A stretch of DNA of 64,000 nucleotides, from assembly GCF_028609845.1 (NCBI RefSeq), contig NZ_CP063191.1, positions 1,922,001 through 1,986,000 on the forward strand. Direction: 5' to 3'. The stretch is from Corynebacterium heidelbergense. Its GTDB lineage: Bacteria > Actinomycetota > Actinomycetes > Mycobacteriales > Mycobacteriaceae. The number at the start of each line of letters is the position of its first letter. Within the stretch, counting starts at the first letter, position 1. Positions 1-64,000 of the stretch are shown one piece after another. Made by a program: the position numbers and the translations under genes. A model generated the notes under the pieces. The model was not told where the DNA came from. It worked only from the letters and a program-made list of their open reading frames with translations, and searched no databases.

Positions 1-1
1 G

Positions 2-367
2 TCCGTGCAGGGGGAGGACGCTGCGGTGGAGACTCTGCTGTGGGCCGTGGGGCTCGTTGAGGGTGATGTGACCTCGCTGTATCCGCCCGCCGAGCAGCGG
101 GCAGCGGGTGGGGCCGGGGCAGCGGGGGCTGGGGAGACCCCGCCCAGCCAGCAACTGCGGCTGCGCAACATCGTGCAGTTCTGCGATGCCTTCGAGTACG
201 TCTTTTCCATGCGGTGGTTTGCCGTGGATCAGCAGTTGCAACAAGATCGTCGGCACCCGGAGATCCTGGACCCCAGGGTGCAAGACGTGCTGCTGCAGCG
301 CCACCGCGCCTTCGCCTGGATGAGCAACCACCGGGCCTCCTGGTCCGAGGTGGACCTGTCTACCTAA
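2..367 (+). CDS. DUF4272-like protein, 3' part only
   Basis: The reading frame is open to the left edge, so this is the C-terminal end (about 121 residues) of a longer protein. It is acidic and aromatic, with a run of Trp and His residues near the end (HRAFAWMSNHRASWSEVDLS). A terminal block in which a Trp-rich helix is followed by 'W..VDLST' is typical of the DUF4272 family, whose biochemical role is unknown. An internal Ala/Gly-rich stretch (about residues 30-45) looks like a variable linker. The gene converges on the esterase gene ending at 392. The GTG at base 5 is probably not the true start. The family call rests on pattern resemblance only. Confidence 0.55.
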   Translation, partial: SVQGEDAAVETLLWAVGLVEGDVTSLYPPAEQRAAGGAGAAGAGETPPSQQLRLRNIVQFCDAFEYVFSMRWFAVDQQLQQDRRHPEILDPRVQDVLLQRHRAFAWMSNHRASWSEVDLST

Positions 368-391
368 GGCGGCCGGGGATACAGGGGAAAG

Positions 392-1747
392 CTACCGGGT
401 GTGTTGGCGGAAGAACGCCAGGATCTCCCGCGTCGCCGTCACGGAGGTGGACACGCGGTTATCCGGCGCGCCGCGATGGGGCGTCAACACCTGTTTGGCC
501 GCCACCCCGGATTCCCCAGCCCCGGCATTGGACTCCCCGGGCCATGCATGCCCGGCATCGGCGATCGCGAGGTGGGTGACCTCCACCCCGCTGCGGCAGC
601 CGGGCCACTCCACGCGCAGAACCTGATCCGTCACCCGCGTGGTGGTGGGAGCACCGAAGCACCCGGACCGGGCGGCCAAGGCGCCGGAGTACTGCATCGC
701 CGCCAGATAGGGGGTGGCGTGGCGGACCCCGCCGTTGTATTCGATGGTCGTGTCCTTCTTGCCGTGGATATCTAGATAGGGGACGCCCGGACCCGGCGCG
801 AAAGCAGACACCTGCCCATCACGGGCCGCTTCCCCGCGGGGAGCGCATCCGGTCCACTCGCCCGGATAGTAGGCCCCAGCCACAGCCGCGAGCCCGGCGA
901 ACTCCTGGGGCAGTTCGCAGGCCAACTTGCCCACAAAGCCGCCCCCATTGGACATCCCGGCCGCGTAGATGCGGTGCTTATCCACGTTGTACGTGGAGCT
1001 GAGGGAATCCAGGAGGTCCCGGGTGAACTGGATGTCCTGCCCGGGTTTGGTGGCATCTGCGTAGGGGGCTCCCTCCCACGCCAGCTTCTTGCCCTCCGCG
1101 TACACCACGATGGCGCCGTCGCGGCCCAGGCCGCTGTACCGGGACATCGATTCCGGCGTTTCCTTCCAGCCCGGGAAGGCCAGCACGAGGGGCAGTGGCT
1201 TGCCGGGCTGTCCCGCGGGTGTGGCGGTAGCGGGGAGGGCCAACAGGGCCTCGCGGCGTTCTCCGCTGCTGTCCAGGGAGATGCGTTCGATGCTGTTGGG
1301 GGCGGGGGCCCGCTTGAGGGGAATCTGGCGGGCCGGGATCCGGGCCTCTGCGGCGGGTTGGTCTGCGAAAGTTCCCGCAACAGTGCCGCCCTCGGCGGGG
1401 TTTTGCGGGGCGGTGGGGGTGATCGCGATGGCGCTGTCCGGCCCGCTATCCCCGGAGACCGCGGGGGTGACGGTGCGATTCGGTTTGGCACCCGGGGGAT
1501 TGGTGGCGGTGGCGCCGGGGGCCAGCGGACGGCCTTGGTAGTCCGCCGGTTCCTGGATGCTGTTGTGGCGGGCCCATTCCTCTGCGGTCCACCCCGTTGC
1601 CTTTTGCACGCCCACGCCGATTCCGGCGGCCGTGGTCACGAGGGCCACGCCTGCCAGCGATGCCGCGATACGGCGGCGCCGGAGGTGCTTGGCGGTGGGG
1701 TACTGATGCACTTGCTCGATTGTTCGCAAGAAGCCCACGGGTGTCAA
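392..1747 (-). CDS. Secreted or membrane-anchored PHB depolymerase-like esterase (LpqC-type)
   Basis: Alpha/beta-hydrolase of the polyhydroxybutyrate depolymerase / feruloyl esterase group, 451 residues. A basic cluster (RRRR) followed by a hydrophobic segment at about residues 26-46 forms a signal peptide or signal anchor. A Pro/Ala/Thr-rich linker follows to about residue 150. The catalytic domain has the nucleophile elbow GMSNGGG and the late catalytic His in DAGHAWPG, so at least Ser and His of the triad are visible. The role would be hydrolysis of an extracellular or cell-wall ester; the substrate cannot be read from sequence. The frame opens with a TTG codon 30 bp after dnaE2 ends, so it may be cotranscribed with dnaE2. 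A GTG twelve codons in is an alternative start. Confidence 0.8.
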   Translation of the reverse strand: MTPVGFLRTIEQVHQYPTAKHLRRRRIAASLAGVALVTTAAGIGVGVQKATGWTAEEWARHNSIQEPADYQGRPLAPGATATNPPGAKPNRTVTPAVSGDSGPDSAIAITPTAPQNPAEGGTVAGTFADQPAAEARIPARQIPLKRAPAPNSIERISLDSSGERREALLALPATATPAGQPGKPLPLVLAFPGWKETPESMSRYSGLGRDGAIVVYAEGKKLAWEGAPYADATKPGQDIQFTRDLLDSLSSTYNVDKHRIYAAGMSNGGGFVGKLACELPQEFAGLAAVAGAYYPGEWTGCAPRGEAARDGQVSAFAPGPGVPYLDIHGKKDTTIEYNGGVRHATPYLAAMQYSGALAARSGCFGAPTTTRVTDQVLRVEWPGCRSGVEVTHLAIADAGHAWPGESNAGAGESGVAAKQVLTPHRGAPDNRVSTSVTATREILAFFRQHTR

Positions 1748-1776
1748 TCGCTACAGCTTCTCGGCTACCCGCTGGT

Positions 1777-4700
1777 TCAACGGAAGTCCCGCGCCTTGGA
1801 GCCCAGCACGCTCGCCGCGGCGAGCTCCGGTTCCACGGCCTCCACCATGTCCGCCGCCACGCTGGCCGCACCCTCCGCGTTGGAGACGATGCCGCGGATG
1901 ACGACGATCCGGGCGTTTGCCGCGACCACCCGCTGCTTTTCCCACAGCCCCGGAGGGATGATGATGTTCGCCAGGCCCGTTTCATCCTCCATGCCGATAA
2001 AGACCACTCCACCGGCAGTCTTCGGCGCCTGCCGGTGGGTCACGACCCCCGCCACGCGCACGCGCGTGCCGTCGGGCACGGCGAGCAGCTGGTCTGCGGG
2101 GATCACCGGGGCCCCGCCGCGACGCTGGCCGGCGCGGGGGCCAGTGCGCACGGTCAGTGCATGCCAATTGTCGAGGAAACCGCGCAGCAGCTCCAGGGGA
2201 TGGCCCTCCGGCGTCATGTGCGTGGCGGCCAGATCCGCGGCGGTGAGTTCGAACGTGCTCATCCCAGGAAGGGCGGGGACGCTGAGCTCAGAGGTTCCCG
2301 GCAGCATGCCGGGGCGCTCCGTCGCGGCGATGCCCGCGGCCCAGACCGCCTGTCGGCGATCCAGACCCAGGCAGGTCAGGGCCCCCGCGCGGGCAAGCTG
2401 CTCCACGTGGGAGACAGTCAACCCCGCTTCCCGGGACAAGTCGCTGACCCGCCTGAAGCGCCCCAAGCGGTCCCGGGCGGACACGATTCGGCGGGCAACG
2501 TCCTCCCCTATCCCGGAGACCCCGGCCAGTCCCAACCGAATTGCGCCGATGGGCTCGCCCGTTCCCCGCCCCAGCCCGTGCACGCCGCGCGGTTCATTGG
2601 GGCACCCCGTCGCGTCCCCGTCGGCGGCAGTATGACCCTCGATGACGGTATCTGCCTCCACCCCGGAGGCGTTGACATCCGGGGGAAGTATGGTCACGCC
2701 GTGGCGACGGGCGTCCGAAATAAGAGATTGCGGTGAATAGAACCCCATGGGCTGGGCCCGGAGTAGAGCAACGCAGAATTCCGCCGGATAGTGGTATTTA
2801 AACCACGCGGAGTAGTAGACGAGGGCCGCGAATGACTGACTGTGGGATTCCGGGAAACCGTAGGCGGCGAAGGCCACGATCTTGTCCCACAGCCGATCCG
2901 CCACCTCCCCGGTGATTCCGTTTGTGTCCTCCAGGCCCTGGTAGAAGCGGGCGCGCAACCGCTCCATCTTCTCCGGGGAGCGTTTGGAGCCCATCGCCCG
3001 CCGCAGCGTGTCGGCCTCCGCACCGGTAAAGCCGGCGGCATCCACCACCATCTGCATGAGCTGTTCCTGAAACAGCGGCACTCCCAGCGTCTTCGTCAGC
3101 GCGGGTTCCAGGCAGGGGTGGTCAAAGGTCACGGGTTCCAGACCGTTGCGCCGACGGATGTACGGGTGGACGCTGCCGCCCTGGATGGGGCCGGGCCGGA
3201 TGAGCGCGACCTCCACCACCAGGTCGAAGAAAACCCGGGGTCGCAGGCGCGGGAGGGTGTTCATCTGCGCGCGCGATTCCACCTGGAAGACCCCCACCGC
3301 ATCCGCCCGGGACAGCATCTCGTACACCGGGGCCTCCGTGGGGTCCAGCCGCCACAACTCCACGTGCCGACCGCGGTGTTCGCGCACTTGATCCACGGCG
3401 TGGTGGATGGCCTCCAGCATGCCCAGCCCCAGCAGGTCGAACTTGACCAACCCCACCGTCGCGCAGTCGTCCCGGTCCCACTGGACCACGGAACGATCCG
3501 CCATCCGGGCCCACTCCGTGGGCACGACGGCGGCGATGGGCCGATCGCAGATCACCATGCCGCCGGAGTGGATCCCGAGGTGGCGGGGGTGGCCTTCCAG
3601 TTGCTCGGCAATGGTGGTGACGATCTGCGGGGGCTCCTCGGTCCCGCGAGACCACGCATCCACCCGGCCGGCCGGATAACCCAGGGCCCTAGCCGCGTCC
3701 CGCAGCGCGGATTTGCGCCGGTAGGTGATGACGTTTGCGACCTGGGCCGCGTTATCCCGCCCGTAGCGGCGGTAGACATACTGAATGGCCTCCTCGCGCC
3801 TACCGGATTCGATATCGAGGTCGATGTCCGGCGGCCCGTCGCGCTCCGGGGAGAGAAAACGCTCGAAGAGCAGTCCCGCGGCCACGGCGTCCACCGTGGT
3901 GATGCCCAGGGCAAAGCAGACAGCCGAGTTGGCGGCCGAGCCCCGGCCTTGGCAGTAGATGTTGCTGCGGTGACAAAAGTCGACGATGTCGTGGACGATG
4001 AGGAAGTATCCGGGGAAGCCCAGCTTCTCGATGATCCCCAGCTCCCGGTCGATGATGGCCCAGGCCCGGCGGGCGGCGGCGTGCCCATCGCGGGGTCCGT
4101 AGCGGTAGGCCCCGCCGCGTTCCGTGAGTTCCCGCAGCCAGCTCATCTCCGTGTGCCCCTCCGGCACCGGGAAGTGCGGGAGGTTGGGCGCCACGAGGTT
4201 CAGCGTGAACGCGCACTGGCGGGCCACCTCCACCGTCGTGGCCACCGCCTCCGCCAACCAGGGGTTATCCCCGGCAAGCTGCATCATCTCTCGCCCCGAG
4301 CGCAACCACGGTCCCCCCAGGGGGTGGGTTACCGGGGCCGCAGCGGCCATGTCCTGGCGGTCGGCCAGGGCGGCTTTCACCCCGGCGAGCCGGGCGTGCG
4401 CGGGGGTGGCGCAGCGGGGGGCGGTGCTGACAATCTCGCGCAGGCCGTGCTCCTCGGCAAAGGCGTGCAAGCGCTCGTTGCGTTCCGGGTCGGCGGGGTT
4501 CATCGTGTGCTGTAGCTCCACAACACAGTTATCGGCGCCGAACGCCCGTACTATTTCCTCTGCTGCCCACGCGCCGCTGGGGGCGTCCTCAATACCCATC
4601 TGGGCCCACCCGATGAGAACGATCCAGGTGCCCTGCGCGGCCACAGCGAGCTGATCGACGTCCGGGTAACTCACCGAATCTTTATCCCGATCGGCCATCC

Positions 4701-5274
4701 GCGCATCCGTGATGACCATGGATAGCCGCCGGTACCCATCCTGACCCTTGCACAGCACGGTCAACCCCGGCCTATCCACCCCATCCACGCTGAGCTCCGC
4801 GCCGAACACCGTGGCTAGCGATTGCCCACGGTCCGCCAGGGCCTCCGCCGCCGCCGTGGCAAACCGCGCAGCCCCATAGAATCCATCCCGATCTACGCAG
4901 GACAGGGCCACCAACCCCAGTTCGAGGGCCTTCTCCACCAGCTCTTCCGGCTCGCTGGCCCCGGCGAGGAAGCTGTAGGTGGTGCAGCAATGCAGTTCTG
5001 CGAACGGTAGTGGGGGGTGATGTTCTTTCTCATTGTGGACGCCACGCTCCCCCGACCTGGGCCCCCGCCCGTCGACAACGACCTCCCCTGCGACGTCGAA
5101 GAACTCCACCCTTGGGGAGTTGTTCGTATTCTCCGCGATGCCCACCGCCTGCAGCGGGGGAACGTCCTTGCCGGAGAGGATTCGCTCCAGGCGCGACCAA
5201 CTGAGGGCCACGGGGTTGGTGAACCCTCGGCCCCCAGCGGTGGGATACAGGCTGCGCCGCGGTCGGCTAGTCAC
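1777..5274 (-). CDS. dnaE2: Error-prone DNA polymerase DnaE2
   Basis: C-family polymerase subunit of the ImuA'-ImuB-DnaE2 mutasome, which bypasses lesions and causes damage-induced mutagenesis. It has 1165 residues, slightly long for DnaE2. The first 85 residues are a family-typical lead (SWSRLERILSGK). The PHP domain starts near residue 90 (FAELHCCTTYSFLAGAS). The polymerase palm carries the aspartate motif PDIDLDIESGRREEAI near residue 480. An OB-fold follows near the C-terminus (VRVAGVVTHRQ, then GMEDETGLANIIIPPGLW). It lacks the longer C-terminal tail of replicative DnaE1. The start is a GTG; a degenerate LexA-like site lies 21 bp upstream. The imuA'-imuB partners lie about 4 kb away on the same strand. 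Confidence 0.95.
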   Translation of the reverse strand: MTSRPRRSLYPTAGGRGFTNPVALSWSRLERILSGKDVPPLQAVGIAENTNNSPRVEFFDVAGEVVVDGRGPRSGERGVHNEKEHHPPLPFAELHCCTTYSFLAGASEPEELVEKALELGLVALSCVDRDGFYGAARFATAAAEALADRGQSLATVFGAELSVDGVDRPGLTVLCKGQDGYRRLSMVITDARMADRDKDSVSYPDVDQLAVAAQGTWIVLIGWAQMGIEDAPSGAWAAEEIVRAFGADNCVVELQHTMNPADPERNERLHAFAEEHGLREIVSTAPRCATPAHARLAGVKAALADRQDMAAAAPVTHPLGGPWLRSGREMMQLAGDNPWLAEAVATTVEVARQCAFTLNLVAPNLPHFPVPEGHTEMSWLRELTERGGAYRYGPRDGHAAARRAWAIIDRELGIIEKLGFPGYFLIVHDIVDFCHRSNIYCQGRGSAANSAVCFALGITTVDAVAAGLLFERFLSPERDGPPDIDLDIESGRREEAIQYVYRRYGRDNAAQVANVITYRRKSALRDAARALGYPAGRVDAWSRGTEEPPQIVTTIAEQLEGHPRHLGIHSGGMVICDRPIAAVVPTEWARMADRSVVQWDRDDCATVGLVKFDLLGLGMLEAIHHAVDQVREHRGRHVELWRLDPTEAPVYEMLSRADAVGVFQVESRAQMNTLPRLRPRVFFDLVVEVALIRPGPIQGGSVHPYIRRRNGLEPVTFDHPCLEPALTKTLGVPLFQEQLMQMVVDAAGFTGAEADTLRRAMGSKRSPEKMERLRARFYQGLEDTNGITGEVADRLWDKIVAFAAYGFPESHSQSFAALVYYSAWFKYHYPAEFCVALLRAQPMGFYSPQSLISDARRHGVTILPPDVNASGVEADTVIEGHTAADGDATGCPNEPRGVHGLGRGTGEPIGAIRLGLAGVSGIGEDVARRIVSARDRLGRFRRVSDLSREAGLTVSHVEQLARAGALTCLGLDRRQAVWAAGIAATERPGMLPGTSELSVPALPGMSTFELTAADLAATHMTPEGHPLELLRGFLDNWHALTVRTGPRAGQRRGGAPVIPADQLLAVPDGTRVRVAGVVTHRQAPKTAGGVVFIGMEDETGLANIIIPPGLWEKQRVVAANARIVVIRGIVSNAEGAASVAADMVEAVEPELAAASVLGSKARDFR

Positions 5275-5294
5275 CCGGATAGCTTAGCGGAGAA

Positions 5295-5310
5295 TCGCTC
5301 ACTTGTTCTA
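5295..5310 (-). promoter_or_regulatory. Degenerate SOS-box-like site upstream of dnaE2
   Basis: On the minus strand this reads TAGAACAAGTGAGCGA. It matches 12 of 16 positions of the perfect palindrome upstream of imuA' (TAGAACACCTGTTCTA). The half nearest the upstream side is intact (TAGAAC) and the other half is degenerate. The position, 21 bp before the dnaE2 GTG, suits a LexA operator. LexA control of dnaE2 is established in mycobacteria; here it is inferred. Confidence 0.4.
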
Positions 5311-5617
5311 CTGGAAAAGCAACGGGAAGCTCTTCATGCGGGGCGCTTGACACAACAGAAGCCAAGACCCGGTGAAGGGTGACAGAATCAGGAACCTACT
5401 GTCGAAACACGTCAGTAGAGACAACGCGTGACACCGCATGCCAACTCTCACACAATGCAATTAATTCGAGCTGAACTGGGACGATAACTTCGAAGTAGAC
5501 TAAGTTGTTCACTTTCTTCTGTTGGTGTTAACGTGGTCCCCACTTTGCCCCGGTCGGCCACCAGCCGCCGCAGCAACTCCCCCCATCGACGCCAACCGGA
5601 GACCCCCGAGAACAACC
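5311..5617 (+). other. dnaE2-metQ intergenic region and C-rich metQ leader
   Basis: About 300 bp between divergent dnaE2 and metQ with no convincing gene. The first two thirds are relatively AT-rich (CAATTAATTCGAGC near 5458-5470) and contain the candidate operator at 5496-5511. The last 90 bases before metQ are strikingly C-rich with few Gs. No complete SAM riboswitch architecture could be assembled. Confidence 0.5.
5496..5511. promoter_or_regulatory. Possible McbR-type operator half-match upstream of metQNI
   Basis: The sequence TAGAC-N6-GTTCA resembles the corynebacterial McbR operator TAGAC-N6-GTCTA: the left half is perfect and three of five bases match on the right. McbR is the methionine/cysteine repressor in Corynebacterium glutamicum. 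The location, 107 bp before the metQ start, suits an operator. The match is imperfect. Confidence 0.3.
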
Positions 5618-6493
5618 ATGTCACTCAAGCGCAAAATCGCTGCAGCCCTCCTCGCCACCACGGCCACCATGTCCCTCGCCTCCTGCGCCGGCAAGGACAA
5701 GGACACGATCGTCATCGGCGCCACCAACACCGAAAAGCCCCAGTGGGATGTCTTCAAGCAAGAAGCCCAGAAGGTCGGCCTGAAGATCGAGGTAAAAAAC
5801 TTCCAGGACTACAACATCCCCAACCGCGCCCTCACGGATGGCCAGGTGGACGTCAACAACTTCCAGCACATGATGTTCCTCGCCCAGTACAACGTGGAGA
5901 CCGGCAGCAACCTCGTGCCCATTGGCGCCACCGAGATCTACCCGCTGGGGCTCTACGCCAAGGATGCCAAGAGCGTGGAAGAGGTGGCCAAGGCCGGGGA
6001 GGTGGCCATCCCCAATGACGCCACGAACCAGGGCCGGGCCATCAACGTGCTCGTGCAGGCCGGGCTGGTCAAGCTCAAGGGTGGCCAGCGCCTGACCCCC
6101 ACCCCAGCCGACGTGGACCCGGGTGCTTCCAAGGTGAAGGTCACGCCCGTCGACGCCGCCGCGACCGCCACCGCCTACCTCGATGGCAAACCCGCCATCA
6201 TCAACAACGACTTCCTCATCAACGCGAAGATCGACCCTAAGTCGGCCATCGCCAAGGATGACCCGAAGGCGCCCCAGGCCCAGCCGTACATCAACGGCTT
6301 TGTCACTAAGCCCGAGCATCAAAACGACGACAAGTACAAGAAGCTCGTGGAAGTGTGGCACCACCCCGAAGTGCAGAAGGCCATCGACGAGTCCACCGGC
6401 GGATCCGCCGTTCACGTCACCATGGACGGCCCCCAGCTCACCGACGTGCTGCACAAGACGGAGGACTCCTTCCGCAAGGAGAACAACAAGTGA
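5618..6493 (+). CDS. metQ: Methionine ABC transporter substrate-binding lipoprotein MetQ
   Basis: Periplasmic-type binding lipoprotein that captures methionine for the MetNI importer. The ATG at 5618 gives 291 residues beginning MSLKRKIAAALLATTATMSL, a standard lipoprotein signal with lipobox LASC. The mature part shows NLPA/MetQ features: IVIGATNTEKPQW, then DGQVDVNNFQHMMFL, then AIPNDATNQGRAINVL. An in-frame upstream GTG/ATG extension would place non-signal residues before the lipobox and was rejected. The gene overlaps metN by four bases, so metQNI is translationally coupled. A candidate McbR site lies upstream. Confidence 0.95.
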   Translation: MSLKRKIAAALLATTATMSLASCAGKDKDTIVIGATNTEKPQWDVFKQEAQKVGLKIEVKNFQDYNIPNRALTDGQVDVNNFQHMMFLAQYNVETGSNLVPIGATEIYPLGLYAKDAKSVEEVAKAGEVAIPNDATNQGRAINVLVQAGLVKLKGGQRLTPTPADVDPGASKVKVTPVDAAATATAYLDGKPAIINNDFLINAKIDPKSAIAKDDPKAPQAQPYINGFVTKPEHQNDDKYKKLVEVWHHPEVQKAIDESTGGSAVHVTMDGPQLTDVLHKTEDSFRKENNK

Positions 6494-7524
6494 GCCAGGG
6501 CACCCGGGTGGAATTCCGGGGCGTGAACAAAACCTTCACCCAGGGGCGGCGGGAAGTCCACGCGCTGCGGGACATCAACGTCACCATGCCCGCCGGATCC
6601 ATCACCGGAGTGATCGGCTATTCCGGCGCCGGGAAATCCACTCTGGTACGCCAGATCAACGGCTTGGACCGCCCCACCAGCGGGGAGATCCTCCTGGACG
6701 ACCGTGACATCGTAGGGCTCAAGGAGTCCGAGCTGCGGAAGCTGCGGTCGGATATCGGCATGATCTTCCAGCAGTTCAACCTGTTCAACTCCCGTACCGT
6801 TGCCGCCAACATCGCCTACCCCCTGACCCTGAGCGGCATGGCCAAGGCGGACCGCAAACGCAGGGTCGCTGAGCTGCTGGAGTTCGTGGGCCTCAGCGAC
6901 AAGGGCAGGGCCTATCCCGAGCAGCTCTCCGGTGGCCAGAAACAGCGCGTCGGCATCGCCCGGGCGCTGGCCACAAACCCGAGCCTGCTGCTCGCCGACG
7001 AGGCCACGTCTGCCCTGGACCCCTCCACCACCCGGGATGTCCTGGAGCTGCTGCGCCGGGTGAACAGAGAATTGGGCATCACCATCGTGGTGATCACCCA
7101 CGAGATGGAAGTCGTTCGGTCCATTGCGGACGCCGTCGTCGTGATGGAAAACGGCCGTGTGGTGGAGCAGGGATCCGTCTACGACGTGTTCTCTCGGCCG
7201 ACTACGCCGGTCGCCGCGAACTTCGTGGCCACTTCTTTGCGTAACACCCCGGACATGGTGGAAGCCGAGGCGCTGCAGGCGGAGCACGGCCGCCTGTTCA
7301 CCATCACCATGGCGGAGGGCATCGGATTTTTCGACGCGGTCTCCCGTGCCACTGCTCAGGGGGTGCGGGTGAACATCGTCCACGGCGGGGTAACCACCCT
7401 GCAAAACCACTCCTTCGGCCGGTTGACGTTGCGCATGACCGCCCCCGACCAGGCCGCAGAACAGGCCATCGAGGACTTCTACCAGGCCCTGCAGGCCAGC
7501 ACGACCATCGAGGAGATCCGATGA
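6490..7524 (+). CDS. metN: Methionine ABC transporter ATP-binding protein MetN
   Basis: ATPase of the methionine importer, 344 residues from a GTG that overlaps the metQ stop (GTGA). Visible motifs are Walker A GYSGAGKST, the Q-loop region MIFQQFNLF, ABC signature LSGGQKQR, Walker B LLLADEATSALD and the switch His in VITHEMEV. After about residue 260 there is a C-terminal NIL domain (LFTITMAEGIGFFDAV...), the methionine-sensing domain that trans-inhibits transport when cytosolic methionine is high. The start was chosen by the coupled overlap; a longer frame upstream runs inside metQ and is not plausible. Confidence 0.96.
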   Translation: MSQGTRVEFRGVNKTFTQGRREVHALRDINVTMPAGSITGVIGYSGAGKSTLVRQINGLDRPTSGEILLDDRDIVGLKESELRKLRSDIGMIFQQFNLFNSRTVAANIAYPLTLSGMAKADRKRRVAELLEFVGLSDKGRAYPEQLSGGQKQRVGIARALATNPSLLLADEATSALDPSTTRDVLELLRRVNRELGITIVVITHEMEVVRSIADAVVVMENGRVVEQGSVYDVFSRPTTPVAANFVATSLRNTPDMVEAEALQAEHGRLFTITMAEGIGFFDAVSRATAQGVRVNIVHGGVTTLQNHSFGRLTLRMTAPDQAAEQAIEDFYQALQASTTIEEIR

Positions 7525-8213
7525 GCACCAGCGACGCAACGATTGTCCTCGCCCAGATGGACTGGGATCGGCTGGGCACCAGTTTTCAGCAGGCCGTGGT
7601 GGAGACACTCACGATGGTCGCCGCCACGTTGGCGATCGGCGGCCTGCTGGGCTTGGTCGTGGGCATGCTGCTCTACACGACGCGCCGGGGCGGGGTGCTA
7701 GAGAACAAACCCGTGTATTGGGTGCTGAACTTTCTGGTGAACTTCATCCGGCCCATCCCCTTCATCATCCTGCTCACCGCCATCGGACCCGTGACGGACC
7801 TGCTGGTGGGATCCCGGATCGGCCTGGAAGCGGCGATCGTCGGAATGGTGGTGGCGGCGACGTTCGGGGCCGCGCGCATCGTCGAGCAGAACCTTGTGAC
7901 CATTGACCCGGGCGTGGTGGAGGCGGCGAAAGCGATGGGCGCGTCCCCCCTGCGGATTATCTTCACGGTGATCGTGCCGGAGGCCCTGGGCCCCCTCATC
8001 CTGGGATTCACCTTCATGTTCATCGCCATCGTGGACATGTCCGCCATGGCCGGGTACATCGGCGCAGGGGGCCTGGGGGACTTCGCCATTGTCTACGGCT
8101 ACCGCTCCTTCAACGACGAGGTCACGTGGATCACCGTGGCGGTGATCATCGTCATCGTTCAGGTCGCCCAACTGTTCGGTAACTGGTTGGCCCGCAAAGT
8201 CATGCGGCGCTAG
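7521..8213 (+). CDS. metI: Methionine ABC transporter permease MetI
   Basis: Inner-membrane permease of the importer, 230 residues, starting with an ATG that overlaps the metN stop (ATGA). About five hydrophobic helices are evident. The conserved cytoplasmic coupling loop is present (EAAKAMGASPLRIIFTVIVP), followed by the typical MetI segment MSAMAGYIGAGGLGDFAIVYGY split by a helix break. It ends the metQNI operon; the next gene is convergent, only 24 bp away, and no strong hairpin is seen between them. Confidence 0.95.
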   Translation: MSTSDATIVLAQMDWDRLGTSFQQAVVETLTMVAATLAIGGLLGLVVGMLLYTTRRGGVLENKPVYWVLNFLVNFIRPIPFIILLTAIGPVTDLLVGSRIGLEAAIVGMVVAATFGAARIVEQNLVTIDPGVVEAAKAMGASPLRIIFTVIVPEALGPLILGFTFMFIAIVDMSAMAGYIGAGGLGDFAIVYGYRSFNDEVTWITVAVIIVIVQVAQLFGNWLARKVMRR

Positions 8214-8237
8214 GCAGGACCCGAGGGACGCAGCGGC

Positions 8238-9341
8238 TTAGGTAGAGGAACCCAGCGGCTCACGCAGGGGGGTGCAGCGGCGCACGTCGCGGGCCCGCCA
8301 GGATGCCTGGGAGCCCGGAGCATCACCGCAGGAGGTGACCACCCTGGTGAGGGTGTCGCGGGTGAGCAGAACTCGCCATTGCCGGCCGGTTGCGGTGTCC
8401 GTGACGATGCGAGCCACCAGCCCGGGGACAGTTGCTGGGCCGGAGGCAGTGGTCGACGCGGATGGCCCGGCGTGCGGCGCCACGTTCGCGTGATCGGCGG
8501 GCGTCGGTTCGCATGCGGTAACTGATAGCCCGGCGCAGCGGGCAACTTCCCCGTTTTCCACAATGAGCTGCGCGACTTCGATCTCTGCCACCTGGCCGGC
8601 CGGGTCGTAGCAGCCGCGGCCGCGATTGCCGGGCAGGTACAGGTCCCCGCGCTCGGCGAGGTTGAGGGCGACTGCCGCGGCCGGGGCATCGAGCCGCCCG
8701 TAGGAGTAGTTGGCGGGGAGCAGCAGCATGGACGGGGCGAAGCGATGGCCCTTCGTGTGGGAGGCTTCCCATACGTGGTCCGGGGGGAAGGTGGCTGCGA
8801 GTTGGGCGGCGACGGGACGGCCGTACATGGCGCAGCATCTGTCCCGTTTGCCGTGGGTGCAGATGAGCATGATGGGGTGGTGTATCTGCGTTGCTCCGGG
8901 GTGGAGTCCCGGGTGGCTGAGGTCGATGCCGAGCAGCTCTTCCGGGTGGTGGATGTAGAGGCGGTGGAGGGTTGGTTGGGATGTGCTGGTGGCGGCGACG
9001 TACAGGCTGAGGGTGGGGTTGTTTTTATCGTGGCGTTGCCCTGCTCTGCCGGGGCGGCGGATGAAGTGTAGTTCGGCACTGTGGTGGGCGAGGTGGGCTT
9101 TAATGCGGGCGGATAGCTCCGGGCCGAGCGCTTCGCCGTCGAGGATGTCCCTGCCCCAGCCGCGGTGGTGTTCGAGGGCGACGACGGTTTTCCCGGTTTT
9201 GGCGGTGCCGGGCAGTGGTTCGGTGGTGGGGGTGGAGCAGACGGTGCCGGGGAGTTCGGCTCGGGTGGGGCTGGTGGGTTTCCGGCTGGAGGTTTCGGGG
9301 GCTGGGGTGCGCCCTGCGCGGGGGTTCCTCCGGGTTGCCAT
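8238..9341 (-). CDS. Sucrase/ferredoxin-like family protein
   Basis: Thioredoxin-like [2Fe-2S] ferredoxin-type protein of the Suc_Fer-like family, 367 residues from the ATG at 9341. The Cys-rich motif CTHGKRDRCCAMYGRPVA near residues 160-180 is the hallmark metal-cluster region. It is followed by VWEASHTKGHRFAPSMLLLP and a conserved Tyr-Gly-Arg block. Cluster binding is inferred from the family; the physiological role is unknown. The chosen start avoids a 120-bp overlap into imuB that a further upstream start would cause. The first 60 residues are Pro/Thr/Arg-rich and variable. It sits 34 bp after imuB on the same strand and may be cotranscribed with the mutasome genes. Confidence 0.82.
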   Translation of the reverse strand: MATRRNPRAGRTPAPETSSRKPTSPTRAELPGTVCSTPTTEPLPGTAKTGKTVVALEHHRGWGRDILDGEALGPELSARIKAHLAHHSAELHFIRRPGRAGQRHDKNNPTLSLYVAATSTSQPTLHRLYIHHPEELLGIDLSHPGLHPGATQIHHPIMLICTHGKRDRCCAMYGRPVAAQLAATFPPDHVWEASHTKGHRFAPSMLLLPANYSYGRLDAPAAAVALNLAERGDLYLPGNRGRGCYDPAGQVAEIEVAQLIVENGEVARCAGLSVTACEPTPADHANVAPHAGPSASTTASGPATVPGLVARIVTDTATGRQWRVLLTRDTLTRVVTSCGDAPGSQASWRARDVRRCTPLREPLGSST

Positions 9342-9375
9342 GGAGTGTAAGGCTACCAGCGGGTGGGGTTGGGTT

Positions 9376-11088
9376 TTAGTAGGTGGCTTCGATGCGCCAG
9401 TGGCTGCCCTTGCATACCAGCAGGTAGGCGCCGGGTTCGTCGGTGCTGATCTGGGCTCGCGCATAGCGCTTGCCCCGGGCCCACCACTGTTCGTCAACGG
9501 GCCAAGGCCCGGCCCATCCGGTGATGCGGTAGTGCTGATGGCCCCACACGAGTTCTTCGGGCGGAGCGCTTATGAGCCCCCGTCCGGTGACGTACACGCG
9601 GGTTCCAGCAGCGTCGAGCAAGCTCACGCGGGCGGCGGGGTGGGCGATGCTGGGGTTCGCGATGGCTGGGTTGGCAATGGGGTTGCCATTGCCTCGATCA
9701 CGGGGTGGCGCCCCCACGAGGGCGGGCAGGGGTGCCAGTAGTTGGCCCTCCCAGGCGGTGGTTTGCAGTGCGGTGACCTCCTCCGGGTCCTCGTCGCCGT
9801 AGGCCACGGTGACGATGCGCCCGGCAACGGCCCGCCCGCCGCGGTGGATGGCTCGGCGCACTCCTTGGGTTCCGATGAGCGCTTGGGCCCGCCCGGCCAC
9901 TGCCCGAGCTGCGCGGATGCCTTCGTCCGGCCCTCCCCACAGCGGTGCGACGACGGTGCCCGCAGGGACCGTGTCTATGGGGATGAGTTCAATCGCGCTA
10001 ACCCCCGTGATCCCGTCGGACCACTCCCCGACCTCCCATGAGCTCTGGGGGTTGCCCCTGTGGGGGTCGGCTTGCCGGGAGCGTAGCCGGGTGATCCACC
10101 CGTCTAGTTGCCAGCGCACTCGCTGGGCGGTTTCCTCCTCAGTCAGTGGTTCGCGGCAGCGCCACGCCCGTTCCACCACGGTGGCGCCGGTGTATCCGGG
10201 CGGCGGGTTGATGTACGCCCGCACCGACAGCCGCAGGCAGGCGTCCCCGGCCTTGAATAGTTCGTTGTGCAGCAGGGCAGCGGCGCGTTTGGCGACGAAC
10301 GCCGCGGTCTGGGTGTTGGCAATCGGTTCGTCTAGTTCGTGGCGGACCACCAGTGCTTCGGTGTTCCGTTGGGGGGCGACGCCACGCCCTAGCTCTCCGG
10401 CCGCTATCCGATGCCATTCCACTGCGTTCTGGCCAAACCGCGCAGCGACTTGGGTGCGGGGGAGGGCGGCAAAATCCGCAAGCGTCTGTACCCCTAGCTG
10501 CTGTAGAACGTCCACGAGTTCGGTAGGGCCGTGCAGTGCGGGGTCGCTGGTCAGGGCATTGATGGGCAGCCTGGAAACGAACTTCTTGGCTCCACCCGGT
10601 TCGATCACGCGCCCCGCCCGGGCAGCCCAGATGGCAGTCACTAGGTCGTCGGCGGTGCCCACTTGGCAGTCCGCTTCCAGCCGTACTGCGGCGTTGAGCA
10701 ACAGTTCGACGGCGGTATCCTCCCCGCCGTAGTAGCGGGCCAGCGGATCGGTGGCGAAGGCCAGCAACCCCGGGCGCAGCGTTTCCACCCCAGCGGCTAC
10801 GTCCGCCAGGGCCGTGACCACGTCCTCGTGCACTGCGGCTTGCTGAGCCGGATCGTCTTCCGCCACGGCCAGCCGTGGGCACGTCGCCAGGGCATGGCGC
10901 TGTTTCATGCCAGTTCGCACCCCGGCTTTCCTGGCCGCTGCATTGCAGGCCAGCACGCGGTGATCGGCGATAACTGCGGCAGGGTGGAACACATCCCAGC
11001 CCAGGGACCGCCCCAGTGCGTACACCGGCCAGTCCGGAAACCAGACAACGGTCACCCGCTCTGCTGCACACGTCGCTGCGGTAGTCAT
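9376..11088 (-). CDS. imuB: ImuB, catalytically inactive Y-family polymerase of the mutasome
   Basis: Adaptor subunit that links ImuA' and DnaE2 to the beta clamp during translesion synthesis. 570 residues, starting inside the imuA' stop (ATGA overlap). The Y-family fold is recognisable from residue 12 (VVWFPDWPVYALG) through the little-finger region. The catalytic acidic motifs are missing: the usual DxD/E position reads WFPDWP and the second motif reads ATDPLARYYGG. This agrees with the non-polymerase role known for ImuB. A Pro/Ala/Ile-rich linker near residue 470 (ANPAIANPSIAHPA) precedes the C-terminal region. Confidence 0.92.
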   Translation of the reverse strand: MTTAATCAAERVTVVWFPDWPVYALGRSLGWDVFHPAAVIADHRVLACNAAARKAGVRTGMKQRHALATCPRLAVAEDDPAQQAAVHEDVVTALADVAAGVETLRPGLLAFATDPLARYYGGEDTAVELLLNAAVRLEADCQVGTADDLVTAIWAARAGRVIEPGGAKKFVSRLPINALTSDPALHGPTELVDVLQQLGVQTLADFAALPRTQVAARFGQNAVEWHRIAAGELGRGVAPQRNTEALVVRHELDEPIANTQTAAFVAKRAAALLHNELFKAGDACLRLSVRAYINPPPGYTGATVVERAWRCREPLTEEETAQRVRWQLDGWITRLRSRQADPHRGNPQSSWEVGEWSDGITGVSAIELIPIDTVPAGTVVAPLWGGPDEGIRAARAVAGRAQALIGTQGVRRAIHRGGRAVAGRIVTVAYGDEDPEEVTALQTTAWEGQLLAPLPALVGAPPRDRGNGNPIANPAIANPSIAHPAARVSLLDAAGTRVYVTGRGLISAPPEELVWGHQHYRITGWAGPWPVDEQWWARGKRYARAQISTDEPGAYLLVCKGSHWRIEATY

Positions 11089-11813
11089 TGCGCCACCCGC
11101 TGCATCGAGTGAGCCATCGTGGCATGACGGGGTGCCACGCGATGATGCTGCCTAGACTGCTGCCTGGCCTCCCCCACAACGGCTTCGAACGTCCGCGGCG
11201 GCTGCGCCTTGCCCCATACTTTCCCGGTGAGCTGGATCCCCCGAATTCGGCCACTGCCCCGCCCCAATCCGAGTACCCCTTGGACCTTCATATCCAGGTT
11301 CAAAATAGCCCCTGGCCAGGGGGTTCCCACGGAGATGAGGGCACAACTGCTTCTGCGCAAACGGGCTTCTACCGGCCGGGCAAAGGTAGGGGTCACCGGA
11401 GTAGCCGGTGCGTAGATAACCAGGTCCAATCCCTCCACCAACGTGCCCAATACCGCACCGGCGTGGGGGGCTGGGTCCGGGATCACCACTAGCCGGTCGA
11501 TGTTCCCGCCCCCGGCAGCCACCGCCGCCAGCGCCAGGGAGGGATACCCCACGACGGCGGCGCACCCGCCCGCTGCGGTGATGCCCGCAAGGACGTCCAC
11601 GAGCGCCGCCGGGCAGTTGGCCATTGCCGTTACCGAGGCGCGCGGTAAGCCCCCGGCCGTGAGTTGAGCGCCCAGCCACTCGGGGACCGTCACCACCCCC
11701 GCGCCATTCATCGCGCCGCTTGCCGCGCCGTTTGCCGCGCCGCTCATTTTGCCGATCTTGCGGCGCAGATCCTCTATCACTCCCGCTTGCGATACGGCAC
11801 GAAGCTCAGCCAT
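11085..11813 (-). CDS. imuA': ImuA', RecA-like accessory protein of the mutasome
   Basis: First gene of the imuA'-imuB SOS operon, 242 residues. Family features are the N-terminal EDLRRKIGKM helix, a loop region around VTVPEWLGAQLTAGGLPR that anchors the C-terminal protein contacts, and a central RecA-like beta-alpha core (DRLVVIPDPAPHAGAVLGTLVEG then RRSSCALISVGTPWPGA). No intact Walker A is visible, as expected. Residues about 22-38 are a low-complexity NGAASGAMNGAG stretch made by a 12-bp tandem repeat. The palindromic LexA site lies about 98 bp upstream. Confidence 0.87.
   Translation of the reverse strand: MAELRAVSQAGVIEDLRRKIGKMSGAANGAASGAMNGAGVVTVPEWLGAQLTAGGLPRASVTAMANCPAALVDVLAGITAAGGCAAVVGYPSLALAAVAAGGGNIDRLVVIPDPAPHAGAVLGTLVEGLDLVIYAPATPVTPTFARPVEARLRRSSCALISVGTPWPGAILNLDMKVQGVLGLGRGSGRIRGIQLTGKVWGKAQPPRTFEAVVGEARQQSRQHHRVAPRHATMAHSMQRVAQ
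11701..11748 (-). repeat. 12-bp tandem repeat inside imuA'
   Basis: Four adjacent 12-bp units on the plus strand: GCGCCATTCATC, GCGCCGCTTGCC, GCGCCGTTTGCC, GCGCCGCTCATT. They encode the Asn/Ser-Gly-Ala-(Ala/Met) repeats near the ImuA' N-terminus. Copy number changes would stay in frame. Confidence 0.8.
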
Positions 11814-11910
11814 TGTTCACCACCTTTCCCCGTTGCGGATTTCCCTGCGTTCACCACTGCGAACTTAGGCGGATGCTGGGACATAACCCACCTGACCCCA
11901 CAGTCAATAT

Positions 11911-11926
11911 TAGAACACCTGTTCTA
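11911..11926. promoter_or_regulatory. LexA SOS box upstream of imuA'-imuB
   Basis: Perfect 16-bp palindrome TAGAACACCTGTTCTA containing GAAC-N4-GTTC, the actinobacterial LexA core. It lies about 98 bp upstream of imuA' in the 244-bp gap that follows guaA. DNA-damage induction of imuA'-imuB is established in related actinobacteria. Confidence 0.85.
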
Positions 11927-12057
11927 CACTGGGATCGAGTTTAGAACCGCGCCGGTAATGGCGTCAACAAGAAAAGAAACCCCGCCTCCCCCTCACCCCT
12001 CTACCCTGCCCCAACAGCACCGTCCCCCCATCAGCACCGTCCCCCCCGACGGCGCCG

Positions 12058-13656
12058 CTACTCCCACTCGATGGTTCCCGGCGGCTTGGAGGTCACATCC
12101 AAGACCACGCGGTTGACCTCCTGCACCTCGTTGGTGATTCGGGTGGAAATCCGCTCCAGCACGTCATAGGGCACGCGGGTCCAGTCCGCCGTCATGGCAT
12201 CCTCGGAGCTCACCGGGCGAAGCACGACGGGGTGGCCGTAGGTCCGACCGTCCCCCTGAACCCCCACGGAGCGCACGTCCGCGAGCAGCACCACCGGGCA
12301 CTGCCAGATCGTGTCGTCCAGCCCCGCCGCCGTCAGCTCCTCCCGCGCGATCGCATCCGCCGCGCGCAACGTCTGCAGCCGCTCTTCGGTCACTTCCCCG
12401 ATGATGCGGATGCCCAACCCCGGCCCCGGGAAGGGCTGGCGGCCCACGATCTCCTTGGGCAGCCCCAGCTCCCGGCCCACCGCGCGAACCTCGTCCTTGA
12501 ACAGCAGGCGCAGCGGCTCCACCAGCTTGAACTCCACGTCATCGGGCAAACCGCCCACGTTGTGGTGGCTCTTGATGTTCGCCGTTCCGCTACCACCCCC
12601 GGATTCCACGACATCCGGGTACAGCGTGCCCTGCACCAGGTAATCCACGGTCGCCCCTTCCGGCGCGCTCTCCAGCACCCCGGCAACCGCGCGTTCGAAA
12701 GAACGGATGAATTCCGCGCCGATGGCCTTGCGCTTGGCCTCCGGATCCGTCACCCCCGCCAGCTTGGACAGGAAGGCCTCATGCTCGTGCACCGTCACCA
12801 GGTTCGCACCCGTGGCGGAAACGAAATCCTGCTCCACCTGCTCCCGCTCCCCGGCGCGCAGCAGCCCATGATCCACGAAAACGCAGGTCAGACGGTCCCC
12901 GATGGCCCGCTGCACCAGCGCCGCAGCAACGGCGGAATCCACCCCACCAGACAGTCCACAGATCGCCCGCCCCTCCGGGCCGACCTGCTCGCGGACCTGC
13001 TCGATCAGTTGCTCGGCGATGTTGCCGGGAGTCCATGTCGGTTCCAACCCCGCGAAATCCAGCAGGAAGCGCCGCAGCACCGCCTGCCCGTGCGGGGAGT
13101 GCAGCACCTCCGGGTGATACTGCACGCCGGCCATCTTCTTGCCCTCGCACTCGAAGGCGGCGACGGGAGCCCCCGGGGTGGTTGCCGTCACTTCGAACCC
13201 CTCCGGGGCTCCGCTGACGGCATCCCCGTGGCTCATCCATACCTGGTGCACGTCCCCCAGCCCCTCGTGCAGGTGCCCACCCCGCACGTCCATCGAGGTG
13301 CGGCCGTACTCCCGCTGCCCGGTCTGCGCGACGGTCCCCCCGAGGGCCTGGGTCATGGCCTGGAAGCCGTAGCAGATGCCGAACACGGGCACGCCCAACT
13401 GCAGCAGTTCTTCGTGGAGGGCCGGGGCGCCATCGGCGTACACAGAGGAGGGACCGCCGGAAAGCACCAGCGCCGCGGGGTTCTTGGCGCGCACCTCCGC
13501 GATATCCATGGTGTGCGGGATCACCTCGGAGTACAGGTTCACCTCGCGCACGCGGCGGGCGATGAGCTGGGCGTATTGCGCGCCGAAGTCCACCACGAGC
13601 ACGGGGCGGGGCAGGTGGGCGGCTTTGTTATCAGTGTGGCTGCCGGTTGTTGTCAC
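12058..13656 (-). CDS. guaA: GMP synthase (glutamine-hydrolysing)
   Basis: Converts XMP to GMP with glutamine and ATP, the last step of guanine nucleotide synthesis. 532 residues. The N-terminal glutamine amidotransferase starts at [13 protein letters not shown] and has the nucleophile Cys in [10 protein letters not shown] and the His-Glu pair at YHPEV. The ATP pyrophosphatase domain has the PP-loop [13 protein letters not shown] near residue 240. The C-terminal dimerisation domain ends with the invariant KPPGTIEWE. It follows guaB3 by 96 bp on the same strand, consistent with a guaB-guaB3-guaA gene group. Confidence 0.97.
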
Positions 13657-13752
13657 GGAGGGCTATTTTACCCGACGCCACGCCGCCCCCATCCCGGGCT
13701 CCCGCGGGCATTCTCACGCGGCGTCGAAGCAACCGCGGGCTCAGGCACGGGC

Positions 13753-14895
13753 TTAGCCCTCCCGGACGACCAGGTCCACCTTTTGAAAGCTCTTCAAGTC
13801 CGTGTATCCACACTTGGCCATGGACCGGCGCAGCCCACCGACCAGGTTCTCCTCGCCGTAGGGATTGGGCGTGGGGCCGAACAGGAGCTGTTCGAGGGGG
13901 AGCAACTGGCGGGGGCGAACCGCCTCCACCATCCCGCGCGGCGCCTTCGGGTGGGCCGCAGCGGAAGGCCAGAAGTACCCGGGGGTCCCCGCCGACTGCG
14001 CGGCGGCCAGGGGGGTTCCCAGGCACACGGCGTCCGCCCCGCAGGCGATGGACTTGGCGATGTCCCCGGAGGTCGTCAAGTGGGAGTCGGCGATGACGTG
14101 AACGTAGCGGCCCCCGGTTTCGTCCAGGTAGTCCCGGCGAGCGGCGGCGGCATCCGCGATGGAAGTGGCCATGGGGATATCGATGCCCAGGGAGGCGCTA
14201 TTGGTGGTGGTCCCCGCACCCACGATGACCCCGGCCGCACCGGTGCGCATGAGGTGCATGGCGGTGGTGTAATCCACCACTCCCCCGGCGATGACCGGCA
14301 CATCCAGCGAGCCGATGAATTCCTTGAGGTTCAGCGGCTCCCCACCGCGGTAGACATGCTCCGCAGAGATGAGGGTGCCCTGGACCACGAGGAGGTCGAT
14401 GCCCGCCTTGATCAGCGCCGGGGCGTACTCGCGGGCGTTTTGCGGGGAGACCCGCACTCCGAAGCGCACCCCGGAGTCCCGCACCTGCTGCAGGCGCTCC
14501 TGCAACAAGTCCAGGTCCAGCGGCTGGCTGTGCAGGCGCTGCAGCACGGCGTTGGCGGCGCAGTCGTCCGCCACCCGCAAGTCCCCCTCCTGCTCGGCGG
14601 CGGCGAGGACCTCCCCCAGGGCCCTGTCCAGGTCGGCGGCGCGACCCCACAGCCCCTCCCCGTTGATGACGGGCAGGCCACCCTGTTGGCCGAAGTCGAT
14701 GGCGAACTCCGGGGTGACCAGAGCGTCGGTGGGATGGGACATCAGCGGGATATCGAAGGTATAGGCATCGATCCGCCACGTGGTGTCCACGTCGTGGGAG
14801 GAGCGGGTGCGCCGGGAGGGCACGATGTCCACCTGGTCCAGGCCATACACCCGGCGCGCTACCCGGCCGTGGCCGATATCAACGTGTTCTTGCAT
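13753..14895 (-). CDS. guaB3: GuaB3, IMP dehydrogenase-family protein lacking CBS domains
   Basis: 380-residue TIM-barrel paralogue of IMP dehydrogenase, conserved beside guaB in actinobacteria. It has no CBS pair. The loop that carries the catalytic Cys in GuaB (GPGSICTT) reads GAGTTTNSASLGI here, so the usual catalytic Cys is absent. The phosphate-binding segment GADAVCLGTPLAAA is kept. Its role in actinobacteria is not established. It lies between guaB and guaA, all leftward. The start is the ATG at 14895 (MQEHVDIGHGRVAR), which matches the family's N-terminus (GRVARRVYGLDQV). Confidence 0.9.
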   Translation of the reverse strand: MQEHVDIGHGRVARRVYGLDQVDIVPSRRTRSSHDVDTTWRIDAYTFDIPLMSHPTDALVTPEFAIDFGQQGGLPVINGEGLWGRAADLDRALGEVLAAAEQEGDLRVADDCAANAVLQRLHSQPLDLDLLQERLQQVRDSGVRFGVRVSPQNAREYAPALIKAGIDLLVVQGTLISAEHVYRGGEPLNLKEFIGSLDVPVIAGGVVDYTTAMHLMRTGAAGVIVGAGTTTNSASLGIDIPMATSIADAAAARRDYLDETGGRYVHVIADSHLTTSGDIAKSIACGADAVCLGTPLAAAQSAGTPGYFWPSAAAHPKAPRGMVEAVRPRQLLPLEQLLFGPTPNPYGEENLVGGLRRSMAKCGYTDLKSFQKVDLVVREG

Positions 14896-14976
14896 GCCTC
14901 GTCTCGCCTCTTCGTCATAGCGATCTCATTGCGCGGACTCGCGGGAGGAGCCGCGCAAGGAAGTTGCCGGTTGGAT

Positions 14977-16623
<1,647 letters not shown>

Positions 16624-16741
16624 TCAACTCTAACCCGAGCCCGGGCGGCAGGATAGCCACAGCTCCCCCAGGTGGGACGCGGTGGACGATAGCTGAGCCA
16701 TTGGTGTGTGCTAGGGGGCGGTGACCCGGTACGGTTGAAGC

Positions 16742-17134
16742 GTGAATTTCAGCAGCCACCAGATGCCGCCGGACCCGTTTGCTAACGACCCGAACGATCC
16801 CGCGTCCTTCTTAGAACCGGATGAGGAGTTCGTGCCACCCACGCCCGAGGAAATCGTGGCGCTGCACGAAGATCTTTCGAACGTTCGGCTGTTCCGCTCA
16901 TTGCTGGAGCCCAGAGGGATTCGCGGAATCGGGATGGTGTGCGAAGACTGCGAGGAGTTGCACTTTTACGACTGGGAGATCATGGAGTACAACATCACGT
17001 CGTTGCTGAACAACCAAGCTATTCCGGTGCATGAGCCAGGCGCGAAGACGAACCCGGATCACTACGTGTCCTGGGACTACTGCCTGGGATATGCCGATGC
17101 CGCCGGGGCTATGGAAACCCGGCGCTGGCTTTAG
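16742..17134 (+). CDS. DUF5319 family protein
   Basis: 130-residue acidic protein starting at a GTG. It is the positional and sequence counterpart of M. tuberculosis Rv3412. Visible features are a Pro/Asp-rich N-terminus (PPDPFANDPNDPASF), a CxxC pair (MVCEDCEELHFYDW) that could bind metal, and the conserved tail HYVSWDYCLGYADAA. Function unknown. It is the only rightward gene between guaB and whiB and converges on rsdA. Confidence 0.85.
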   Translation: MNFSSHQMPPDPFANDPNDPASFLEPDEEFVPPTPEEIVALHEDLSNVRLFRSLLEPRGIRGIGMVCEDCEELHFYDWEIMEYNITSLLNNQAIPVHEPGAKTNPDHYVSWDYCLGYADAAGAMETRRWL

Positions 17135-17202
17135 GCGAAAGCTGCACGCTAGCTCGAGGCGGCCGAGCCAGAGGATTTGCCGTCTTTCGGGGGGAACCGC
17201 TA

Positions 17203-18243
17203 CTAGCTGCCGAGCGCCGCAGTATCTGCGGAGGGGTGGGCAACCGCAGCCTGAGCTGCCACCGCTGCAGTGCCGGTGTTGGAGATGCCGGGGATCGCAG
17301 ACTGGCTTTGCACGGTCTGTGCGGTCGCGGTGGGGGACGCACTGGGCGACACCGTGGGGGCCTTGGTGGGTTGCGGTTCCCGGTGCTCTGTACCGGTGGG
17401 GATGGTGATGGTCGGGGCATCCCCGTCGTTATCCCGGGGCACACCGGTGCTCGGGGCAGTGGTGCCCCCCTCGGCCGGGGTGGTGGCCCCTGTGCTGTCA
17501 CCCGTTGCCGTCCCCGTGGAGGGGGAAGGACTAGCCGTGGGTTGGTCGCTGGGGGTGCGCAAGGCACCATCGATGTAACCCAGTAGGCCGTTGAGATCCA
17601 CGTGCTGCCTGTCCGCCTTCGGGTCCTGCGGGGACTGGGCGTTCTTACTCGGGCCGTTCGGCGATGGTTCCTCTGCCCGGCGTTGATCGGCGGCGCCGTT
17701 GTCGCCGCTCTGTTCCGTGGCGACGCCACCAGCCGGGCGCTCGGTGGACCCTCCCGCCTGAGTTCCAGAAGTGCTGGTTGCGCTGGAGCCCGGGGCGGCC
17801 CCGGTTTCGGACTGCTTGGGCTTGAAGGGCAACTCTCCGGCGTTGTACGCGGCCACACCGAGGCCGCCCACAGCCAGCGCTGCGGCTACCCCCCCGGCTA
17901 TGAAGATGGCGGTGAGGGAGGCCCCGCCGGCTGCAGCCGCCGAGGCGCTGCGACGGATGAGGCGGTGGCGTTTCAGCGGAGTGGGAGCGGCCGAACCGCT
18001 ATTCGGTTCGGCCGAGCCTTCGGAGATTGAGGATGCGGGTGCGCTCGTAGTGGCACCGAGGAGATCCGCGACTAGGGGTGGCGCCGGGATGTTCGCTTCA
18101 CTGTCCGCGCGCGCTGTGCTGAGAAGCGCGAGCACCGCGTCGGAATCATTACGTTCTCCCCGGCCGATGGCATCGAGAGCACGGTCGTCAGCCGCGACGT
18201 CCGCAACATTGGGACGCCCGGGCAGACCGCTGGTCGGTGTCAT
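17203..18243 (-). CDS. rsdA: Anti-sigma-D factor RsdA
   Basis: Membrane-anchored anti-sigma factor expected to hold SigD inactive. 346 residues. The N-terminal cytoplasmic part carries the short SigD-binding element (VADVAADDRALDAIGRGE). One transmembrane helix follows at about residues 100-130 (ASLTAIFIAGGVAAALAVGG). A long extracytoplasmic Ser/Thr/Pro/Gly-rich tail then runs to the C-terminus. The family works by exposing the N-terminal segment to regulated proteolysis. It lies 154 bp downstream of sigD on the same strand, as in mycobacteria. Low-complexity composition of the tail makes only the first 130 residues diagnostic. Confidence 0.85.
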   Translation of the reverse strand: MTPTSGLPGRPNVADVAADDRALDAIGRGERNDSDAVLALLSTARADSEANIPAPPLVADLLGATTSAPASSISEGSAEPNSGSAAPTPLKRHRLIRRSASAAAAGGASLTAIFIAGGVAAALAVGGLGVAAYNAGELPFKPKQSETGAAPGSSATSTSGTQAGGSTERPAGGVATEQSGDNGAADQRRAEEPSPNGPSKNAQSPQDPKADRQHVDLNGLLGYIDGALRTPSDQPTASPSPSTGTATGDSTGATTPAEGGTTAPSTGVPRDNDGDAPTITIPTGTEHREPQPTKAPTVSPSASPTATAQTVQSQSAIPGISNTGTAAVAAQAAVAHPSADTAALGS

Positions 18244-18397
18244 GGGTCAGCTTCTTTCTGGTGTGGATACTAAAAGCGTTTTCTGGGGAATACTTTGGGC
18301 TCGCCCGAAGAACTGCGAACCCAGTTGGCCGTTTCTAGCGATAGACCAACACTGTTGACGGCTAAACATTTATCCGGACTAAAACCATTATTTGAAA

Positions 18398-18973
18398 TCA
18401 TCCGGATGTGTCTTTGGCCACATGAGCCCTCAACTTCGCGAGAGCCCTAAACTGTGCAACCCTGACGGCACCGGCGGATGTTCCCAGCATCTGGGCTGTT
18501 TCTTCTGCTGAGTATCCGCCGAAAACGCGGAGGATGATAATTTCACGAGCCTTCTCACCCAAAATATCGAGCAGCTGAGCTACGTCGTTACACGAATCTC
18601 GATTGATGGCCTCCAATTCGGGGGAGGTGCTGTGATCTTCCTCATCTGGAATTCCTTCAGTGGGCTGAGCTAAATCCCGAGATTGCGAGCGTCGGGCGTC
18701 CACAATTTTGTTCGCTGCGATCCGATAGACGAAGGCCATGAAGGGCAGGCCCTTGTCCTCATATCCCTCGATGGCCCGGGCCACCGCAAGGCAGACTTCC
18801 TGGGCGATGTCTTCTGGCGTGGGGTAGCGCGACGAGGTGACACGGGCGCGGCAATAGCGAACCACCGGCGGGTGGATGAGGTTGATCAGTTCCTGCAGTG
18901 CCTGATGGTCACCAGCTATAGCGCGCGGGGCGACAGCCTGAATGGCTGCGTCCAGATCGGCTGTAGCTGTCAT
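18398..18973 (-). CDS. sigD: ECF RNA polymerase sigma factor SigD
   Basis: 191-residue ECF sigma factor. Region 2 is visible at about residues 30-90 (VVRYCRARVTS, PTPEDIAQEVCLAVARAI, MAFVYRIAANKIVDARR). Region 4 lies at about 130-185 (EKAREIIILRVFGGYSAEET, then GTSAGAVRVAQFRALAKLR). The ATG at 18973 starts the family-conserved part; an upstream in-frame stretch of 114 residues is Arg/Pro-rich, resembles no sigma factor and was excluded. Paired with rsdA downstream. SigD in corynebacteria is linked to cell-envelope gene control; here that is inferred from orthology. Confidence 0.93.
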   Translation of the reverse strand: MTATADLDAAIQAVAPRAIAGDHQALQELINLIHPPVVRYCRARVTSSRYPTPEDIAQEVCLAVARAIEGYEDKGLPFMAFVYRIAANKIVDARRSQSRDLAQPTEGIPDEEDHSTSPELEAINRDSCNDVAQLLDILGEKAREIIILRVFGGYSAEETAQMLGTSAGAVRVAQFRALAKLRAHVAKDTSG

Positions 18974-19548
18974 AACGCTCCCGGAAGACTTTGATGGCGG
19001 ATGGAGGGGGTGCTTCACGAACTCCGCTGCGCTCCCCAACGCCCCGCACTGACTCACAGCACGCGGCCTACCCGGGCTCGTCGGGGCCCCGGCGCGTCGG
19101 CGTGAGCCCGACACATGATTTGAATAACACGCTCGACGTGGGCTGTTCTTCCGCCCGTAGACTAATGAACCTATCACAACCCCGCCCGTCAGCACGGATC
19201 GTTCGTCCGCGCCGGTAGACGGGTGAACCCCGCGGGCGGGACCGACCCGCTCCCGTGGACTCACCTCCCTATGGGGGTCCTCCGCCAGACAATTCACACA
19301 ACGTTCACAAAGCATCGAAAGGCCAGTTCATTACTGACAGCACACATGCTAGTCACCGGCCCACCTCTTGAAATACACGTTTTTGGCGAGCACGGTTCAT
19401 ATGACGTTCACCTTCGAATTGGACTCTCCTACTCGTCGTTGAGCACGGAGCGTTCCGGCGCTATCCCCCTCTCAAGCACGACCCCCCCTATGCACGACCC
19501 CCCGTCTGTAGATACATCGCGAACAACCAGCTCAAGGAGAATATCCTC
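18974..19548. other. 575-bp sigD-whiB intergenic region
   Basis: Long divergent promoter region with no convincing gene; the counterpart of Rv3415c is absent. It holds a direct repeat GCACGACCCCCC at 19476-19487 and 19492-19503 (16-bp period) shortly before whiB. An AAGGAGAA ribosome binding site lies just upstream of the whiB ATG. Confidence 0.6.
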
Positions 19549-19854
19549 ATGCCGCAGCCCTATCAGCTCCCCGGTTCCGCGTCGTCCGTCTGGGAGTGGC
19601 AGCTACACGGGTCATGCCGGGGCGCGGATTCCTCCATCTTCTTCCATCCCGATGGCGAACGTGGGCGGGCGCGGGCCATGCGCGAGCACCGGGCCAAGGC
19701 CATCTGCCGGGAATGCCCCGTGATGCAGCAATGCCGCCAGCACGCGCTGGACGTCGCCGAGCCCTATGGCATTTGGGGCGGGCTCAGCGAATCGGAGCGG
19801 GACGCTATCCTGCGCCCCACCTCCCGCAATCGCGGCCGCCGCATCGCGTCCTAG
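19549..19854 (+). CDS. WhiB-family redox-sensing regulator (WhiB3/WhcA position)
   Basis: 101-residue Fe-S transcription factor. The four cluster Cys are C23, C53, C56 and C62 (CRECPVMQQC). The beta-turn YGIWGGLSESER follows, then a basic C-terminal tail (RPTSRNRGRR) for DNA binding. Its place between sigD and groEL matches M. tuberculosis whiB3 and C. glutamicum whcA, which link redox state to metabolism or oxidative stress. It probably binds a [4Fe-4S] cluster and contacts the principal sigma factor. A strong rightward terminator follows within 40 bp. Confidence 0.93.
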   Translation: MPQPYQLPGSASSVWEWQLHGSCRGADSSIFFHPDGERGRARAMREHRAKAICRECPVMQQCRQHALDVAEPYGIWGGLSESERDAILRPTSRNRGRRIAS

Positions 19855-19892
19855 GCACCCCCTCTCCCCCACCTAACCGGCGCACACGAACG

Positions 19893-19931
19893 AAGGGAGG
19901 GTCCTGGGTTTCTTCCCCAGGACCCTCCCTT
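19893..19931 (+). terminator. Intrinsic terminator of the whiB gene
   Basis: Perfect 16-bp stem (AAGGGAGGGTCCTGGG pairing with CCCAGGACCCTCCCTT), 7-base loop, followed by TTG. Located 39 bp after the whiB stop codon. Confidence 0.85.
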
Positions 19932-19993
19932 TGTAGTCGCCAGATCCTTTCCGTCTCCGATTTTCTTTGAGCGGCTGGAGACGAAATCTGCGA

Positions 19994-20005
19994 CCCCCCC
20001 CCCCC
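19994..20005. repeat. 12-base C homopolymer
   Basis: An uninterrupted run of twelve C bases between the whiB terminator and groL, directly followed by a 7-bp hairpin (CCCCGCC...GGCGGGG). It lies downstream of the groL stop. Confidence 0.9.
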
Positions 20006-20030
20006 GCCTCAGCGGCGGGGTCAACTCCGA

Positions 20031-21960
<1,930 letters not shown>

Positions 21961-22078
21961 GATTGAATACCTCCGTGTATTCGGGTGATGTCTCGGGTAG
22001 TCGAATGTTGAGTTCTGCCGGTGTGTTAGCCGCGCTCAGCCGTCGTCGCGGGTGAACGACTGTGCGTCAAACAACCTA

Positions 22079-22105
22079 TTGGCACTCTACCCGTGCAAGT
22101 GCTAG
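22079..22105. promoter_or_regulatory. CIRCE element 1 (HrcA operator) of groES-groEL1
   Basis: TTGGCACTC-N9-AAGTGCTAG. Compared with consensus TTAGCACTC-N9-GAGTGCTAA there is one mismatch on the left arm and two on the right. HrcA repression of groES operons through CIRCE is well established. Confidence 0.85.
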
Positions 22106-22127
22106 CCCTCAACATCGCGAGCGCTAG
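22102..22127. promoter_or_regulatory. CIRCE-like element 2, overlapping the first
   Basis: CTAGCCCTC-N8-GAGCGCTAG. The arms are inverted repeats with one mismatch. The left arm shares its CTAG with the right arm of the first CIRCE. The spacer is 8 instead of 9 bases. Confidence 0.6.
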
Positions 22128-22216
22128 CTTTTCCCGCAGACACCCCCGGCCCAGCGGGCCACATGCCCCCCGGGATTACTACCCCCACCCCCGGGGGGTT
22201 GCCCTTTATCCCGTGA

Positions 22217-22645
22217 TTACACGCCGCGGTTGAGGTTGAGCACAGCGTCGTGCCAGAGCTGGAACTCCTCGGGGTTATCGGCCCGGTAGTTCTCCACCGC
22301 GCGGATGCCGTTGTGGACGGACTCGACCTCCTCATCGGTGAGGTCCTCCCCCTCGCGGCCGACGAACAACACCGGTCCGGCGATGGCGCGGGTGGGATCG
22401 GACAGGAACCGGGCGTTGCCGGTATCCGACTCGTTGCGCCCCATGGATGCCAGCGGGTTCGGCTCCGCGTCGGGCTTGTTCATTGCATCCTCGGAGTACA
22501 CGGCGGCGATGTGTTGGCCGCTTTCCACGAAGGCGACATGCAGGCGGCCGCCCGCGCTTCCCCCCAACAGTTCGGGAGCCTGGGACAGATCTATGTCCAT
22601 CTCGCGAACATCTAGCTCCGGTGTGACCAGCAGACTGCGTGCCAT
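22217..22645 (-). CDS. Conserved-type hypothetical protein between tsaD and groES
   Basis: 142-residue acidic soluble protein, not recognised. The start MARSLLVTPELDVREMDIDL has a plausible AAGGAG upstream. No membrane segment, no Cys. The second half is predicted helical (EEVESVHNGIRAVENYRADN) and ends with LWHDAVLNLNRGV. High GC at third codon positions supports coding. It is leftward like its neighbours, 77 bp after the TsaB-RimI-TsaD gene. A short G-rich stretch follows its stop codon before the CIRCE region. Confidence 0.75.
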   Translation of the reverse strand: MARSLLVTPELDVREMDIDLSQAPELLGGSAGGRLHVAFVESGQHIAAVYSEDAMNKPDAEPNPLASMGRNESDTGNARFLSDPTRAIAGPVLFVGREGEDLTDEEVESVHNGIRAVENYRADNPEEFQLWHDAVLNLNRGV

Positions 22646-22722
22646 GGAATGGTCTCCTTAAGGTCGTTCAACCCTGGAAAACTCCAGGTGTCTCTCACGG
22701 CTCATTCTGCCAGGCCCCGCCG

Positions 22723-25200
22723 CTATCCGCAGTGCAGCTGGGGAACAGATACGTCCAGCATCGGATCCGTGCCGACCTGCAGCTCACTGGGCCGTGCGCC
22801 CGCAGCAATGAGCTGGGCCCCCAGCGCGGCGATCATCACCCCGTTGTCGGTGCATAGCGCCGCCGGAGGTATCCGCAGTTCCACACCGGCCTCGGCGCAG
22901 CGTTGCGCGGCAAGCTCCCGCAGGCGCCGGTTGGCGGACACGCCGCCGCCCAGCAGCAGTACGGATGCACCGGTGTCTGTGCAGGCGCGCAGAGCCTTGG
23001 CGGTGAGCACATCGACGACGGCCTCCTGAAAGCTGGCGCACACGTCCTCAATGGGGATGCGCTCCCCCGTCTTTTCCGCGCGCTCCACGTAGCGGGCAAC
23101 TGCGGTTTTCAACCCGGAGAAGCTGAAGTTGTAGCGGGAATCCTGTGGGCGCATCATGCCGCGGGGGAAGGCGATGGCGGTGGGGTTCCCCCGGCTGGCT
23201 AGCTGGTCGATCACCGGCCCCCCGGGGTAGCCGAGGCCCAGCAGGCGGGCCACTTTGTCGTAGGCCTCGCCGGCGGCATCATCCACGGTGCTGCCCAGTT
23301 CTCGCATGGGGGCGCCGAGTCCGCGCACCTCCAGCAGTTGGGTGTGTCCCCCGGACACGAGGAGGGCAACGGCATGGTCCAACCGGGGGGCCTTCTCCTC
23401 CACTTCTCGCTTGTCCAGCGCCTCCACGGCAACGTGCCCGCCGAGGTGGTTGACTGCGTAGAACGGCACGTCCCAGGCGGCGGCGTAGGCCTTCGCCGCT
23501 GCAGCGCCGACCATGAGCGCCCCTGCAAGTCCCGGCCCGATAGTGGCGCAGACGGCGTCCGGCCTGCGGTTTCCGATCTTCCTTCGGGCCGCCCGCATTG
23601 TCGGACCCATGGCCTCCAGGTGGGCGCGCGAGGCAATCTCCGGCACCACGCCGCCGAATCGGGCGTGCTCATTCATTGAGGACGCCACCACGTTGGCGCA
23701 TTCCCGAACCTCCCCGGTGGCCGGATCCAGTGCCACTATCCCCACGCCTGTTTCGTCGCAGCTACTTTCCACACCCATGATGAGGCGCCCGCGCGCAGCG
23801 ACCGCCCGGGGGGCCCGCCGCATGGTGTAGGCATCCGCACCGGAGGGGTGGTAGTAGTTCCGGCGGGTACCCAGGATGGTGAAACCGTAGCGCCGGTACA
23901 AGCCAATGGCGGGGACGTTATCCGTGCGAACCTCCAGGAAGATCGGGCTGTTGGCGCCGTCGGCCACGTCCAGGAGGGCCTCCATGAGCAGGTGGGAATA
24001 GCCTTTGCCCTGTTCTTCGGGGACCAGGCCGATGGTGTGCAATTCAAACTCTGGGGAGTCCGCTGGCCCCATAGCTGCGATCCCGGCGTATCCGATGAGG
24101 GCCCCGCTGGAATTCCGCAGCCCCCAGTACTGGGTGTGGGCAGCGGCGAGTTCTACCCGGAACATGGATTCGGACCACGGGGAATCCTGTGGAAACAGTC
24201 GGGCTTCGATTGCTGCGAGAGCCGGGGAATCCGCGGGCGCGAGGGCCACGAGTTGCGGCGAGGTCGCCTCGGCGTGCGGGGCCTGCTCGGGGGCTGGTTC
24301 TGGCCGATCCGCAGCGGCGAAGTCGATCGCCGCGGACCTGACCTTGGGCTTGGGTTCAGCGGCGTCCGGCCGGCGCAAGTAGCGAGCCCGCAGGGGTTGG
24401 CCGGGCCGGCGAAGCGCGTCCCTCCCGTGGGCCAGGATGGCAGCGGAGCTGGAGCCTTCCGGCACGTCAACCGTGAGGGTGCTCAACGCCGCCAGAACGA
24501 GGCCGCGCGGATCCGGGTAGGCATCGGCCTCAGCCAGGCGGGCGGAGTATCTGTCCTCGAGGCCGAGCACCAGGTCCGCGGCCGACTCGGCCGTGGCCCG
24601 GGCGCACACCAGAGCACACCCGGCCGACTTGGCCTGCTCTGCTTCCGGGAATGGCTCTGCCCCCGGGGAGTGCGCCGTCGTACTCGCGACACCCTCCTGG
24701 ACAGCCTCGTCTGGGGACAGCACGGCGGGTGCCCCGATCTGTCGAAGTCGGTTCTGGGCAAAAACATATGAGCCCACATACCATTCGCGGCGCCGAGCAT
24801 CGGAAAGAGCAACTATTGGCTCCCCCTCGCCTATGCGCCCGGCCACTACCGCACTGGCGGCCATCGCTGCCAGGCTGTCCACGCCGTGAACCGGGATCCC
24901 CAGCGCATCCCCGAAAGCCGCGCCCGTCGCCATCCCCACCCGCAGGCCGGTGAACGGGCCGGGCCCTTCGCCCACCACCACGGCACCCAAGTCCCCGGGG
25001 GTCAACTGGGACTCCTCCAACACCTGCAGGATGTTGGGCACCAACAGCTCCATGTGCCCCCGTGGGCTAACTGGGACGCGCTGGGCGCGCACCCGGAGGG
25101 CCTCCGCGACACGCACTGCGGCTCCCGCCGCGGGGCGTTCCACCTCCACGACCCCGGCCACTACGCGCGACGTCGACGTGTCCACAGTCAATACGAGCAT
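22723..25200 (-). CDS. TsaB-RimI-TsaD triple fusion (tRNA t6A synthesis and S18 N-acetylation)
   Basis: 825-residue polypeptide with three enzymes in one frame. Residues 1-275 are TsaB ([35 protein letters not shown]). Residues about 316-462 are a GNAT acetyltransferase like RimI ([38 protein letters not shown]). Residues 470-825 are TsaD ([17 protein letters not shown]), with metal ligands in VNHLGGH (H585, H589) and VSGGHTQL. TsaB and TsaD with TsaE and TsaC make threonylcarbamoyl-adenosine 37 in ANN-decoding tRNAs; RimI acetylates ribosomal protein S18. Linkers of about 40 and 10 residues join the domains. In M. tuberculosis the three are separate adjacent genes. Confidence 0.93.
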
Positions 25201-25234
25201 GGACCCGAAGCTTACCCGCCGCGCTGAGCTGCCC

Positions 25235-27028
25235 CTATCGCCAAGCCCACGTCACCTCTCGGGGATCATCGGCCCACTCCGTGTCGTCCGGGCCCACGCC
25301 GGAGACCCGGGTTATCTCCACGTCCAATACCTGCTCCGACAACCCCTCCACGATGCCGCGCCCCCACTCCGCCACCACGACGTGGGATTCGATGTCCGCG
25401 TCCACGTCGAGGGATTCCAAGGCGTCCAGGACCTCCCCCCGGTCCATTAACTCCCCTGGCTCCAGTCGGTGGCCGGCCACGTCCTGCCGCTCCTCCACCC
25501 GGTCCCCCAGCAGCCGGTATGCATCCATGTGCAACAACCCGGGCCGCGACCGCCCGCCGTCCGCCGCAGATCCAGGTCGGTGCTGACGGACCACGGTGAA
25601 CGTGGGCGATTGCACCCGACCCTGCACCCCCATTCCCGCCGCGAGGCCCTGGGTGAAGGTTGTCTTGCCTGCACCCAGGGGCCCCGTGAGCACCACCACC
25701 GTCCCGGCGGACAGTTGGGACCCTAGGGCCTCGCCCAGGGCGCGCATGTCTTCTGCCGTCGCCACCGTGGTTCGTCCGCCCGACACGCGGAGGTGATCGG
25801 GGCGCTGGGGGAGGTGGCGTCCTGAAGAAATACAACGGCGAGCCACCCTGGGCCCCCTGGGCATCGTGAGAATCTCGTAGGCAATCGTGCCCGCCCGGCG
25901 CGCCAACTCCTCCGCGCTCAATCCGCCCGCGCCGAAAATCACCGCCCACTCACCCGGTGTGACGGCCTCCGCCTCGGGGGAACCCACCGGTCCCAGATTG
26001 ATGACGACCTGATCCATGCACACCCGCCCAATCTGCTGGTACAACCTCCCCTCAATGGCGACCTGGAGGTTCCCGCTGAGGCTGCGCAGTAAACCGTCGG
26101 CATACCCGATGGCCACCACTGCAGTGCGGATGTCCTCCTGGGCGACCCACGTGTGGCCGTAGCTCACGCCCTCCCCGCGGGGAACGATCCGCGTGGTCGT
26201 CACGCGGGCGCGCAACGTCATCGCGGGGCGCAGGTCGGCGGGCTCATACCCGGCGGAGGGCTCCACCGGGTCCACGCCGTACAGTCCCACCCCGGGTCGA
26301 ACCATGTCGAAATGCAGGTCGGGGCGCGTCAAGGTCGCGGGGGTGTTGGCCAGGTGGTTGCAGGGGACGTCCAAGCCATGGCTGCGGCAGTCCTCGATTG
26401 CGGCGCGGAAACGCTCGGCCTGGCGATCTGTGGTGGGCCGTTGATCCGGCATGTCCGCCGACGCCAAATGACTAAAGACGCCACCGACCCGCACCCACCC
26501 GGCGCGGCTGGCCTGTGCCACCAACCGAACCGTCTCGGACCATTCCACCGGGCTCACCCCGGAACGGGACAGGCCGGTATCGGCCATGAGTCCCATGAGG
26601 GGGACGGTTGAGCTGGGATTCGCGGGGTCCGAGTCGCCGACGTACTCGCGGGCGGCAGCGATGGCGACCCGGGCATGGGCCAGGGACGGAAGGCCGAGCT
26701 CGATGTGGTTGGCGAACACGGGCGCCAAGGCCTCCCCCGGGTGCCACATCCACGCTGTGATCGGTGCGGTGACGCCGAGCTCGCGCAAGTGCAGAGCCTC
26801 CGCAATCGTCGCCACTCCCAGGGCTGCGGCGCCGTGTTCCAGGACTGTGCGGGCGACTTCCGAGACCCCGTGGTTGTAGGCATCTGCTTTCACCACCGCC
26901 ATCAGCTTCGCCGGCGCAACCCGCTGCGCCAGGTACGCCGCATTGTGGGCGATGGCGTCTAGGTCGATGATGAGTTCCGCGAGTGCCGGGTGGGCCTCGC
27001 CGTCCCCTGGGATGCGATCAACACTCAT
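25235..27028 (-). CDS. Alanine racemase - TsaE fusion
   Basis: 597-residue two-enzyme protein from the ATG at 27028. Residues 1-400 are PLP-dependent alanine racemase: PLP lysine K47 in [10 protein letters not shown], catalytic Tyr290 in VSYGHTW, then GRVCMDQ. It supplies D-alanine for peptidoglycan. Residues about 420-597 are TsaE, the ATPase of the t6A complex: P-loop GPLGAGKTT at 449-457, then QSPTFTVV and [10 protein letters not shown] linker of about 25 residues joins them. Usually alr and tsaE are separate adjacent genes. The longer start at 27091 would overlap nnrD and was not chosen. Separated from the TsaB-RimI-TsaD gene by 34 bp. Confidence 0.93.
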
Positions 27029-27062
27029 GCTTCGTGCAAACCTGCTTTCAACTGTCCACCAC

Positions 27063-28064
27063 CTAGAAGCGCCCGGCCTCCCGCAGCGCAATGGCCACGG
27101 CCGGTCGGATCGCGGCCGCGATGCCGCTCGCGGAAACCGGTGCTGGCCCCTCCGGGGTCCGGGCGGCCAGCTCTCCTGCCAGGGCGTGTACCGCCACCGC
27201 GGCCATTACGGAGTGGACTACCGGCTGGTAGCGGTCCACGGCCGCTACCAATGCTCCCAGGAGCCCAGCGAGGACATCACCGGATCCGGCGGTCGCGGCC
27301 CAGGAATGCTCCACATCGACCGCCCACGCCTGCTTTGCATCGGCGACCACTGTCAGCCGCCCCTTCAGCAGCACCACGGCCCCCATCTCCCGGGCCAACC
27401 ACTGCGCCGCCTCCAGCCGATCCGGCAGGCTCGCCGTAGCCGCATCCCCCATATCCGGCCGATTGAGGCTCTCGGCCAATCCCCCGAACTCGCCGGCATG
27501 AGGGGTGAGTACCGTCACCCTGCCGTGCTCGGCGCGTTCGACCAGGATTCGTCGCAACTCGGAATGCGCTGCCACCAAACGCAAGGCGGTGGCGTCCACA
27601 ACAAGACGCTCCGGCTGCCGCAGGACCCACCGCACCGCTTCGACGGTTTCGGCGTCCTGACCCAACCCCGGGCCGGCCACCCACGCTTGAACGCGCCCGG
27701 ATTCCTGCGGGCTGAGGTGCGCGATGACCTCCGGAAAACGCTCCGTGATCTGCGGTGATCCTATCACCCGCACCATGGGGGACGTCGCAGCGACGGCCGC
27801 CTGGGTGCACATGATCCGCGCCCCCGGGTACTGGTCCGAACCAGCGTAGATGCCGACAACACCGGAATACTTATCATCCGTGGGTCCCGGCACCGGCCAC
27901 AACTGGCCCGCACCCGGCAGGCATTCGGAGGCCAACAACACCTGCGCGGAATGCGGAAAAGACGCGAGAGAACGTTCCTCCCCGCGGGCGGGCAGGCTCC
28001 GGTGGTCGCGGCCGTCATTGTCGCTGGGTCCGGGCCCCGCAACACTTTCCATCTCGGGCACCAC
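27063..28064 (-). CDS. nnrD: ADP-dependent (S)-NAD(P)H-hydrate dehydratase, epimerase domain missing
   Basis: Repairs hydrated NAD(P)H. 333 residues. The ribokinase-like C-terminal domain of the YjeF family is complete: KYSGVVGIYAGS, WVAGPGLGQDAE, VVDATALRL, TPHAGEFGGL, VVLLKG and the catalytic ATAGSGDVLAGLLGAL. The N-terminal YjeF_N (NAD(P)HX epimerase) domain, found fused in many bacteria including mycobacteria, is absent; only about 65 unconserved residues precede the kinase-like part. It starts 12 bp after glmS and is followed at 34 bp by alr-tsaE. Confidence 0.85.
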   Translation of the reverse strand: MVPEMESVAGPGPSDNDGRDHRSLPARGEERSLASFPHSAQVLLASECLPGAGQLWPVPGPTDDKYSGVVGIYAGSDQYPGARIMCTQAAVAATSPMVRVIGSPQITERFPEVIAHLSPQESGRVQAWVAGPGLGQDAETVEAVRWVLRQPERLVVDATALRLVAAHSELRRILVERAEHGRVTVLTPHAGEFGGLAESLNRPDMGDAATASLPDRLEAAQWLAREMGAVVLLKGRLTVVADAKQAWAVDVEHSWAATAGSGDVLAGLLGALVAAVDRYQPVVHSVMAAVAVHALAGELAARTPEGPAPVSASGIAAAIRPAVAIALREAGRF

Positions 28065-28076
28065 GCACCACCGCCC

Positions 28077-29939
<1,863 letters not shown>

Positions 29940-30004
29940 AGCGCACACCATACACGCCGCATCTTGGGTGTCTGAGAAGGCGCTTTGAACTAGTGTTGTG
30001 AGAC

Positions 30005-30898
30005 GTGGCTGACAATCTGAAGAATCTCGTGGCCCGCCTCGGCAAGCGGGGCCCGCATCGTGTGTTGACCGGAGACTTAAGCTTCGCCGGGATCCCGGGG
30101 AAGGTGTATACCCCGGCTGACGGCAACGGCATTGCCGGTATTGCCTTCGGGCACGATTGGCGGCTGGGCGTGTGCAATTACCACGGGACGCTGCGGCATC
30201 TGGCCAGTTGGGGCATCGCGGTGGCCGCGCCGGATACGGAGCGGGGGTTCCTGCCGAACGCCCGGGGCTTTGCGTCCGACCTGGAGACGTGTCTGCAGAT
30301 CCTGGCGGGCGTGAAGCTGGGGACGGGCAGCGTGAGCGTGAGCCCGAACAAGCTGTTCCTTGCCGGCCATGGCTTTGGAGCTTCGTGTGCGGTGTTGGCG
30401 GCAACGGGTCGTTCGGCCCAGTCCAACCCGAAGAGCGGGTATCACAATCAGCCTTCCATTGCGGGGGTGATGGCGGTGTACCCCTCGGATACCACGCCGA
30501 GCCCCTACGAGGCGGCGAAGCAGGTGGATGCCCCCGGCCTAGTGCTGCACCCTGGGTCTGCGGCGGAAAGCCAGTATGGGGACGCCAAGCGGATGGCGGC
30601 GCTGTGGCGCGGGGAGGTCGTGTACCGCACGATCGAGGGGGCCGGTAGCAGCGGTTTCCACGAGGCATACGGCCGCAAGTTCCTGCTGGGTGGGGGAACC
30701 CCGGAATTCGCGAAGCAGGATCTGGTGCGGGCCCTCATGGTCGGGTTCACCCTGGCTGAGTCCGAGGGCAAGTACGACAAGTTCCGGGAAACCAACGTCA
30801 AGCTGAAGAACACAGAAACCGCCTCTCAGGTGGAGCTGTTCCGCAACCTGCCGGAGCATATGGACACAAAGCAGCTTCTGGCCCAACTGCAGTTCTAG
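30005..30898 (+). CDS. Alpha/beta-hydrolase of the dienelactone-hydrolase type (Rv3438-like)
   Basis: 297 residues, no signal peptide. The nucleophile elbow is GHGFGAS near residue 122, with a hydrolase-like strand order (GIAGIAFGHDW before, GVMAVYPSD after). A candidate late His is in GFHEAY. The position beside glmS matches M. tuberculosis Rv3438. Substrate unknown. The long Lys-rich C-terminal helix region (ESEGKYDKFRETNVKLKN) is outside the usual fold. Divergent from glmS across 65 bp, convergent with the ESX-linked operon. Confidence 0.8.
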   Translation: MADNLKNLVARLGKRGPHRVLTGDLSFAGIPGKVYTPADGNGIAGIAFGHDWRLGVCNYHGTLRHLASWGIAVAAPDTERGFLPNARGFASDLETCLQILAGVKLGTGSVSVSPNKLFLAGHGFGASCAVLAATGRSAQSNPKSGYHNQPSIAGVMAVYPSDTTPSPYEAAKQVDAPGLVLHPGSAAESQYGDAKRMAALWRGEVVYRTIEGAGSSGFHEAYGRKFLLGGGTPEFAKQDLVRALMVGFTLAESEGKYDKFRETNVKLKNTETASQVELFRNLPEHMDTKQLLAQLQF

Positions 30899-30927
30899 TC
30901 CCCGGCCCCCACGGTCGGGTTCGGTTG

Positions 30928-31191
30928 TTATTCGGCCGTGAAGATCCGCCGCGCCCCGATGTGGTGCGGTTCTTCTCTGTTTAAGGACGCCACCTCCCCC
31001 CGCGCCTGTTCCGCAACCCCGGGCTCTTCACTTTCTGCGGCACCGGTCAGCATGCCGCTCTCGTTGGCCCGGCGCAGCGCCTCGGTGTGCTTTTTCAGCT
31101 CGGCTTCGAACTCGGCGCTGGCCTGCTCGACGGACTGCATGAACCTGTTCATCACGTCTTCGTAGGGGCTACTGCTCATGGTGGTCACCAT
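30928..31191 (-). CDS. Small helical protein, third gene of the ESX-linked operon
   Basis: 87 residues (83 if the second Met, at 31179, is used). The start overlaps the stop of the upstream 681-residue gene by 7 bases, so it is translationally coupled. The sequence is one long amphipathic helix region (MNRFMQSVEQASAEFEAELK then HTEALRRANESG) with an acidic middle and a short tail (HHIGARRIFTAE). Not recognised. The helical, roughly 90-residue form and the operon context recall ESX-associated substrates or chaperones, but there is no clear WXG motif. Confidence 0.65.
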   Translation of the reverse strand: MVTTMSSSPYEDVMNRFMQSVEQASAEFEAELKKHTEALRRANESGMLTGAAESEEPGVAEQARGEVASLNREEPHHIGARRIFTAE

Positions 31192-33230
31192 TCCTCACTG
31201 CGTTGTAGGTGGATGTCGGTCACTGGCTGCCCCACCGGAGCGGCGGGGGCATCGGGGGCTGGTGCGCCCTCTGGCGTTGGCGGGTCGAAGGTGTCCGGGG
31301 AGGTTACCCAGATGTCCGGTTCCCAGCCAGAGCTGCCGGGATCCGGGGAGCTTGTTGCTGTCGCGGTCGACGAACTGCCGGAGGCAGCGGTAGCTGGCTG
31401 CTCCTGCGGTTCGCTGCACACTGGGGCGGCCGCGGCCCCGTCCGGCACCGACGGGTGTTTGCTCTTGTCGAACCCCTGGCACGCAGAGGTATCCCCGGCC
31501 GGCTGCTCCGCTTCCCCAACTACTTCGGCTTCCGGGGAGGGGCCGGGAGCTTCCGGCTCCGCGCAACTGTCCGCGTGTTCCCCCGCGGCATCCTTATCCT
31601 CATCGACCTCCGCCGGGGCGGCGTCCGGTGGACAATCGGGGGCCTCCTCACTGGGAACCGGGCATTCCCCAGCCCCACCAGGTCCCCATTGGATGTCCAG
31701 GGCCCCACCAGCCTGGAAGTGTCCACCGGCGAGGTCCGCTTCGATGAACCCTCCGGCGCCGAAGGAGCCAGTGGCGGTTGAACCGCCGACAGCACCGGCG
31801 GCTGTCACCCCGCCCGTTGCGGTGGCCCCGGGCGGGGGACAGACCTCCGGCGGCGGAGGCGTCACACCAGGCCCGGCAACGGCACCAAGGTCGGGTGGGC
31901 ACATCGCGGACGCCGCAACGTCGATGACAGTGTGCAGGGCCCCGGCAGCCACCTGCACACCATCGTGGGCGATCGCCACGACGTGCTGGGAGAGAACATC
32001 GCACGGCATGGGGGCGAGCCCGGGCGGCGGAACGTACGGCGGCGCTGACGGCAGTGGGGCAGGGGCCGGCATGGTGGGAGGTTGCATAGCTAGCGGTTGC
32101 GGGACGGAGACGACACTGCCGACGGTGCCAGCCGCACTGACAGAAGCGGACGCCGCAACTGCCCCGGCCACGTCCCCGGTGACCGCGTTCGTGCCTGCCG
32201 CTAACGCTGAACCTGGCTGCGTACTGCTGGCAGGAGCCACGACGGGAGCCTGCACCTCGGAGATTGCCTGGCCCAGCCCGCCAGCGGCGGCGCTAGCGCC
32301 TGCAGCAGGCGCTGCTGCAGGCGCTAGCGCCATTTCCTGCTGTGCAGGCGCGTTCACCGGGGCTGGCACAGGCGGGGTGGGCGTGGGTGCAGCCGCTGGC
32401 GGGGTGGCCGTGGACGCAGCGACTGGCGGGGGTGATGGGGCAGGTTCGGGGTGCTCGGCACTACTGGGTGGAGTAAGCGACGAATCCTCGCATTCCGCTG
32501 CCGGCTTATCGGAGCCGCCAGTCGAGGCCGGCGTAAACCCGCCATCCTGCGCAGCGCGGTCGAACTCGTCGGTGAGGATCTGGATGGCCTCCACCATGGA
32601 TTTGTTCCGCTGCTGCAGAAGCTGTTCGATCGCCCGGCTAGCGGCGTCCCCAATCGCCTTGGCCCTGGCCACATCCTCCGGACTTGCTCCCTCCGCTGCG
32701 GCGGCGGCCAACGCGGATTCGGAGATCTTTTTAGCCAGCTTGATCGCGAAATCGTTGAACGCGCCGAGGTGCTCGGCGCAGTCAACCCCCGATTCCCCAC
32801 ACTGTGCTGTGTTGTTCTCGTGTTGCTCCTGCTTCTCGCTGTCCTTAGCCACCTTGTCTCCCACGAGACCGCCGGCGAAGTCCTGGAACGTCTGGATGAT
32901 GTCGCCGACCCGATCCGCCCCGTCTAAGAGGTCATACAGCTTGGAGCCCCAGCCGGAGCCCTCCGAGGATCCCGCGCCCCCATCGGAGGACGAATGCCCC
33001 GAGCCCTCCCCATCCTTCGTTCCGCGAGCACGCCCGCCGCCAGAGCGCCCGCCGCCGGCCCGCCCTACACCCCGTCCTCTTGCGACAATCTCCGAATGAT
33101 GAAAGCTGTGCCCTACCGCTGCGGCGTCGAAACCGTCTGTGAAGCTCAGCAGACTCAAAGCCCTGTTCACGTCGGCGCCCTGCGCCTCGAGCAAACGCAG
33201 GTTGGCCGCCAACTCCGCCGTCACACTCAC
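31185..33230 (-). CDS. Large Ala/Pro-rich ESX-4-linked protein (Rv3439c position)
   Basis: 681 residues. The N-terminus (MSVTAELAANLRLLEAQGAD) is helical. A Gly/Arg/Ser-rich stretch follows, then a helical domain at about residues 90-250 (LYDLLDGADRVGDIIQTFQD; AIGDAASRAIEQLLQQRNKS). The rest is Ala/Pro/Val low complexity with roughly ten Cys scattered through the C-terminal half (e.g. APMPCDVLSQH, GECPVPSEEAPDCPPD). No signal peptide or membrane helix. Cys in an extracellular-looking tail plus operon and promoter context suggest an ESX-exported protein; this is inference. The start overlaps the upstream gene by four bases (ATGA). It corresponds in position to M. tuberculosis Rv3439c. Confidence 0.8.
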   Translation of the reverse strand: MSVTAELAANLRLLEAQGADVNRALSLLSFTDGFDAAAVGHSFHHSEIVARGRGVGRAGGGRSGGGRARGTKDGEGSGHSSSDGGAGSSEGSGWGSKLYDLLDGADRVGDIIQTFQDFAGGLVGDKVAKDSEKQEQHENNTAQCGESGVDCAEHLGAFNDFAIKLAKKISESALAAAAAEGASPEDVARAKAIGDAASRAIEQLLQQRNKSMVEAIQILTDEFDRAAQDGGFTPASTGGSDKPAAECEDSSLTPPSSAEHPEPAPSPPPVAASTATPPAAAPTPTPPVPAPVNAPAQQEMALAPAAAPAAGASAAAGGLGQAISEVQAPVVAPASSTQPGSALAAGTNAVTGDVAGAVAASASVSAAGTVGSVVSVPQPLAMQPPTMPAPAPLPSAPPYVPPPGLAPMPCDVLSQHVVAIAHDGVQVAAGALHTVIDVAASAMCPPDLGAVAGPGVTPPPPEVCPPPGATATGGVTAAGAVGGSTATGSFGAGGFIEADLAGGHFQAGGALDIQWGPGGAGECPVPSEEAPDCPPDAAPAEVDEDKDAAGEHADSCAEPEAPGPSPEAEVVGEAEQPAGDTSACQGFDKSKHPSVPDGAAAAPVCSEPQEQPATAASGSSSTATATSSPDPGSSGWEPDIWVTSPDTFDPPTPEGAPAPDAPAAPVGQPVTDIHLQRSEEW
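32289..32331. repeat. Perfect 43-bp inverted repeat inside the Ala/Pro-rich gene
   Basis: Two 19-bp arms (32289-32307 and 32313-32331) are exact reverse complements around a 5-base loop GGCGC. Each arm itself contains the 12-bp palindrome GGCGCTAGCGCC. It encodes an Ala/Gly-rich stretch, so protein sequence alone does not demand the symmetry. Confidence 0.9.
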
Positions 33231-33562
33231 CGCCGTTCACCCCCAACACCTACTGCGGGCAGACCGGCCTGGACCCCCGTAAGGCCGCCGACATTCGTTT
33301 CCTCCGCCTGGCCCACCGCAGCGGCTTCCGCATGGGCATGCTGCCCGTGGGCCGCCAACAGTTGCGCGTGCTGCTCGCGTATCCGGTGGACCCGCTGCCG
33401 GGCCGCGTGCAGCCGCGCTGCCTGCGCTGCCAGACCCGTGCCGAACGCGGCGATGGGCGTATCCGGCTGGTGCGCCATCAGGTGTTCATGCCACTGCTGC
33501 TGGGCATCCCGAAACCGCGCCGCCGCAGCCATCGCCCCCGGTGGGTCGATCTGCATTTCCAC
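33227..33562 (-). CDS. Small ESX-associated-type protein, first gene of the three-gene operon
   Basis: 111 residues from the GTG at 33562, chosen because GGAGGGGG sits 8 bases before it; an ATG at 33586 is an alternative. The product (MEMQIDPPGAMAAAARFRDA...) has a short N-terminal strand-like start, then Ala/Gln/His-rich helices (ARLHAARQRVHRIREQHAQL) and a Gly-rich tail. This layout resembles small EspC/WXG100-type ESX-associated proteins and the position matches M. tuberculosis Rv3440c; the family call is not certain. It overlaps the next gene by four bases. The bipartite promoter motif lies about 135 bp upstream. Confidence 0.7.
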   Translation of the reverse strand: MEMQIDPPGAMAAAARFRDAQQQWHEHLMAHQPDTPIAAFGTGLAAQAARLHAARQRVHRIREQHAQLLAAHGQHAHAEAAAVGQAEETNVGGLTGVQAGLPAVGVGGERR

Positions 33563-33697
33563 GCTGTAAACCCCCTCCTGAACCATCCCCTCCCCGACGC
33601 GTTCCCACCTGCCGCGAGCGTAACGCTCGGGGAGAAGCCCAGGGGAGGGATCGAAGTCTTTGCGCACGCGGTTTGCCTGTTTGCGTGCCTATAGGGT

Positions 33698-33726
33698 TAG
33701 ACGCCACCGGCGCCCAAAAGGTTCAC
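33698..33726 (-). promoter_or_regulatory. ECF-type promoter motif upstream of the three-gene ESX-linked operon
   Basis: On the minus strand: GTGAAC (33726-33721), 17-base spacer, CGTCTA (33703-33698). The flanks GTGAACCTTT and GTCTAACCCT are shared with the motif upstream of the esx genes at 37516-37544. The pattern resembles SigM-type ECF promoters (GGAAC ... CGTC). Confidence 0.6.
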
Positions 33727-33740
33727 GGGAATCTTCCCCT

Positions 33741-33750
33741 CCCCCCCCCC
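33741..33750. repeat. 10-base C homopolymer next to the ECF-type promoter
   Basis: Ten consecutive C bases (G on the transcribed leftward strand) lie 15 bases upstream of the -35-like element, in the gap between glmM and the ESX-linked operon. Confidence 0.85.
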
Positions 33751-33795
33751 ACATCACCCGCCCCCACCCGCTGACGCGGTAGCCGGAGAAAGAGG

Positions 33796-35139
33796 TCAGA
33801 CCTCCGCGACCACCGCGGCTAGCTTCCCCGCGATCCGGCGCGCCGTCGCCGGATCCGCCGCCTCCACCATCACCCGGAACAGCTCCTCCGTGCCCGAGGG
33901 GCGCAGCAACACCCGCCCGGTCTCCCCGAGCTCCTGCTCCGCTGCTTCTAAAGCGCCCTGGACCCTGGCGTCCGAAATAATCTTGGATTTATCCGGGACC
34001 GGGACATTGATGAGTGTCTGGGGCAGCACCCGCATGACCGAAGCAAGCTCGCTGAGGGACCGCCCGGTCGCGGCCATCCGCGCCATGATGGACAGGCCGG
34101 TGAGGGTGCCGTCCCCCGTGGTGCCGTGCGCTGGAATAACGATGTGCCCGGACTGCTCGCCACCCAGGGAGTAATCCCCCGCGTTGAGGTCGGCGAGGAC
34201 ATACCGGTCGCCGACCTTGGTCTCCCGCATGGTGATGCCCTGCTCCCGCATGGCGAGCTTGAGGCCCAGATTGGACATGACGGTGGCCACGAGCGTGTTC
34301 TTCTTCAGCTCGCCGTCCTCCTTCATCGCAATAGCGAGGATCGCCATGATCTGGTCCCCATCCACCACGTTTCCTTCGCTATCCACGGCCAGGCAGCGGT
34401 CCGCGTCCCCATCGTGGGCCAGGCCGATGTCCGCGCCGTGCTCCACCACGGCCTTCTGGATGACGTCGATGTGGGTGCTGCCCACCCCATCGTTGATGTT
34501 GTACGCATTCGGGCGGTTGTGGATCGCCGTAACTTCCGCACCGGCGCTGGAATAGGCCAGGGGGGCGGCCTCGGACGCTGCGCCGTTCGCGCAATCGACA
34601 ACCACCTTGAGGCCGTCCAGCGGGGTGGGCACCGCCAGGCGCAGGTGGTGCAGGTAGCGCTCCAGGGCATCGTGGGATTCGTCGATGATCCGGCCGATCG
34701 CCGCACCGGTGGGGCCCTGCGGGGTGAGGTTAAGCATCGTCGCTTCGACGGCGTCCTCCACCGTGTCGTCCAGCTTGTGGCCCCCCGCGGCGAAGAACTT
34801 GATGCCGTTATCCGGCATGGGGTTGTGGGAGGCGGAGATCATCACCCCCATGTCCGCCCCGAAATCATCCGTGAGGAAGGCGACTGCGGGGGTGGGCAGA
34901 ACCCCTACGTCCAGCACATCTACGCCCTGGGAGGCCATGCCTGCGGCCAGGGCCGCGGTGAGCATTTCCCCGGAGGCCCTGGGGTCCCGCCCCACCACTG
35001 CGGTGGGCCTGCGCTGGCCGCTGGCCTCGATCTCCGTGAGGACATGAGCCGCCGCCGCACCGAGTTTCATGGCCAGCGGAGCGGTGAGGCGTTCGTTGGC
35101 CAGGCCGCGGACACCATCGGTTCCGAACAATTTACCCAT
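33796..35139 (-). CDS. glmM: Phosphoglucosamine mutase
   Basis: Interconverts glucosamine-6-phosphate and glucosamine-1-phosphate for UDP-GlcNAc synthesis. 447 residues. Motifs in order: [15 protein letters not shown], the phosphoserine loop [18 protein letters not shown] (Ser about residue 102), the metal-binding loop [14 protein letters not shown], the sugar-binding GGEQSGHIV, and the phosphate-binding [14 protein letters not shown]. It follows rpsI-rplM, separated by a hairpin-rich 238-bp gap, and precedes the ESX-linked operon. Confidence 0.97.
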
Positions 35140-35245
35140 GAGGGTTCATCCTAGTGCCCCTGCCGTGGGGGCCATGGCGGCCACCACCCTTGCGGGTTCG
35201 ACGCCGCGGCAACGTGGGCGCAGGCCGGGCCCAACGAAACCGAAA

Positions 35246-35308
35246 CCGCCCACCGCAGGCGAAGAGCTCTGCGATGGGCGGCTGGTGGGGGGTCCAAGGA
35301 TTGGACCC
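35246..35308 (-). terminator. Two hairpins between rpsI and glmM
   Basis: Hairpin A (35246-35281): 13-bp stem with one mismatch, CCGCCCACCGCAG against CTGCGATGGGCGG, followed leftward by T-rich GTTTCGGTTTCG. Hairpin B (35290-35308): perfect GGGTCCAA-GGA-TTGGACCC. On the leftward strand they lie after rpsI and may attenuate transcription into glmM. Confidence 0.55.
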
Positions 35309-35377
35309 TGCGGGCGAACCGAGGGACCGGCTCGAAACCGGCAGAACCGGCGCGGCCCCAGGAAACCCGACCGGGGT

Positions 35378-35923
35378 TTAGCGCTTGGAGTACTGCGGTG
35401 CGCGGCGGGCCTTGTGCAGACCGGCCTTCTTGCGCTCCACGGCGCGGGCATCGCGGGTGAGGAAGCCGGCCTTTTTCAGCTCGCGGCGCTCCTCCGGGTT
35501 GTACTTGTTCAGCGCGCGGGCGATGGCAAGGCGGAAGGCGCCGGCCTGCCCGGAGGGGCCACCGCCGTTGAGGTTGGCCTTGATGTCGAACTGGTCTTCC
35601 CGCTCCAGCAGGACGAGGGGTGCCTTGATGAGCTGCTGGTGCAGCTTGTTGGGGAAGTAGTCTTCCAGGGTGCGGCCGTTACAGGTGATCTCGCCGGAGC
35701 CCTGCACCATGCGGACGCGGACCACGGCGCGCTTGCGGCGGCCGACGGTCTGGATCGGGCCGTCGTAGACCACGGGGGCGGCCTCGACGGTTTCCTCGGC
35801 GTCCGTTTCGGTGACAAGGGAGTCACCGATGGTGGCCACGAACTCTTCGTTCACGGCGTCGGTCGAGGTGTACTCGCCCTCGTAGTTTTCCTCGGGGTTG
35901 ATGTTCTCGTTGTAGTCGCTCAT
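35378..35923 (-). CDS. rpsI: 30S ribosomal protein S9
   Basis: 181 residues. The conserved S9 core covers the last 130 residues ([41 protein letters not shown]) and ends with the invariant basic tail RAPQYSKR that reaches the P-site tRNA. The first 50 residues are an acidic Asn/Glu/Asp-rich extension ([14 protein letters not shown]) not found in most bacteria. Its ATG overlaps the rplM stop by one base, so the two are coupled. Confidence 0.97.
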
Positions 35924-36366
35924 TACTGTGCCACCTGCTTGATCTCGAAGGTCTCCGGCTTTTGGGCTTGGTAGGTGTGCTCCGGGCCGGCGAAGACGTG
36001 GAGCTTCTTGATGGAGGCTCGGGAGAGCTTGTTGCTCGGCATCATGCCCTTGACGGACTCCTCGATGACGCGCTCTGGGTGCAGATCCAGGGAGCGGCCA
36101 AGGGTCATGGACTTCAGGCCACCGGGGTAGCCGGAGTGGCGGTAGCGCATTTCGCGATCGCGCTTGTTGGAGGACACGCGGACCTTGTCGGCGTTGATGA
36201 TGATGACGTTGTCGCCGCAGTCCACATTGGGGGCGAAGTAGGGCTTTTTCTTGCCGCGCAGCAGGTCGGCTGCGGTTACGGCGAGACGACCCAGAACCAC
36301 GTCAGTGGCGTCGATGACGTACCACTTACGGGTAATGTCACCGCTCTTCGGGTGAAAAGTAGTCAC
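35923..36366 (-). CDS. rplM: 50S ribosomal protein L13
   Basis: 147 residues from the GTG at 36366, which has AAGGAG 5-8 bases upstream; the in-frame extension to 36561 is not conserved. Core motifs: [35 protein letters not shown], then [18 protein letters not shown]. Leads the rplM-rpsI pair. The roughly 200-base leader upstream contains inverted segments but no recognised regulatory RNA. Confidence 0.97.
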
Positions 36367-36611
36367 GAGAGACTCCTTGGTGCTCGTTAGATCTGCCAGC
36401 CAGGCGCTGCGGTTCCCGCCGTTGCCGTGCGCGAAGGGCACGGTCTCACCGGTGGTGCTGTTGTCTTTTGGGATTGTGGACGCCACTAGCGGCGCGCTCC
36501 CGGCACTGCCCGCGAGAGGGGCGGAAACGGTCTGCGGCGGCCGGTGGAGACCCGCAGACACTTGTGTAACGCAACCTGAGACAGTCTAGTGACCTGCGGG
36601 CCAGACACCAA

Positions 36612-36637
36612 AAAAGGGGCCGATGACGGCCCCTTTT
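36612..36637 (-). terminator. Intrinsic terminator after the WXG100 gene pair
   Basis: 10-bp perfect stem AAAAGGGGCC / GGCCCCTTTT with a 6-base loop. On the leftward strand it is followed by a T run, so it ends transcription from the esx genes before rplM. Confidence 0.85.
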
Positions 36638-36748
36638 CGCGGCCGCACGACAACGCCGCGTTGCAGCGAAGCCGCGCTACCGCGATCCGACGGCACAGCC
36701 CGACAGGGCGAACCGGCGGTGCGATCCCACGGTGCGACCTAACTTGGC

Positions 36749-37030
36749 CTAAGCCCAGCTATTGGCTGCGTTCGTGTTGATCTGGCTCATCCGGTCGTTG
36801 GCTTCCCGCACGGCCATGCCCACTTGCCGCAGCACATCGTTGAGGTCGGCAGCGGACTGGTCCCACTTGCGCTGTGCGGCGTTGTAGGCCTCAGCGGAGC
36901 TTCCCTCCCACTCGGAGACCAGCGGCTTGAGGTCTGCCTTGAGGTTGTCCAGCAGACCGTTGATGTTGTTGGTGGTGGCGTTGATGTCTTCCGCGGCCTG
37001 GCCGACGGCACCAAAGTTGTACTGGATCAC
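36749..37030 (-). CDS. WXG100 protein (EsxT-like), ESX-4 substrate
   Basis: 93-residue helical hairpin. The WXG turn is WEG in LVSEWEGSSAEAYNAAQRKW, between two amphipathic helices. The family forms 1:1 heterodimers exported by type VII secretion; the partner would be the WXG100 gene 49 bp upstream. Position next to rplM matches M. tuberculosis esxT (Rv3444c). A strong terminator follows. Confidence 0.93.
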   Translation of the reverse strand: MIQYNFGAVGQAAEDINATTNNINGLLDNLKADLKPLVSEWEGSSAEAYNAAQRKWDQSAADLNDVLRQVGMAVREANDRMSQINTNAANSWA

Positions 37031-37079
37031 GATCTTTCCCCCTTATGTCCTAAATGCGTGTTGTCCGTGTGCGCCCGGC

Positions 37080-37364
37080 TTAACGGAATGCCGCCTGGTT
37101 GGCCATTTCGGTCTCGTCGAACGCGCGGGCGTTGGCTCGGAGGTTCTCCGAGATGCTCTGCAGCGCCTCGCTGAGCTGCCGGGCGCTGGTGTTCCAGCGC
37201 TCCATCAGGGCCTGGAAGGCGTTTTGGGCATCGCCCCGCCAACTGCCGGCTGTCCCCTCCACCACAGCAGCCAGCCGCTGCAGCTCCGCCTGCACGTTCG
37301 AGTTGATGCTGTCCACGTTGTTGGCGGCACCCTCCATGGTGCCGATCTCTGTTCTGAAGTTCAC
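37080..37364 (-). CDS. WXG100 protein (EsxU-like), ESX-4 substrate
   Basis: 94 residues. The turn is WRG (GTAGSWRGDAQNAFQALMER), a common WXG variant. The C-terminal helix ends ARAFDETEMANQAAF, where FDETE resembles the C-terminal YxxxD/E export signal with Phe in place of Tyr. Position matches esxU (Rv3445c). First gene of the pair; the ECF-type promoter motif lies about 150 bp upstream. Confidence 0.92.
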   Translation of the reverse strand: MNFRTEIGTMEGAANNVDSINSNVQAELQRLAAVVEGTAGSWRGDAQNAFQALMERWNTSARQLSEALQSISENLRANARAFDETEMANQAAFR

Positions 37365-37515
37365 AGTTTTCCCCTCCCTGGTCAGTCAATCATCGCGTCG
37401 TCGGTCGAGCGATGTGTGCAACACATGTGTTGGATGCATACCCGCCCGGTGGCCCCCGGACCGCCGGGCGTTGGGGAGCATTGACGTTGCTGTCTTTCGC
37501 GCTCCTCATAAGGGT

Positions 37516-37544
37516 TAGACCCCACACAACGCCGAAAGGTTCAC
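37516..37544 (-). promoter_or_regulatory. ECF-type promoter motif upstream of the WXG100 pair
   Basis: On the minus strand: GTGAAC (37544-37539), 17-base spacer, GGTCTA (37521-37516). Flanking bases GTGAACCTTT and GTCTAACCCT match the site at 33698-33726. In M. tuberculosis esxU-esxT belong to the SigM regulon, which supports the reading. Confidence 0.65.
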
Positions 37545-37591
37545 GGCTCATCATCGGTTTACCCCCGCAGTACCCCCCCGATCGAGTCTCT

Positions 37592-39076
37592 CTACTCCGG
37601 GCGAGCCGTCGCCGCGAAGCGGTCGCAGATTGCCATCCGCTCCGGGGTGACGTTGCGGTACTGGCACCCCACGGAGACCTGGTGCCCCGCGACGAAGCGA
37701 ACGTGCCAGAGCGTCACGGAGTCCGCGAACCGCTCCCGGTAGCTCACCGGCGTGTTGCTGACAATCTCCATGCCGCCGGTCTTACCCAGCGCCGTGAGCA
37801 CCGCGCGGTCCAGTTCCGCCTGCGAGTGGACGGGGGCCGGGGCCGCCGCGACCAGCACCCGCATTCCCTCGTCCCCGGAGCGGTATTCCTCCCGTTCCGG
37901 GGTGGCCCCGGCGCGGCGCCAGCCAGCCACGTCCGCAGTGGTGGGCACCCGTGCCCGGCTGTTGGTGGAAGGCGCGCTCGCCGGTCCCGCATCCGCCCTG
38001 TCGTGGGCATGACGCCACGGATCTTCTGGAGCGTCCCGCTGTTCTGCCGGCATCGCGGCGGTCGCGGCCGGCGCCGAGCTGGGGCCAGCCCCCGCAGACG
38101 GCGCGGACCCCGATGCCGCGGTGCCTTCTTCTTCGTCCGCCCCCGCCTCCACGTTGACAGCGCCAGCTTCCACTTGGCTTTCGTTCCCCCCTGCTCCGCC
38201 GATCATCACTGCCAGCGCGATGCCCACGCCAAGCACGCCGCATCCCGCAACGACGGGAAGCGCGGCCCGCCGCGGCGATGGGGAGCTTGGCAGTTCGTCC
38301 TCCACGTAGCCCTCATCGGTGAGCTCCTCGTCCTCATCCGCACGATAGAAGCCGCCGTCCTCCGCGCCTGTGTCATGGTCCAACTCGTAGGGCAATGGGG
38401 TTATTTCGGTGGGGACGCCACCTCCACCCAGCGCCGCCAAGGACCCACCCTGCAAGCCGACACCTTGCCCGGCCCCGTCCGCGGGCTCGCCCGCGGACGC
38501 ACACAACGTGGGCGGGACTCCCGCCTCCCGTTCCGCCCGCGCGAGTGCGTGGGCCACTTCGATGGCGGGGTCCGGGTCGTACACCCGGGCCCGAAAACCC
38601 TCCAGCTGGAGGTATCTGGCCACCACGGGCGCATGGGTCCCGACAACGAGCAGGTCAGGTGGGTTGATACCAATCCCCCAGGGGAACCGGTTTCTGGGCA
38701 GGGTCGGTTTGGCCGAAGCGGCCGACGGGTTGGCCACGCGCTGTTCCAGGGCGTCGATAACCGCCTCTCGCAACTGGTCGAGACGCGCATGCCCCAACGG
38801 GGAACGCCGGAATCGATCCTCCCCCTCGTCGGCGAGCAACGGATCCTTGTTGTGGGAGCTTCCCGGAAAGTCGGCGACGGCGACGAACCCCGTAGACAGG
38901 TCGGTGACGGTCGCGCCGTCCACGAACAGGCCGCTCTCCTGCAACCCCACCGCCTGTGCGACAACCCCCATGTGCGGAAGCGGCGGCACCAGCGGCTCGA
39001 CTGGGCCGCCGCGCCGTGTTTTCGCCGGAGCTGCGGAGCCCGCAGCCGGCCTTTTGCTACGCCGAGACAACATCAT
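37592..39076 (-). CDS. Type VII secretion-associated protein, Rv3446c family
   Basis: 494 residues. The N-terminal half has a nucleotide-binding-like beta-alpha layout (MGVVAQAVGLQESGLFVDG; PPDLLVVGTHAPVVARYL). A membrane helix lies near residue 270 (LPVVAGCGVLGVGIALAVMI). An extracytoplasmic Ala/Glu-rich linker precedes the conserved C-terminal domain, about 120 residues (ADVAGWRRAGATPEREEYRS; LWHVRFVAGHQVSVGCQYRN). This architecture is specific to ESX-4 loci. Its role is unknown. It overlaps eccC by four bases. Confidence 0.88.
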   Translation of the reverse strand: MMLSRRSKRPAAGSAAPAKTRRGGPVEPLVPPLPHMGVVAQAVGLQESGLFVDGATVTDLSTGFVAVADFPGSSHNKDPLLADEGEDRFRRSPLGHARLDQLREAVIDALEQRVANPSAASAKPTLPRNRFPWGIGINPPDLLVVGTHAPVVARYLQLEGFRARVYDPDPAIEVAHALARAEREAGVPPTLCASAGEPADGAGQGVGLQGGSLAALGGGGVPTEITPLPYELDHDTGAEDGGFYRADEDEELTDEGYVEDELPSSPSPRRAALPVVAGCGVLGVGIALAVMIGGAGGNESQVEAGAVNVEAGADEEEGTAASGSAPSAGAGPSSAPAATAAMPAEQRDAPEDPWRHAHDRADAGPASAPSTNSRARVPTTADVAGWRRAGATPEREEYRSGDEGMRVLVAAAPAPVHSQAELDRAVLTALGKTGGMEIVSNTPVSYRERFADSVTLWHVRFVAGHQVSVGCQYRNVTPERMAICDRFAATARPE

Positions 39077-42000
39077 TGCTCCCCCTTTTCGTCTTCGTGG
39101 CGGGCGACATGGATTGCCCAGGGTTCCGAGTGGACGTACACTCCCCGCCCCGGCTCCCGGCGCTGCAGCTTCTGCCCAGCGATGGGGCCGTCTTCCCGCG
39201 GTGCGGATAGAACCACCCAGGCTGATTGATCACGGACGGCCTGCATGAGCGGCTGGAAAGTGCTGCGTGAGAACAAGCCGCTGCGCCGAGCAAGGACGAG
39301 GTGCAGCCCCACATCGGCGGCAAAGGGCACCACGTCAAGCAGAACATCCAGGCCAGGGTCGCTATCGGAATCGTCCACAACGACGTACAGCTCTGGGCCA
39401 GTCCACCAGGACCGCTCGCGCAACTGCTCGCTGGTGACCTTCTGCGGAATGCGCTCGCGCAAGCGCGCGGCCCAGGCCCCCAGTTGCTGCTTGAACTCTT
39501 CCCGCGGCAGGTAACCGGGGCAGCCCATAAGTCCCCGGCGGGTGTCGGTCGCAAGAATTTCAATGGGGCGGGCGGCGGCGGGCCCGCGCAATTCGGCGAC
39601 GGTGTGCAGTTGGGTGCACAACGTCCGCAGCGCGGTGGTGGCGCCCGCTCCGGACTGGCCCACGACGAACAGGTGCGGATAGGTGCCGCTGTCCCAGGCG
39701 ACCACCTCCAACCGCGGTCCACCGAGCGCGAAGGGGACGGGCGGGGCCGACAACTGACGTCTAGCCTCGGCGGCGTCGGGAATTTTGCCCGTGGCGGCCC
39801 ATTCCTGAGCCAGTTCCTCGGCGGAATAAATGTCCGGCAGGACCCTCATCTCGACGTTGGGTTCGCCACGCTCCGCGGTTACTCGGCGCACGTGCTCCAC
39901 ATCCTGCGCGGTGCTCAACGCAACCTGGAGGTGCTTTCCGTTATGAGACACGCCCCGGCCCGGCAGATCCGGCAGGCTGCGCTGGGCGTCCCGGAACACC
40001 GAGTCCAAGGGGGTCATCCGCAGTTCCAGATGCCCGGTGAGCACGTCTCGCAAGGTGGGGCGCAGATTCCACCGCAGGGCGGTCACCACCACGTGCAGGC
40101 CCCGTTCAAGGCCGGTCGTGGTCATCCGGATGAGGCGCTGTTCTTCCTCGCTGCCGGACTCCCCGACGGAGTCGATGCCATCGATGATGAGTACCCGGTG
40201 GCCACTGACCTGATCTGCCTCGTCCAGGAGGCGCTTGAGATGCTCTTTCCCCACCACCGCCGCGACCTGCGGAAGCCGGCGGAGCGAAGCCAGGGAGCCA
40301 CCGGGATCGAAGATGTAGATGGGCACGTTGGGGCTGCTGAGGGCCAGCCCGATGACGAGAGTCCGCAGTGCGAAGGTCTTCCCGCTTTGGGGTTGGCCCA
40401 CCACAACCCAGTGTTTTCGAGTGAGATCCACGTCATAGGGAACTTGCTTGCCGTCGAAGGGGAGGTCCTCCACGCCGACTCGGGCACACAGGGTGGCCAC
40501 GGGGCGCACCACCTCCGGGGCACGCAGGACAGTGGGCAAAGGTGGCAGCCAAATGGGGTTGGTATTGGGGGCGGCAAGCCGGTCCACCACCATGTCTAAC
40601 GTGGTCTTCGTGGCCTCCGGCTGTGCCCCCAGGGCCCGGATCACCCGCTGATCCCGGGGCAACTCCGGCCCGGAAACGTAGGCGGCCTTGAACCGGGTGG
40701 TTTCGTGGGAACACAAGATGGCGGATCCTGGCACCGCGGGCAATTCATGCGCTGCCGCGGAGCCGATGAGCGCCCGGGATTCGGCCGCGGAGAAGGTTCG
40801 CAGGGCGATGCGGTAGCTCAGGTGGGATTCCAAGCCGCGCAGCCGCCCCTCCTCCAAGCGCTGGCTGGCGAGGAGCAAGTGCATGCGCAAGCTTCGTCCC
40901 AGTCGGCCGATGGCGGCGAAGACATCGGCGAACTCCGGCCGGCAGTGCAGCAGTTCAGAAAACTCGTCCACGATGATGAACAGCGCCGGCATAGCCCCGG
41001 GGTGGGCGCGGTTAAACTCCGCGGCCGTCGTCATTCCCGCAGCCCGTAGGCGTTCTTGGCGCCGGTGCATCTCCCCGAGCAGGCTGTCTTGCATGCGGTC
41101 GACCAGCCCCGCCTCATCCGCCAAGTTGGTGATGACGGCACTGGTATGCGGCAGCCGGTCCAACCCCAGGAAACTCGCCCCACCCTTGAAGTCCACGAGA
41201 ACGAAGTTCAGCTCCTCTGCCGAGTGCTGGTGCGCGAAACTGACCACCACAGCCTTGAGCAGTTCACTCTTGCCGGACCCGGTGGCGCCGATACAGAGGC
41301 CATGCGGGCCAATTCCGCCCAGCGCGGATTCCTTGATGTCCAAGTACACGGGGGCCCCGGAAAAGCCGATGGGAGCACTGAGATCGCCACCCGGTAGTTC
41401 CAGGATGGAGGTGGTCCCCTTCACGGTGGACCGCGCTCGGCACAGCATCGCCAGCTCCACGTCGCTCAGTTGGTCGGCCACCCCGAACGTGGACCATCCG
41501 TCCACCGTCCAGGCAGACAGGCGCATCACGCCAGCCTCGCTCTGCGCCTTGAGCAAAAGCCCCTGGGCCTTGGCCACGTCCAACCACTCCGGGGAGGGGT
41601 CGTGCACAACGCACTGGGAGGTCACCGGGTGGGTGCTATCGCAGAAGCGGTAAGTAGCGGGGCCATCGTGGGGTAGCCACTGATCGTGGGGCCCCACGAT
41701 CGTCGCTGCCCCTTTGTCCTGGCAGACCAACTGTGCCTGCATGGCCCGGGACAACCCGGCCGCGCCATCGCCGACGATCACAACGCTGTGGAAGCTGGCC
41801 AGGTCCACGGCCACGGGAGCCTCGATCGTGGCCGTCCGAATGGCCAGGTCTCGCAGGCTCATAGCGCTGACCGGCTCCAAGTCCTCCGGGGGTGCCGTCA
41901 CCGGGATCTCCAGCGGATCCTCGGGAGCTTGCACCGCGATACCCAGGCGAACCACTCCGGCGGCCCCCGTTGCGTCCTCGCCAGCGCGCAGGTGGGTCCA

Positions 42001-42321
42001 CAGGGTGCGGGGATCCGGGTGTTCTTGGGCCAGCCGCGCGATTTGTTTGCGCCGCGAGCGTTGAATGGCGTCCTTCACCGCATCGATATGGCGATGGAAA
42101 CTCCGGCGCGTTTCGTCCACATTGCCCCCGGGCTGGAACATCATCACCATGGACCCCAGCATCATCAGTGGGAATACAAAGGTCATCGGGGAACGGCCGG
42201 AGCCCGATAACACCATGGCCCCCACCATGCCCAGCACGGCGACCAGCATGACTGCCGGCATCAGCATGCGAATGAACGGCTGTTTTTCCTTTGGCAGCGT
42301 CGGTGGCGCCTGCGCCTTCAC
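39073..42321 (-). CDS. eccC: ESX-4 ATPase EccC
   Basis: 1082-residue FtsK/SpoIIIE-type motor of the type VII secretion system. Two N-terminal membrane helices (about residues 20-62) are followed by three ATPase domains. D1 has Walker A IGATGSGKSELL (about 344) and Walker B LFIIVDEFSEL. D2 has VVGQPQSGKTFALRTL (about 644) and VLIIDGIDSV. D3 has VVGQSGAGATTALRTL (about 887), where the Walker A Lys is Ala, so this site is probably inactive. EccCa and EccCb are one chain, as in ESX-4. The start is a GTG after GGGGAGG. Divergent from eccD. Confidence 0.95.
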   Translation of the reverse strand: MKAQAPPTLPKEKQPFIRMLMPAVMLVAVLGMVGAMVLSGSGRSPMTFVFPLMMLGSMVMMFQPGGNVDETRRSFHRHIDAVKDAIQRSRRKQIARLAQEHPDPRTLWTHLRAGEDATGAAGVVRLGIAVQAPEDPLEIPVTAPPEDLEPVSAMSLRDLAIRTATIEAPVAVDLASFHSVVIVGDGAAGLSRAMQAQLVCQDKGAATIVGPHDQWLPHDGPATYRFCDSTHPVTSQCVVHDPSPEWLDVAKAQGLLLKAQSEAGVMRLSAWTVDGWSTFGVADQLSDVELAMLCRARSTVKGTTSILELPGGDLSAPIGFSGAPVYLDIKESALGGIGPHGLCIGATGSGKSELLKAVVVSFAHQHSAEELNFVLVDFKGGASFLGLDRLPHTSAVITNLADEAGLVDRMQDSLLGEMHRRQERLRAAGMTTAAEFNRAHPGAMPALFIIVDEFSELLHCRPEFADVFAAIGRLGRSLRMHLLLASQRLEEGRLRGLESHLSYRIALRTFSAAESRALIGSAAAHELPAVPGSAILCSHETTRFKAAYVSGPELPRDQRVIRALGAQPEATKTTLDMVVDRLAAPNTNPIWLPPLPTVLRAPEVVRPVATLCARVGVEDLPFDGKQVPYDVDLTRKHWVVVGQPQSGKTFALRTLVIGLALSSPNVPIYIFDPGGSLASLRRLPQVAAVVGKEHLKRLLDEADQVSGHRVLIIDGIDSVGESGSEEEQRLIRMTTTGLERGLHVVVTALRWNLRPTLRDVLTGHLELRMTPLDSVFRDAQRSLPDLPGRGVSHNGKHLQVALSTAQDVEHVRRVTAERGEPNVEMRVLPDIYSAEELAQEWAATGKIPDAAEARRQLSAPPVPFALGGPRLEVVAWDSGTYPHLFVVGQSGAGATTALRTLCTQLHTVAELRGPAAARPIEILATDTRRGLMGCPGYLPREEFKQQLGAWAARLRERIPQKVTSEQLRERSWWTGPELYVVVDDSDSDPGLDVLLDVVPFAADVGLHLVLARRSGLFSRSTFQPLMQAVRDQSAWVVLSAPREDGPIAGQKLQRREPGRGVYVHSEPWAIHVARHEDEKGEQ

Positions 42322-42538
42322 GCTTTTCCTCCCCCATTGTGCTCGTCATCGTGTTCTTCCCCCGGTGGACTGAGCGCGAGTCCGATTAGGCAGCGTACTC
42401 CTTCCCCGCCCGCTGGGCAGGGGCAAAAACAAACTATCCACAGGGGGGTGGCTCACCCCGTCGCCGATGTCCGGCGCGGGCACTATGCTGTGTGCTCGCA
42501 GGGGGACACGTAGACGTTTGTGGGGAGGGATTTCTGCC

Positions 42539-43813
42539 GTGCTAGCAGTCAGTATCGCCATTCCGGCGCGCAATTCGGTGGTGGAGGCAGCCATCGCGGA
42601 TCACATACCGGTCGCCGAGCTCATTCCGCACTTGGTCGACCCGGAGCCGGGCCAGCATTGGGTTTTGTCCCGGGCGACGGGGGACATTCGGCCGGAGCAT
42701 TCGTTGGACCAGGCGGGGGTGCGCCCCGGGGAACGCCTCACCCTCGAGCAATCGGAGGTTGGTCGCTGCCCCACTCCCCCGATCGACGCTGTCGACGAGC
42801 TGACGGGCTCCGTCGGGACAAACCACTCCACCTGGATCTGCGCGATCATCGCCGCGCTGTTCGCCATTCGCAGCGTGCCGGTGTGGAATCCGCTGCAGTT
42901 TCATCCGGCCCGGCAGTTGGCTTTCCTGCCCGGAGGGTTGCCGGGGATGCTCGCCGGGCATGCGGGTGGCCGGCCGACCGCCGAAGGTGCGGACAACGCC
43001 TCGCAGCAGGCTTCCTCACAGGCGAGCGAGGCCGCGTCCTGGCTGACGGACTCGGGCGCGCTGGTCCCCCTCGTCCTCATCGCGCTGGCGGCCCTGGCCA
43101 CCGCGGCCTTGTCTCTACACGATCGCAGGTTCGTCCCCATCGCCGCGATCTTGGGCTTCGGGGCGGGTCTGCACGTCAACGTCATGTGCGGTTGCCTGCT
43201 GGCCACGGCGCTCGTGTGGCGCCGAGGGTTTACACGGGTGCTGCTCGTGGCCCTCACCGCCTTTGCCGCCATCAACGTTGCTCCTGGGGTGACGCTCCTG
43301 GTCGCCCTGGTGGTGCTGGCGATCTCGGGGCAGATTGCGGTGGGGGTCGCGGGGATAAAGCTCCCGCGAGTACCGGCCACGGGGGTGTTTCGAGAGCCTG
43401 TGGATAACTCCGCTGGTTCCGCCGTTCCCACCCATTCGGCGCTCGTGGTGGCGTGCTGCATCGCCATCGTGGCTTGCGTGATGCAGATCCTCCCGCCGGG
43501 CTCGCAGCATCCGTCCGGCTGGGTCTGCGCCCTCCTCGTCATGGTGGTTCTCACCGGTGTGTCCTCCCGAGATTGCCGCCCGGTGCACGCAACTGCGGTG
43601 GCGGTCATGGCCGCTGTGGTTGGTCTGTGGTTGGCGTGGCACGTGTCGTGGGGGGTTCTCGTGCTGGCGCTGCTGGCCGTGCCGCTGATCAAACCGACTT
43701 CCCCGCTGTTCGGGCGAGCTGTGGATGCGGTGGAGAACGTGGCCTTCGCGGCGTGCGTTCCGCTCGCGCTGCACACCACTGGTCTGTTCGAGGCGATTAG
43801 GGGGATCGGGTGA
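42539..43813 (+). CDS. eccD: ESX-4 membrane channel subunit EccD
   Basis: 424 residues from the GTG at 42539, which has GGGGAGGGA nine bases before it; 24 extra upstream codons are Arg-rich and were excluded. The first 75 residues are the ubiquitin-like cytosolic domain (SVVEAAIADHIPVAELIPHL). About ten or eleven hydrophobic helices follow from residue 100. EccD forms the bulk of the ESX membrane pore. The stop overlaps the mycP start. The 217-bp gap to eccC must hold both divergent promoters. Confidence 0.88.
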   Translation: MLAVSIAIPARNSVVEAAIADHIPVAELIPHLVDPEPGQHWVLSRATGDIRPEHSLDQAGVRPGERLTLEQSEVGRCPTPPIDAVDELTGSVGTNHSTWICAIIAALFAIRSVPVWNPLQFHPARQLAFLPGGLPGMLAGHAGGRPTAEGADNASQQASSQASEAASWLTDSGALVPLVLIALAALATAALSLHDRRFVPIAAILGFGAGLHVNVMCGCLLATALVWRRGFTRVLLVALTAFAAINVAPGVTLLVALVVLAISGQIAVGVAGIKLPRVPATGVFREPVDNSAGSAVPTHSALVVACCIAIVACVMQILPPGSQHPSGWVCALLVMVVLTGVSSRDCRPVHATAVAVMAAVVGLWLAWHVSWGVLVLALLAVPLIKPTSPLFGRAVDAVENVAFAACVPLALHTTGLFEAIRGIG

Positions 43814-45189
43814 TGCACGCTCGGCCCTACCCCGTGCAGCCCACCTTCGAGCTGGCTCAACCGGCCCCGCCACACGCCGGGCACGTGCCATGCGAGGTAC
43901 CTCTCCCCGGCAAGGCGCTACCGCTCGATCTCGGCAGTGGGTTTTCCGGGCCGGGACCTGCGGGCGTAGCCGAGGGCGGGGGTGCTACCGGCGGTGCCGG
44001 GGCTGCCGGGGTCTCGGGGAGTTCGATTGGGGACGCCAACTCCGTCACCCAGCGCCCCCTCAACGGCATCCGCCATGATCTGGCCACTGGCCGCGGGGTG
44101 AAGGTCGCCGTGGTGGACACGGGTGCAGCGATCCCCGACAGCACGGGGGACCGCGATACCTGCATCCTCCACGGCACCGTCACCGCCAGCGTGGTCCGCG
44201 CGGTCGCCCCGGAGGCGGAAATCGTGAGCTATCGCACGGCGGAGAAGAACTCACCCCGGGGTGAAGGGTTGCTGCACGTTGCGGTGGAGGCGATCAACCG
44301 CGCCATTGACGACGGGGCGAAGGTCATCAACGTGTCCCTCGTGGCCTGCGCGGAGACCCAGGGGCTTCGAGAGGTGGTGGACCGCGCCGAGGCCGAGGGC
44401 CGCATCATCGTCGCAGCCATTGGCAACACGGGGCAATGCCAGGAGGGGCTGGCTCCGTACCCCGCCCATCTGCCTTCGGTTCTCGCGGTGGGCGCCGTCG
44501 CTCCCCGGGTCGGCGGGCTCAGCGGACACCCCGTATCTGGCGGCGGTGGCCACCAAAAACAGGCGGCAGCGCTGGAAGGTAAGGGCGGGGCACGGGTGGC
44601 CCAGAAACCCGGTGGTCCTTCGCCGCAGATGGATCAGGGGCGCCTCCCGGCCGAGTACAACCTGCCTGGACCATGGGCCGACATCTACGCACCGGGCGGA
44701 CCCGTCTCGGGCCAACTGGACACTCCAGACGGCCCGATCACCATCGTGGGCAATCCCGAGCCCTTCATCGGAACCAGCTTCGCGGCACCGGTCGTCAGCG
44801 GCACTGCGGCCCTCATGGCGCAGGTCGCCCCGCACACACCCCCGGCGGTGATGCGGGATATCCTGCTGGCCTCCGCTATCCCGGGGGGTTTCACGGACCA
44901 TGCGCATCCCGTTCGGGTCATCGATCCCTCCGCTGCCCTATCCCGTGCGGCGGGGGTTCACCAGCGCCTGGCCTTGGGCGTGGACCCGGCGACGCATTCC
45001 CGTGATGTGGACAACCTGCTGCGCCCGGCCCACCCCGGTGTCGGCCACACTCACATCGGAGCGAAGCCGGTGGAGCACACGGCCACGAACTACACCGTGG
45101 CGGGGTCCTGTGGCCTGTTCGTTTCCCTCGCCGCTATTGCTGCTGTGATTGTGCGGGCACGACGCCAGCGCGGGCGCGCGACCCGTTGA
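43810..45189 (+). CDS. mycP: Mycosin, ESX-4 subtilisin-like protease
   Basis: 459 residues. The subtilase triad is complete: D103 in VVDTGAAI, H121 in LHGTVTAS, S323 in GTSFAAPVVSG, with the oxyanion Asn in AAIGNTG. A C-terminal membrane anchor is present near residues 430-450 (GLFVSLAAIAAVIV) with a basic tail. Mycosins act at the outer face of the ESX channel and normally have an N-terminal signal peptide. None is visible here: the N-terminus is Pro/Gly-rich, and an in-frame TAG four codons before the start rules out a longer form. Overlaps eccD by four bases and eccB (convergent) by 56. Confidence 0.92.
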   Translation: MMHARPYPVQPTFELAQPAPPHAGHVPCEVPLPGKALPLDLGSGFSGPGPAGVAEGGGATGGAGAAGVSGSSIGDANSVTQRPLNGIRHDLATGRGVKVAVVDTGAAIPDSTGDRDTCILHGTVTASVVRAVAPEAEIVSYRTAEKNSPRGEGLLHVAVEAINRAIDDGAKVINVSLVACAETQGLREVVDRAEAEGRIIVAAIGNTGQCQEGLAPYPAHLPSVLAVGAVAPRVGGLSGHPVSGGGGHQKQAAALEGKGGARVAQKPGGPSPQMDQGRLPAEYNLPGPWADIYAPGGPVSGQLDTPDGPITIVGNPEPFIGTSFAAPVVSGTAALMAQVAPHTPPAVMRDILLASAIPGGFTDHAHPVRVIDPSAALSRAAGVHQRLALGVDPATHSRDVDNLLRPAHPGVGHTHIGAKPVEHTATNYTVAGSCGLFVSLAAIAAVIVRARRQRGRATR

Positions 45190-46315
45190 GCGCCCCCGCA
45201 TCTGGCAGCGGCGCGAGGATCCGCCACGGAACCTCGTCATAGGACGTAAAGCCCAGGGCGGCGAAGTCCTTCGCACTCCCCACGGTGTAGCGCAGACCGT
45301 GCTCACTGACCAGGACATAACCGCGCTCGGTGAGGACGGCGGCAGTGCCGCGCGGACCCAGGTAGGTCCGCTGGTCGCGGTTGTCCTGCGGCCGCTGCGC
45401 GGGAACAACTAGGCCTTCGCGTCCGACGCAGGGGACGGCAGGGGTCTGCCATTTCACCTCTGCGGCGGCGGGCACGTGGGGCAGCACCTCCGCCGAGGGC
45501 AGGGCGAGCAGCACAGACAGCGCCTGTTCCAGCGCCACGTCCGGCGCGTTCCACTCGGCGAGGACCCGCTGAGCCCCACGGACCTCCCCAACGCCCCCAG
45601 GTACGGCCACGAACATGCGCTCGCCGGCGGTAAACACCCGCCCGGAGACGTCATAGGGCGCCGGCAGACCGGTGGGCCCAGTGGGGAGGATAGAGTCCGC
45701 CCGCCGCTGGAACTGCTCGATGAACTCCTCCGAGACCTCCCCGGGTTGGACCCCCAGTGCCCGGCCCGTGCCCGGTGGAACGAGAGTGCGGGAATCCCGG
45801 TGGATAAGCCAGGTCCCAGAGGGGGAGGTGAGCACGGCGTTATCGATCTTCCTTGCCTGCGGCCCCGCAATGACGGTTCCGGAGTCGCACACGGCCCACT
45901 GCTGGCTGGGGGCAGGGGCTAGCCCGGGCACGTCACTGATACCCATCGGAACTCCCAGGGGCATCTTGGCGAGCTGGCCACTCGTCGCCTTCTTGACCTC
46001 CACCGGCTGCCCGAGAATCAACCGTGCCGACGCAACATTGGTGACCGGGTGATAGCCATCCTCCAGGCGCACATGAAGGGTGCCCTTCTCGTCCTGGGCC
46101 AACTCCGCTCCGTTCAGGGATGGCGCGGGCCGGAGCAGCGCCATCATCACTGCACCCCCGCAGATGAGCAGGGCCACCAACACGCCAACGATGAGGGCAC
46201 GGCGCTGGCTTCGCAAAGGATCGTGGGCCATCCGCGGATCCCCGATGACGAGCGCGAGCTCCAATCTGCGCAGCAGAAAGTTGTAGCCGCTGACTTGCAA
46301 CCCTGTAGTACGCAC
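45134..46315 (-). CDS. eccB: ESX-4 core component EccB
   Basis: 393 residues from the GTG at 46315, preceded by GGGGAGGGGA. The family signature is at the N-terminus (TTGLQVSGYNFLLRRLELAL then DPLRSQRRAL). A single membrane helix follows at about residues 42-62 (VGVLVALLICGGAVMMALL), then a large extracytoplasmic domain. In ESX systems EccB spans the membrane and contacts the periplasmic side of the channel. Convergent with mycP (56-bp overlap). Confidence 0.92.
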   Translation of the reverse strand: MRTTGLQVSGYNFLLRRLELALVIGDPRMAHDPLRSQRRALIVGVLVALLICGGAVMMALLRPAPSLNGAELAQDEKGTLHVRLEDGYHPVTNVASARLILGQPVEVKKATSGQLAKMPLGVPMGISDVPGLAPAPSQQWAVCDSGTVIAGPQARKIDNAVLTSPSGTWLIHRDSRTLVPPGTGRALGVQPGEVSEEFIEQFQRRADSILPTGPTGLPAPYDVSGRVFTAGERMFVAVPGGVGEVRGAQRVLAEWNAPDVALEQALSVLLALPSAEVLPHVPAAAEVKWQTPAVPCVGREGLVVPAQRPQDNRDQRTYLGPRGTAAVLTERGYVLVSEHGLRYTVGSAKDFAALGFTSYDEVPWRILAPLPDAGALNGSRARAGVVPAQSQQQ

Positions 46316-46506
46316 GGGTGTTGACTTCCCCTCCCCGGTAGAACCCCTCAACTACTCCCCCGCCGCAGTGACGCTACCGCGGCAGGCAGCCAGTCGATCC
46401 CCACAGACCCCAATGACTGGCGTAGACGGCTTATAGCTTCGCATGTTTGAATGTGCCGTGCATGGTGAACGGGGATTCGCTAGGAAAATATGAGGGGGAC
46501 TTACTG

Positions 46507-47592
46507 ATGAGCATCATGTCGGGCTTGCTCACTGCGGCTGTGGGCGGGCTCAGCACCGCGGTGGCTGGCGGGGCCTATACCTGGTGGAACCAAAGCTTCC
46601 GGGCCGGCCCCACGCAGACGGTAACGTGGTTTGACGTCTGGCTGCCGCCCGGGAATCTGTGGGGCGCTTTCGAGGGTGGAGGGTTGGAGGTATCCCTGCT
46701 AGTCGAAGCCCTCAGGCTGACGGAGAAGGAAGCTGCAAGCCTCCTCGTACGCCCCTCAGAGGGGCCGACGGTACCGACACGCCTGGGAATTCCCGGACCG
46801 GCGGCTACCCGGATGCCATGGGTCGCCGCCGCGTGCGGAGTCCTCTGCCACCCCAGCTCTAACACTCACGTAGGGGTCCCGGCAGGCACGATGATCTTCG
46901 TTCCGCCCGCCCCTTCCTGGAGGTTGGGGTTGTGTGTGGACGAGGCTCAACCGAGCGCTCTCGACGTGAACTTCGTGCCCGGGTCCACCATCGCGTTGCT
47001 TGGCTGCGGAGCTGCTCTTTTGGCGCACACCGTGCCTCGGAACCTCCCCTGGCTGCGAATCATCGGAGCTCCGGAGCAGGCCCACCAGCCAGCGGCATCG
47101 ACCCAACAGTCGCAAAACATTGCCCCGGGAACCCGCGACTTCGCCGTCCCCCCAACGCGCCGGGCACCCACGGTACCCGCGCTCTCCACAACCCCCACCG
47201 CCCCGGAACAGGGCGGTGTCCTCGCCGCCTGGCAACGCGCGTGGGACGACGAAGGCCCGCGGACGTGTCGCCTGCTCGTCCTCTCCGAAGGTGAGGTACC
47301 GGGCCAGGTTTTCCCAGACCTGCTCATCCGCACCGACGGGACGATGGAAAGCCACGGCCGCCACATTCGCTTCCACTCACCCATGCTCCCGGGCGCTCAT
47401 GCCGGACGCGGCGAGAGGAAACCTCGAATGCATTCAGGCCTCACTCGGCAGAGCGCTTCGCCCGCGTTTGCTGGGCCCGAGCGGCTAGCTCGCTGTCCGG
47501 GGGATAATCCACCTGCACCAGGTTCAACCCACAGGCGGGGGCCACAGGGACCTGGGAACTACGCTGCCGCTGGCGAAGCAGCCCGCTGGTGA
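46507..47592 (+). CDS. Hypothetical protein divergent from eccB; 3' end runs antisense into truA
   Basis: 361 residues from the ATG at 46507, which follows GAGGGGG. The first 290 residues look coding (strong GC bias at third positions): a hydrophobic N-terminus ([20 protein letters not shown]), a beta-rich middle ([17 protein letters not shown]) and a Pro/Thr linker. The last 50-60 residues overlap the end of truA on the opposite strand by 152 bp and lose the codon bias, so the true end may be near 47400 and a frameshift is possible. Not recognised. Location next to eccB hints at an ESX-4 link but nothing more. Confidence 0.55.
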
Positions 47593-48307
47593 AACCCTGG
47601 GGCCGGCGCCCCTCCCCCACGGTGAGACACGCCCCCACGAGCGAGCGGACCATGGACCAGCAGAACGCATCGGCAGTGACGTGTGCCTCGTACGTAGCCG
47701 GTTCTGCCGCGGTGGATACGTCCACCCATCGAAAGTCTTGGAGCTCTCGAACGGTCGTGGAACCCTCCCGGGCCTTGCAGAAGGCAGCGAAGTCGTGCAA
47801 GCCCAGCAGCGCCTCGGCGGCCACCTGCACTCGATTCAAGTCCACCGACCGGCCCCACCTCGCCGTGTCCCGGGCGCGAACGGGCAATGGCCCCGCAGGA
47901 TCGCAGGTCACGCGATAGGTGTAGTGGCGTCGTAAAGCAGAAAAACGGGCATCGAAACCCTCCGGAGCAGCACTGGCCGAATGCACCCGGACATCAGCGG
48001 GCAACAGCCGGGAAAGCCGACGCACCAGATCCTCCGGCCGCCGCAGGGACCGCTGCTGGAAGGCCTGTGCAGGCAGGTTCACGTGCGCGACCTGGCCGTT
48101 GGCGTGGACGCCGGCGTCGGTGCGGCCGGCAACCACGAGGCGAACCGGTTGCCGGGCTACCAAAGCCAGCTTCTCCTCGATAACCCCCGCGACCGTGCGC
48201 AATCCCTCCTGGGTGGCCCAACCGTGGAAGTCGGTGCCGTCGTAGGCGATGTCGAGGCGGACCCGCACAGTTGAATCGGCTGGCGGAGAGGCGGCGGTGT
48301 CGGTCAT
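47441..48307 (-). CDS. truA: tRNA pseudouridine synthase A
   Basis: Forms pseudouridine at positions 38-40 of the tRNA anticodon stem. 288 residues. Motifs: [20 protein letters not shown], the catalytic [17 protein letters not shown] (catalytic Asp), LRRHYTYRV, and [20 protein letters not shown] near the end. It lies downstream of the rplQ terminator, so it may have its own promoter in the 221-bp gap. Confidence 0.96.
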
Positions 48308-48434
48308 CGTGCGTCCTCGATAATGGGTTCTTGGGCTGCATAGGATGTTAATGCCCGCCTCCGGTGCCAGACCTCGCCTGTCAGCAGATCTGACAAGCGG
48401 CCCGCTTCGGACACGGCAAGGTCGCGGACACGCG

Positions 48435-48467
48435 AAAACCCGATGCCGACCAAACGTGGCACCGGGT
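48435..48467 (-). terminator. Intrinsic terminator after rplQ
   Basis: 10-bp stem with one wobble pair (ACCCGATGCC / GGCACCGGGT), 10-base loop, followed leftward by TTTT. It ends the rpsM-rpsK-rpsD-rpoA-rplQ run. Confidence 0.8.
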
Positions 48468-48528
48468 CCTTCCGTGAAGAAGTCGCGGGGGCGTCCCAGT
48501 GAGACCGGGAATACCCGCGCGGCCCTAA

Positions 48529-49185
48529 TTACCGGTTTTCCGAAGCTTCCGTCTTCACGGTCTCCACGGTGTCCGCGGTGGTGGGATCCTCCACCACCGG
48601 GCTGGCCGGAATAGCGGACGCATCTGCGTCGGCATCCACGGACTCAGCGTTTTCCGTACCAGCTTCGGCCTGCACCTCGGCGGCCTCGGCCTCGGCAGCA
48701 GAGTCGGTGGCGGTCTCGGCCTCCACCTCGGGGGCATCGGTCTCAGCCTGGGTCTCGGCGCTGGCGGTCCCCTGGCCGCGCTTGGATGCGGCAACGCGGT
48801 TGGCCCGCTCGGCTTCGGTGGAGGCGGTCGGCTCCGTGACCAGGGAGATGCGGGAGATCGGGGCGTTGTCGCCCTTGCGGTTCTCCAGCTTGACGATGCG
48901 GGTGTAGCCACCGTTGCGGCCCTCGAACTTGGGAGCGACTTCCTCGAAGAGGTAGCCGACGACAGCTTTGTTCGGGATGAGCTTCAGCACGTTGCGACGG
49001 TCGGCGAGGGTGCCGGACTTGGCCTTCGTGATGATCTTTTCAACGTACGGGCGCAGCAGCTTGGCCTTGGCATCCGTGGTCTTGATGGCGCCGTGCTCAA
49101 TGAGCTGAGCAGCGAGGTTGGACAGGATCTTCTTCTGGTGGGAAGCAGAACCGCCCAGGCGGGCGCCCTTCTTAGGGGTAGGCAT
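48529..49185 (-). CDS. rplQ: 50S ribosomal protein L17 with long acidic tail
   Basis: 218 residues. The L17 core is the first 125 residues ([40 protein letters not shown]). After that an Ala/Glu/Thr-rich acidic tail of about 90 residues has no counterpart in the usual 120-residue protein, though shorter tails occur in other actinobacteria. It follows rpoA by 44 bp and ends the operon. Confidence 0.95.
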
Positions 49186-49229
49186 GTGTTCTCCTCGTGT
49201 GGATTAGATATGAGCGCTTTGGGAGCGAC

Positions 49230-50243
49230 TTACTCTGCGATGTCCTCGCCCTCGGTGTCGACCCACTCGCCGGTCTCGGCGTCGTAGCCGTCGATATCGC
49301 TGATGTCGAAGCCCTCGGGGGAATCCTTCAGCCCCAGGCCGAGCCCGTTGAGCTTGACCTTGACCTCGTTGATGGACTTCTGACCGAAGTTCCGGATGTC
49401 CAGCAGGTCCGATTCCGTGCGAGCGGCCAGCTCACCGACGGTGTGGATTTCCTCGCGCTTCAGGCAGTTGTAGGAACGCACGGAGAAGTTCAGGTCCTCG
49501 ATGGGCATGCTGTAGGCGGCGATGTGCTCCGTCTCCTGTGGGGACGGGCCGATCTCGATGCCCTCGGCCTCCAGGTTGAGTTCCTGCGCCAGGCCGAACA
49601 GTTCCACCAGGGTCTTTCCTGCGGACGCCAGGGCATCGCGCGCGGTGATGGAGTTCTTCGTCTCCACATCGATGATCAGCTTGTCGAAGTCCGTGCGCTG
49701 GGCGACACGGGTGGCCTCGACCTTGTAGCTGACCTTCAACACCGGGGAGTAGATCTGGTCCACGGGGATGCGGCCGATTTCCGCGGTGGCCTGCGCAGCG
49801 GGGACGTAACCGCGGCCGCGCTCTACCACCATCTCGATCTCCAGCTTGCCCTGATCGTTGAGGGTGGCGATGTGTAGGTCCGGGTTGTGCACCTCCACGC
49901 CAGCCGGGGGAACAATGTCCGCACCGGTAACCGCACCGGCGCCCTCCTTGCGCAGGTACATGGTGACCGGCTCGTCGGAGTCGCTGGACAGAACCAGGGA
50001 CTTGATGTTGAGGATGATGTCCGAGACATCTTCCTTCACACCCGGGATGGTGGTGAACTCGTGCAGAACGCCCTCGATCTGGATGGAGGTCACAGCCGCC
50101 CCCGGAATGGAGGACAGCAGCGTACGGCGCAGGGAGTTACCTAGGGTGTAGCCGAAGCCCGGCTCCAGGGGCTCGATGATGAACTTGGAGCGGGAGGGGT
50201 CAACGTATTCCTCGGTGAGGGTGGGGCGCTGGGAAATCAGCAT
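49230..50243 (-). CDS. rpoA: DNA-directed RNA polymerase subunit alpha
   Basis: 337 residues. The N-terminal assembly domain starts [20 protein letters not shown] and contains [20 protein letters not shown]. The C-terminal domain that binds UP elements and activators is intact ([36 protein letters not shown]). A 175-bp gap separates it from rpsD, longer than the other gaps in this run. Confidence 0.98.
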
Positions 50244-50418
50244 GGAACTTCTCCTATTCGGCGACCGCTATTTGACGCCGGTAGAGGGCTGCTCCCTCCC
50301 CGGCGGGCCAGGAAGGAAGCTAAGGCTTTCGTATGAGTTAAGTCTCGCAAGACCCTGCCCCCCCAGCCACCACGTAGCACGCGGTGGAGGGCGGCGGGGC
50401 AAGCGTGGGGGGTCCTAC

Positions 50419-51024
50419 TTACTTGGAGTAGAACTCGACGATCAGCTGCTCCTGCAGCGGAATGTCGATCTGGGCGCGCTCGGGCAGCTGGTGCACGAGG
50501 ATGCGCAAGGTGGAGGGGACAACCTGCAGCCACGCGGGGACCACGGCGTCCACAAGACGTTCCTGGGCCTCTTCGAACCACAGCATGCCGCGGGACTTCT
50601 CCCGAACGTCGATGATGTCGTACTGGGAGACCTGGAAGGACGGCACGTTGATCTTCTTGCCATTCACTGTGAAGTGGCCGTGGGACACAAGCTGGCGGGC
50701 CTGTCGGCGGGTCCGGGCGAGACCAGCGCGGTAGACCACGTTGTCCAGGCGGGACTCCAGCAGGATCACCAGGTTGTCGCCGGTCTTGCCGGACCGCCGG
50801 TTAGCTTCTGCGTAGTAGCGGCGGAACTGCTTTTCCATGATGCCGTAGGTGAAGCGAGCCTTCTGCTTCTCCTGTAGCTGGATGAGGTACTCGGACTCCT
50901 TGATGCGGGCGCGGCCAGCCTGCCCCGGGGGGTAGGGGCGGCGCTCGAAGGAGTTGTCTCCGCCGACGAGGTCGACGCGGAGACGGCGGGATTTACGGGT
51001 TGCAGGGCCGGTGTAACGAGCCAT
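50419..51024 (-). CDS. rpsD: 30S ribosomal protein S4
   Basis: 201 residues. Starts MARYTGPATRKSRRLRVDLV; the S4 RNA-binding domain is LDNVVYRAGLARTRRQARQL followed by VSHGHFTVNGKKINVPS. Ends ERAQIDIPLQEQLIVEFYSK. No zinc-binding Cys cluster near the N-terminus, so it is the Cys-free form. Follows rpsK by 27 bp. Confidence 0.98.
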   Translation of the reverse strand: MARYTGPATRKSRRLRVDLVGGDNSFERRPYPPGQAGRARIKESEYLIQLQEKQKARFTYGIMEKQFRRYYAEANRRSGKTGDNLVILLESRLDNVVYRAGLARTRRQARQLVSHGHFTVNGKKINVPSFQVSQYDIIDVREKSRGMLWFEEAQERLVDAVVPAWLQVVPSTLRILVHQLPERAQIDIPLQEQLIVEFYSK

Positions 51025-51051
51025 GTGCTTTTCTCCCTATCCTTTCTGTTC

Positions 51052-51456
51052 TTAGACGCGGCGGCGCTTCGGCGGGCGGCAGCCGTTGTGCGGCTGGGGG
51101 GTGACATCGGCGATGGTGCCAACCTCCAGGCCTGCGGTGGACAGGGAACGAATAGCGGTTTCGCGGCCGGACCCGGGGCCCTTGACGAACACGTCGACCT
51201 TCTTCATGCCGTGGTCCATGGCCTTACGGGCGGCGGACTCGGCGGCCAACTGCGCGGCGAAGGGGGTGGACTTACGGGAGCCCTTGAAACCCACGTGACC
51301 GGAGGAGGCCCAGGCGATGACGGCACCCTTCGGGTCCGTGATGGACACGATGGTGTTGTTGAAGGTGGACTTGATGTAGGCGTGGCCCTGGGCCACGTTC
51401 TTCTTGACGACGCGGCGCCCAGTGCGGCGTGCGCCGGAACGAGTCTTCGGAGGCAT
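51052..51456 (-). CDS. rpsK: 30S ribosomal protein S11
   Basis: 134 residues. Starts [20 protein letters not shown] and has the conserved [33 protein letters not shown] and the basic end [10 protein letters not shown]. Six bp after rpsM. Confidence 0.98.
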
Positions 51457-51462
51457 AAGCGG

Positions 51463-51831
51463 TTACTTCTTCTTTCCTGCGATCGTCTTCTTCGGTCCCT
51501 TACGGGTGCGAGCGTTGGTCTTGGTGCGCTGTCCACGCACGGGCAGGCCACGGCGGTGGCGCAGGCCCTGGTAGCTACCAATCTCGATCTTGCGGCGGAT
51601 GTCGGCCTGGATCTCGCGGCGCAGATCGCCTTCGACCTTCCAGGAGTTTTCGATGACATCGCGCAGGGCGGTTAGCTGCTCGTCGGTGAGGTCCTTGGAG
51701 CGCAGGTCAGGGGAGATGCCGGTCTTTTCCAGCAGTTCCTTGGAACGGGCCGGGCCAATTCCGAAGATGTAGGTCAGTGCGACCTCCATGCGCTTATCGC
51801 GGGGGAGGTCAACACCAGCAAGGCGTGCCAT
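51463..51831 (-). CDS. rpsM: 30S ribosomal protein S13
   Basis: 122 residues. [20 protein letters not shown], then [15 protein letters not shown] and the RNA-contacting C-terminus [20 protein letters not shown]. First gene of the rpsM-rpsK-rpsD-rpoA-rplQ run. rpmJ, which often sits between infA and rpsM, is not present here. Confidence 0.98.
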
Positions 51832-52167
51832 ATGGCAGTTCCTTCCGGAGTCAATTCAGCGGCGGTTTTCTCCACACTCGCCCCGCCGAACTCTCCCCTC
51901 CTTCGACCTCTCCTCCCCTGCTCTGTCCGCCGGGGAGTTAGCGATAACTCAAACGCGCCGTTGGAAGCTAGGAGGTGGAGTTGAAAGATGGATGGTTCGT
52001 CGGGCTCCAGCCGCCGCGGCCGGAGGTTGTGACCGGGCGATGGTGCGGTGCTGGCCGTTGCTCTGTTAGCGAAACCCCGTTGTGATGCTCGACGGGATAA
52101 TGATTGAAACAAACCAAGGGCCCCGCACTCACCCGGATGGATGTGTGGAGGCGTACGAAGTTGGTGC
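51832..52167. other. 336-bp infA-rpsM intergenic region
   Basis: No gene seen and no rpmJ. The leftward strand nearest rpsM is purine-rich (GGGGAGGAGAGG near 51895-51920), consistent with a promoter and leader for the rpsM operon. No clear hairpin terminator after infA. Confidence 0.5.
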
Positions 52168-52389
52168 TTACTTGTAGCGGTAGACGATGCGCCCGCGGGT
52201 GAGGTCGTAGGGAGACAGCTCCACTACCACCCGGTCCTCCGGGAGGATACGGATGTAGTGTTGGCGCATCTTGCCGGAGATGTGGGCCAACACCTTGTGG
52301 CCGTTATCCAACTCGACACGAAACATCGCATTGGGCAGGGGCTCGACAATGCGGCCCTCTACCTCGATGGCGCCTTCCTTTTTTGCCAT
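52168..52389 (-). CDS. infA: Translation initiation factor IF-1
   Basis: 73 residues from the ATG at 52389 ([20 protein letters not shown]). Single OB-fold: [20 protein letters not shown], then [20 protein letters not shown] and the end [12 protein letters not shown]. Full length for the family. Set apart from rpsM by 336 bp. Confidence 0.98.
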
Positions 52390-52522
52390 ATCCTCCACGC
52401 TTCCCCATCGCGGTGATTCGCGATGGTTGCAGGCTTGTTCAAGTTTCTCTCGGGCCTGATGAACCCTGGTGCATCGTCATGGCTTGGCATTGCACCACCC
52501 GACAACCCTACACGCGAGCTGG

Positions 52523-53713
52523 TCACGGCCCAAATTGGCGCGAGAGGTCGCCTTTCGCCAACCGGTTAACGATGAGCGCAATGGCCCCGTCTCCCGTGAC
52601 GTTGGCGGCGGTTCCGAAAGAGTCGATAGCGATGTACGCGGCTATCATCAGGGCCACCTGCCCCTCGTCAAAGCCCAGTTGGCTTTGCAGCAGCCCGACT
52701 GCGGCCATGATCGCCCCGCCGGGCACCCCGGGCGCGGCGACCATCATGATGCCCAAGAGGAGGATGAAGCCGACCGCCGCCCCGGCCCCAATCCCCTGGC
52801 CGGTGAGGAAGAGAATAGCGAAGGCGAAGAGGCAGATCTTCATCATGGATCCGGACAGGTGCACGGTGGCGCACAGGGGCACCGCAAAGCCGGCCACGGA
52901 TTCCCCCACCCCGTTGCGGATAGTCGACTTCAGCGTCACGGGAATAGTGGCAGCGGATGAGGAGGTGCCCAGCGCGGTGAAGTAGGCGGGCAGCATGTTC
53001 TTCAGCGCGGCGAGGGGATTGGTTTTCGCCACGGCCCCGGCGAGGAGATATTGGGCGACGAGCAGAATCCACGTCATGGCGGTGGCCAGCAGCAGGACCT
53101 TGCCGAAGGATGTGAGGGTTGTGATGAGGTTGCCGTTCATACCCAGGGAGAGAAACATGCCGAAGATGTAGATCGGCAGTACCGGGATGATGAACCCCTC
53201 GATGACCCGCATGATGGCGCCGCGGAGCTCCTCAGCCCCGGCCTGGAGCCGCCGGGCACCCGTGGCGGCCATGGCAATGCCCAGCGTGAATGCCAGCAGC
53301 AGGGCGGCCATCACTTCGAAGGGCGCGGGCATCTCGACGGTGAAGTAGGGCGCTAGGGCCCCTTTCTCCACGTCCACCGCCTGAACCATCGAGTTCCCGC
53401 GAAGCATGATCGGGTAGACGGCTGTGGCCACCAGGTAGGCGACCAGCCCGGAGACGATCGTGGAGCCGTAGGCGATTCCTGCCGTGACCCCGAGCCACTT
53501 TCCAGCGCCTGCGCCGAGGCTGGAGATGGCGGGGGTGATGAGCGCGAAAATGAGGACGGGGACGAAGAACTTAAGGAAGTTGCCGAACAACCCGTTGAAA
53601 GTGACGAACACCCGCCCCAGCCAGTCTGGGAAGAAGAGGCTGCAGATCACTCCCAGCACTATGGCGATGATGATCTTGAACAACAGGGAGGAGCGGATTC
53701 GGCGGACGTCCAT
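52523..53713 (-). CDS. Dicarboxylate/amino acid:cation symporter (SstT-like)
   Basis: 396-residue secondary transporter of the DAACS family. Eight hydrophobic helices. The serine-rich re-entrant loop is present (LGTSSSAATIPVT), as is the substrate/sodium-binding helix end NVTGDGAIALIVNRLAKG. The N-terminal segment GNFLKFFVPVLIFALITPAI resembles the Na+:serine/threonine symporter SstT; glutamate or dicarboxylates are alternatives. It follows map by 10 bp on the same strand and may be cotranscribed with adk-map. Confidence 0.9.
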   Translation of the reverse strand: MDVRRIRSSLLFKIIIAIVLGVICSLFFPDWLGRVFVTFNGLFGNFLKFFVPVLIFALITPAISSLGAGAGKWLGVTAGIAYGSTIVSGLVAYLVATAVYPIMLRGNSMVQAVDVEKGALAPYFTVEMPAPFEVMAALLLAFTLGIAMAATGARRLQAGAEELRGAIMRVIEGFIIPVLPIYIFGMFLSLGMNGNLITTLTSFGKVLLLATAMTWILLVAQYLLAGAVAKTNPLAALKNMLPAYFTALGTSSSAATIPVTLKSTIRNGVGESVAGFAVPLCATVHLSGSMMKICLFAFAILFLTGQGIGAGAAVGFILLLGIMMVAAPGVPGGAIMAAVGLLQSQLGFDEGQVALMIAAYIAIDSFGTAANVTGDGAIALIVNRLAKGDLSRQFGP

Positions 53714-53723
53714 ACTGCAGATC

Positions 53724-54530
53724 CTATCGCCCGCGATATGCGCGCGGGGTAAGGATGCGCGGCCCTTCCGCCGTGGCGGCTACTGTGTGCTCCCAGTGGC
53801 TGGAGTAGGAACCATCTGCGGTCACGACGGACCATTCGTCGGCCAGGACGGTGGAATCCGGGGTACCCAGAGCCAACATAGGTTCGATGGCGAGCACGGA
53901 GCCCTCCACGATCTTCGGCCCGTGGCCGGGGTCGCCCTCATTGGGTAGGTAGGGATCTTCGTGCATGGCCCGGCCGATGCTGTGGCCACCGTAGCCGTCG
54001 ACGATGTGGAGGGGCACGCCGAATTTCTCCTCCGCCCGAGCAGTGGCCTCCTCTAGGGCCCAGGACACATCGGTGAGGCGATTACCCGGGACCATTGCTT
54101 TAATCCCCTCGTCCAGTACCCAGGCAGTGGCCTCATTGAGACGATGGTGTTCATCGGCCAGCGTGCCGATACCGAAGGTCCAAGCGGAGTCCCCGACCCA
54201 ACCGTCAAGGATCGCCCCGCAATCCACGCTGAGCAGGTCACCGTCGCGGAGCACCACGTCGTCGGCAGGTATGCCGTGAACGATCATGTCGTTCGGGGAG
54301 CTGCAGATAGATCCGGGGAACCCTTGATAGCCCTTGAAGGCGGGTACGGCTCCGGCCGATCGGATCACGTCTTCGGCGATGGCGTCCAATTCTAGGGTGG
54401 TGACGCCAGGGCCAGCAGCGTCACGAACAGCTTCTAGCGCCCGACCGACGATCTCGCCGGCAGCCTGCATCACCTGGAGCTGCTCAGGGTTTTTGGCCGC
54501 GATGACCCTCTTCTTCTTACGGAATGCCAC
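53724..54530 (-). CDS. map: Methionine aminopeptidase, type I
   Basis: Removes the initiator Met from nascent proteins. 268 residues. Metal ligands are visible in LLSVDCGAILDGWVGDSAWT (two Asp), GGHSIGRAMHEDPYLPN (His) and VLAIEPMLALG (Glu), with the last Glu in SSHWEHTVAAT. It sits in the secY-adk-map order typical of actinobacteria, 32 bp after adk. Confidence 0.97.
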   Translation of the reverse strand: MAFRKKKRVIAAKNPEQLQVMQAAGEIVGRALEAVRDAAGPGVTTLELDAIAEDVIRSAGAVPAFKGYQGFPGSICSSPNDMIVHGIPADDVVLRDGDLLSVDCGAILDGWVGDSAWTFGIGTLADEHHRLNEATAWVLDEGIKAMVPGNRLTDVSWALEEATARAEEKFGVPLHIVDGYGGHSIGRAMHEDPYLPNEGDPGHGPKIVEGSVLAIEPMLALGTPDSTVLADEWSVVTADGSYSSHWEHTVAATAEGPRILTPRAYRGR

Positions 54531-54562
54531 AGTGTCTGCCAGTCGGATACGGAAGGGCCCCG

Positions 54563-55108
54563 CTACTTATCGAGGGCGTCGAGGGTGGCGGCGGTGATGT
54601 CCTCCACGTTGCCCTCGGCATCAATGTTCAACAGGATGTCCTGGTAGTGCTCGATGAGCGGGGCGGTTTCGGTTCGATACACCTCCAGGCGGGTGCGGAT
54701 GGTGTCCTCGTTGTCGTCACCGCGACCGCGGGCTAGCATCCGCTCGACCACCACATCCTCGCTCACCACGTAGTTGATGACGTGGTCCAGACGGAGGCCT
54801 TTATCGGCCAGCATCTTTTCCAGCAGTTCGGCCTGCTCGATGGTTCGGGGGAACCCGTCGAGGAGAAACCCGTCGGCGGCGTCGTCATGCTCCAGGCGGT
54901 CCTGGACCATGTTTGCGGTGACCTCGGTGGGTACCAGCTTGCCCGAGTCGATGTATTCCTGTGCCTGCTTGCCCAGGTCCGTGCCCTTGGAGATGTTTGC
55001 CCGAAAGAGATCACCCGTGGAGATGTGGGGGATCGTGAGGGTGTCCGAGAGGAGGGCTGCCTGGGTGCCCTTGCCTGCACCGGGAGGGCCGAGGAGAACG
55101 AGTCTCAT
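54563..55108 (-). CDS. adk: Adenylate kinase (short form)
   Basis: 181 residues. P-loop [18 protein letters not shown]-binding [12 protein letters not shown], and [13 protein letters not shown]. The LID is reduced to a few residues ([20 protein letters not shown]), the short actinobacterial form without the zinc-binding lid. It overlaps the secY stop by four bases. Confidence 0.97.
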
Positions 55109-56427
55109 TTCAGGAATCCTTCATAGTTAGCTTGCATGATTTGCGATTCCACCTGCTTGACGGTTGTCAGCGCGACGGAAACGAGGATGAGGATGGCGGT
55201 ACCACCGAACGGTAGATTCTGGCCGCCTGTCTGTACGCCCATGTTAATGAGAATGTTCGGCAGGACTGCGATGGCACCGAGGTAAATAGCGCCGACGATG
55301 AGGAGCCGGTTCATGACATAGCCGAGATATTCCGCCGTGGGACGGCCCGGGCGGATGCCGGGGATGAATCCGCCGTACTTCTTCATGTTGTCCGCCTGAT
55401 CGTATGGATCGTATTGCACGGAGACGTAAAAGAACGAGAAGAAGATAATCAGGCCCAGGTAGATGAGGATGTACTGCCAAGCTGACGGGTCCGTTAGCGT
55501 TGTGACCACGTTGCGGTTCCACCAGTTGCTCTGGGTGCTGGGATTCGATGACCCGGATTGGATGATCTGAGTAATCAGGATGGGGACGGTCAGCAGGGAG
55601 GAGGCGAAGATGACTGGGATCACACCCGCCTGGTTCACCTTGAGCGGCAGGTAGGTGGAAGTCTCCCCGTACTGGCGTCGCCCAATCATTCGCTTAGCGT
55701 ATTGCACCGGAACGCGGCGCTGACCCTGCTCGATGAAAACAACCCCGACCACCAGGATAAGAACCCCGGCCATCACGGCGGCAAAGACAACGCCGCCGGA
55801 GTTCTGCAGGATGGAGGCGCCCTCCGCGGGTAGACGGGTGGCGATGCCGGCGAAGATGAGCAGAGACATGCCGTTGCCGATGCCCCGGTCGGTCATAAGC
55901 TCGCCGAACCACATGAGCAGAACGGCCCCGGCGGTCATGGTCAACACCATGACAATCAGACCGAAGATACCCACGTCGGGCTTCAGCACCGGCACCCCCT
56001 GGCCGAGGAGCTGCTGCCGGTCGGCGAGCGCCACGATGCCGGAAGACTGGAGCAGCGCTAGCCCAACAGTAAGGTAGCGGGTGTATTCGGTCATTTTCGC
56101 CTGACCAGTCTGCCCCTCCTTTTTCAACTGCTCGAATCGGGGGATCACCACTGTGAGCAGCTGAACGATGATCATCGCCGTGATGTAGGGCATGATCCCA
56201 ACCGCGAAGATGGAAAGCTGTAGCAGCGCGCCGCCGGAGAACATGTTGATCAGTCCGTACACGGGGGACCGTTCAGTGAGGTCCTGCACCCGCTGGTTGA
56301 TCAGCTGATAATCCACCCCGGGGGTGGGGATCTGGGCGCCAATTCGGTACAGCACGATCAGCGCAAAGGTGAAGACGATCTTCTTGCGCAGATCGGCGTT
56401 CTTGAACGCCGAGGCGATGGCGGACAA
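55105..56427 (-). CDS. secY: Protein translocase subunit SecY
   Basis: 440 residues from a TTG at 56427, chosen because AGGAGG lies 5 bases upstream and the product then begins with the family start ([19 protein letters not shown]). Ten transmembrane helices; landmarks are [13 protein letters not shown], the TM2 plug region [20 protein letters not shown] and the cytoplasmic [12 protein letters not shown]. Leads secY-adk-map(-symporter). The region between here and 56578 must carry its promoter, since the rplO terminator lies upstream. Confidence 0.97.
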
Positions 56428-56578
56428 ACTTGCCTCCTGGGGGTGTTTAGCTGGCTGGTACCGGGGCTGTGTGGTCTCCGGCCCGGCGTGCAACCATTTG
56501 AGAATAGCAGCGTGCCCGGATGGGGGAAACACGCAGGAGCCACCGCTCGTCCTTGGCGGGGCCTGGGTGGATACGCAA

Positions 56579-56607
56579 AACCGCACCCCACGCTGGGAGG
56601 TGCGGTT
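56579..56607 (-). terminator. Intrinsic terminator after rplO
   Basis: 9-bp perfect stem AACCGCACC / GGTGCGGTT with an 11-base loop; leftward it is followed by TTTT. It separates the rpsH-rplO operon from secY. Confidence 0.8.
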
Positions 56608-56655
56608 CGTTACTGAGCCCGAGGGGCACGCCTTAACGGCGACCCCGACGGCTCC

Positions 56656-57102
56656 TTAAGCCTCGGTGGTCGAGCCACCTGCGGCTTCGATCTTCTCCTT
56701 GGCGGAGCGGGAGAACTTCTGGGCGGTGACGTTAATCTTCACGGAGATCTCGCCATTACCCAGAACCTTCACCGGCTGCTTAGCGCGGACGAGACCCGCG
56801 GAGACGATATCCGTCACGGTCACTTCCCCACCGTTCGGGAAGGCCTTCTCCAGATCGCCGACGTTGACCACCTGGTAGGTAATCTTCGCCGGGTTCTTGA
56901 AGCCCTTGAGCTTCGGCAGGCGCATGTGCAGCGGCATCTGGCCACCTTCGAATGCGGCCGAAACCTGCTTGCGGGCCTTGGTGCCCTTGGTACCACGACC
57001 GGCGGTCTTACCCTTGGACGCTTCACCGCGACCGACACGGGTCTTCGGCTTGTTAGCGCCCTTGGCGGGCCGGAGGTCGTGGAGCTTGATGGGTTCGCTC
57101 AT
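56656..57102 (-). CDS. rplO: 50S ribosomal protein L15
   Basis: 148 residues. Starts [20 protein letters not shown], has the Gly/Lys-rich [16 protein letters not shown], and [19 protein letters not shown]. Last gene of the S8-L6-L18-S5-L30-L15 operon; the stop is followed by a terminator at about 50 bp. Confidence 0.98.
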
Positions 57103-57104
57103 CT

Positions 57105-57290
57105 TTACTCTCCTGCCACTTCTTCAACCTTGACCATGTGGCGCACAACGTTGATCTGCCCACGCACGGACGGTGCGTCCGGGCGAACAACTTCTTGGCC
57201 GATGCGCCGCAGGCCGAGGGAGCGCAGCGCGTCGCGCTGGCTCTTGCGTGTTCCAACAGTTCCTCGGAGCTGAGTGATTTTCAGTGCCAT
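57105..57290 (-). CDS. rpmD: 50S ribosomal protein L30
   Basis: 61 residues, normal for the family: [20 protein letters not shown], then [20 protein letters not shown] and [13 protein letters not shown]. It lies 2 bp before rplO and 6 bp after rpsE. Confidence 0.97.
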
Positions 57291-57296
57291 TGGTTC

Positions 57297-57950
57297 CTAG
57301 GCCCCCTGTCCTGCAGCGCGTGCGCGAAGCATGGCGGCGGGTGCAACCTCTTCCAGGGACTTGCCGCGGCGAGCGGCAACTTCCTCGGGGCGCACTAGCT
57401 GTTTTAGGCCGGCGACGGTTGCGTGGACGACGTTGATGGCGTTGTCCGAGCCCAGGGACTTCGACAGGATGTCCTGCACGCCTGCGCATTCGAGCACGGG
57501 GCGGGCAGCACCGCCGGCGATCACACCGGTACCCGGGGCGGCGGGGCGCAGGAGCACGATCCCCGCTGCGGCCTCACCCTGAACGGGGTGGGTGATGGTG
57601 CCGTTGATCATGGGGACGCGGAAGAAGTTCTTCCGGGCTTCCTCGGCACCCTTCTGGATGGCGGCGGGGACTTCCTTGGCCTTGCCGTAGCCAACGCCGA
57701 CCATGCCTTGCCCGTCGCCGACGATCACAAGAGCCGTGAAGCTGAAGCGACGACCACCCTTGACCACCTTGGACACGCGGTTGATGGTGACGACTCGCTC
57801 CATGTACTGGTTACGCTCGTCCTGCTGGCCGCGGCGATCGTTGCGCCCGCCGCGGTCGTTGTTTCGCTCGTTGCCGCGGCCGCCGCGCTCGTTGCGGCCC
57901 CCACGGTTGTTATCGGCGGAGCGTCCGCCGTTACGGTCACGTTCCGACAT
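57297..57950 (-). CDS. rpsE: 30S ribosomal protein S5
   Basis: 217 residues from the ATG at 57950; a GTG directly before it is an alternative start. The S5 core begins at about residue 50 ([20 protein letters not shown]) with VVIGDG-like [20 protein letters not shown]. The first 48 residues are an Asn/Arg/Gly repeat region ([20 protein letters not shown]), longer than in most bacteria but seen in corynebacteria. Confidence 0.96.
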
Positions 57951-57990
57951 CACGCGTTCCTTCCGTTGATGCTGTTCTTTGCGGTGATCA

Positions 57991-58401
57991 TTAGAACTTC
58001 AGACCACCTTCACGAGCTGCGTCGGCCAGCGCTGCAACGCGGCCGTGGTACTGGTACCCGGCGCGGTCGAAGACCACGGAGGTGATACCGGCTTCCTTGG
58101 CGCGCTCGGCGATGAGCTGGCCAACCTTGGCGCCGCGGGCCTTCTTGTCGCCCTCCATGTTGCGCACGTCGGCTTCCATTGTGGACGCCGCTACCAGGGT
58201 GTGGCCGACAGTGTCGTCGATGACCTGGACGTGCATGTGCCGGGAGGTCCGGTGCACGACGAGACGCGGGGTCTCGGCGGTGCCGGAGAGGTTCTTGCGA
58301 ATGCGGAAGTGACGGCGGGAACGTGCAACGCGACGGCGGGTGGAGATGTCCTTGCCCACCGGGAGACGCTTGCCGGACTTGTTGCTTTCGGTTTTGCTCA
58401 T
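57991..58401 (-). CDS. rplR: 50S ribosomal protein L18
   Basis: 136 residues. [20 protein letters not shown] leads into the RNA-binding core ([17 protein letters not shown]) and [20 protein letters not shown]. The ATG overlaps the rplF stop by one base (TAATG). Confidence 0.97.
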
Positions 58402-58937
58402 TACTTACCCGTCTTTCCGACCTTGCGACGGATCTGCTCACCTTCGTAGCGGATGCCCTTGCCCTTGTAGGGGTCATCCTTCCGCAAACGGCGGATGTTG
58501 GCGGCGATCTGTCCGACCTGCTGCTTGTCGATACCGGCGATGGAGAACTTGGTGTTACCATCCACGGCGAACGTCACACCTTCCGGTGCTTCGATGAGCA
58601 CGGGGTGGGAGTAGCCGAGGGCGAACTCCATGTTCTTGCCCTTGAGCTGCACGCGGTAGCCAACACCGAAGATTTCCATCTTGATGGTGTAACCCTCGGT
58701 CACGCCGACGACCATGTTGTTGATCAGCGAGCGGGACAGGCCGTGCAGGGAGCGGTTCTTGCGGTGGTCATCCGGGCGGGACACGATAATCTCGTTGTCC
58801 TGCTGGGTGACGGAAATCGGCGCGGGGATCTGCTGGGACAGGGTGCCCTTGGGGCCCTTGACCTCAACGTCCTGGCCGTTGATGGTGACGGTGACGCCAG
58901 AGGGGACGGACACCGGTGCCTTGCCAATACGAGACAT
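58401..58937 (-). CDS. rplF: 50S ribosomal protein L6
   Basis: 178 residues from the ATG at 58937 ([20 protein letters not shown]), with GGAGGAGC-type bases upstream. Two repeated domains; the conserved end has [20 protein letters not shown]. It lies 13 bp after rpsH. Confidence 0.98.
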
Positions 58938-58950
58938 GGATGCTCCTCCT

Positions 58951-59358
58951 CTACCAGACGTAGGCGAGGACTTCGCCGCCCACGCCCTTGTTGTTGGCCT
59001 CACGGTCGGTCAGCAGGCCCTGGGAGGTGGAGATAATGGCCACACCCAGACCGCCGAGAACCTTCGGCAGATTGTTGGACTTTGCGTACACACGCAGGCC
59101 GGGCTTAGACACGCGGCGCACACCGGCCACAGAACGCTCCCGCGAGGGACCGTACTTCAGCTCGATCTGCAGGGTCTTGCCAGCCTTGCCGTCTTCACGA
59201 TCGGCGACGGTGTAATCAGCGATGTACCCCTCCTGCTTCAAGATTTCGGCGATGTTCACCTTGAGCTTGGAGGAAGGCATCGAGACGGAATCGTGGAACG
59301 CGTTGGAAGCGTTCCGCACGCGAGACAACATGTCCGCGATGGGGTCAGTCATGGTCAT
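58951..59358 (-). CDS. rpsH: 30S ribosomal protein S8
   Basis: 135 residues from the ATG at 59358 ([20 protein letters not shown]); the frame extends upstream but is not conserved there. The C-terminal rRNA-binding motif [18 protein letters not shown] is intact. First gene of the operon; rplE and rpsN, its usual upstream neighbours, are absent, as in corynebacteria where this block is separate. Confidence 0.97.
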
Positions 59359-59722
59359 AAGCGACCTATAAACCTTTCTCGTTGCGGTTCCCGCTAGATC
59401 CACCTAGGCGTTACCGGGCTTGGACGGTGACTAATCACGCTCCTCCAGGCCAAATAGCCTGGGGCGCTCGCTACCGTGTGTCGCTCGGCCGCAGCGGCGA
59501 GGGGCCTACAACAAAGTTGATGTACGGGAAGTGTCCCCACATCCGGGCAGGGACACGCTTCCGTAACCCGATTGGGCACAGGAAGACTGAATAAGCCTAG
59601 CAACCGGCGGAAACTTGGCCAAAATCCTGCCTTCTCGCCCGGCAGCGGCTTCCTCTCAGGAGGTAAAACGCTGCCTCCTGCGGGGAACCGTCACTTCCCA
59701 CCGGGGACCCGTCAGCGCGGTG
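59359..59722. other. 364-bp gap between the lipoprotein gene and rpsH, with leader hairpin
   Basis: No gene seen. A hairpin at 59527-59562 (GTGTCCC / GGGACAC extended by GGAA / TTCC around a GC bulge) lies about 170 bp upstream of rpsH and would be in its leader RNA if the promoter is further upstream. The remaining sequence shows no other strong structure. Confidence 0.5.
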
Positions 59723-60574
59723 CTAGGACACTCCTGCGCACCCTAGGGATCCCAAAGGGGGCCGGGTATCTGAGGGCCACCGGCATTGGGAAAGGTCCAC
59801 GGTTATGCTGACGTGCTCGCCATTGCGGTTCGCATACTGGCTTCGCAGCGGAGCCTGCCCATAATCCAGGAACAACTCTCTCGTTGTGCTTTCCCTGCTC
59901 CCATTGTCCCCTCCGTTCTTCGCCGTGACGGTGGCCGGGGCGTCCAGTTGCAGGAAAACAACCCTCTCACCCGGGCTAATGGGGTTTGCGTATTCCGGCT
60001 GGTAACTGGCCTTGAATTCCTGCATGCTCCTGGCCCGCACCGTCCCGGTGAACGTGTAGTTGCCGGTAGCGCCCGACCCGCCGGAAGTACCCGGGGCTGG
60101 AGCTCCGCCTCCGGCTGCCCCACCACTCGGTGCGGAACCACCCCCGCCGGCATCGGAATAGATGTAAACGTGGGCGTCGTTCCCGCCGGCACAATGCACG
60201 GTTGCCCCACCCGAACAGCTCATGGTGTACGTCGTTGACGTGGACGGGGAAGTCGCCACGACAGTCTGGTTGGCGTTGCCAGTACTGATCCACTGCTGGA
60301 TGAAGGTGTCGTACACGATTTGGGCAAACCCCTCGGTGGTATTCGGCCCAGCGGCGAACCGCGGGTACTGCGCCGGACTCCGCTGCGCCCCAGCTTGGGC
60401 GCCTCCGCCCAAGCTGGGGGATGGCATGGCCACCGCACTGCTCGGGGCCGGGGATTGCACGGGGTCCGAATGATGCGGGGTACTACAGCCGGCACACTGC
60501 AAGGCACCTACGCCACACGCAGCGAGAACAGCTATCCGCGCCGTCTTACGGTTCGGTTTTAGTCCGCTCTGCAT
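59723..60574 (-). CDS. Putative secreted lipoprotein
   Basis: 283 residues. The N-terminus has a basic start, a hydrophobic segment ([19 protein letters not shown]) and lipobox QCAGC, so it is a likely lipoprotein. The mature part begins with a Pro/Ser linker, then a domain with [20 protein letters not shown] and several Cys ([14 protein letters not shown]), a Gly/Ala/Ser-rich stretch near residues 150-180, and a beta-rich C-terminal domain with two more Cys. Family not recognised. Divergent from the permease gene across 175 bp. Confidence 0.75.
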
Positions 60575-60749
60575 GCCGATCCCCTGCTTTCATCTCGTCG
60601 AGGCAACCGAAACGAACCCTCTCCACTCGAAAGTTAGCACGCTAGTCCCGGCCACTCTTGGGGTCTGCCAACCTGCCACCCCCTTCTGCGTAGGAATTCG
60701 ATGCTCGCAGCAGGTTAGAAACCACTTCACGGGCGTAGCATTTTCCTCT

Positions 60750-62807
60750 GTGAACTCATCCAACGCAGGCAATGGCCCGAGCCCCCAGTCACTGGCTCGG
60801 CCCATGGGCGCAGAGCCCACCTCCGCTGACCAGGAGTCCCCGGGGGCCGCCCTGGCTCAGGTGGATCCTCCCCAGGAACCGAGCGGTTTCAAAAGGTGGC
60901 TCCTCAAACCCAACGAAGACGAGGGTGAACCGGCCCACACCTTGCCCGGCCCGCACGGGACCCCACCGAACAAGGAGCACCGTCGCCCCTGGTGGCAGGT
61001 CATGTGCCTCACCGGTGTGGACTACTTCTCCTCCCTCGGTTATCAACCGGGCATCGCGATGCTCGCGGCCGGACTGTTGGCCCCGCTGGCCACGATCGTG
61101 CTCGTTCTGCTCACCGTGTTGGGCGCCCTGCCCGTTTACCGCCGCGTGGCCCAGGAATCCCCCACCGGGGAGGGTTCTATCCGCATGCTGGAGCGCCTCA
61201 TGCCCCGGTGGTGGGGCAAGCTGTTCGTCCTGGTCCTTCTCGGCTTCGCCGCAACGGACTTCCTTATCACCATGACCCTGTCCGCGGCAGACGCCGCCGA
61301 GCACTTGGTTTCCAACCCCTTAGCCCCGCACTGGCTCCACGGCGCGACGTTATGGGTCACCCTCACTATGCTCGCGTTACTGGCAGCGGTTTTCCTCAAG
61401 GGGTTCACGGAGGTCATTGGGGTTTCCGTCATCCTCGTCTTTGTCTACCTCACGTTAAATGTCATCGTCCTGGTCACCGGGGTGGTGGGTATCTTCTCCG
61501 AACCCCACGTCGTCCTGGAGTGGCGGAACCTTGCGGAAAGCCAGCACGGCGGCAACTGGGCGGCGATGATCGGCATTTCCCTCATCGTCTTCCCCAAGCT
61601 CGCTTTGGGCATGTCCGGTTTCGAGACTGGCGTGGCCGTGATGCCCCAGATCCGGGCGCGCAACCTGGAGGAGCGCATCCGCGGCGCCCGTAAATTGCTG
61701 GCGACATCCGCAACGATCATGTCCATTGCTCTCCTGCTCAGCTCTGCGGTGTGCACCCTGCTCATCCCCCAGGAGGAGTTCCAGCCCGGCGGCAGCGCCA
61801 ATGGCCGCGCCCTGGCTTACCTGGCGCACGAACGGCTGGGGAACGGTTTCGGCACCGTCTACGACATCTCCACAATCCTCATCCTGTGGTTCGCCGGGGC
61901 CTCCGCAATGGCCGGCCTGCTCAACCTCGTGCCGCGATACCTGCCCCGCTACGGCATGGCCCCCGAGTGGGCTCGCCTCACCCGGCCGTTGGTGCTGGTC
62001 TTCGGTCTCATCGCCGTTGCCGTCACGGTCTACTTCAAAGCGGATGTGGACGCCCAGGGCGGCGCGTACGCCACCGGCGTGCTGGTGCTCATGACCTCCG
62101 CGGCAGTGGCTGTGGCACTCTCCGCCCGCAAGAAAGCTCAGAAGAAGCAATTCATCGGCTTCACCGCCGTGGCCGTGGTCTTCCTGTACACCACCATCAC
62201 CAACATCATCGAACGCCCCGAGGGTGTTCAGGTGGCTTCGCTGTTCATCCTCGCCATCATCGCGGTATCCATCATCTCTCGCGTCCAGCGGGCCTTCGAA
62301 CTGCGCACCAGCAGCGTGGCCTTCGATGAAAAGGCAGTGGAATTAGTCCAGCATGTGGTCCGCTCCGGGGGCGGCGAGCGCATTGTCCTCATCGCCCACG
62401 ACCCCCATCGCCATTCCTTCGCCGATTACGTGGAAAAGGAAAGTGTCCAACGGCGCATCAACCGCCTGCCCGGGGACCTCATCCCGCTGTTCGTGGAAAT
62501 TCAACTACGTGATGCCTCGGAGTTCTCCACGGACCTTCTGGTGAAGGGAATGGAGCGTTATGGCCATCATGTGCTGCAAGTGGAGGCACCATCCATTGGC
62601 AACTCCATGGCCGCCGTGCTGCTCCACCTTAGGGACATGACGGGCATTGTTCCGGACGCCTACTTCGAGTGGTTCGAGGGCAATCCCTTTGCCAGTTTCA
62701 TCCGCTTCCTCTTCCTCGGCGAAGGAGAAAATGCTGCGGTCGCCCACGAAGTATTGCGCCGCGCCGAAAGCAATCCTTCCGAGCGCCCCCGGGTCCACGT
62801 GGGTTAA
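60750..62807 (+). CDS. APC-superfamily permease with cytosolic C-terminal domain (KimA-like layout)
   Basis: 685 residues from a GTG at 60750; Met18 is an alternative start. About 12 membrane helices lie between residues 85 and 530, beginning with [20 protein letters not shown], a position that corresponds to the SSDALSSVAYG motif of the potassium transporter KimA. A cytosolic C-terminal domain of about 150 residues follows ([39 protein letters not shown]). The N-terminal 80 residues are Pro/Ser-rich. Substrate (potassium or an amino acid) cannot be decided from sequence. Confidence 0.82.
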
Positions 62808-62993
62808 CCGCCCCGCCGGCAGTGATGTAAACTTTGCCCATTACCCCAGCTAAAGGCCTATGCGGGGCACCGGCCTCCTTTCCCGGGCCGTTCCGTTCCC
62901 CGCGATGGTCTGTACCGGCGCCCCGGTTGGTGGCGTCCGGAAACAGAAGAAAACCGAAGCACCCTCCCCTCCCCGACGAAGGCAGCAACGTCC

Positions 62994-64000
62994 ATGACCG
63001 TGGCCCCATCCCCGCATCCATCTCCCGCCACAGCGGCAGTTTCCTGCTCCACCGCTTCTCCCACGACTGCCGCCCCCACAACTGCGTCCGCCACGACCGT
63101 CACGGCGGATCGCCCCTGGGAGCAGTGGAGCAAGGAGCGTTGGAGCGATTGGACACACGAGGTTCGCCGCCTCGCCGAGGAAAACAACGCCATCATCCTG
63201 GCTCACAACTATCAACTGCCCCAGATTCAGGACATTGCCCACCACGTGGGTGATTCCCTGGCCCTATCGCGCATTGCCGCCGATACCGATGCGGATACCG
63301 TGGTTTTCTGCGGTGTGCATTTCATGGCCGAGACCGCGAAGCTCCTCTCCCCCGGGAAGAGGGTTCTTATTCCGGACGCCAATGCCGGATGTTCCCTGGC
63401 CGATTCCATAACGGCAGAGGACCTGCGGGCTTGGAAAGCAGAGCATCCTGGGGCCGTTGTTGTCTCCTACGTCAACACCACCGCAGAGGTAAAAGCGGAA
63501 ACGGATATCTGCTGCACCTCCTCCAATGCTGTGGACGTGGTGAACTCCATTCCCGCTGACCGGGAAGTCCTCTTCTGCCCCGATCAGTTCCTCGGCGCGC
63601 ATGTGCAGCGGGAAACCGGCCGCGAAAACCTACGCATTTGGATGGGCGAATGTCACGTCCACGCGGACATCTCCCCCACCTCCTTGGAACAGCGCGTGCG
63701 CGAGACTCCGCACGCCGAGCTGTACGTGCACCCCGAGTGCGGCTGCACCACGTCCGCCCTGTGGATGGCCAGCAGCGGCGAGTTCGACGCAGAACGCACC
63801 CATGTGATGTCCACCGGCCAGATGTTGGACGCGGCCCGTGGGGAGACCAACTCCGCCGTGCTGGTCGCCACCGAAGTGGGCATGCTCCACCAGCTCCGTC
63901 AGGCGAACCCCAACACCGAGTTCACCGCCGTCAACCCGGAGGCCGCGTGCCCATTCATGCAGATGATCACACCGCCAAAGCTGCTGGAATGCCTGCGCAA
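62994..64000 (+). CDS. nadA: Quinolinate synthase NadA, 3' end beyond the window
   Basis: Condenses iminoaspartate with dihydroxyacetone phosphate to quinolinate, for NAD synthesis. The ATG at 62994 opens a frame of 335 residues to the right edge. The first 40 residues are a Ser/Thr/Ala-rich lead. The [4Fe-4S] enzyme core then begins ([20 protein letters not shown]) with Cys in [11 protein letters not shown], the substrate segment [21 protein letters not shown] and [11 protein letters not shown]. NadB and NadC would be expected just outside. The 186-bp leader shows no recognised riboswitch. Confidence 0.94.

Follow-up and report, generated by a model that had tools for sequence, protein, structure and literature searches.

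Two minus-strand sites in the window, the whole 64-kb stretch of DNA that was analysed, are probably promoters read by a single ECF sigma factor, and SigM, the likeliest such factor, may drive a joint programme from them. The reading of these sites as one ECF promoter class, most likely that of SigM, is well supported. Both sites have the form GTGAAC-N17-SGTCTA, and a 10-nt block at either end (GTGAACCTTT and GTCTAACCCT) is common to the two. A sequence-only reading of this DNA had claimed two leftward sites with identical spacing and flanks, and their coordinates, strand, spacing of 17 and flanks were all verified (Table 1). Each site precedes the unit named in that reading: site 1 lies before an operon for proteins of 111, 681 and 87 residues, and site 2 lies before a WXG100 pair. 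Site 1 is 69 nt from the end of the glmM ORF and 135 nt upstream of the 111-residue start. Site 2 is 47 nt from the end of the previous ORF and 151 nt upstream of the first esx start.

Table 1. Predicted promoters and neighbouring genes in the window, with the candidate sigma factor gene.
Feature	Position	Strand	Remarks
ECF-type promoter (predicted), site 1	33698..33726	-	-35 GTGAACC, spacer 17 from GTGAAC, -10 CGTCTAA
ECF-type promoter (predicted), site 2	37516..37544	-	-35 GTGAACC, -10 GGTCTAA
87-aa small protein, operon gene 3	30928..31191	-	no Pfam family
681-aa Pro/Ala-rich protein, C-terminal Trp	31185..33230	-	operon gene 2
111-aa small helical protein, operon gene 1	33227..33562	-	start codon uncertain, frame open from 33667
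WXG100 protein, second esx gene, EsxT position	36749..37030	-	Pfam WXG100 6e-18; NCBIfam WXG100_ESAT6 above cut-off
WXG100 protein, first esx gene, EsxU position	37080..37364	-	Pfam WXG100 7e-21
Type VII secretion-associated protein (Rv3446c-like), upstream of site 2	37592..39076	-	NCBIfam TIGR03931 above cut-off
EccC-type FtsK/SpoIIIE ATPase, ESX-4	39073..42321	-	Pfam FtsK_SpoIIIE 1e-49
EccD-like protein	42467..43813	+	Pfam YukD above cut-off, EccD below cut-off
MycP-like subtilase	43810..45189	+	Pfam Peptidase_S8
EccB	45134..46351	-	Pfam T7SS_ESX1_EccB
sigM candidate, outside window	G000:C1:2302296-2302904		adjoins trxB

The genes around site 2 mark an ESX-4 locus: EccB, EccC, EccD, MycP and the WXG100 pair are present beside rplM-rpsI (the last two named by sequence reading). 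The first esx protein has matches at E<=0.001 in 99 of 101 genomes of the genus. The products of the operon are less familiar. The 111-residue protein has no Pfam or NCBIfam family. Its single-sequence AlphaFold2 model consists of two helices (mean pLDDT 78, pTM 0.41), for which Foldseek gave no PDB match at E<=10. The 681-residue protein has no Pfam match at E<=0.001 and no NCBIfam match at E<=0.01; its sole Pfam match, HutP at 0.017, is under the cut-off of that family. Counterparts in relatives are alike in plan and place, and the protein is probably an ESX-4-linked substrate.

The two sites stand out from their surroundings. The pattern GTGAAC-N-SGTCTA with a spacer of 16 to 18 nt occurs twice in the 64 kb, where 0.01 occurrences are expected, and none of 100 shuffled sequences contained two. 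A matrix trained on the recA sites of 29 genomes and then applied to the window ranked site 1 first (23.3) and site 2 second (22.8). The third-ranked score was 17.3, at 36417 on the minus strand before rplM, where the -10 is GATCTAA. A further candidate had been suggested upstream of eccB at 46423-46450 on the minus strand; its letters are present, but it scored below 10 with this matrix and was rejected as an eccB promoter in this genome. The exact GGGAACC..GTCTAA form does precede a gene read as eccB in two relatives (G007 and G043).

A genome-wide search for GTGAAC-N16-18-SGTCTA, which had been proposed as a check, was run and returned 6 places, compared with 1 in the reversed control. One of these, an N18 match at G000:C1:562925, was discarded, as it falls within an ORF and has no extended flank. 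The tighter form GTGAACC-N-TT-N13-SGTCTA has five exact places in the genome. Two of them are sites 1 and 2, before the 111/681/87 operon and the esx pair; the other three precede recA, a gene for an HNH nuclease, and a gene pair for a small protein and an NlpC/P60 protein. The link that the sequence-only reading drew between the esx genes and the operon is supported, but its view was too narrow. When up to two mismatches were allowed, 5 extra places appeared, compared with 3 in the control. This is a control-level count, so the five (L007-L011) were treated as background; the ORFs behind them showed no recognisable likeness to members of the regulon. It is so improbable as to be negligible that the window sites arose by chance or are alike since the region was copied. 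The block shared at each end would suit a duplication, but the spacers of the two sites are unlike one another and the three other exact copies precede unrelated genes.

Across the genus the predominant form is GGGAACC-N17/18-GTCTAA, from which the window form deviates at a single -35 position (GTGAACC). This genus form gave 286 matches in 74 of 101 genomes and only 5 matches in the reversed control, which also argues against chance or duplication. Only the GGGAACC form is enriched; the exact window pattern, by contrast, was found at 17 places in the 101 genomes and at 15 control places. The exact GGGAACC..GTCTAA site is absent from 27 of the 101 genomes, some of which carry variants with GTCCAA or GTCTCT at -10 or GTGAACC at -35. 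These variants may reflect drift.

Conservation before esx was examined in 67 named Corynebacterium loci (C. glutamicum not included) with a matrix for which 29 of 30 recA sites served as the training set. A site above the 99% shuffle level was present in 64 of the 67, a count that treats related genomes separately and is not fully independent, since the training recA sites were chosen by likeness to a consensus already seen at esx. The 95% level was exceeded in 65 loci, and 3 fell under the 99% level. Individual inspection found no convincing site at esx of one genome (G026) or at recA of another (G017). The frequency of the site before esx is a further point against a local copying event.

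The position of the start codon also points to promoters. Among 97 distinct sites, the ATG of a long ORF lies exactly 6 nt past GTCTAA in 34. The next commonest arrangements were ATG at 5 nt (5 sites), ATG at 39 nt (4 sites) and GTG at 6 nt (4 sites). An ATG at this fixed distance is as expected of leaderless transcripts. The same evidence bears on whether the shared element might be the operator of a DNA-binding regulator and not a sigma-factor promoter. An operator could likewise be conserved and bipartite with nearly fixed spacing, and sequence scans by themselves cannot show transcription. However, the two blocks are dissimilar and not palindromic, and the 17/18 spacing together with the start codon 6 nt behind the -10 suits a promoter. 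An operator has no reason to hold its distance from a start codon, and this explanation is thus considered quite improbable.

As promoters, the sites would define a Corynebacterium regulon wider than ESX-4, including recA, a nuclease, an NlpC/P60 protein and others, which is new here. In 100 of 118 site entries (some sites were fetched twice), the first or second ORF belongs to a family that recurs among the matches. Regions had been fetched from 39 genomes, and each family was counted by the number of distinct genomes among these. By this count the site precedes recA in 12, the HNH nuclease and the NlpC/P60 protein in 11 each, the gene before treY in 8, esx and a SAF-domain protein in 7 each, Tag glycosylase in 6, the DUF559 family in 5 and eccB in 2. 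For the operon the counts are 4+3 for the large proteins and 4 for the small proteins. The genes treY, mscL, recX and eccB in relatives were named by sequence reading, and Pfam was run on 1-2 members per family. Pfam gave no match for the family before treY or for the L174 family, which resembles DUF559 proteins. No comEA, comEC, dprA or other canonical competence gene was recognised by eye behind the 118 entries, and none of the recurrent families was recognised as respiratory.

The site before esxU is also found outside the genus. In the 12 loci fetched from the 14 family genomes with an ESX-4-type esxU match, the score was at least 10.0 in all 12 and above the 99% level in 9. These sites are of the type TGGAACC-N17-GTC. 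Exact TGGAACC..GTCGAA is only modestly enriched in 14 other family genomes (21 places, compared with 5 in the control). Three other esx loci in two of the genomes outside Corynebacterium scored at most 5.1. The recA site is more restricted, as it was present in 0 of 9 loci of the Mycobacterium-like genus, 0 of 3 in two further genera and 2 of 2 in one other genus; at one of the recA loci outside Corynebacterium (L329) the best score was 6.7. The mycobacterial SigM promoter consensus is GGAAC-N16-18-CGTC. Compared with this consensus, the Corynebacterium sites have a GGAAC-like -35, the GTC core at -10 and the right spacing, and they precede the esxU-esxT genes of ESX-4 both at site 2 and in the loci counted above. 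The match in spacing and -10 core to the SigM-type pattern had been noted from the window sites; it extends to the genus form and to the Mycobacterium-like esxU sites, which were read directly.

The genome has seven ECF-like and two primary-like sigma genes. SigM is most likely the factor concerned and the best candidate for several reasons. First, an orthologous target is shared. The available text of PMC10117145 describes activation of the esx-4 genes of M. tuberculosis by SigM, and according to that of PMC9514802, SigM of M. smegmatis governs a nuclease and a cell wall hydrolase as well as the ESX-4 apparatus. Secondly, the sigma gene beside trxB has SigM as its best NCBIfam match (117.8 bits, next 82.3), although the SigM cut-off of 190 is not reached. 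The sigM-trxB synteny was resolved in 10 of 30 loci, including this genome; the other 20 were unresolved and were not counted as negative. Third, the specificities of SigD, SigE and SigH differ. In the accessible parts of PMC5483222 and PMC6338062, C. glutamicum SigH/SigE promoters are given as GGAA..GTT and SigD promoters as GTAAC..GAT. These are likewise bipartite ECF promoters with a GGAA- or GTAAC-like -35 core, but their -10 elements are GTT and GAT, whereas the site described here has GTCTAA.

It is rather unlikely that the sites are true ECF promoters served by a factor other than SigM, such as SigC or a lineage-specific ECF of the kind found at L017 and L019. The genome offers seven ECF-like genes to choose from, and 30 sigM loci lack the site at sigM. 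Autoregulation of sigM was rejected, as the one match in these loci (13.7) is not clearly upstream of the gene. In addition, the available text of PMC5483222 reports that as of 2017 SigM-dependent promoters had still to be found in C. glutamicum, that the function and targets of SigM needed further work, that an earlier study linking SigM to other promoters was not reproduced, and that the solubility of SigM had been an obstacle. However, the regulon spans the genus, so ECFs of the L017/L019 type, presumed to be lineage-specific, would serve it poorly. SigC is described, in the part of PMC7337898 available, as a regulator of respiration, yet respiratory genes were not seen among the recurrent families. 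The Mycobacterium-like esxU, SigM-dependent in M. tuberculosis and M. smegmatis according to the excerpts cited above, has the same type of site. Joint control of the esx pair and the operon through a single class of ECF promoter, in line with the original proposal, has strong support in the genus-wide conservation, the leaderless start spacing and the esxU sites in other genera.

If SigM is the factor, SigM-bound RNA polymerase would start transcription about 7 nt past GTCTAA. Active SigM would switch on the esx pair from site 2 and the operon behind glmM from site 1 together. At more distant loci it would do the same for recA, the HNH nuclease gene and the small-protein/NlpC-P60 pair. The products may form one programme, in which ESX-4 would secrete across a cell wall opened locally, extracellular DNA would be processed, by an HNH nuclease that may be exported, and recombination would follow suit. 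Such a programme would resemble the state that cell contact is described as inducing in recipients of M. smegmatis. We tentatively suggest, as a possibility of fairly low probability, that a SigM-run recipient programme of ESX-4, a dedicated NlpC/P60 wall hydrolase, an exported HNH nuclease and SOS-independent recA-recX serves the uptake of DNA from neighbouring cells and is the coryneform counterpart of mycobacterial distributive conjugal transfer, with recA as part of the regulon.

The motif supplies a concrete, genus-wide list of targets for SigM in Corynebacterium and makes the question of its function directly testable. Genes for recombination and a nuclease would share one control with type VII secretion, and there may be a second, SOS-independent route to recA expression. 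In C. glutamicum, ESX-4 has recently been described as an iron-uptake device, with eccB under Fur regulation, in the available portion of PMC12607788; the Fur regulation counts against the proposed control. If the proposed control is correct, ESX-4 would be recast as part of a programme of cell contact and DNA handling.

The proposed control can be compared with two known systems. In actinobacteria recA is controlled by LexA/SOS and PafBC, and here too the gene would have more than a single regulator. Upstream of recA, 14 of 30 loci have an SOS-like box (mostly CGAAC-N4-GTTCG), but the ECF site is distinct from this box and is closer to recA than the box in all 10 loci flagged with both. It is also unlike what we take to be the PafBC-type motif. 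With regard to the SigM/ESX-4 regulon of mycobacteria, M. tuberculosis sigM has an adjacent anti-sigma gene, whereas in the 10 resolved Corynebacterium loci (this genome and 9 others) the gap between sigM and trxB has no room for a full-length one. The two regulons are alike in that the ESX-4, wall hydrolase and nuclease classes described in the available text of PMC9514802 are also found here. They differ in that the Corynebacterium site has GTCTAA at -10, not GTCGAA or GTCCAA, and is also present before recA-recX, Tag glycosylase, the DUF559 family, the SAF-domain protein and the gene before treY.

Two promoter sites of the ECF sigma type with a spacing of 17 nt had been proposed for the window in the sequence-only reading, one before an operon for proteins of 111, 681 and 87 aa and the other before the esx pair of the ESX-4 locus. 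Both were recovered by pattern matching at those positions and on that strand (see table). The blocks GTGAACCTTT and GTCTAACCCT are identical between the two sites and the spacers differ. The loose pattern GTGAACN{16,18}SGTCTA matches twice in the window versus 0.01 matches expected, and two matches were reached in 0 of 100 shuffles. A matrix trained on recA sites also ranks the two sites first and second in the window. The third-best match, before rplM, has a deviating -10 core and may be due to chance. Two ORFs of the window each combine several domains. The 825-aa ORF is likely a TsaB-RimI-TsaD fusion; its start, where a Pfam match is absent, is presumably TsaB-like.

Positions of the features within the window
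Feature	Coordinates	Strand	Remarks
Site 1	33698-33726	(-)	69 nt behind glmM ORF, 135 nt before 111-aa start
Site 2	37516-37544	(-)	47 nt behind Rv3446c-like gene, 151 nt before first esx gene
Match before rplM	36387-36417	(-)	GGGAACC..GATCTAA, matrix score 17.3
Trp codon ending the large operon protein	31188-31190		
825-aa ORF	22723-25200	(-)	GNAT acetyltransferase domain and TsaD (Pfam)
618-aa ORF	25235-27091	(-)	Alanine racemase and TsaE domains

A genome-wide search for the loose pattern, which had been suggested as a check, returned 6 places versus 1 for the reversed control in the 2.33 Mb genome, of which the window (GC 66%) is the stretch C1:1922001-1986000; one of the six, with an N18 spacer, sits within an ORF. 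The extended form GTGAACC-N-TT-N13-SGTCTA occurs exactly at five places in this genome: before recA, before an HNH nuclease gene (Pfam GmrSD_C and HNH_4), before a gene for a 101-aa protein followed by one for an NlpC/P60 protein, before the 111/681/87 operon and before the esx pair. The hydrophobic N-terminus of the nuclease suggests that it may be exported. Allowing two mismatches added five places versus three control places, which is background.

The exact window form was not enriched across 101 genomes of the genus Corynebacterium (17 places versus 15 control places). Three of its twelve matches outside the own genome were read, and these precede the same genes, namely the NlpC/P60 pair and esx in G015 and recA in G081. 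The common form of the genus is GGGAACC-N17/18-GTCTAA, which was found, with clade variants, in most of the 400-nt upstream regions of 30 esx and 30 recA loci, the best-scoring matches of the 101 genomes with the own genome included. The esx locus of G026 and the recA locus of G017 are among the few that lack it within 400 nt. In its exact form it gave 286 matches in 74 of the 101 genomes versus 5 for the reversed control.

Eighty regions chosen among the listed matches, together with the 30 search loci, yielded 118 site entries, some sites being entered twice (97 distinct sites among L093-L202). For 100 of the 118 entries, the first or second ORF belongs to a family that recurs among the matches. 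Counted as distinct genomes out of 39, with related genomes counted separately here and in all genus numbers, a site precedes recA (with recX) in 12, HNH nuclease and NlpC/P60 genes in 11 each, the gene before treY and treY itself in 8 each, esx and the SAF-domain protein in 7 each, Tag adenine glycosylase in 6, DUF559 in 5 (a DUF559-like family without a Pfam match in 2), large ESX-operon proteins in 4 + 3 and small ones in 4, a lipoprotein-like family in 3, and DUF4192, eccB and one unnamed family in 2 each. The other 18 entries have no recurrent family and include the window's own operon, whose proteins have diverged so far that they miss the clustering threshold. The SAF-domain membrane protein (domain assigned by Pfam on L127) is a recurrent member, and a gene reading like mscL comes after its gene in several genomes. 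A family of about 185-215 aa, with no Pfam match in the one member scanned, carries the site in 8 genomes and stands before a treY-like gene in 6 of them.

As judged from its sequence context, the motif is predicted to behave as a promoter. An ATG that opens a reading frame of 100 codons or more lies exactly 6 nt behind GTCTAA at 34 of the 97 distinct sites, the spacing that would be expected of leaderless transcripts from this -10 box; the next most frequent starts are ATG at 5 nt, seen at 5 sites, and ATG at 39 nt and GTG at 6 nt, seen at 4 sites each. The recA matrix was trained on 29 of the 30 genomes, G017 being dropped (best site 7 of 13). When 67 esx loci of named Corynebacterium were scored with it, 64 lay above the 99% level and 65 above the 95% level of dinucleotide shuffles, which serve as the control; the test is not fully independent, because resemblance to the consensus guided the choice of training sites. 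L293, L254 and L243 fell below the 99% level.

recA is a predicted new member of this regulon. A SOS-like box also lies upstream of recA in 14 of 30 loci, and in all ten loci flagged for both by one script the ECF site is the nearer to recA, and may thus provide a second promoter that does not depend on LexA. Of 14 recA loci from other genera of the family, 12 lack the site (nine of the Mycobacterium-like g2, two of g3 and one of g4; best score 6.9) and both loci of g5 have it (scores 24.1 and 18.2). Within Corynebacterium, therefore, this promoter is widespread at recA, G017 being one of the exceptions, and outside the genus its occurrence is patchy. In three g2 genomes recA is interrupted by an insertion, which we take to be the mycobacterial recA intein.

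The 111-, 681- and 87-aa proteins matched no family above cut-off in Pfam and NCBIfam (the 87-aa protein in Pfam alone). A similarly organised operon follows a motif site in seven relatives, the site lying 3.4-5 kb behind esx and on the same strand. A large Pro/Ala- or Pro/Glu-rich protein of 391-569 aa is encoded in all seven; a first protein of 101-112 aa was found in four of them and a third one of 81-84 aa in two. At the sequence level, the resemblance to the window proteins does not rise above noise. Trp is the last residue of the large protein in all 8 cases, the window's included; in the seven relatives it closes a basic tail such as RKSGEW or KKAGQW ([KR][KR]..), and this ending is a possible export or processing signal. 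The 111-aa protein folded alone was modelled as two helices (mean pLDDT 78, pTM 0.41) with no PDB match. From its place, plan and promoter, we read the operon as a putative ESX-4-linked unit, and we infer secretion of its products.

Beyond the genus, esx was matched in 14 family genomes, and the best ESX-4-looking locus was taken from 12 (without G174 and G181). Each of these loci has a site of the type TGGAACC-, CGGAACC- or GGGAACC-N17/18-GTC, with scores of 10.0-16.5, and 9 of the 12 lie above the 99% level derived from the Corynebacterium esx test. Three esx loci read as not ESX-4, from two of those genomes, gave no score above 5.1, and among five esx loci from other families three had no site and two scored 10.0 and 13.7. 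The exact form TGGAACC-N17/18-GTCGAA occurs at 21 places in the 14 genomes versus 5 control places. By eye, four precede esxU, others ESX-like pairs and one an AbiEi-like gene, and several look like chance matches. In two ESX-like pairs the second protein resembles, by eye, the N-terminal part of the NlpC/P60 protein found in Corynebacterium.

A SigM query matches all 101 genomes and is non-discriminating, because the matches take in other ECF factors. For the sigma gene next to trxB in the own genome, the best NCBIfam match is SigM, under cut-off. In 10 resolved loci (of L203-L232), trxB closely follows sigM without room for a full-length anti-sigma gene. SigM has been published as the activator of mycobacterial ESX-4 (PMC10117145), and according to a review, M. 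smegmatis SigM regulates a nuclease, a cell wall hydrolase and the ESX-4 apparatus upon physical interaction (PMC9514802); PMC5483222 states that no SigM-dependent promoter could be confirmed in C. glutamicum. The published SigH/E and SigD promoters differ from the motif (PMC5483222, PMC6338062). Given the ESX-4 link in mycobacteria, the NCBIfam match and these differences, SigM is the leading but unproven candidate for the factor using this promoter class. Titles and abstract openings among the open-access matches listed contained no report of this regulon, with subscription journals mostly outside the search; the nearest paper describes the C. glutamicum locus as controlled by Fur (PMC12607788). 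The promoter class and its link to ESX-4 are of a known kind; the predicted Corynebacterium regulon, which takes in recA, nuclease and repair genes, appears to be new.
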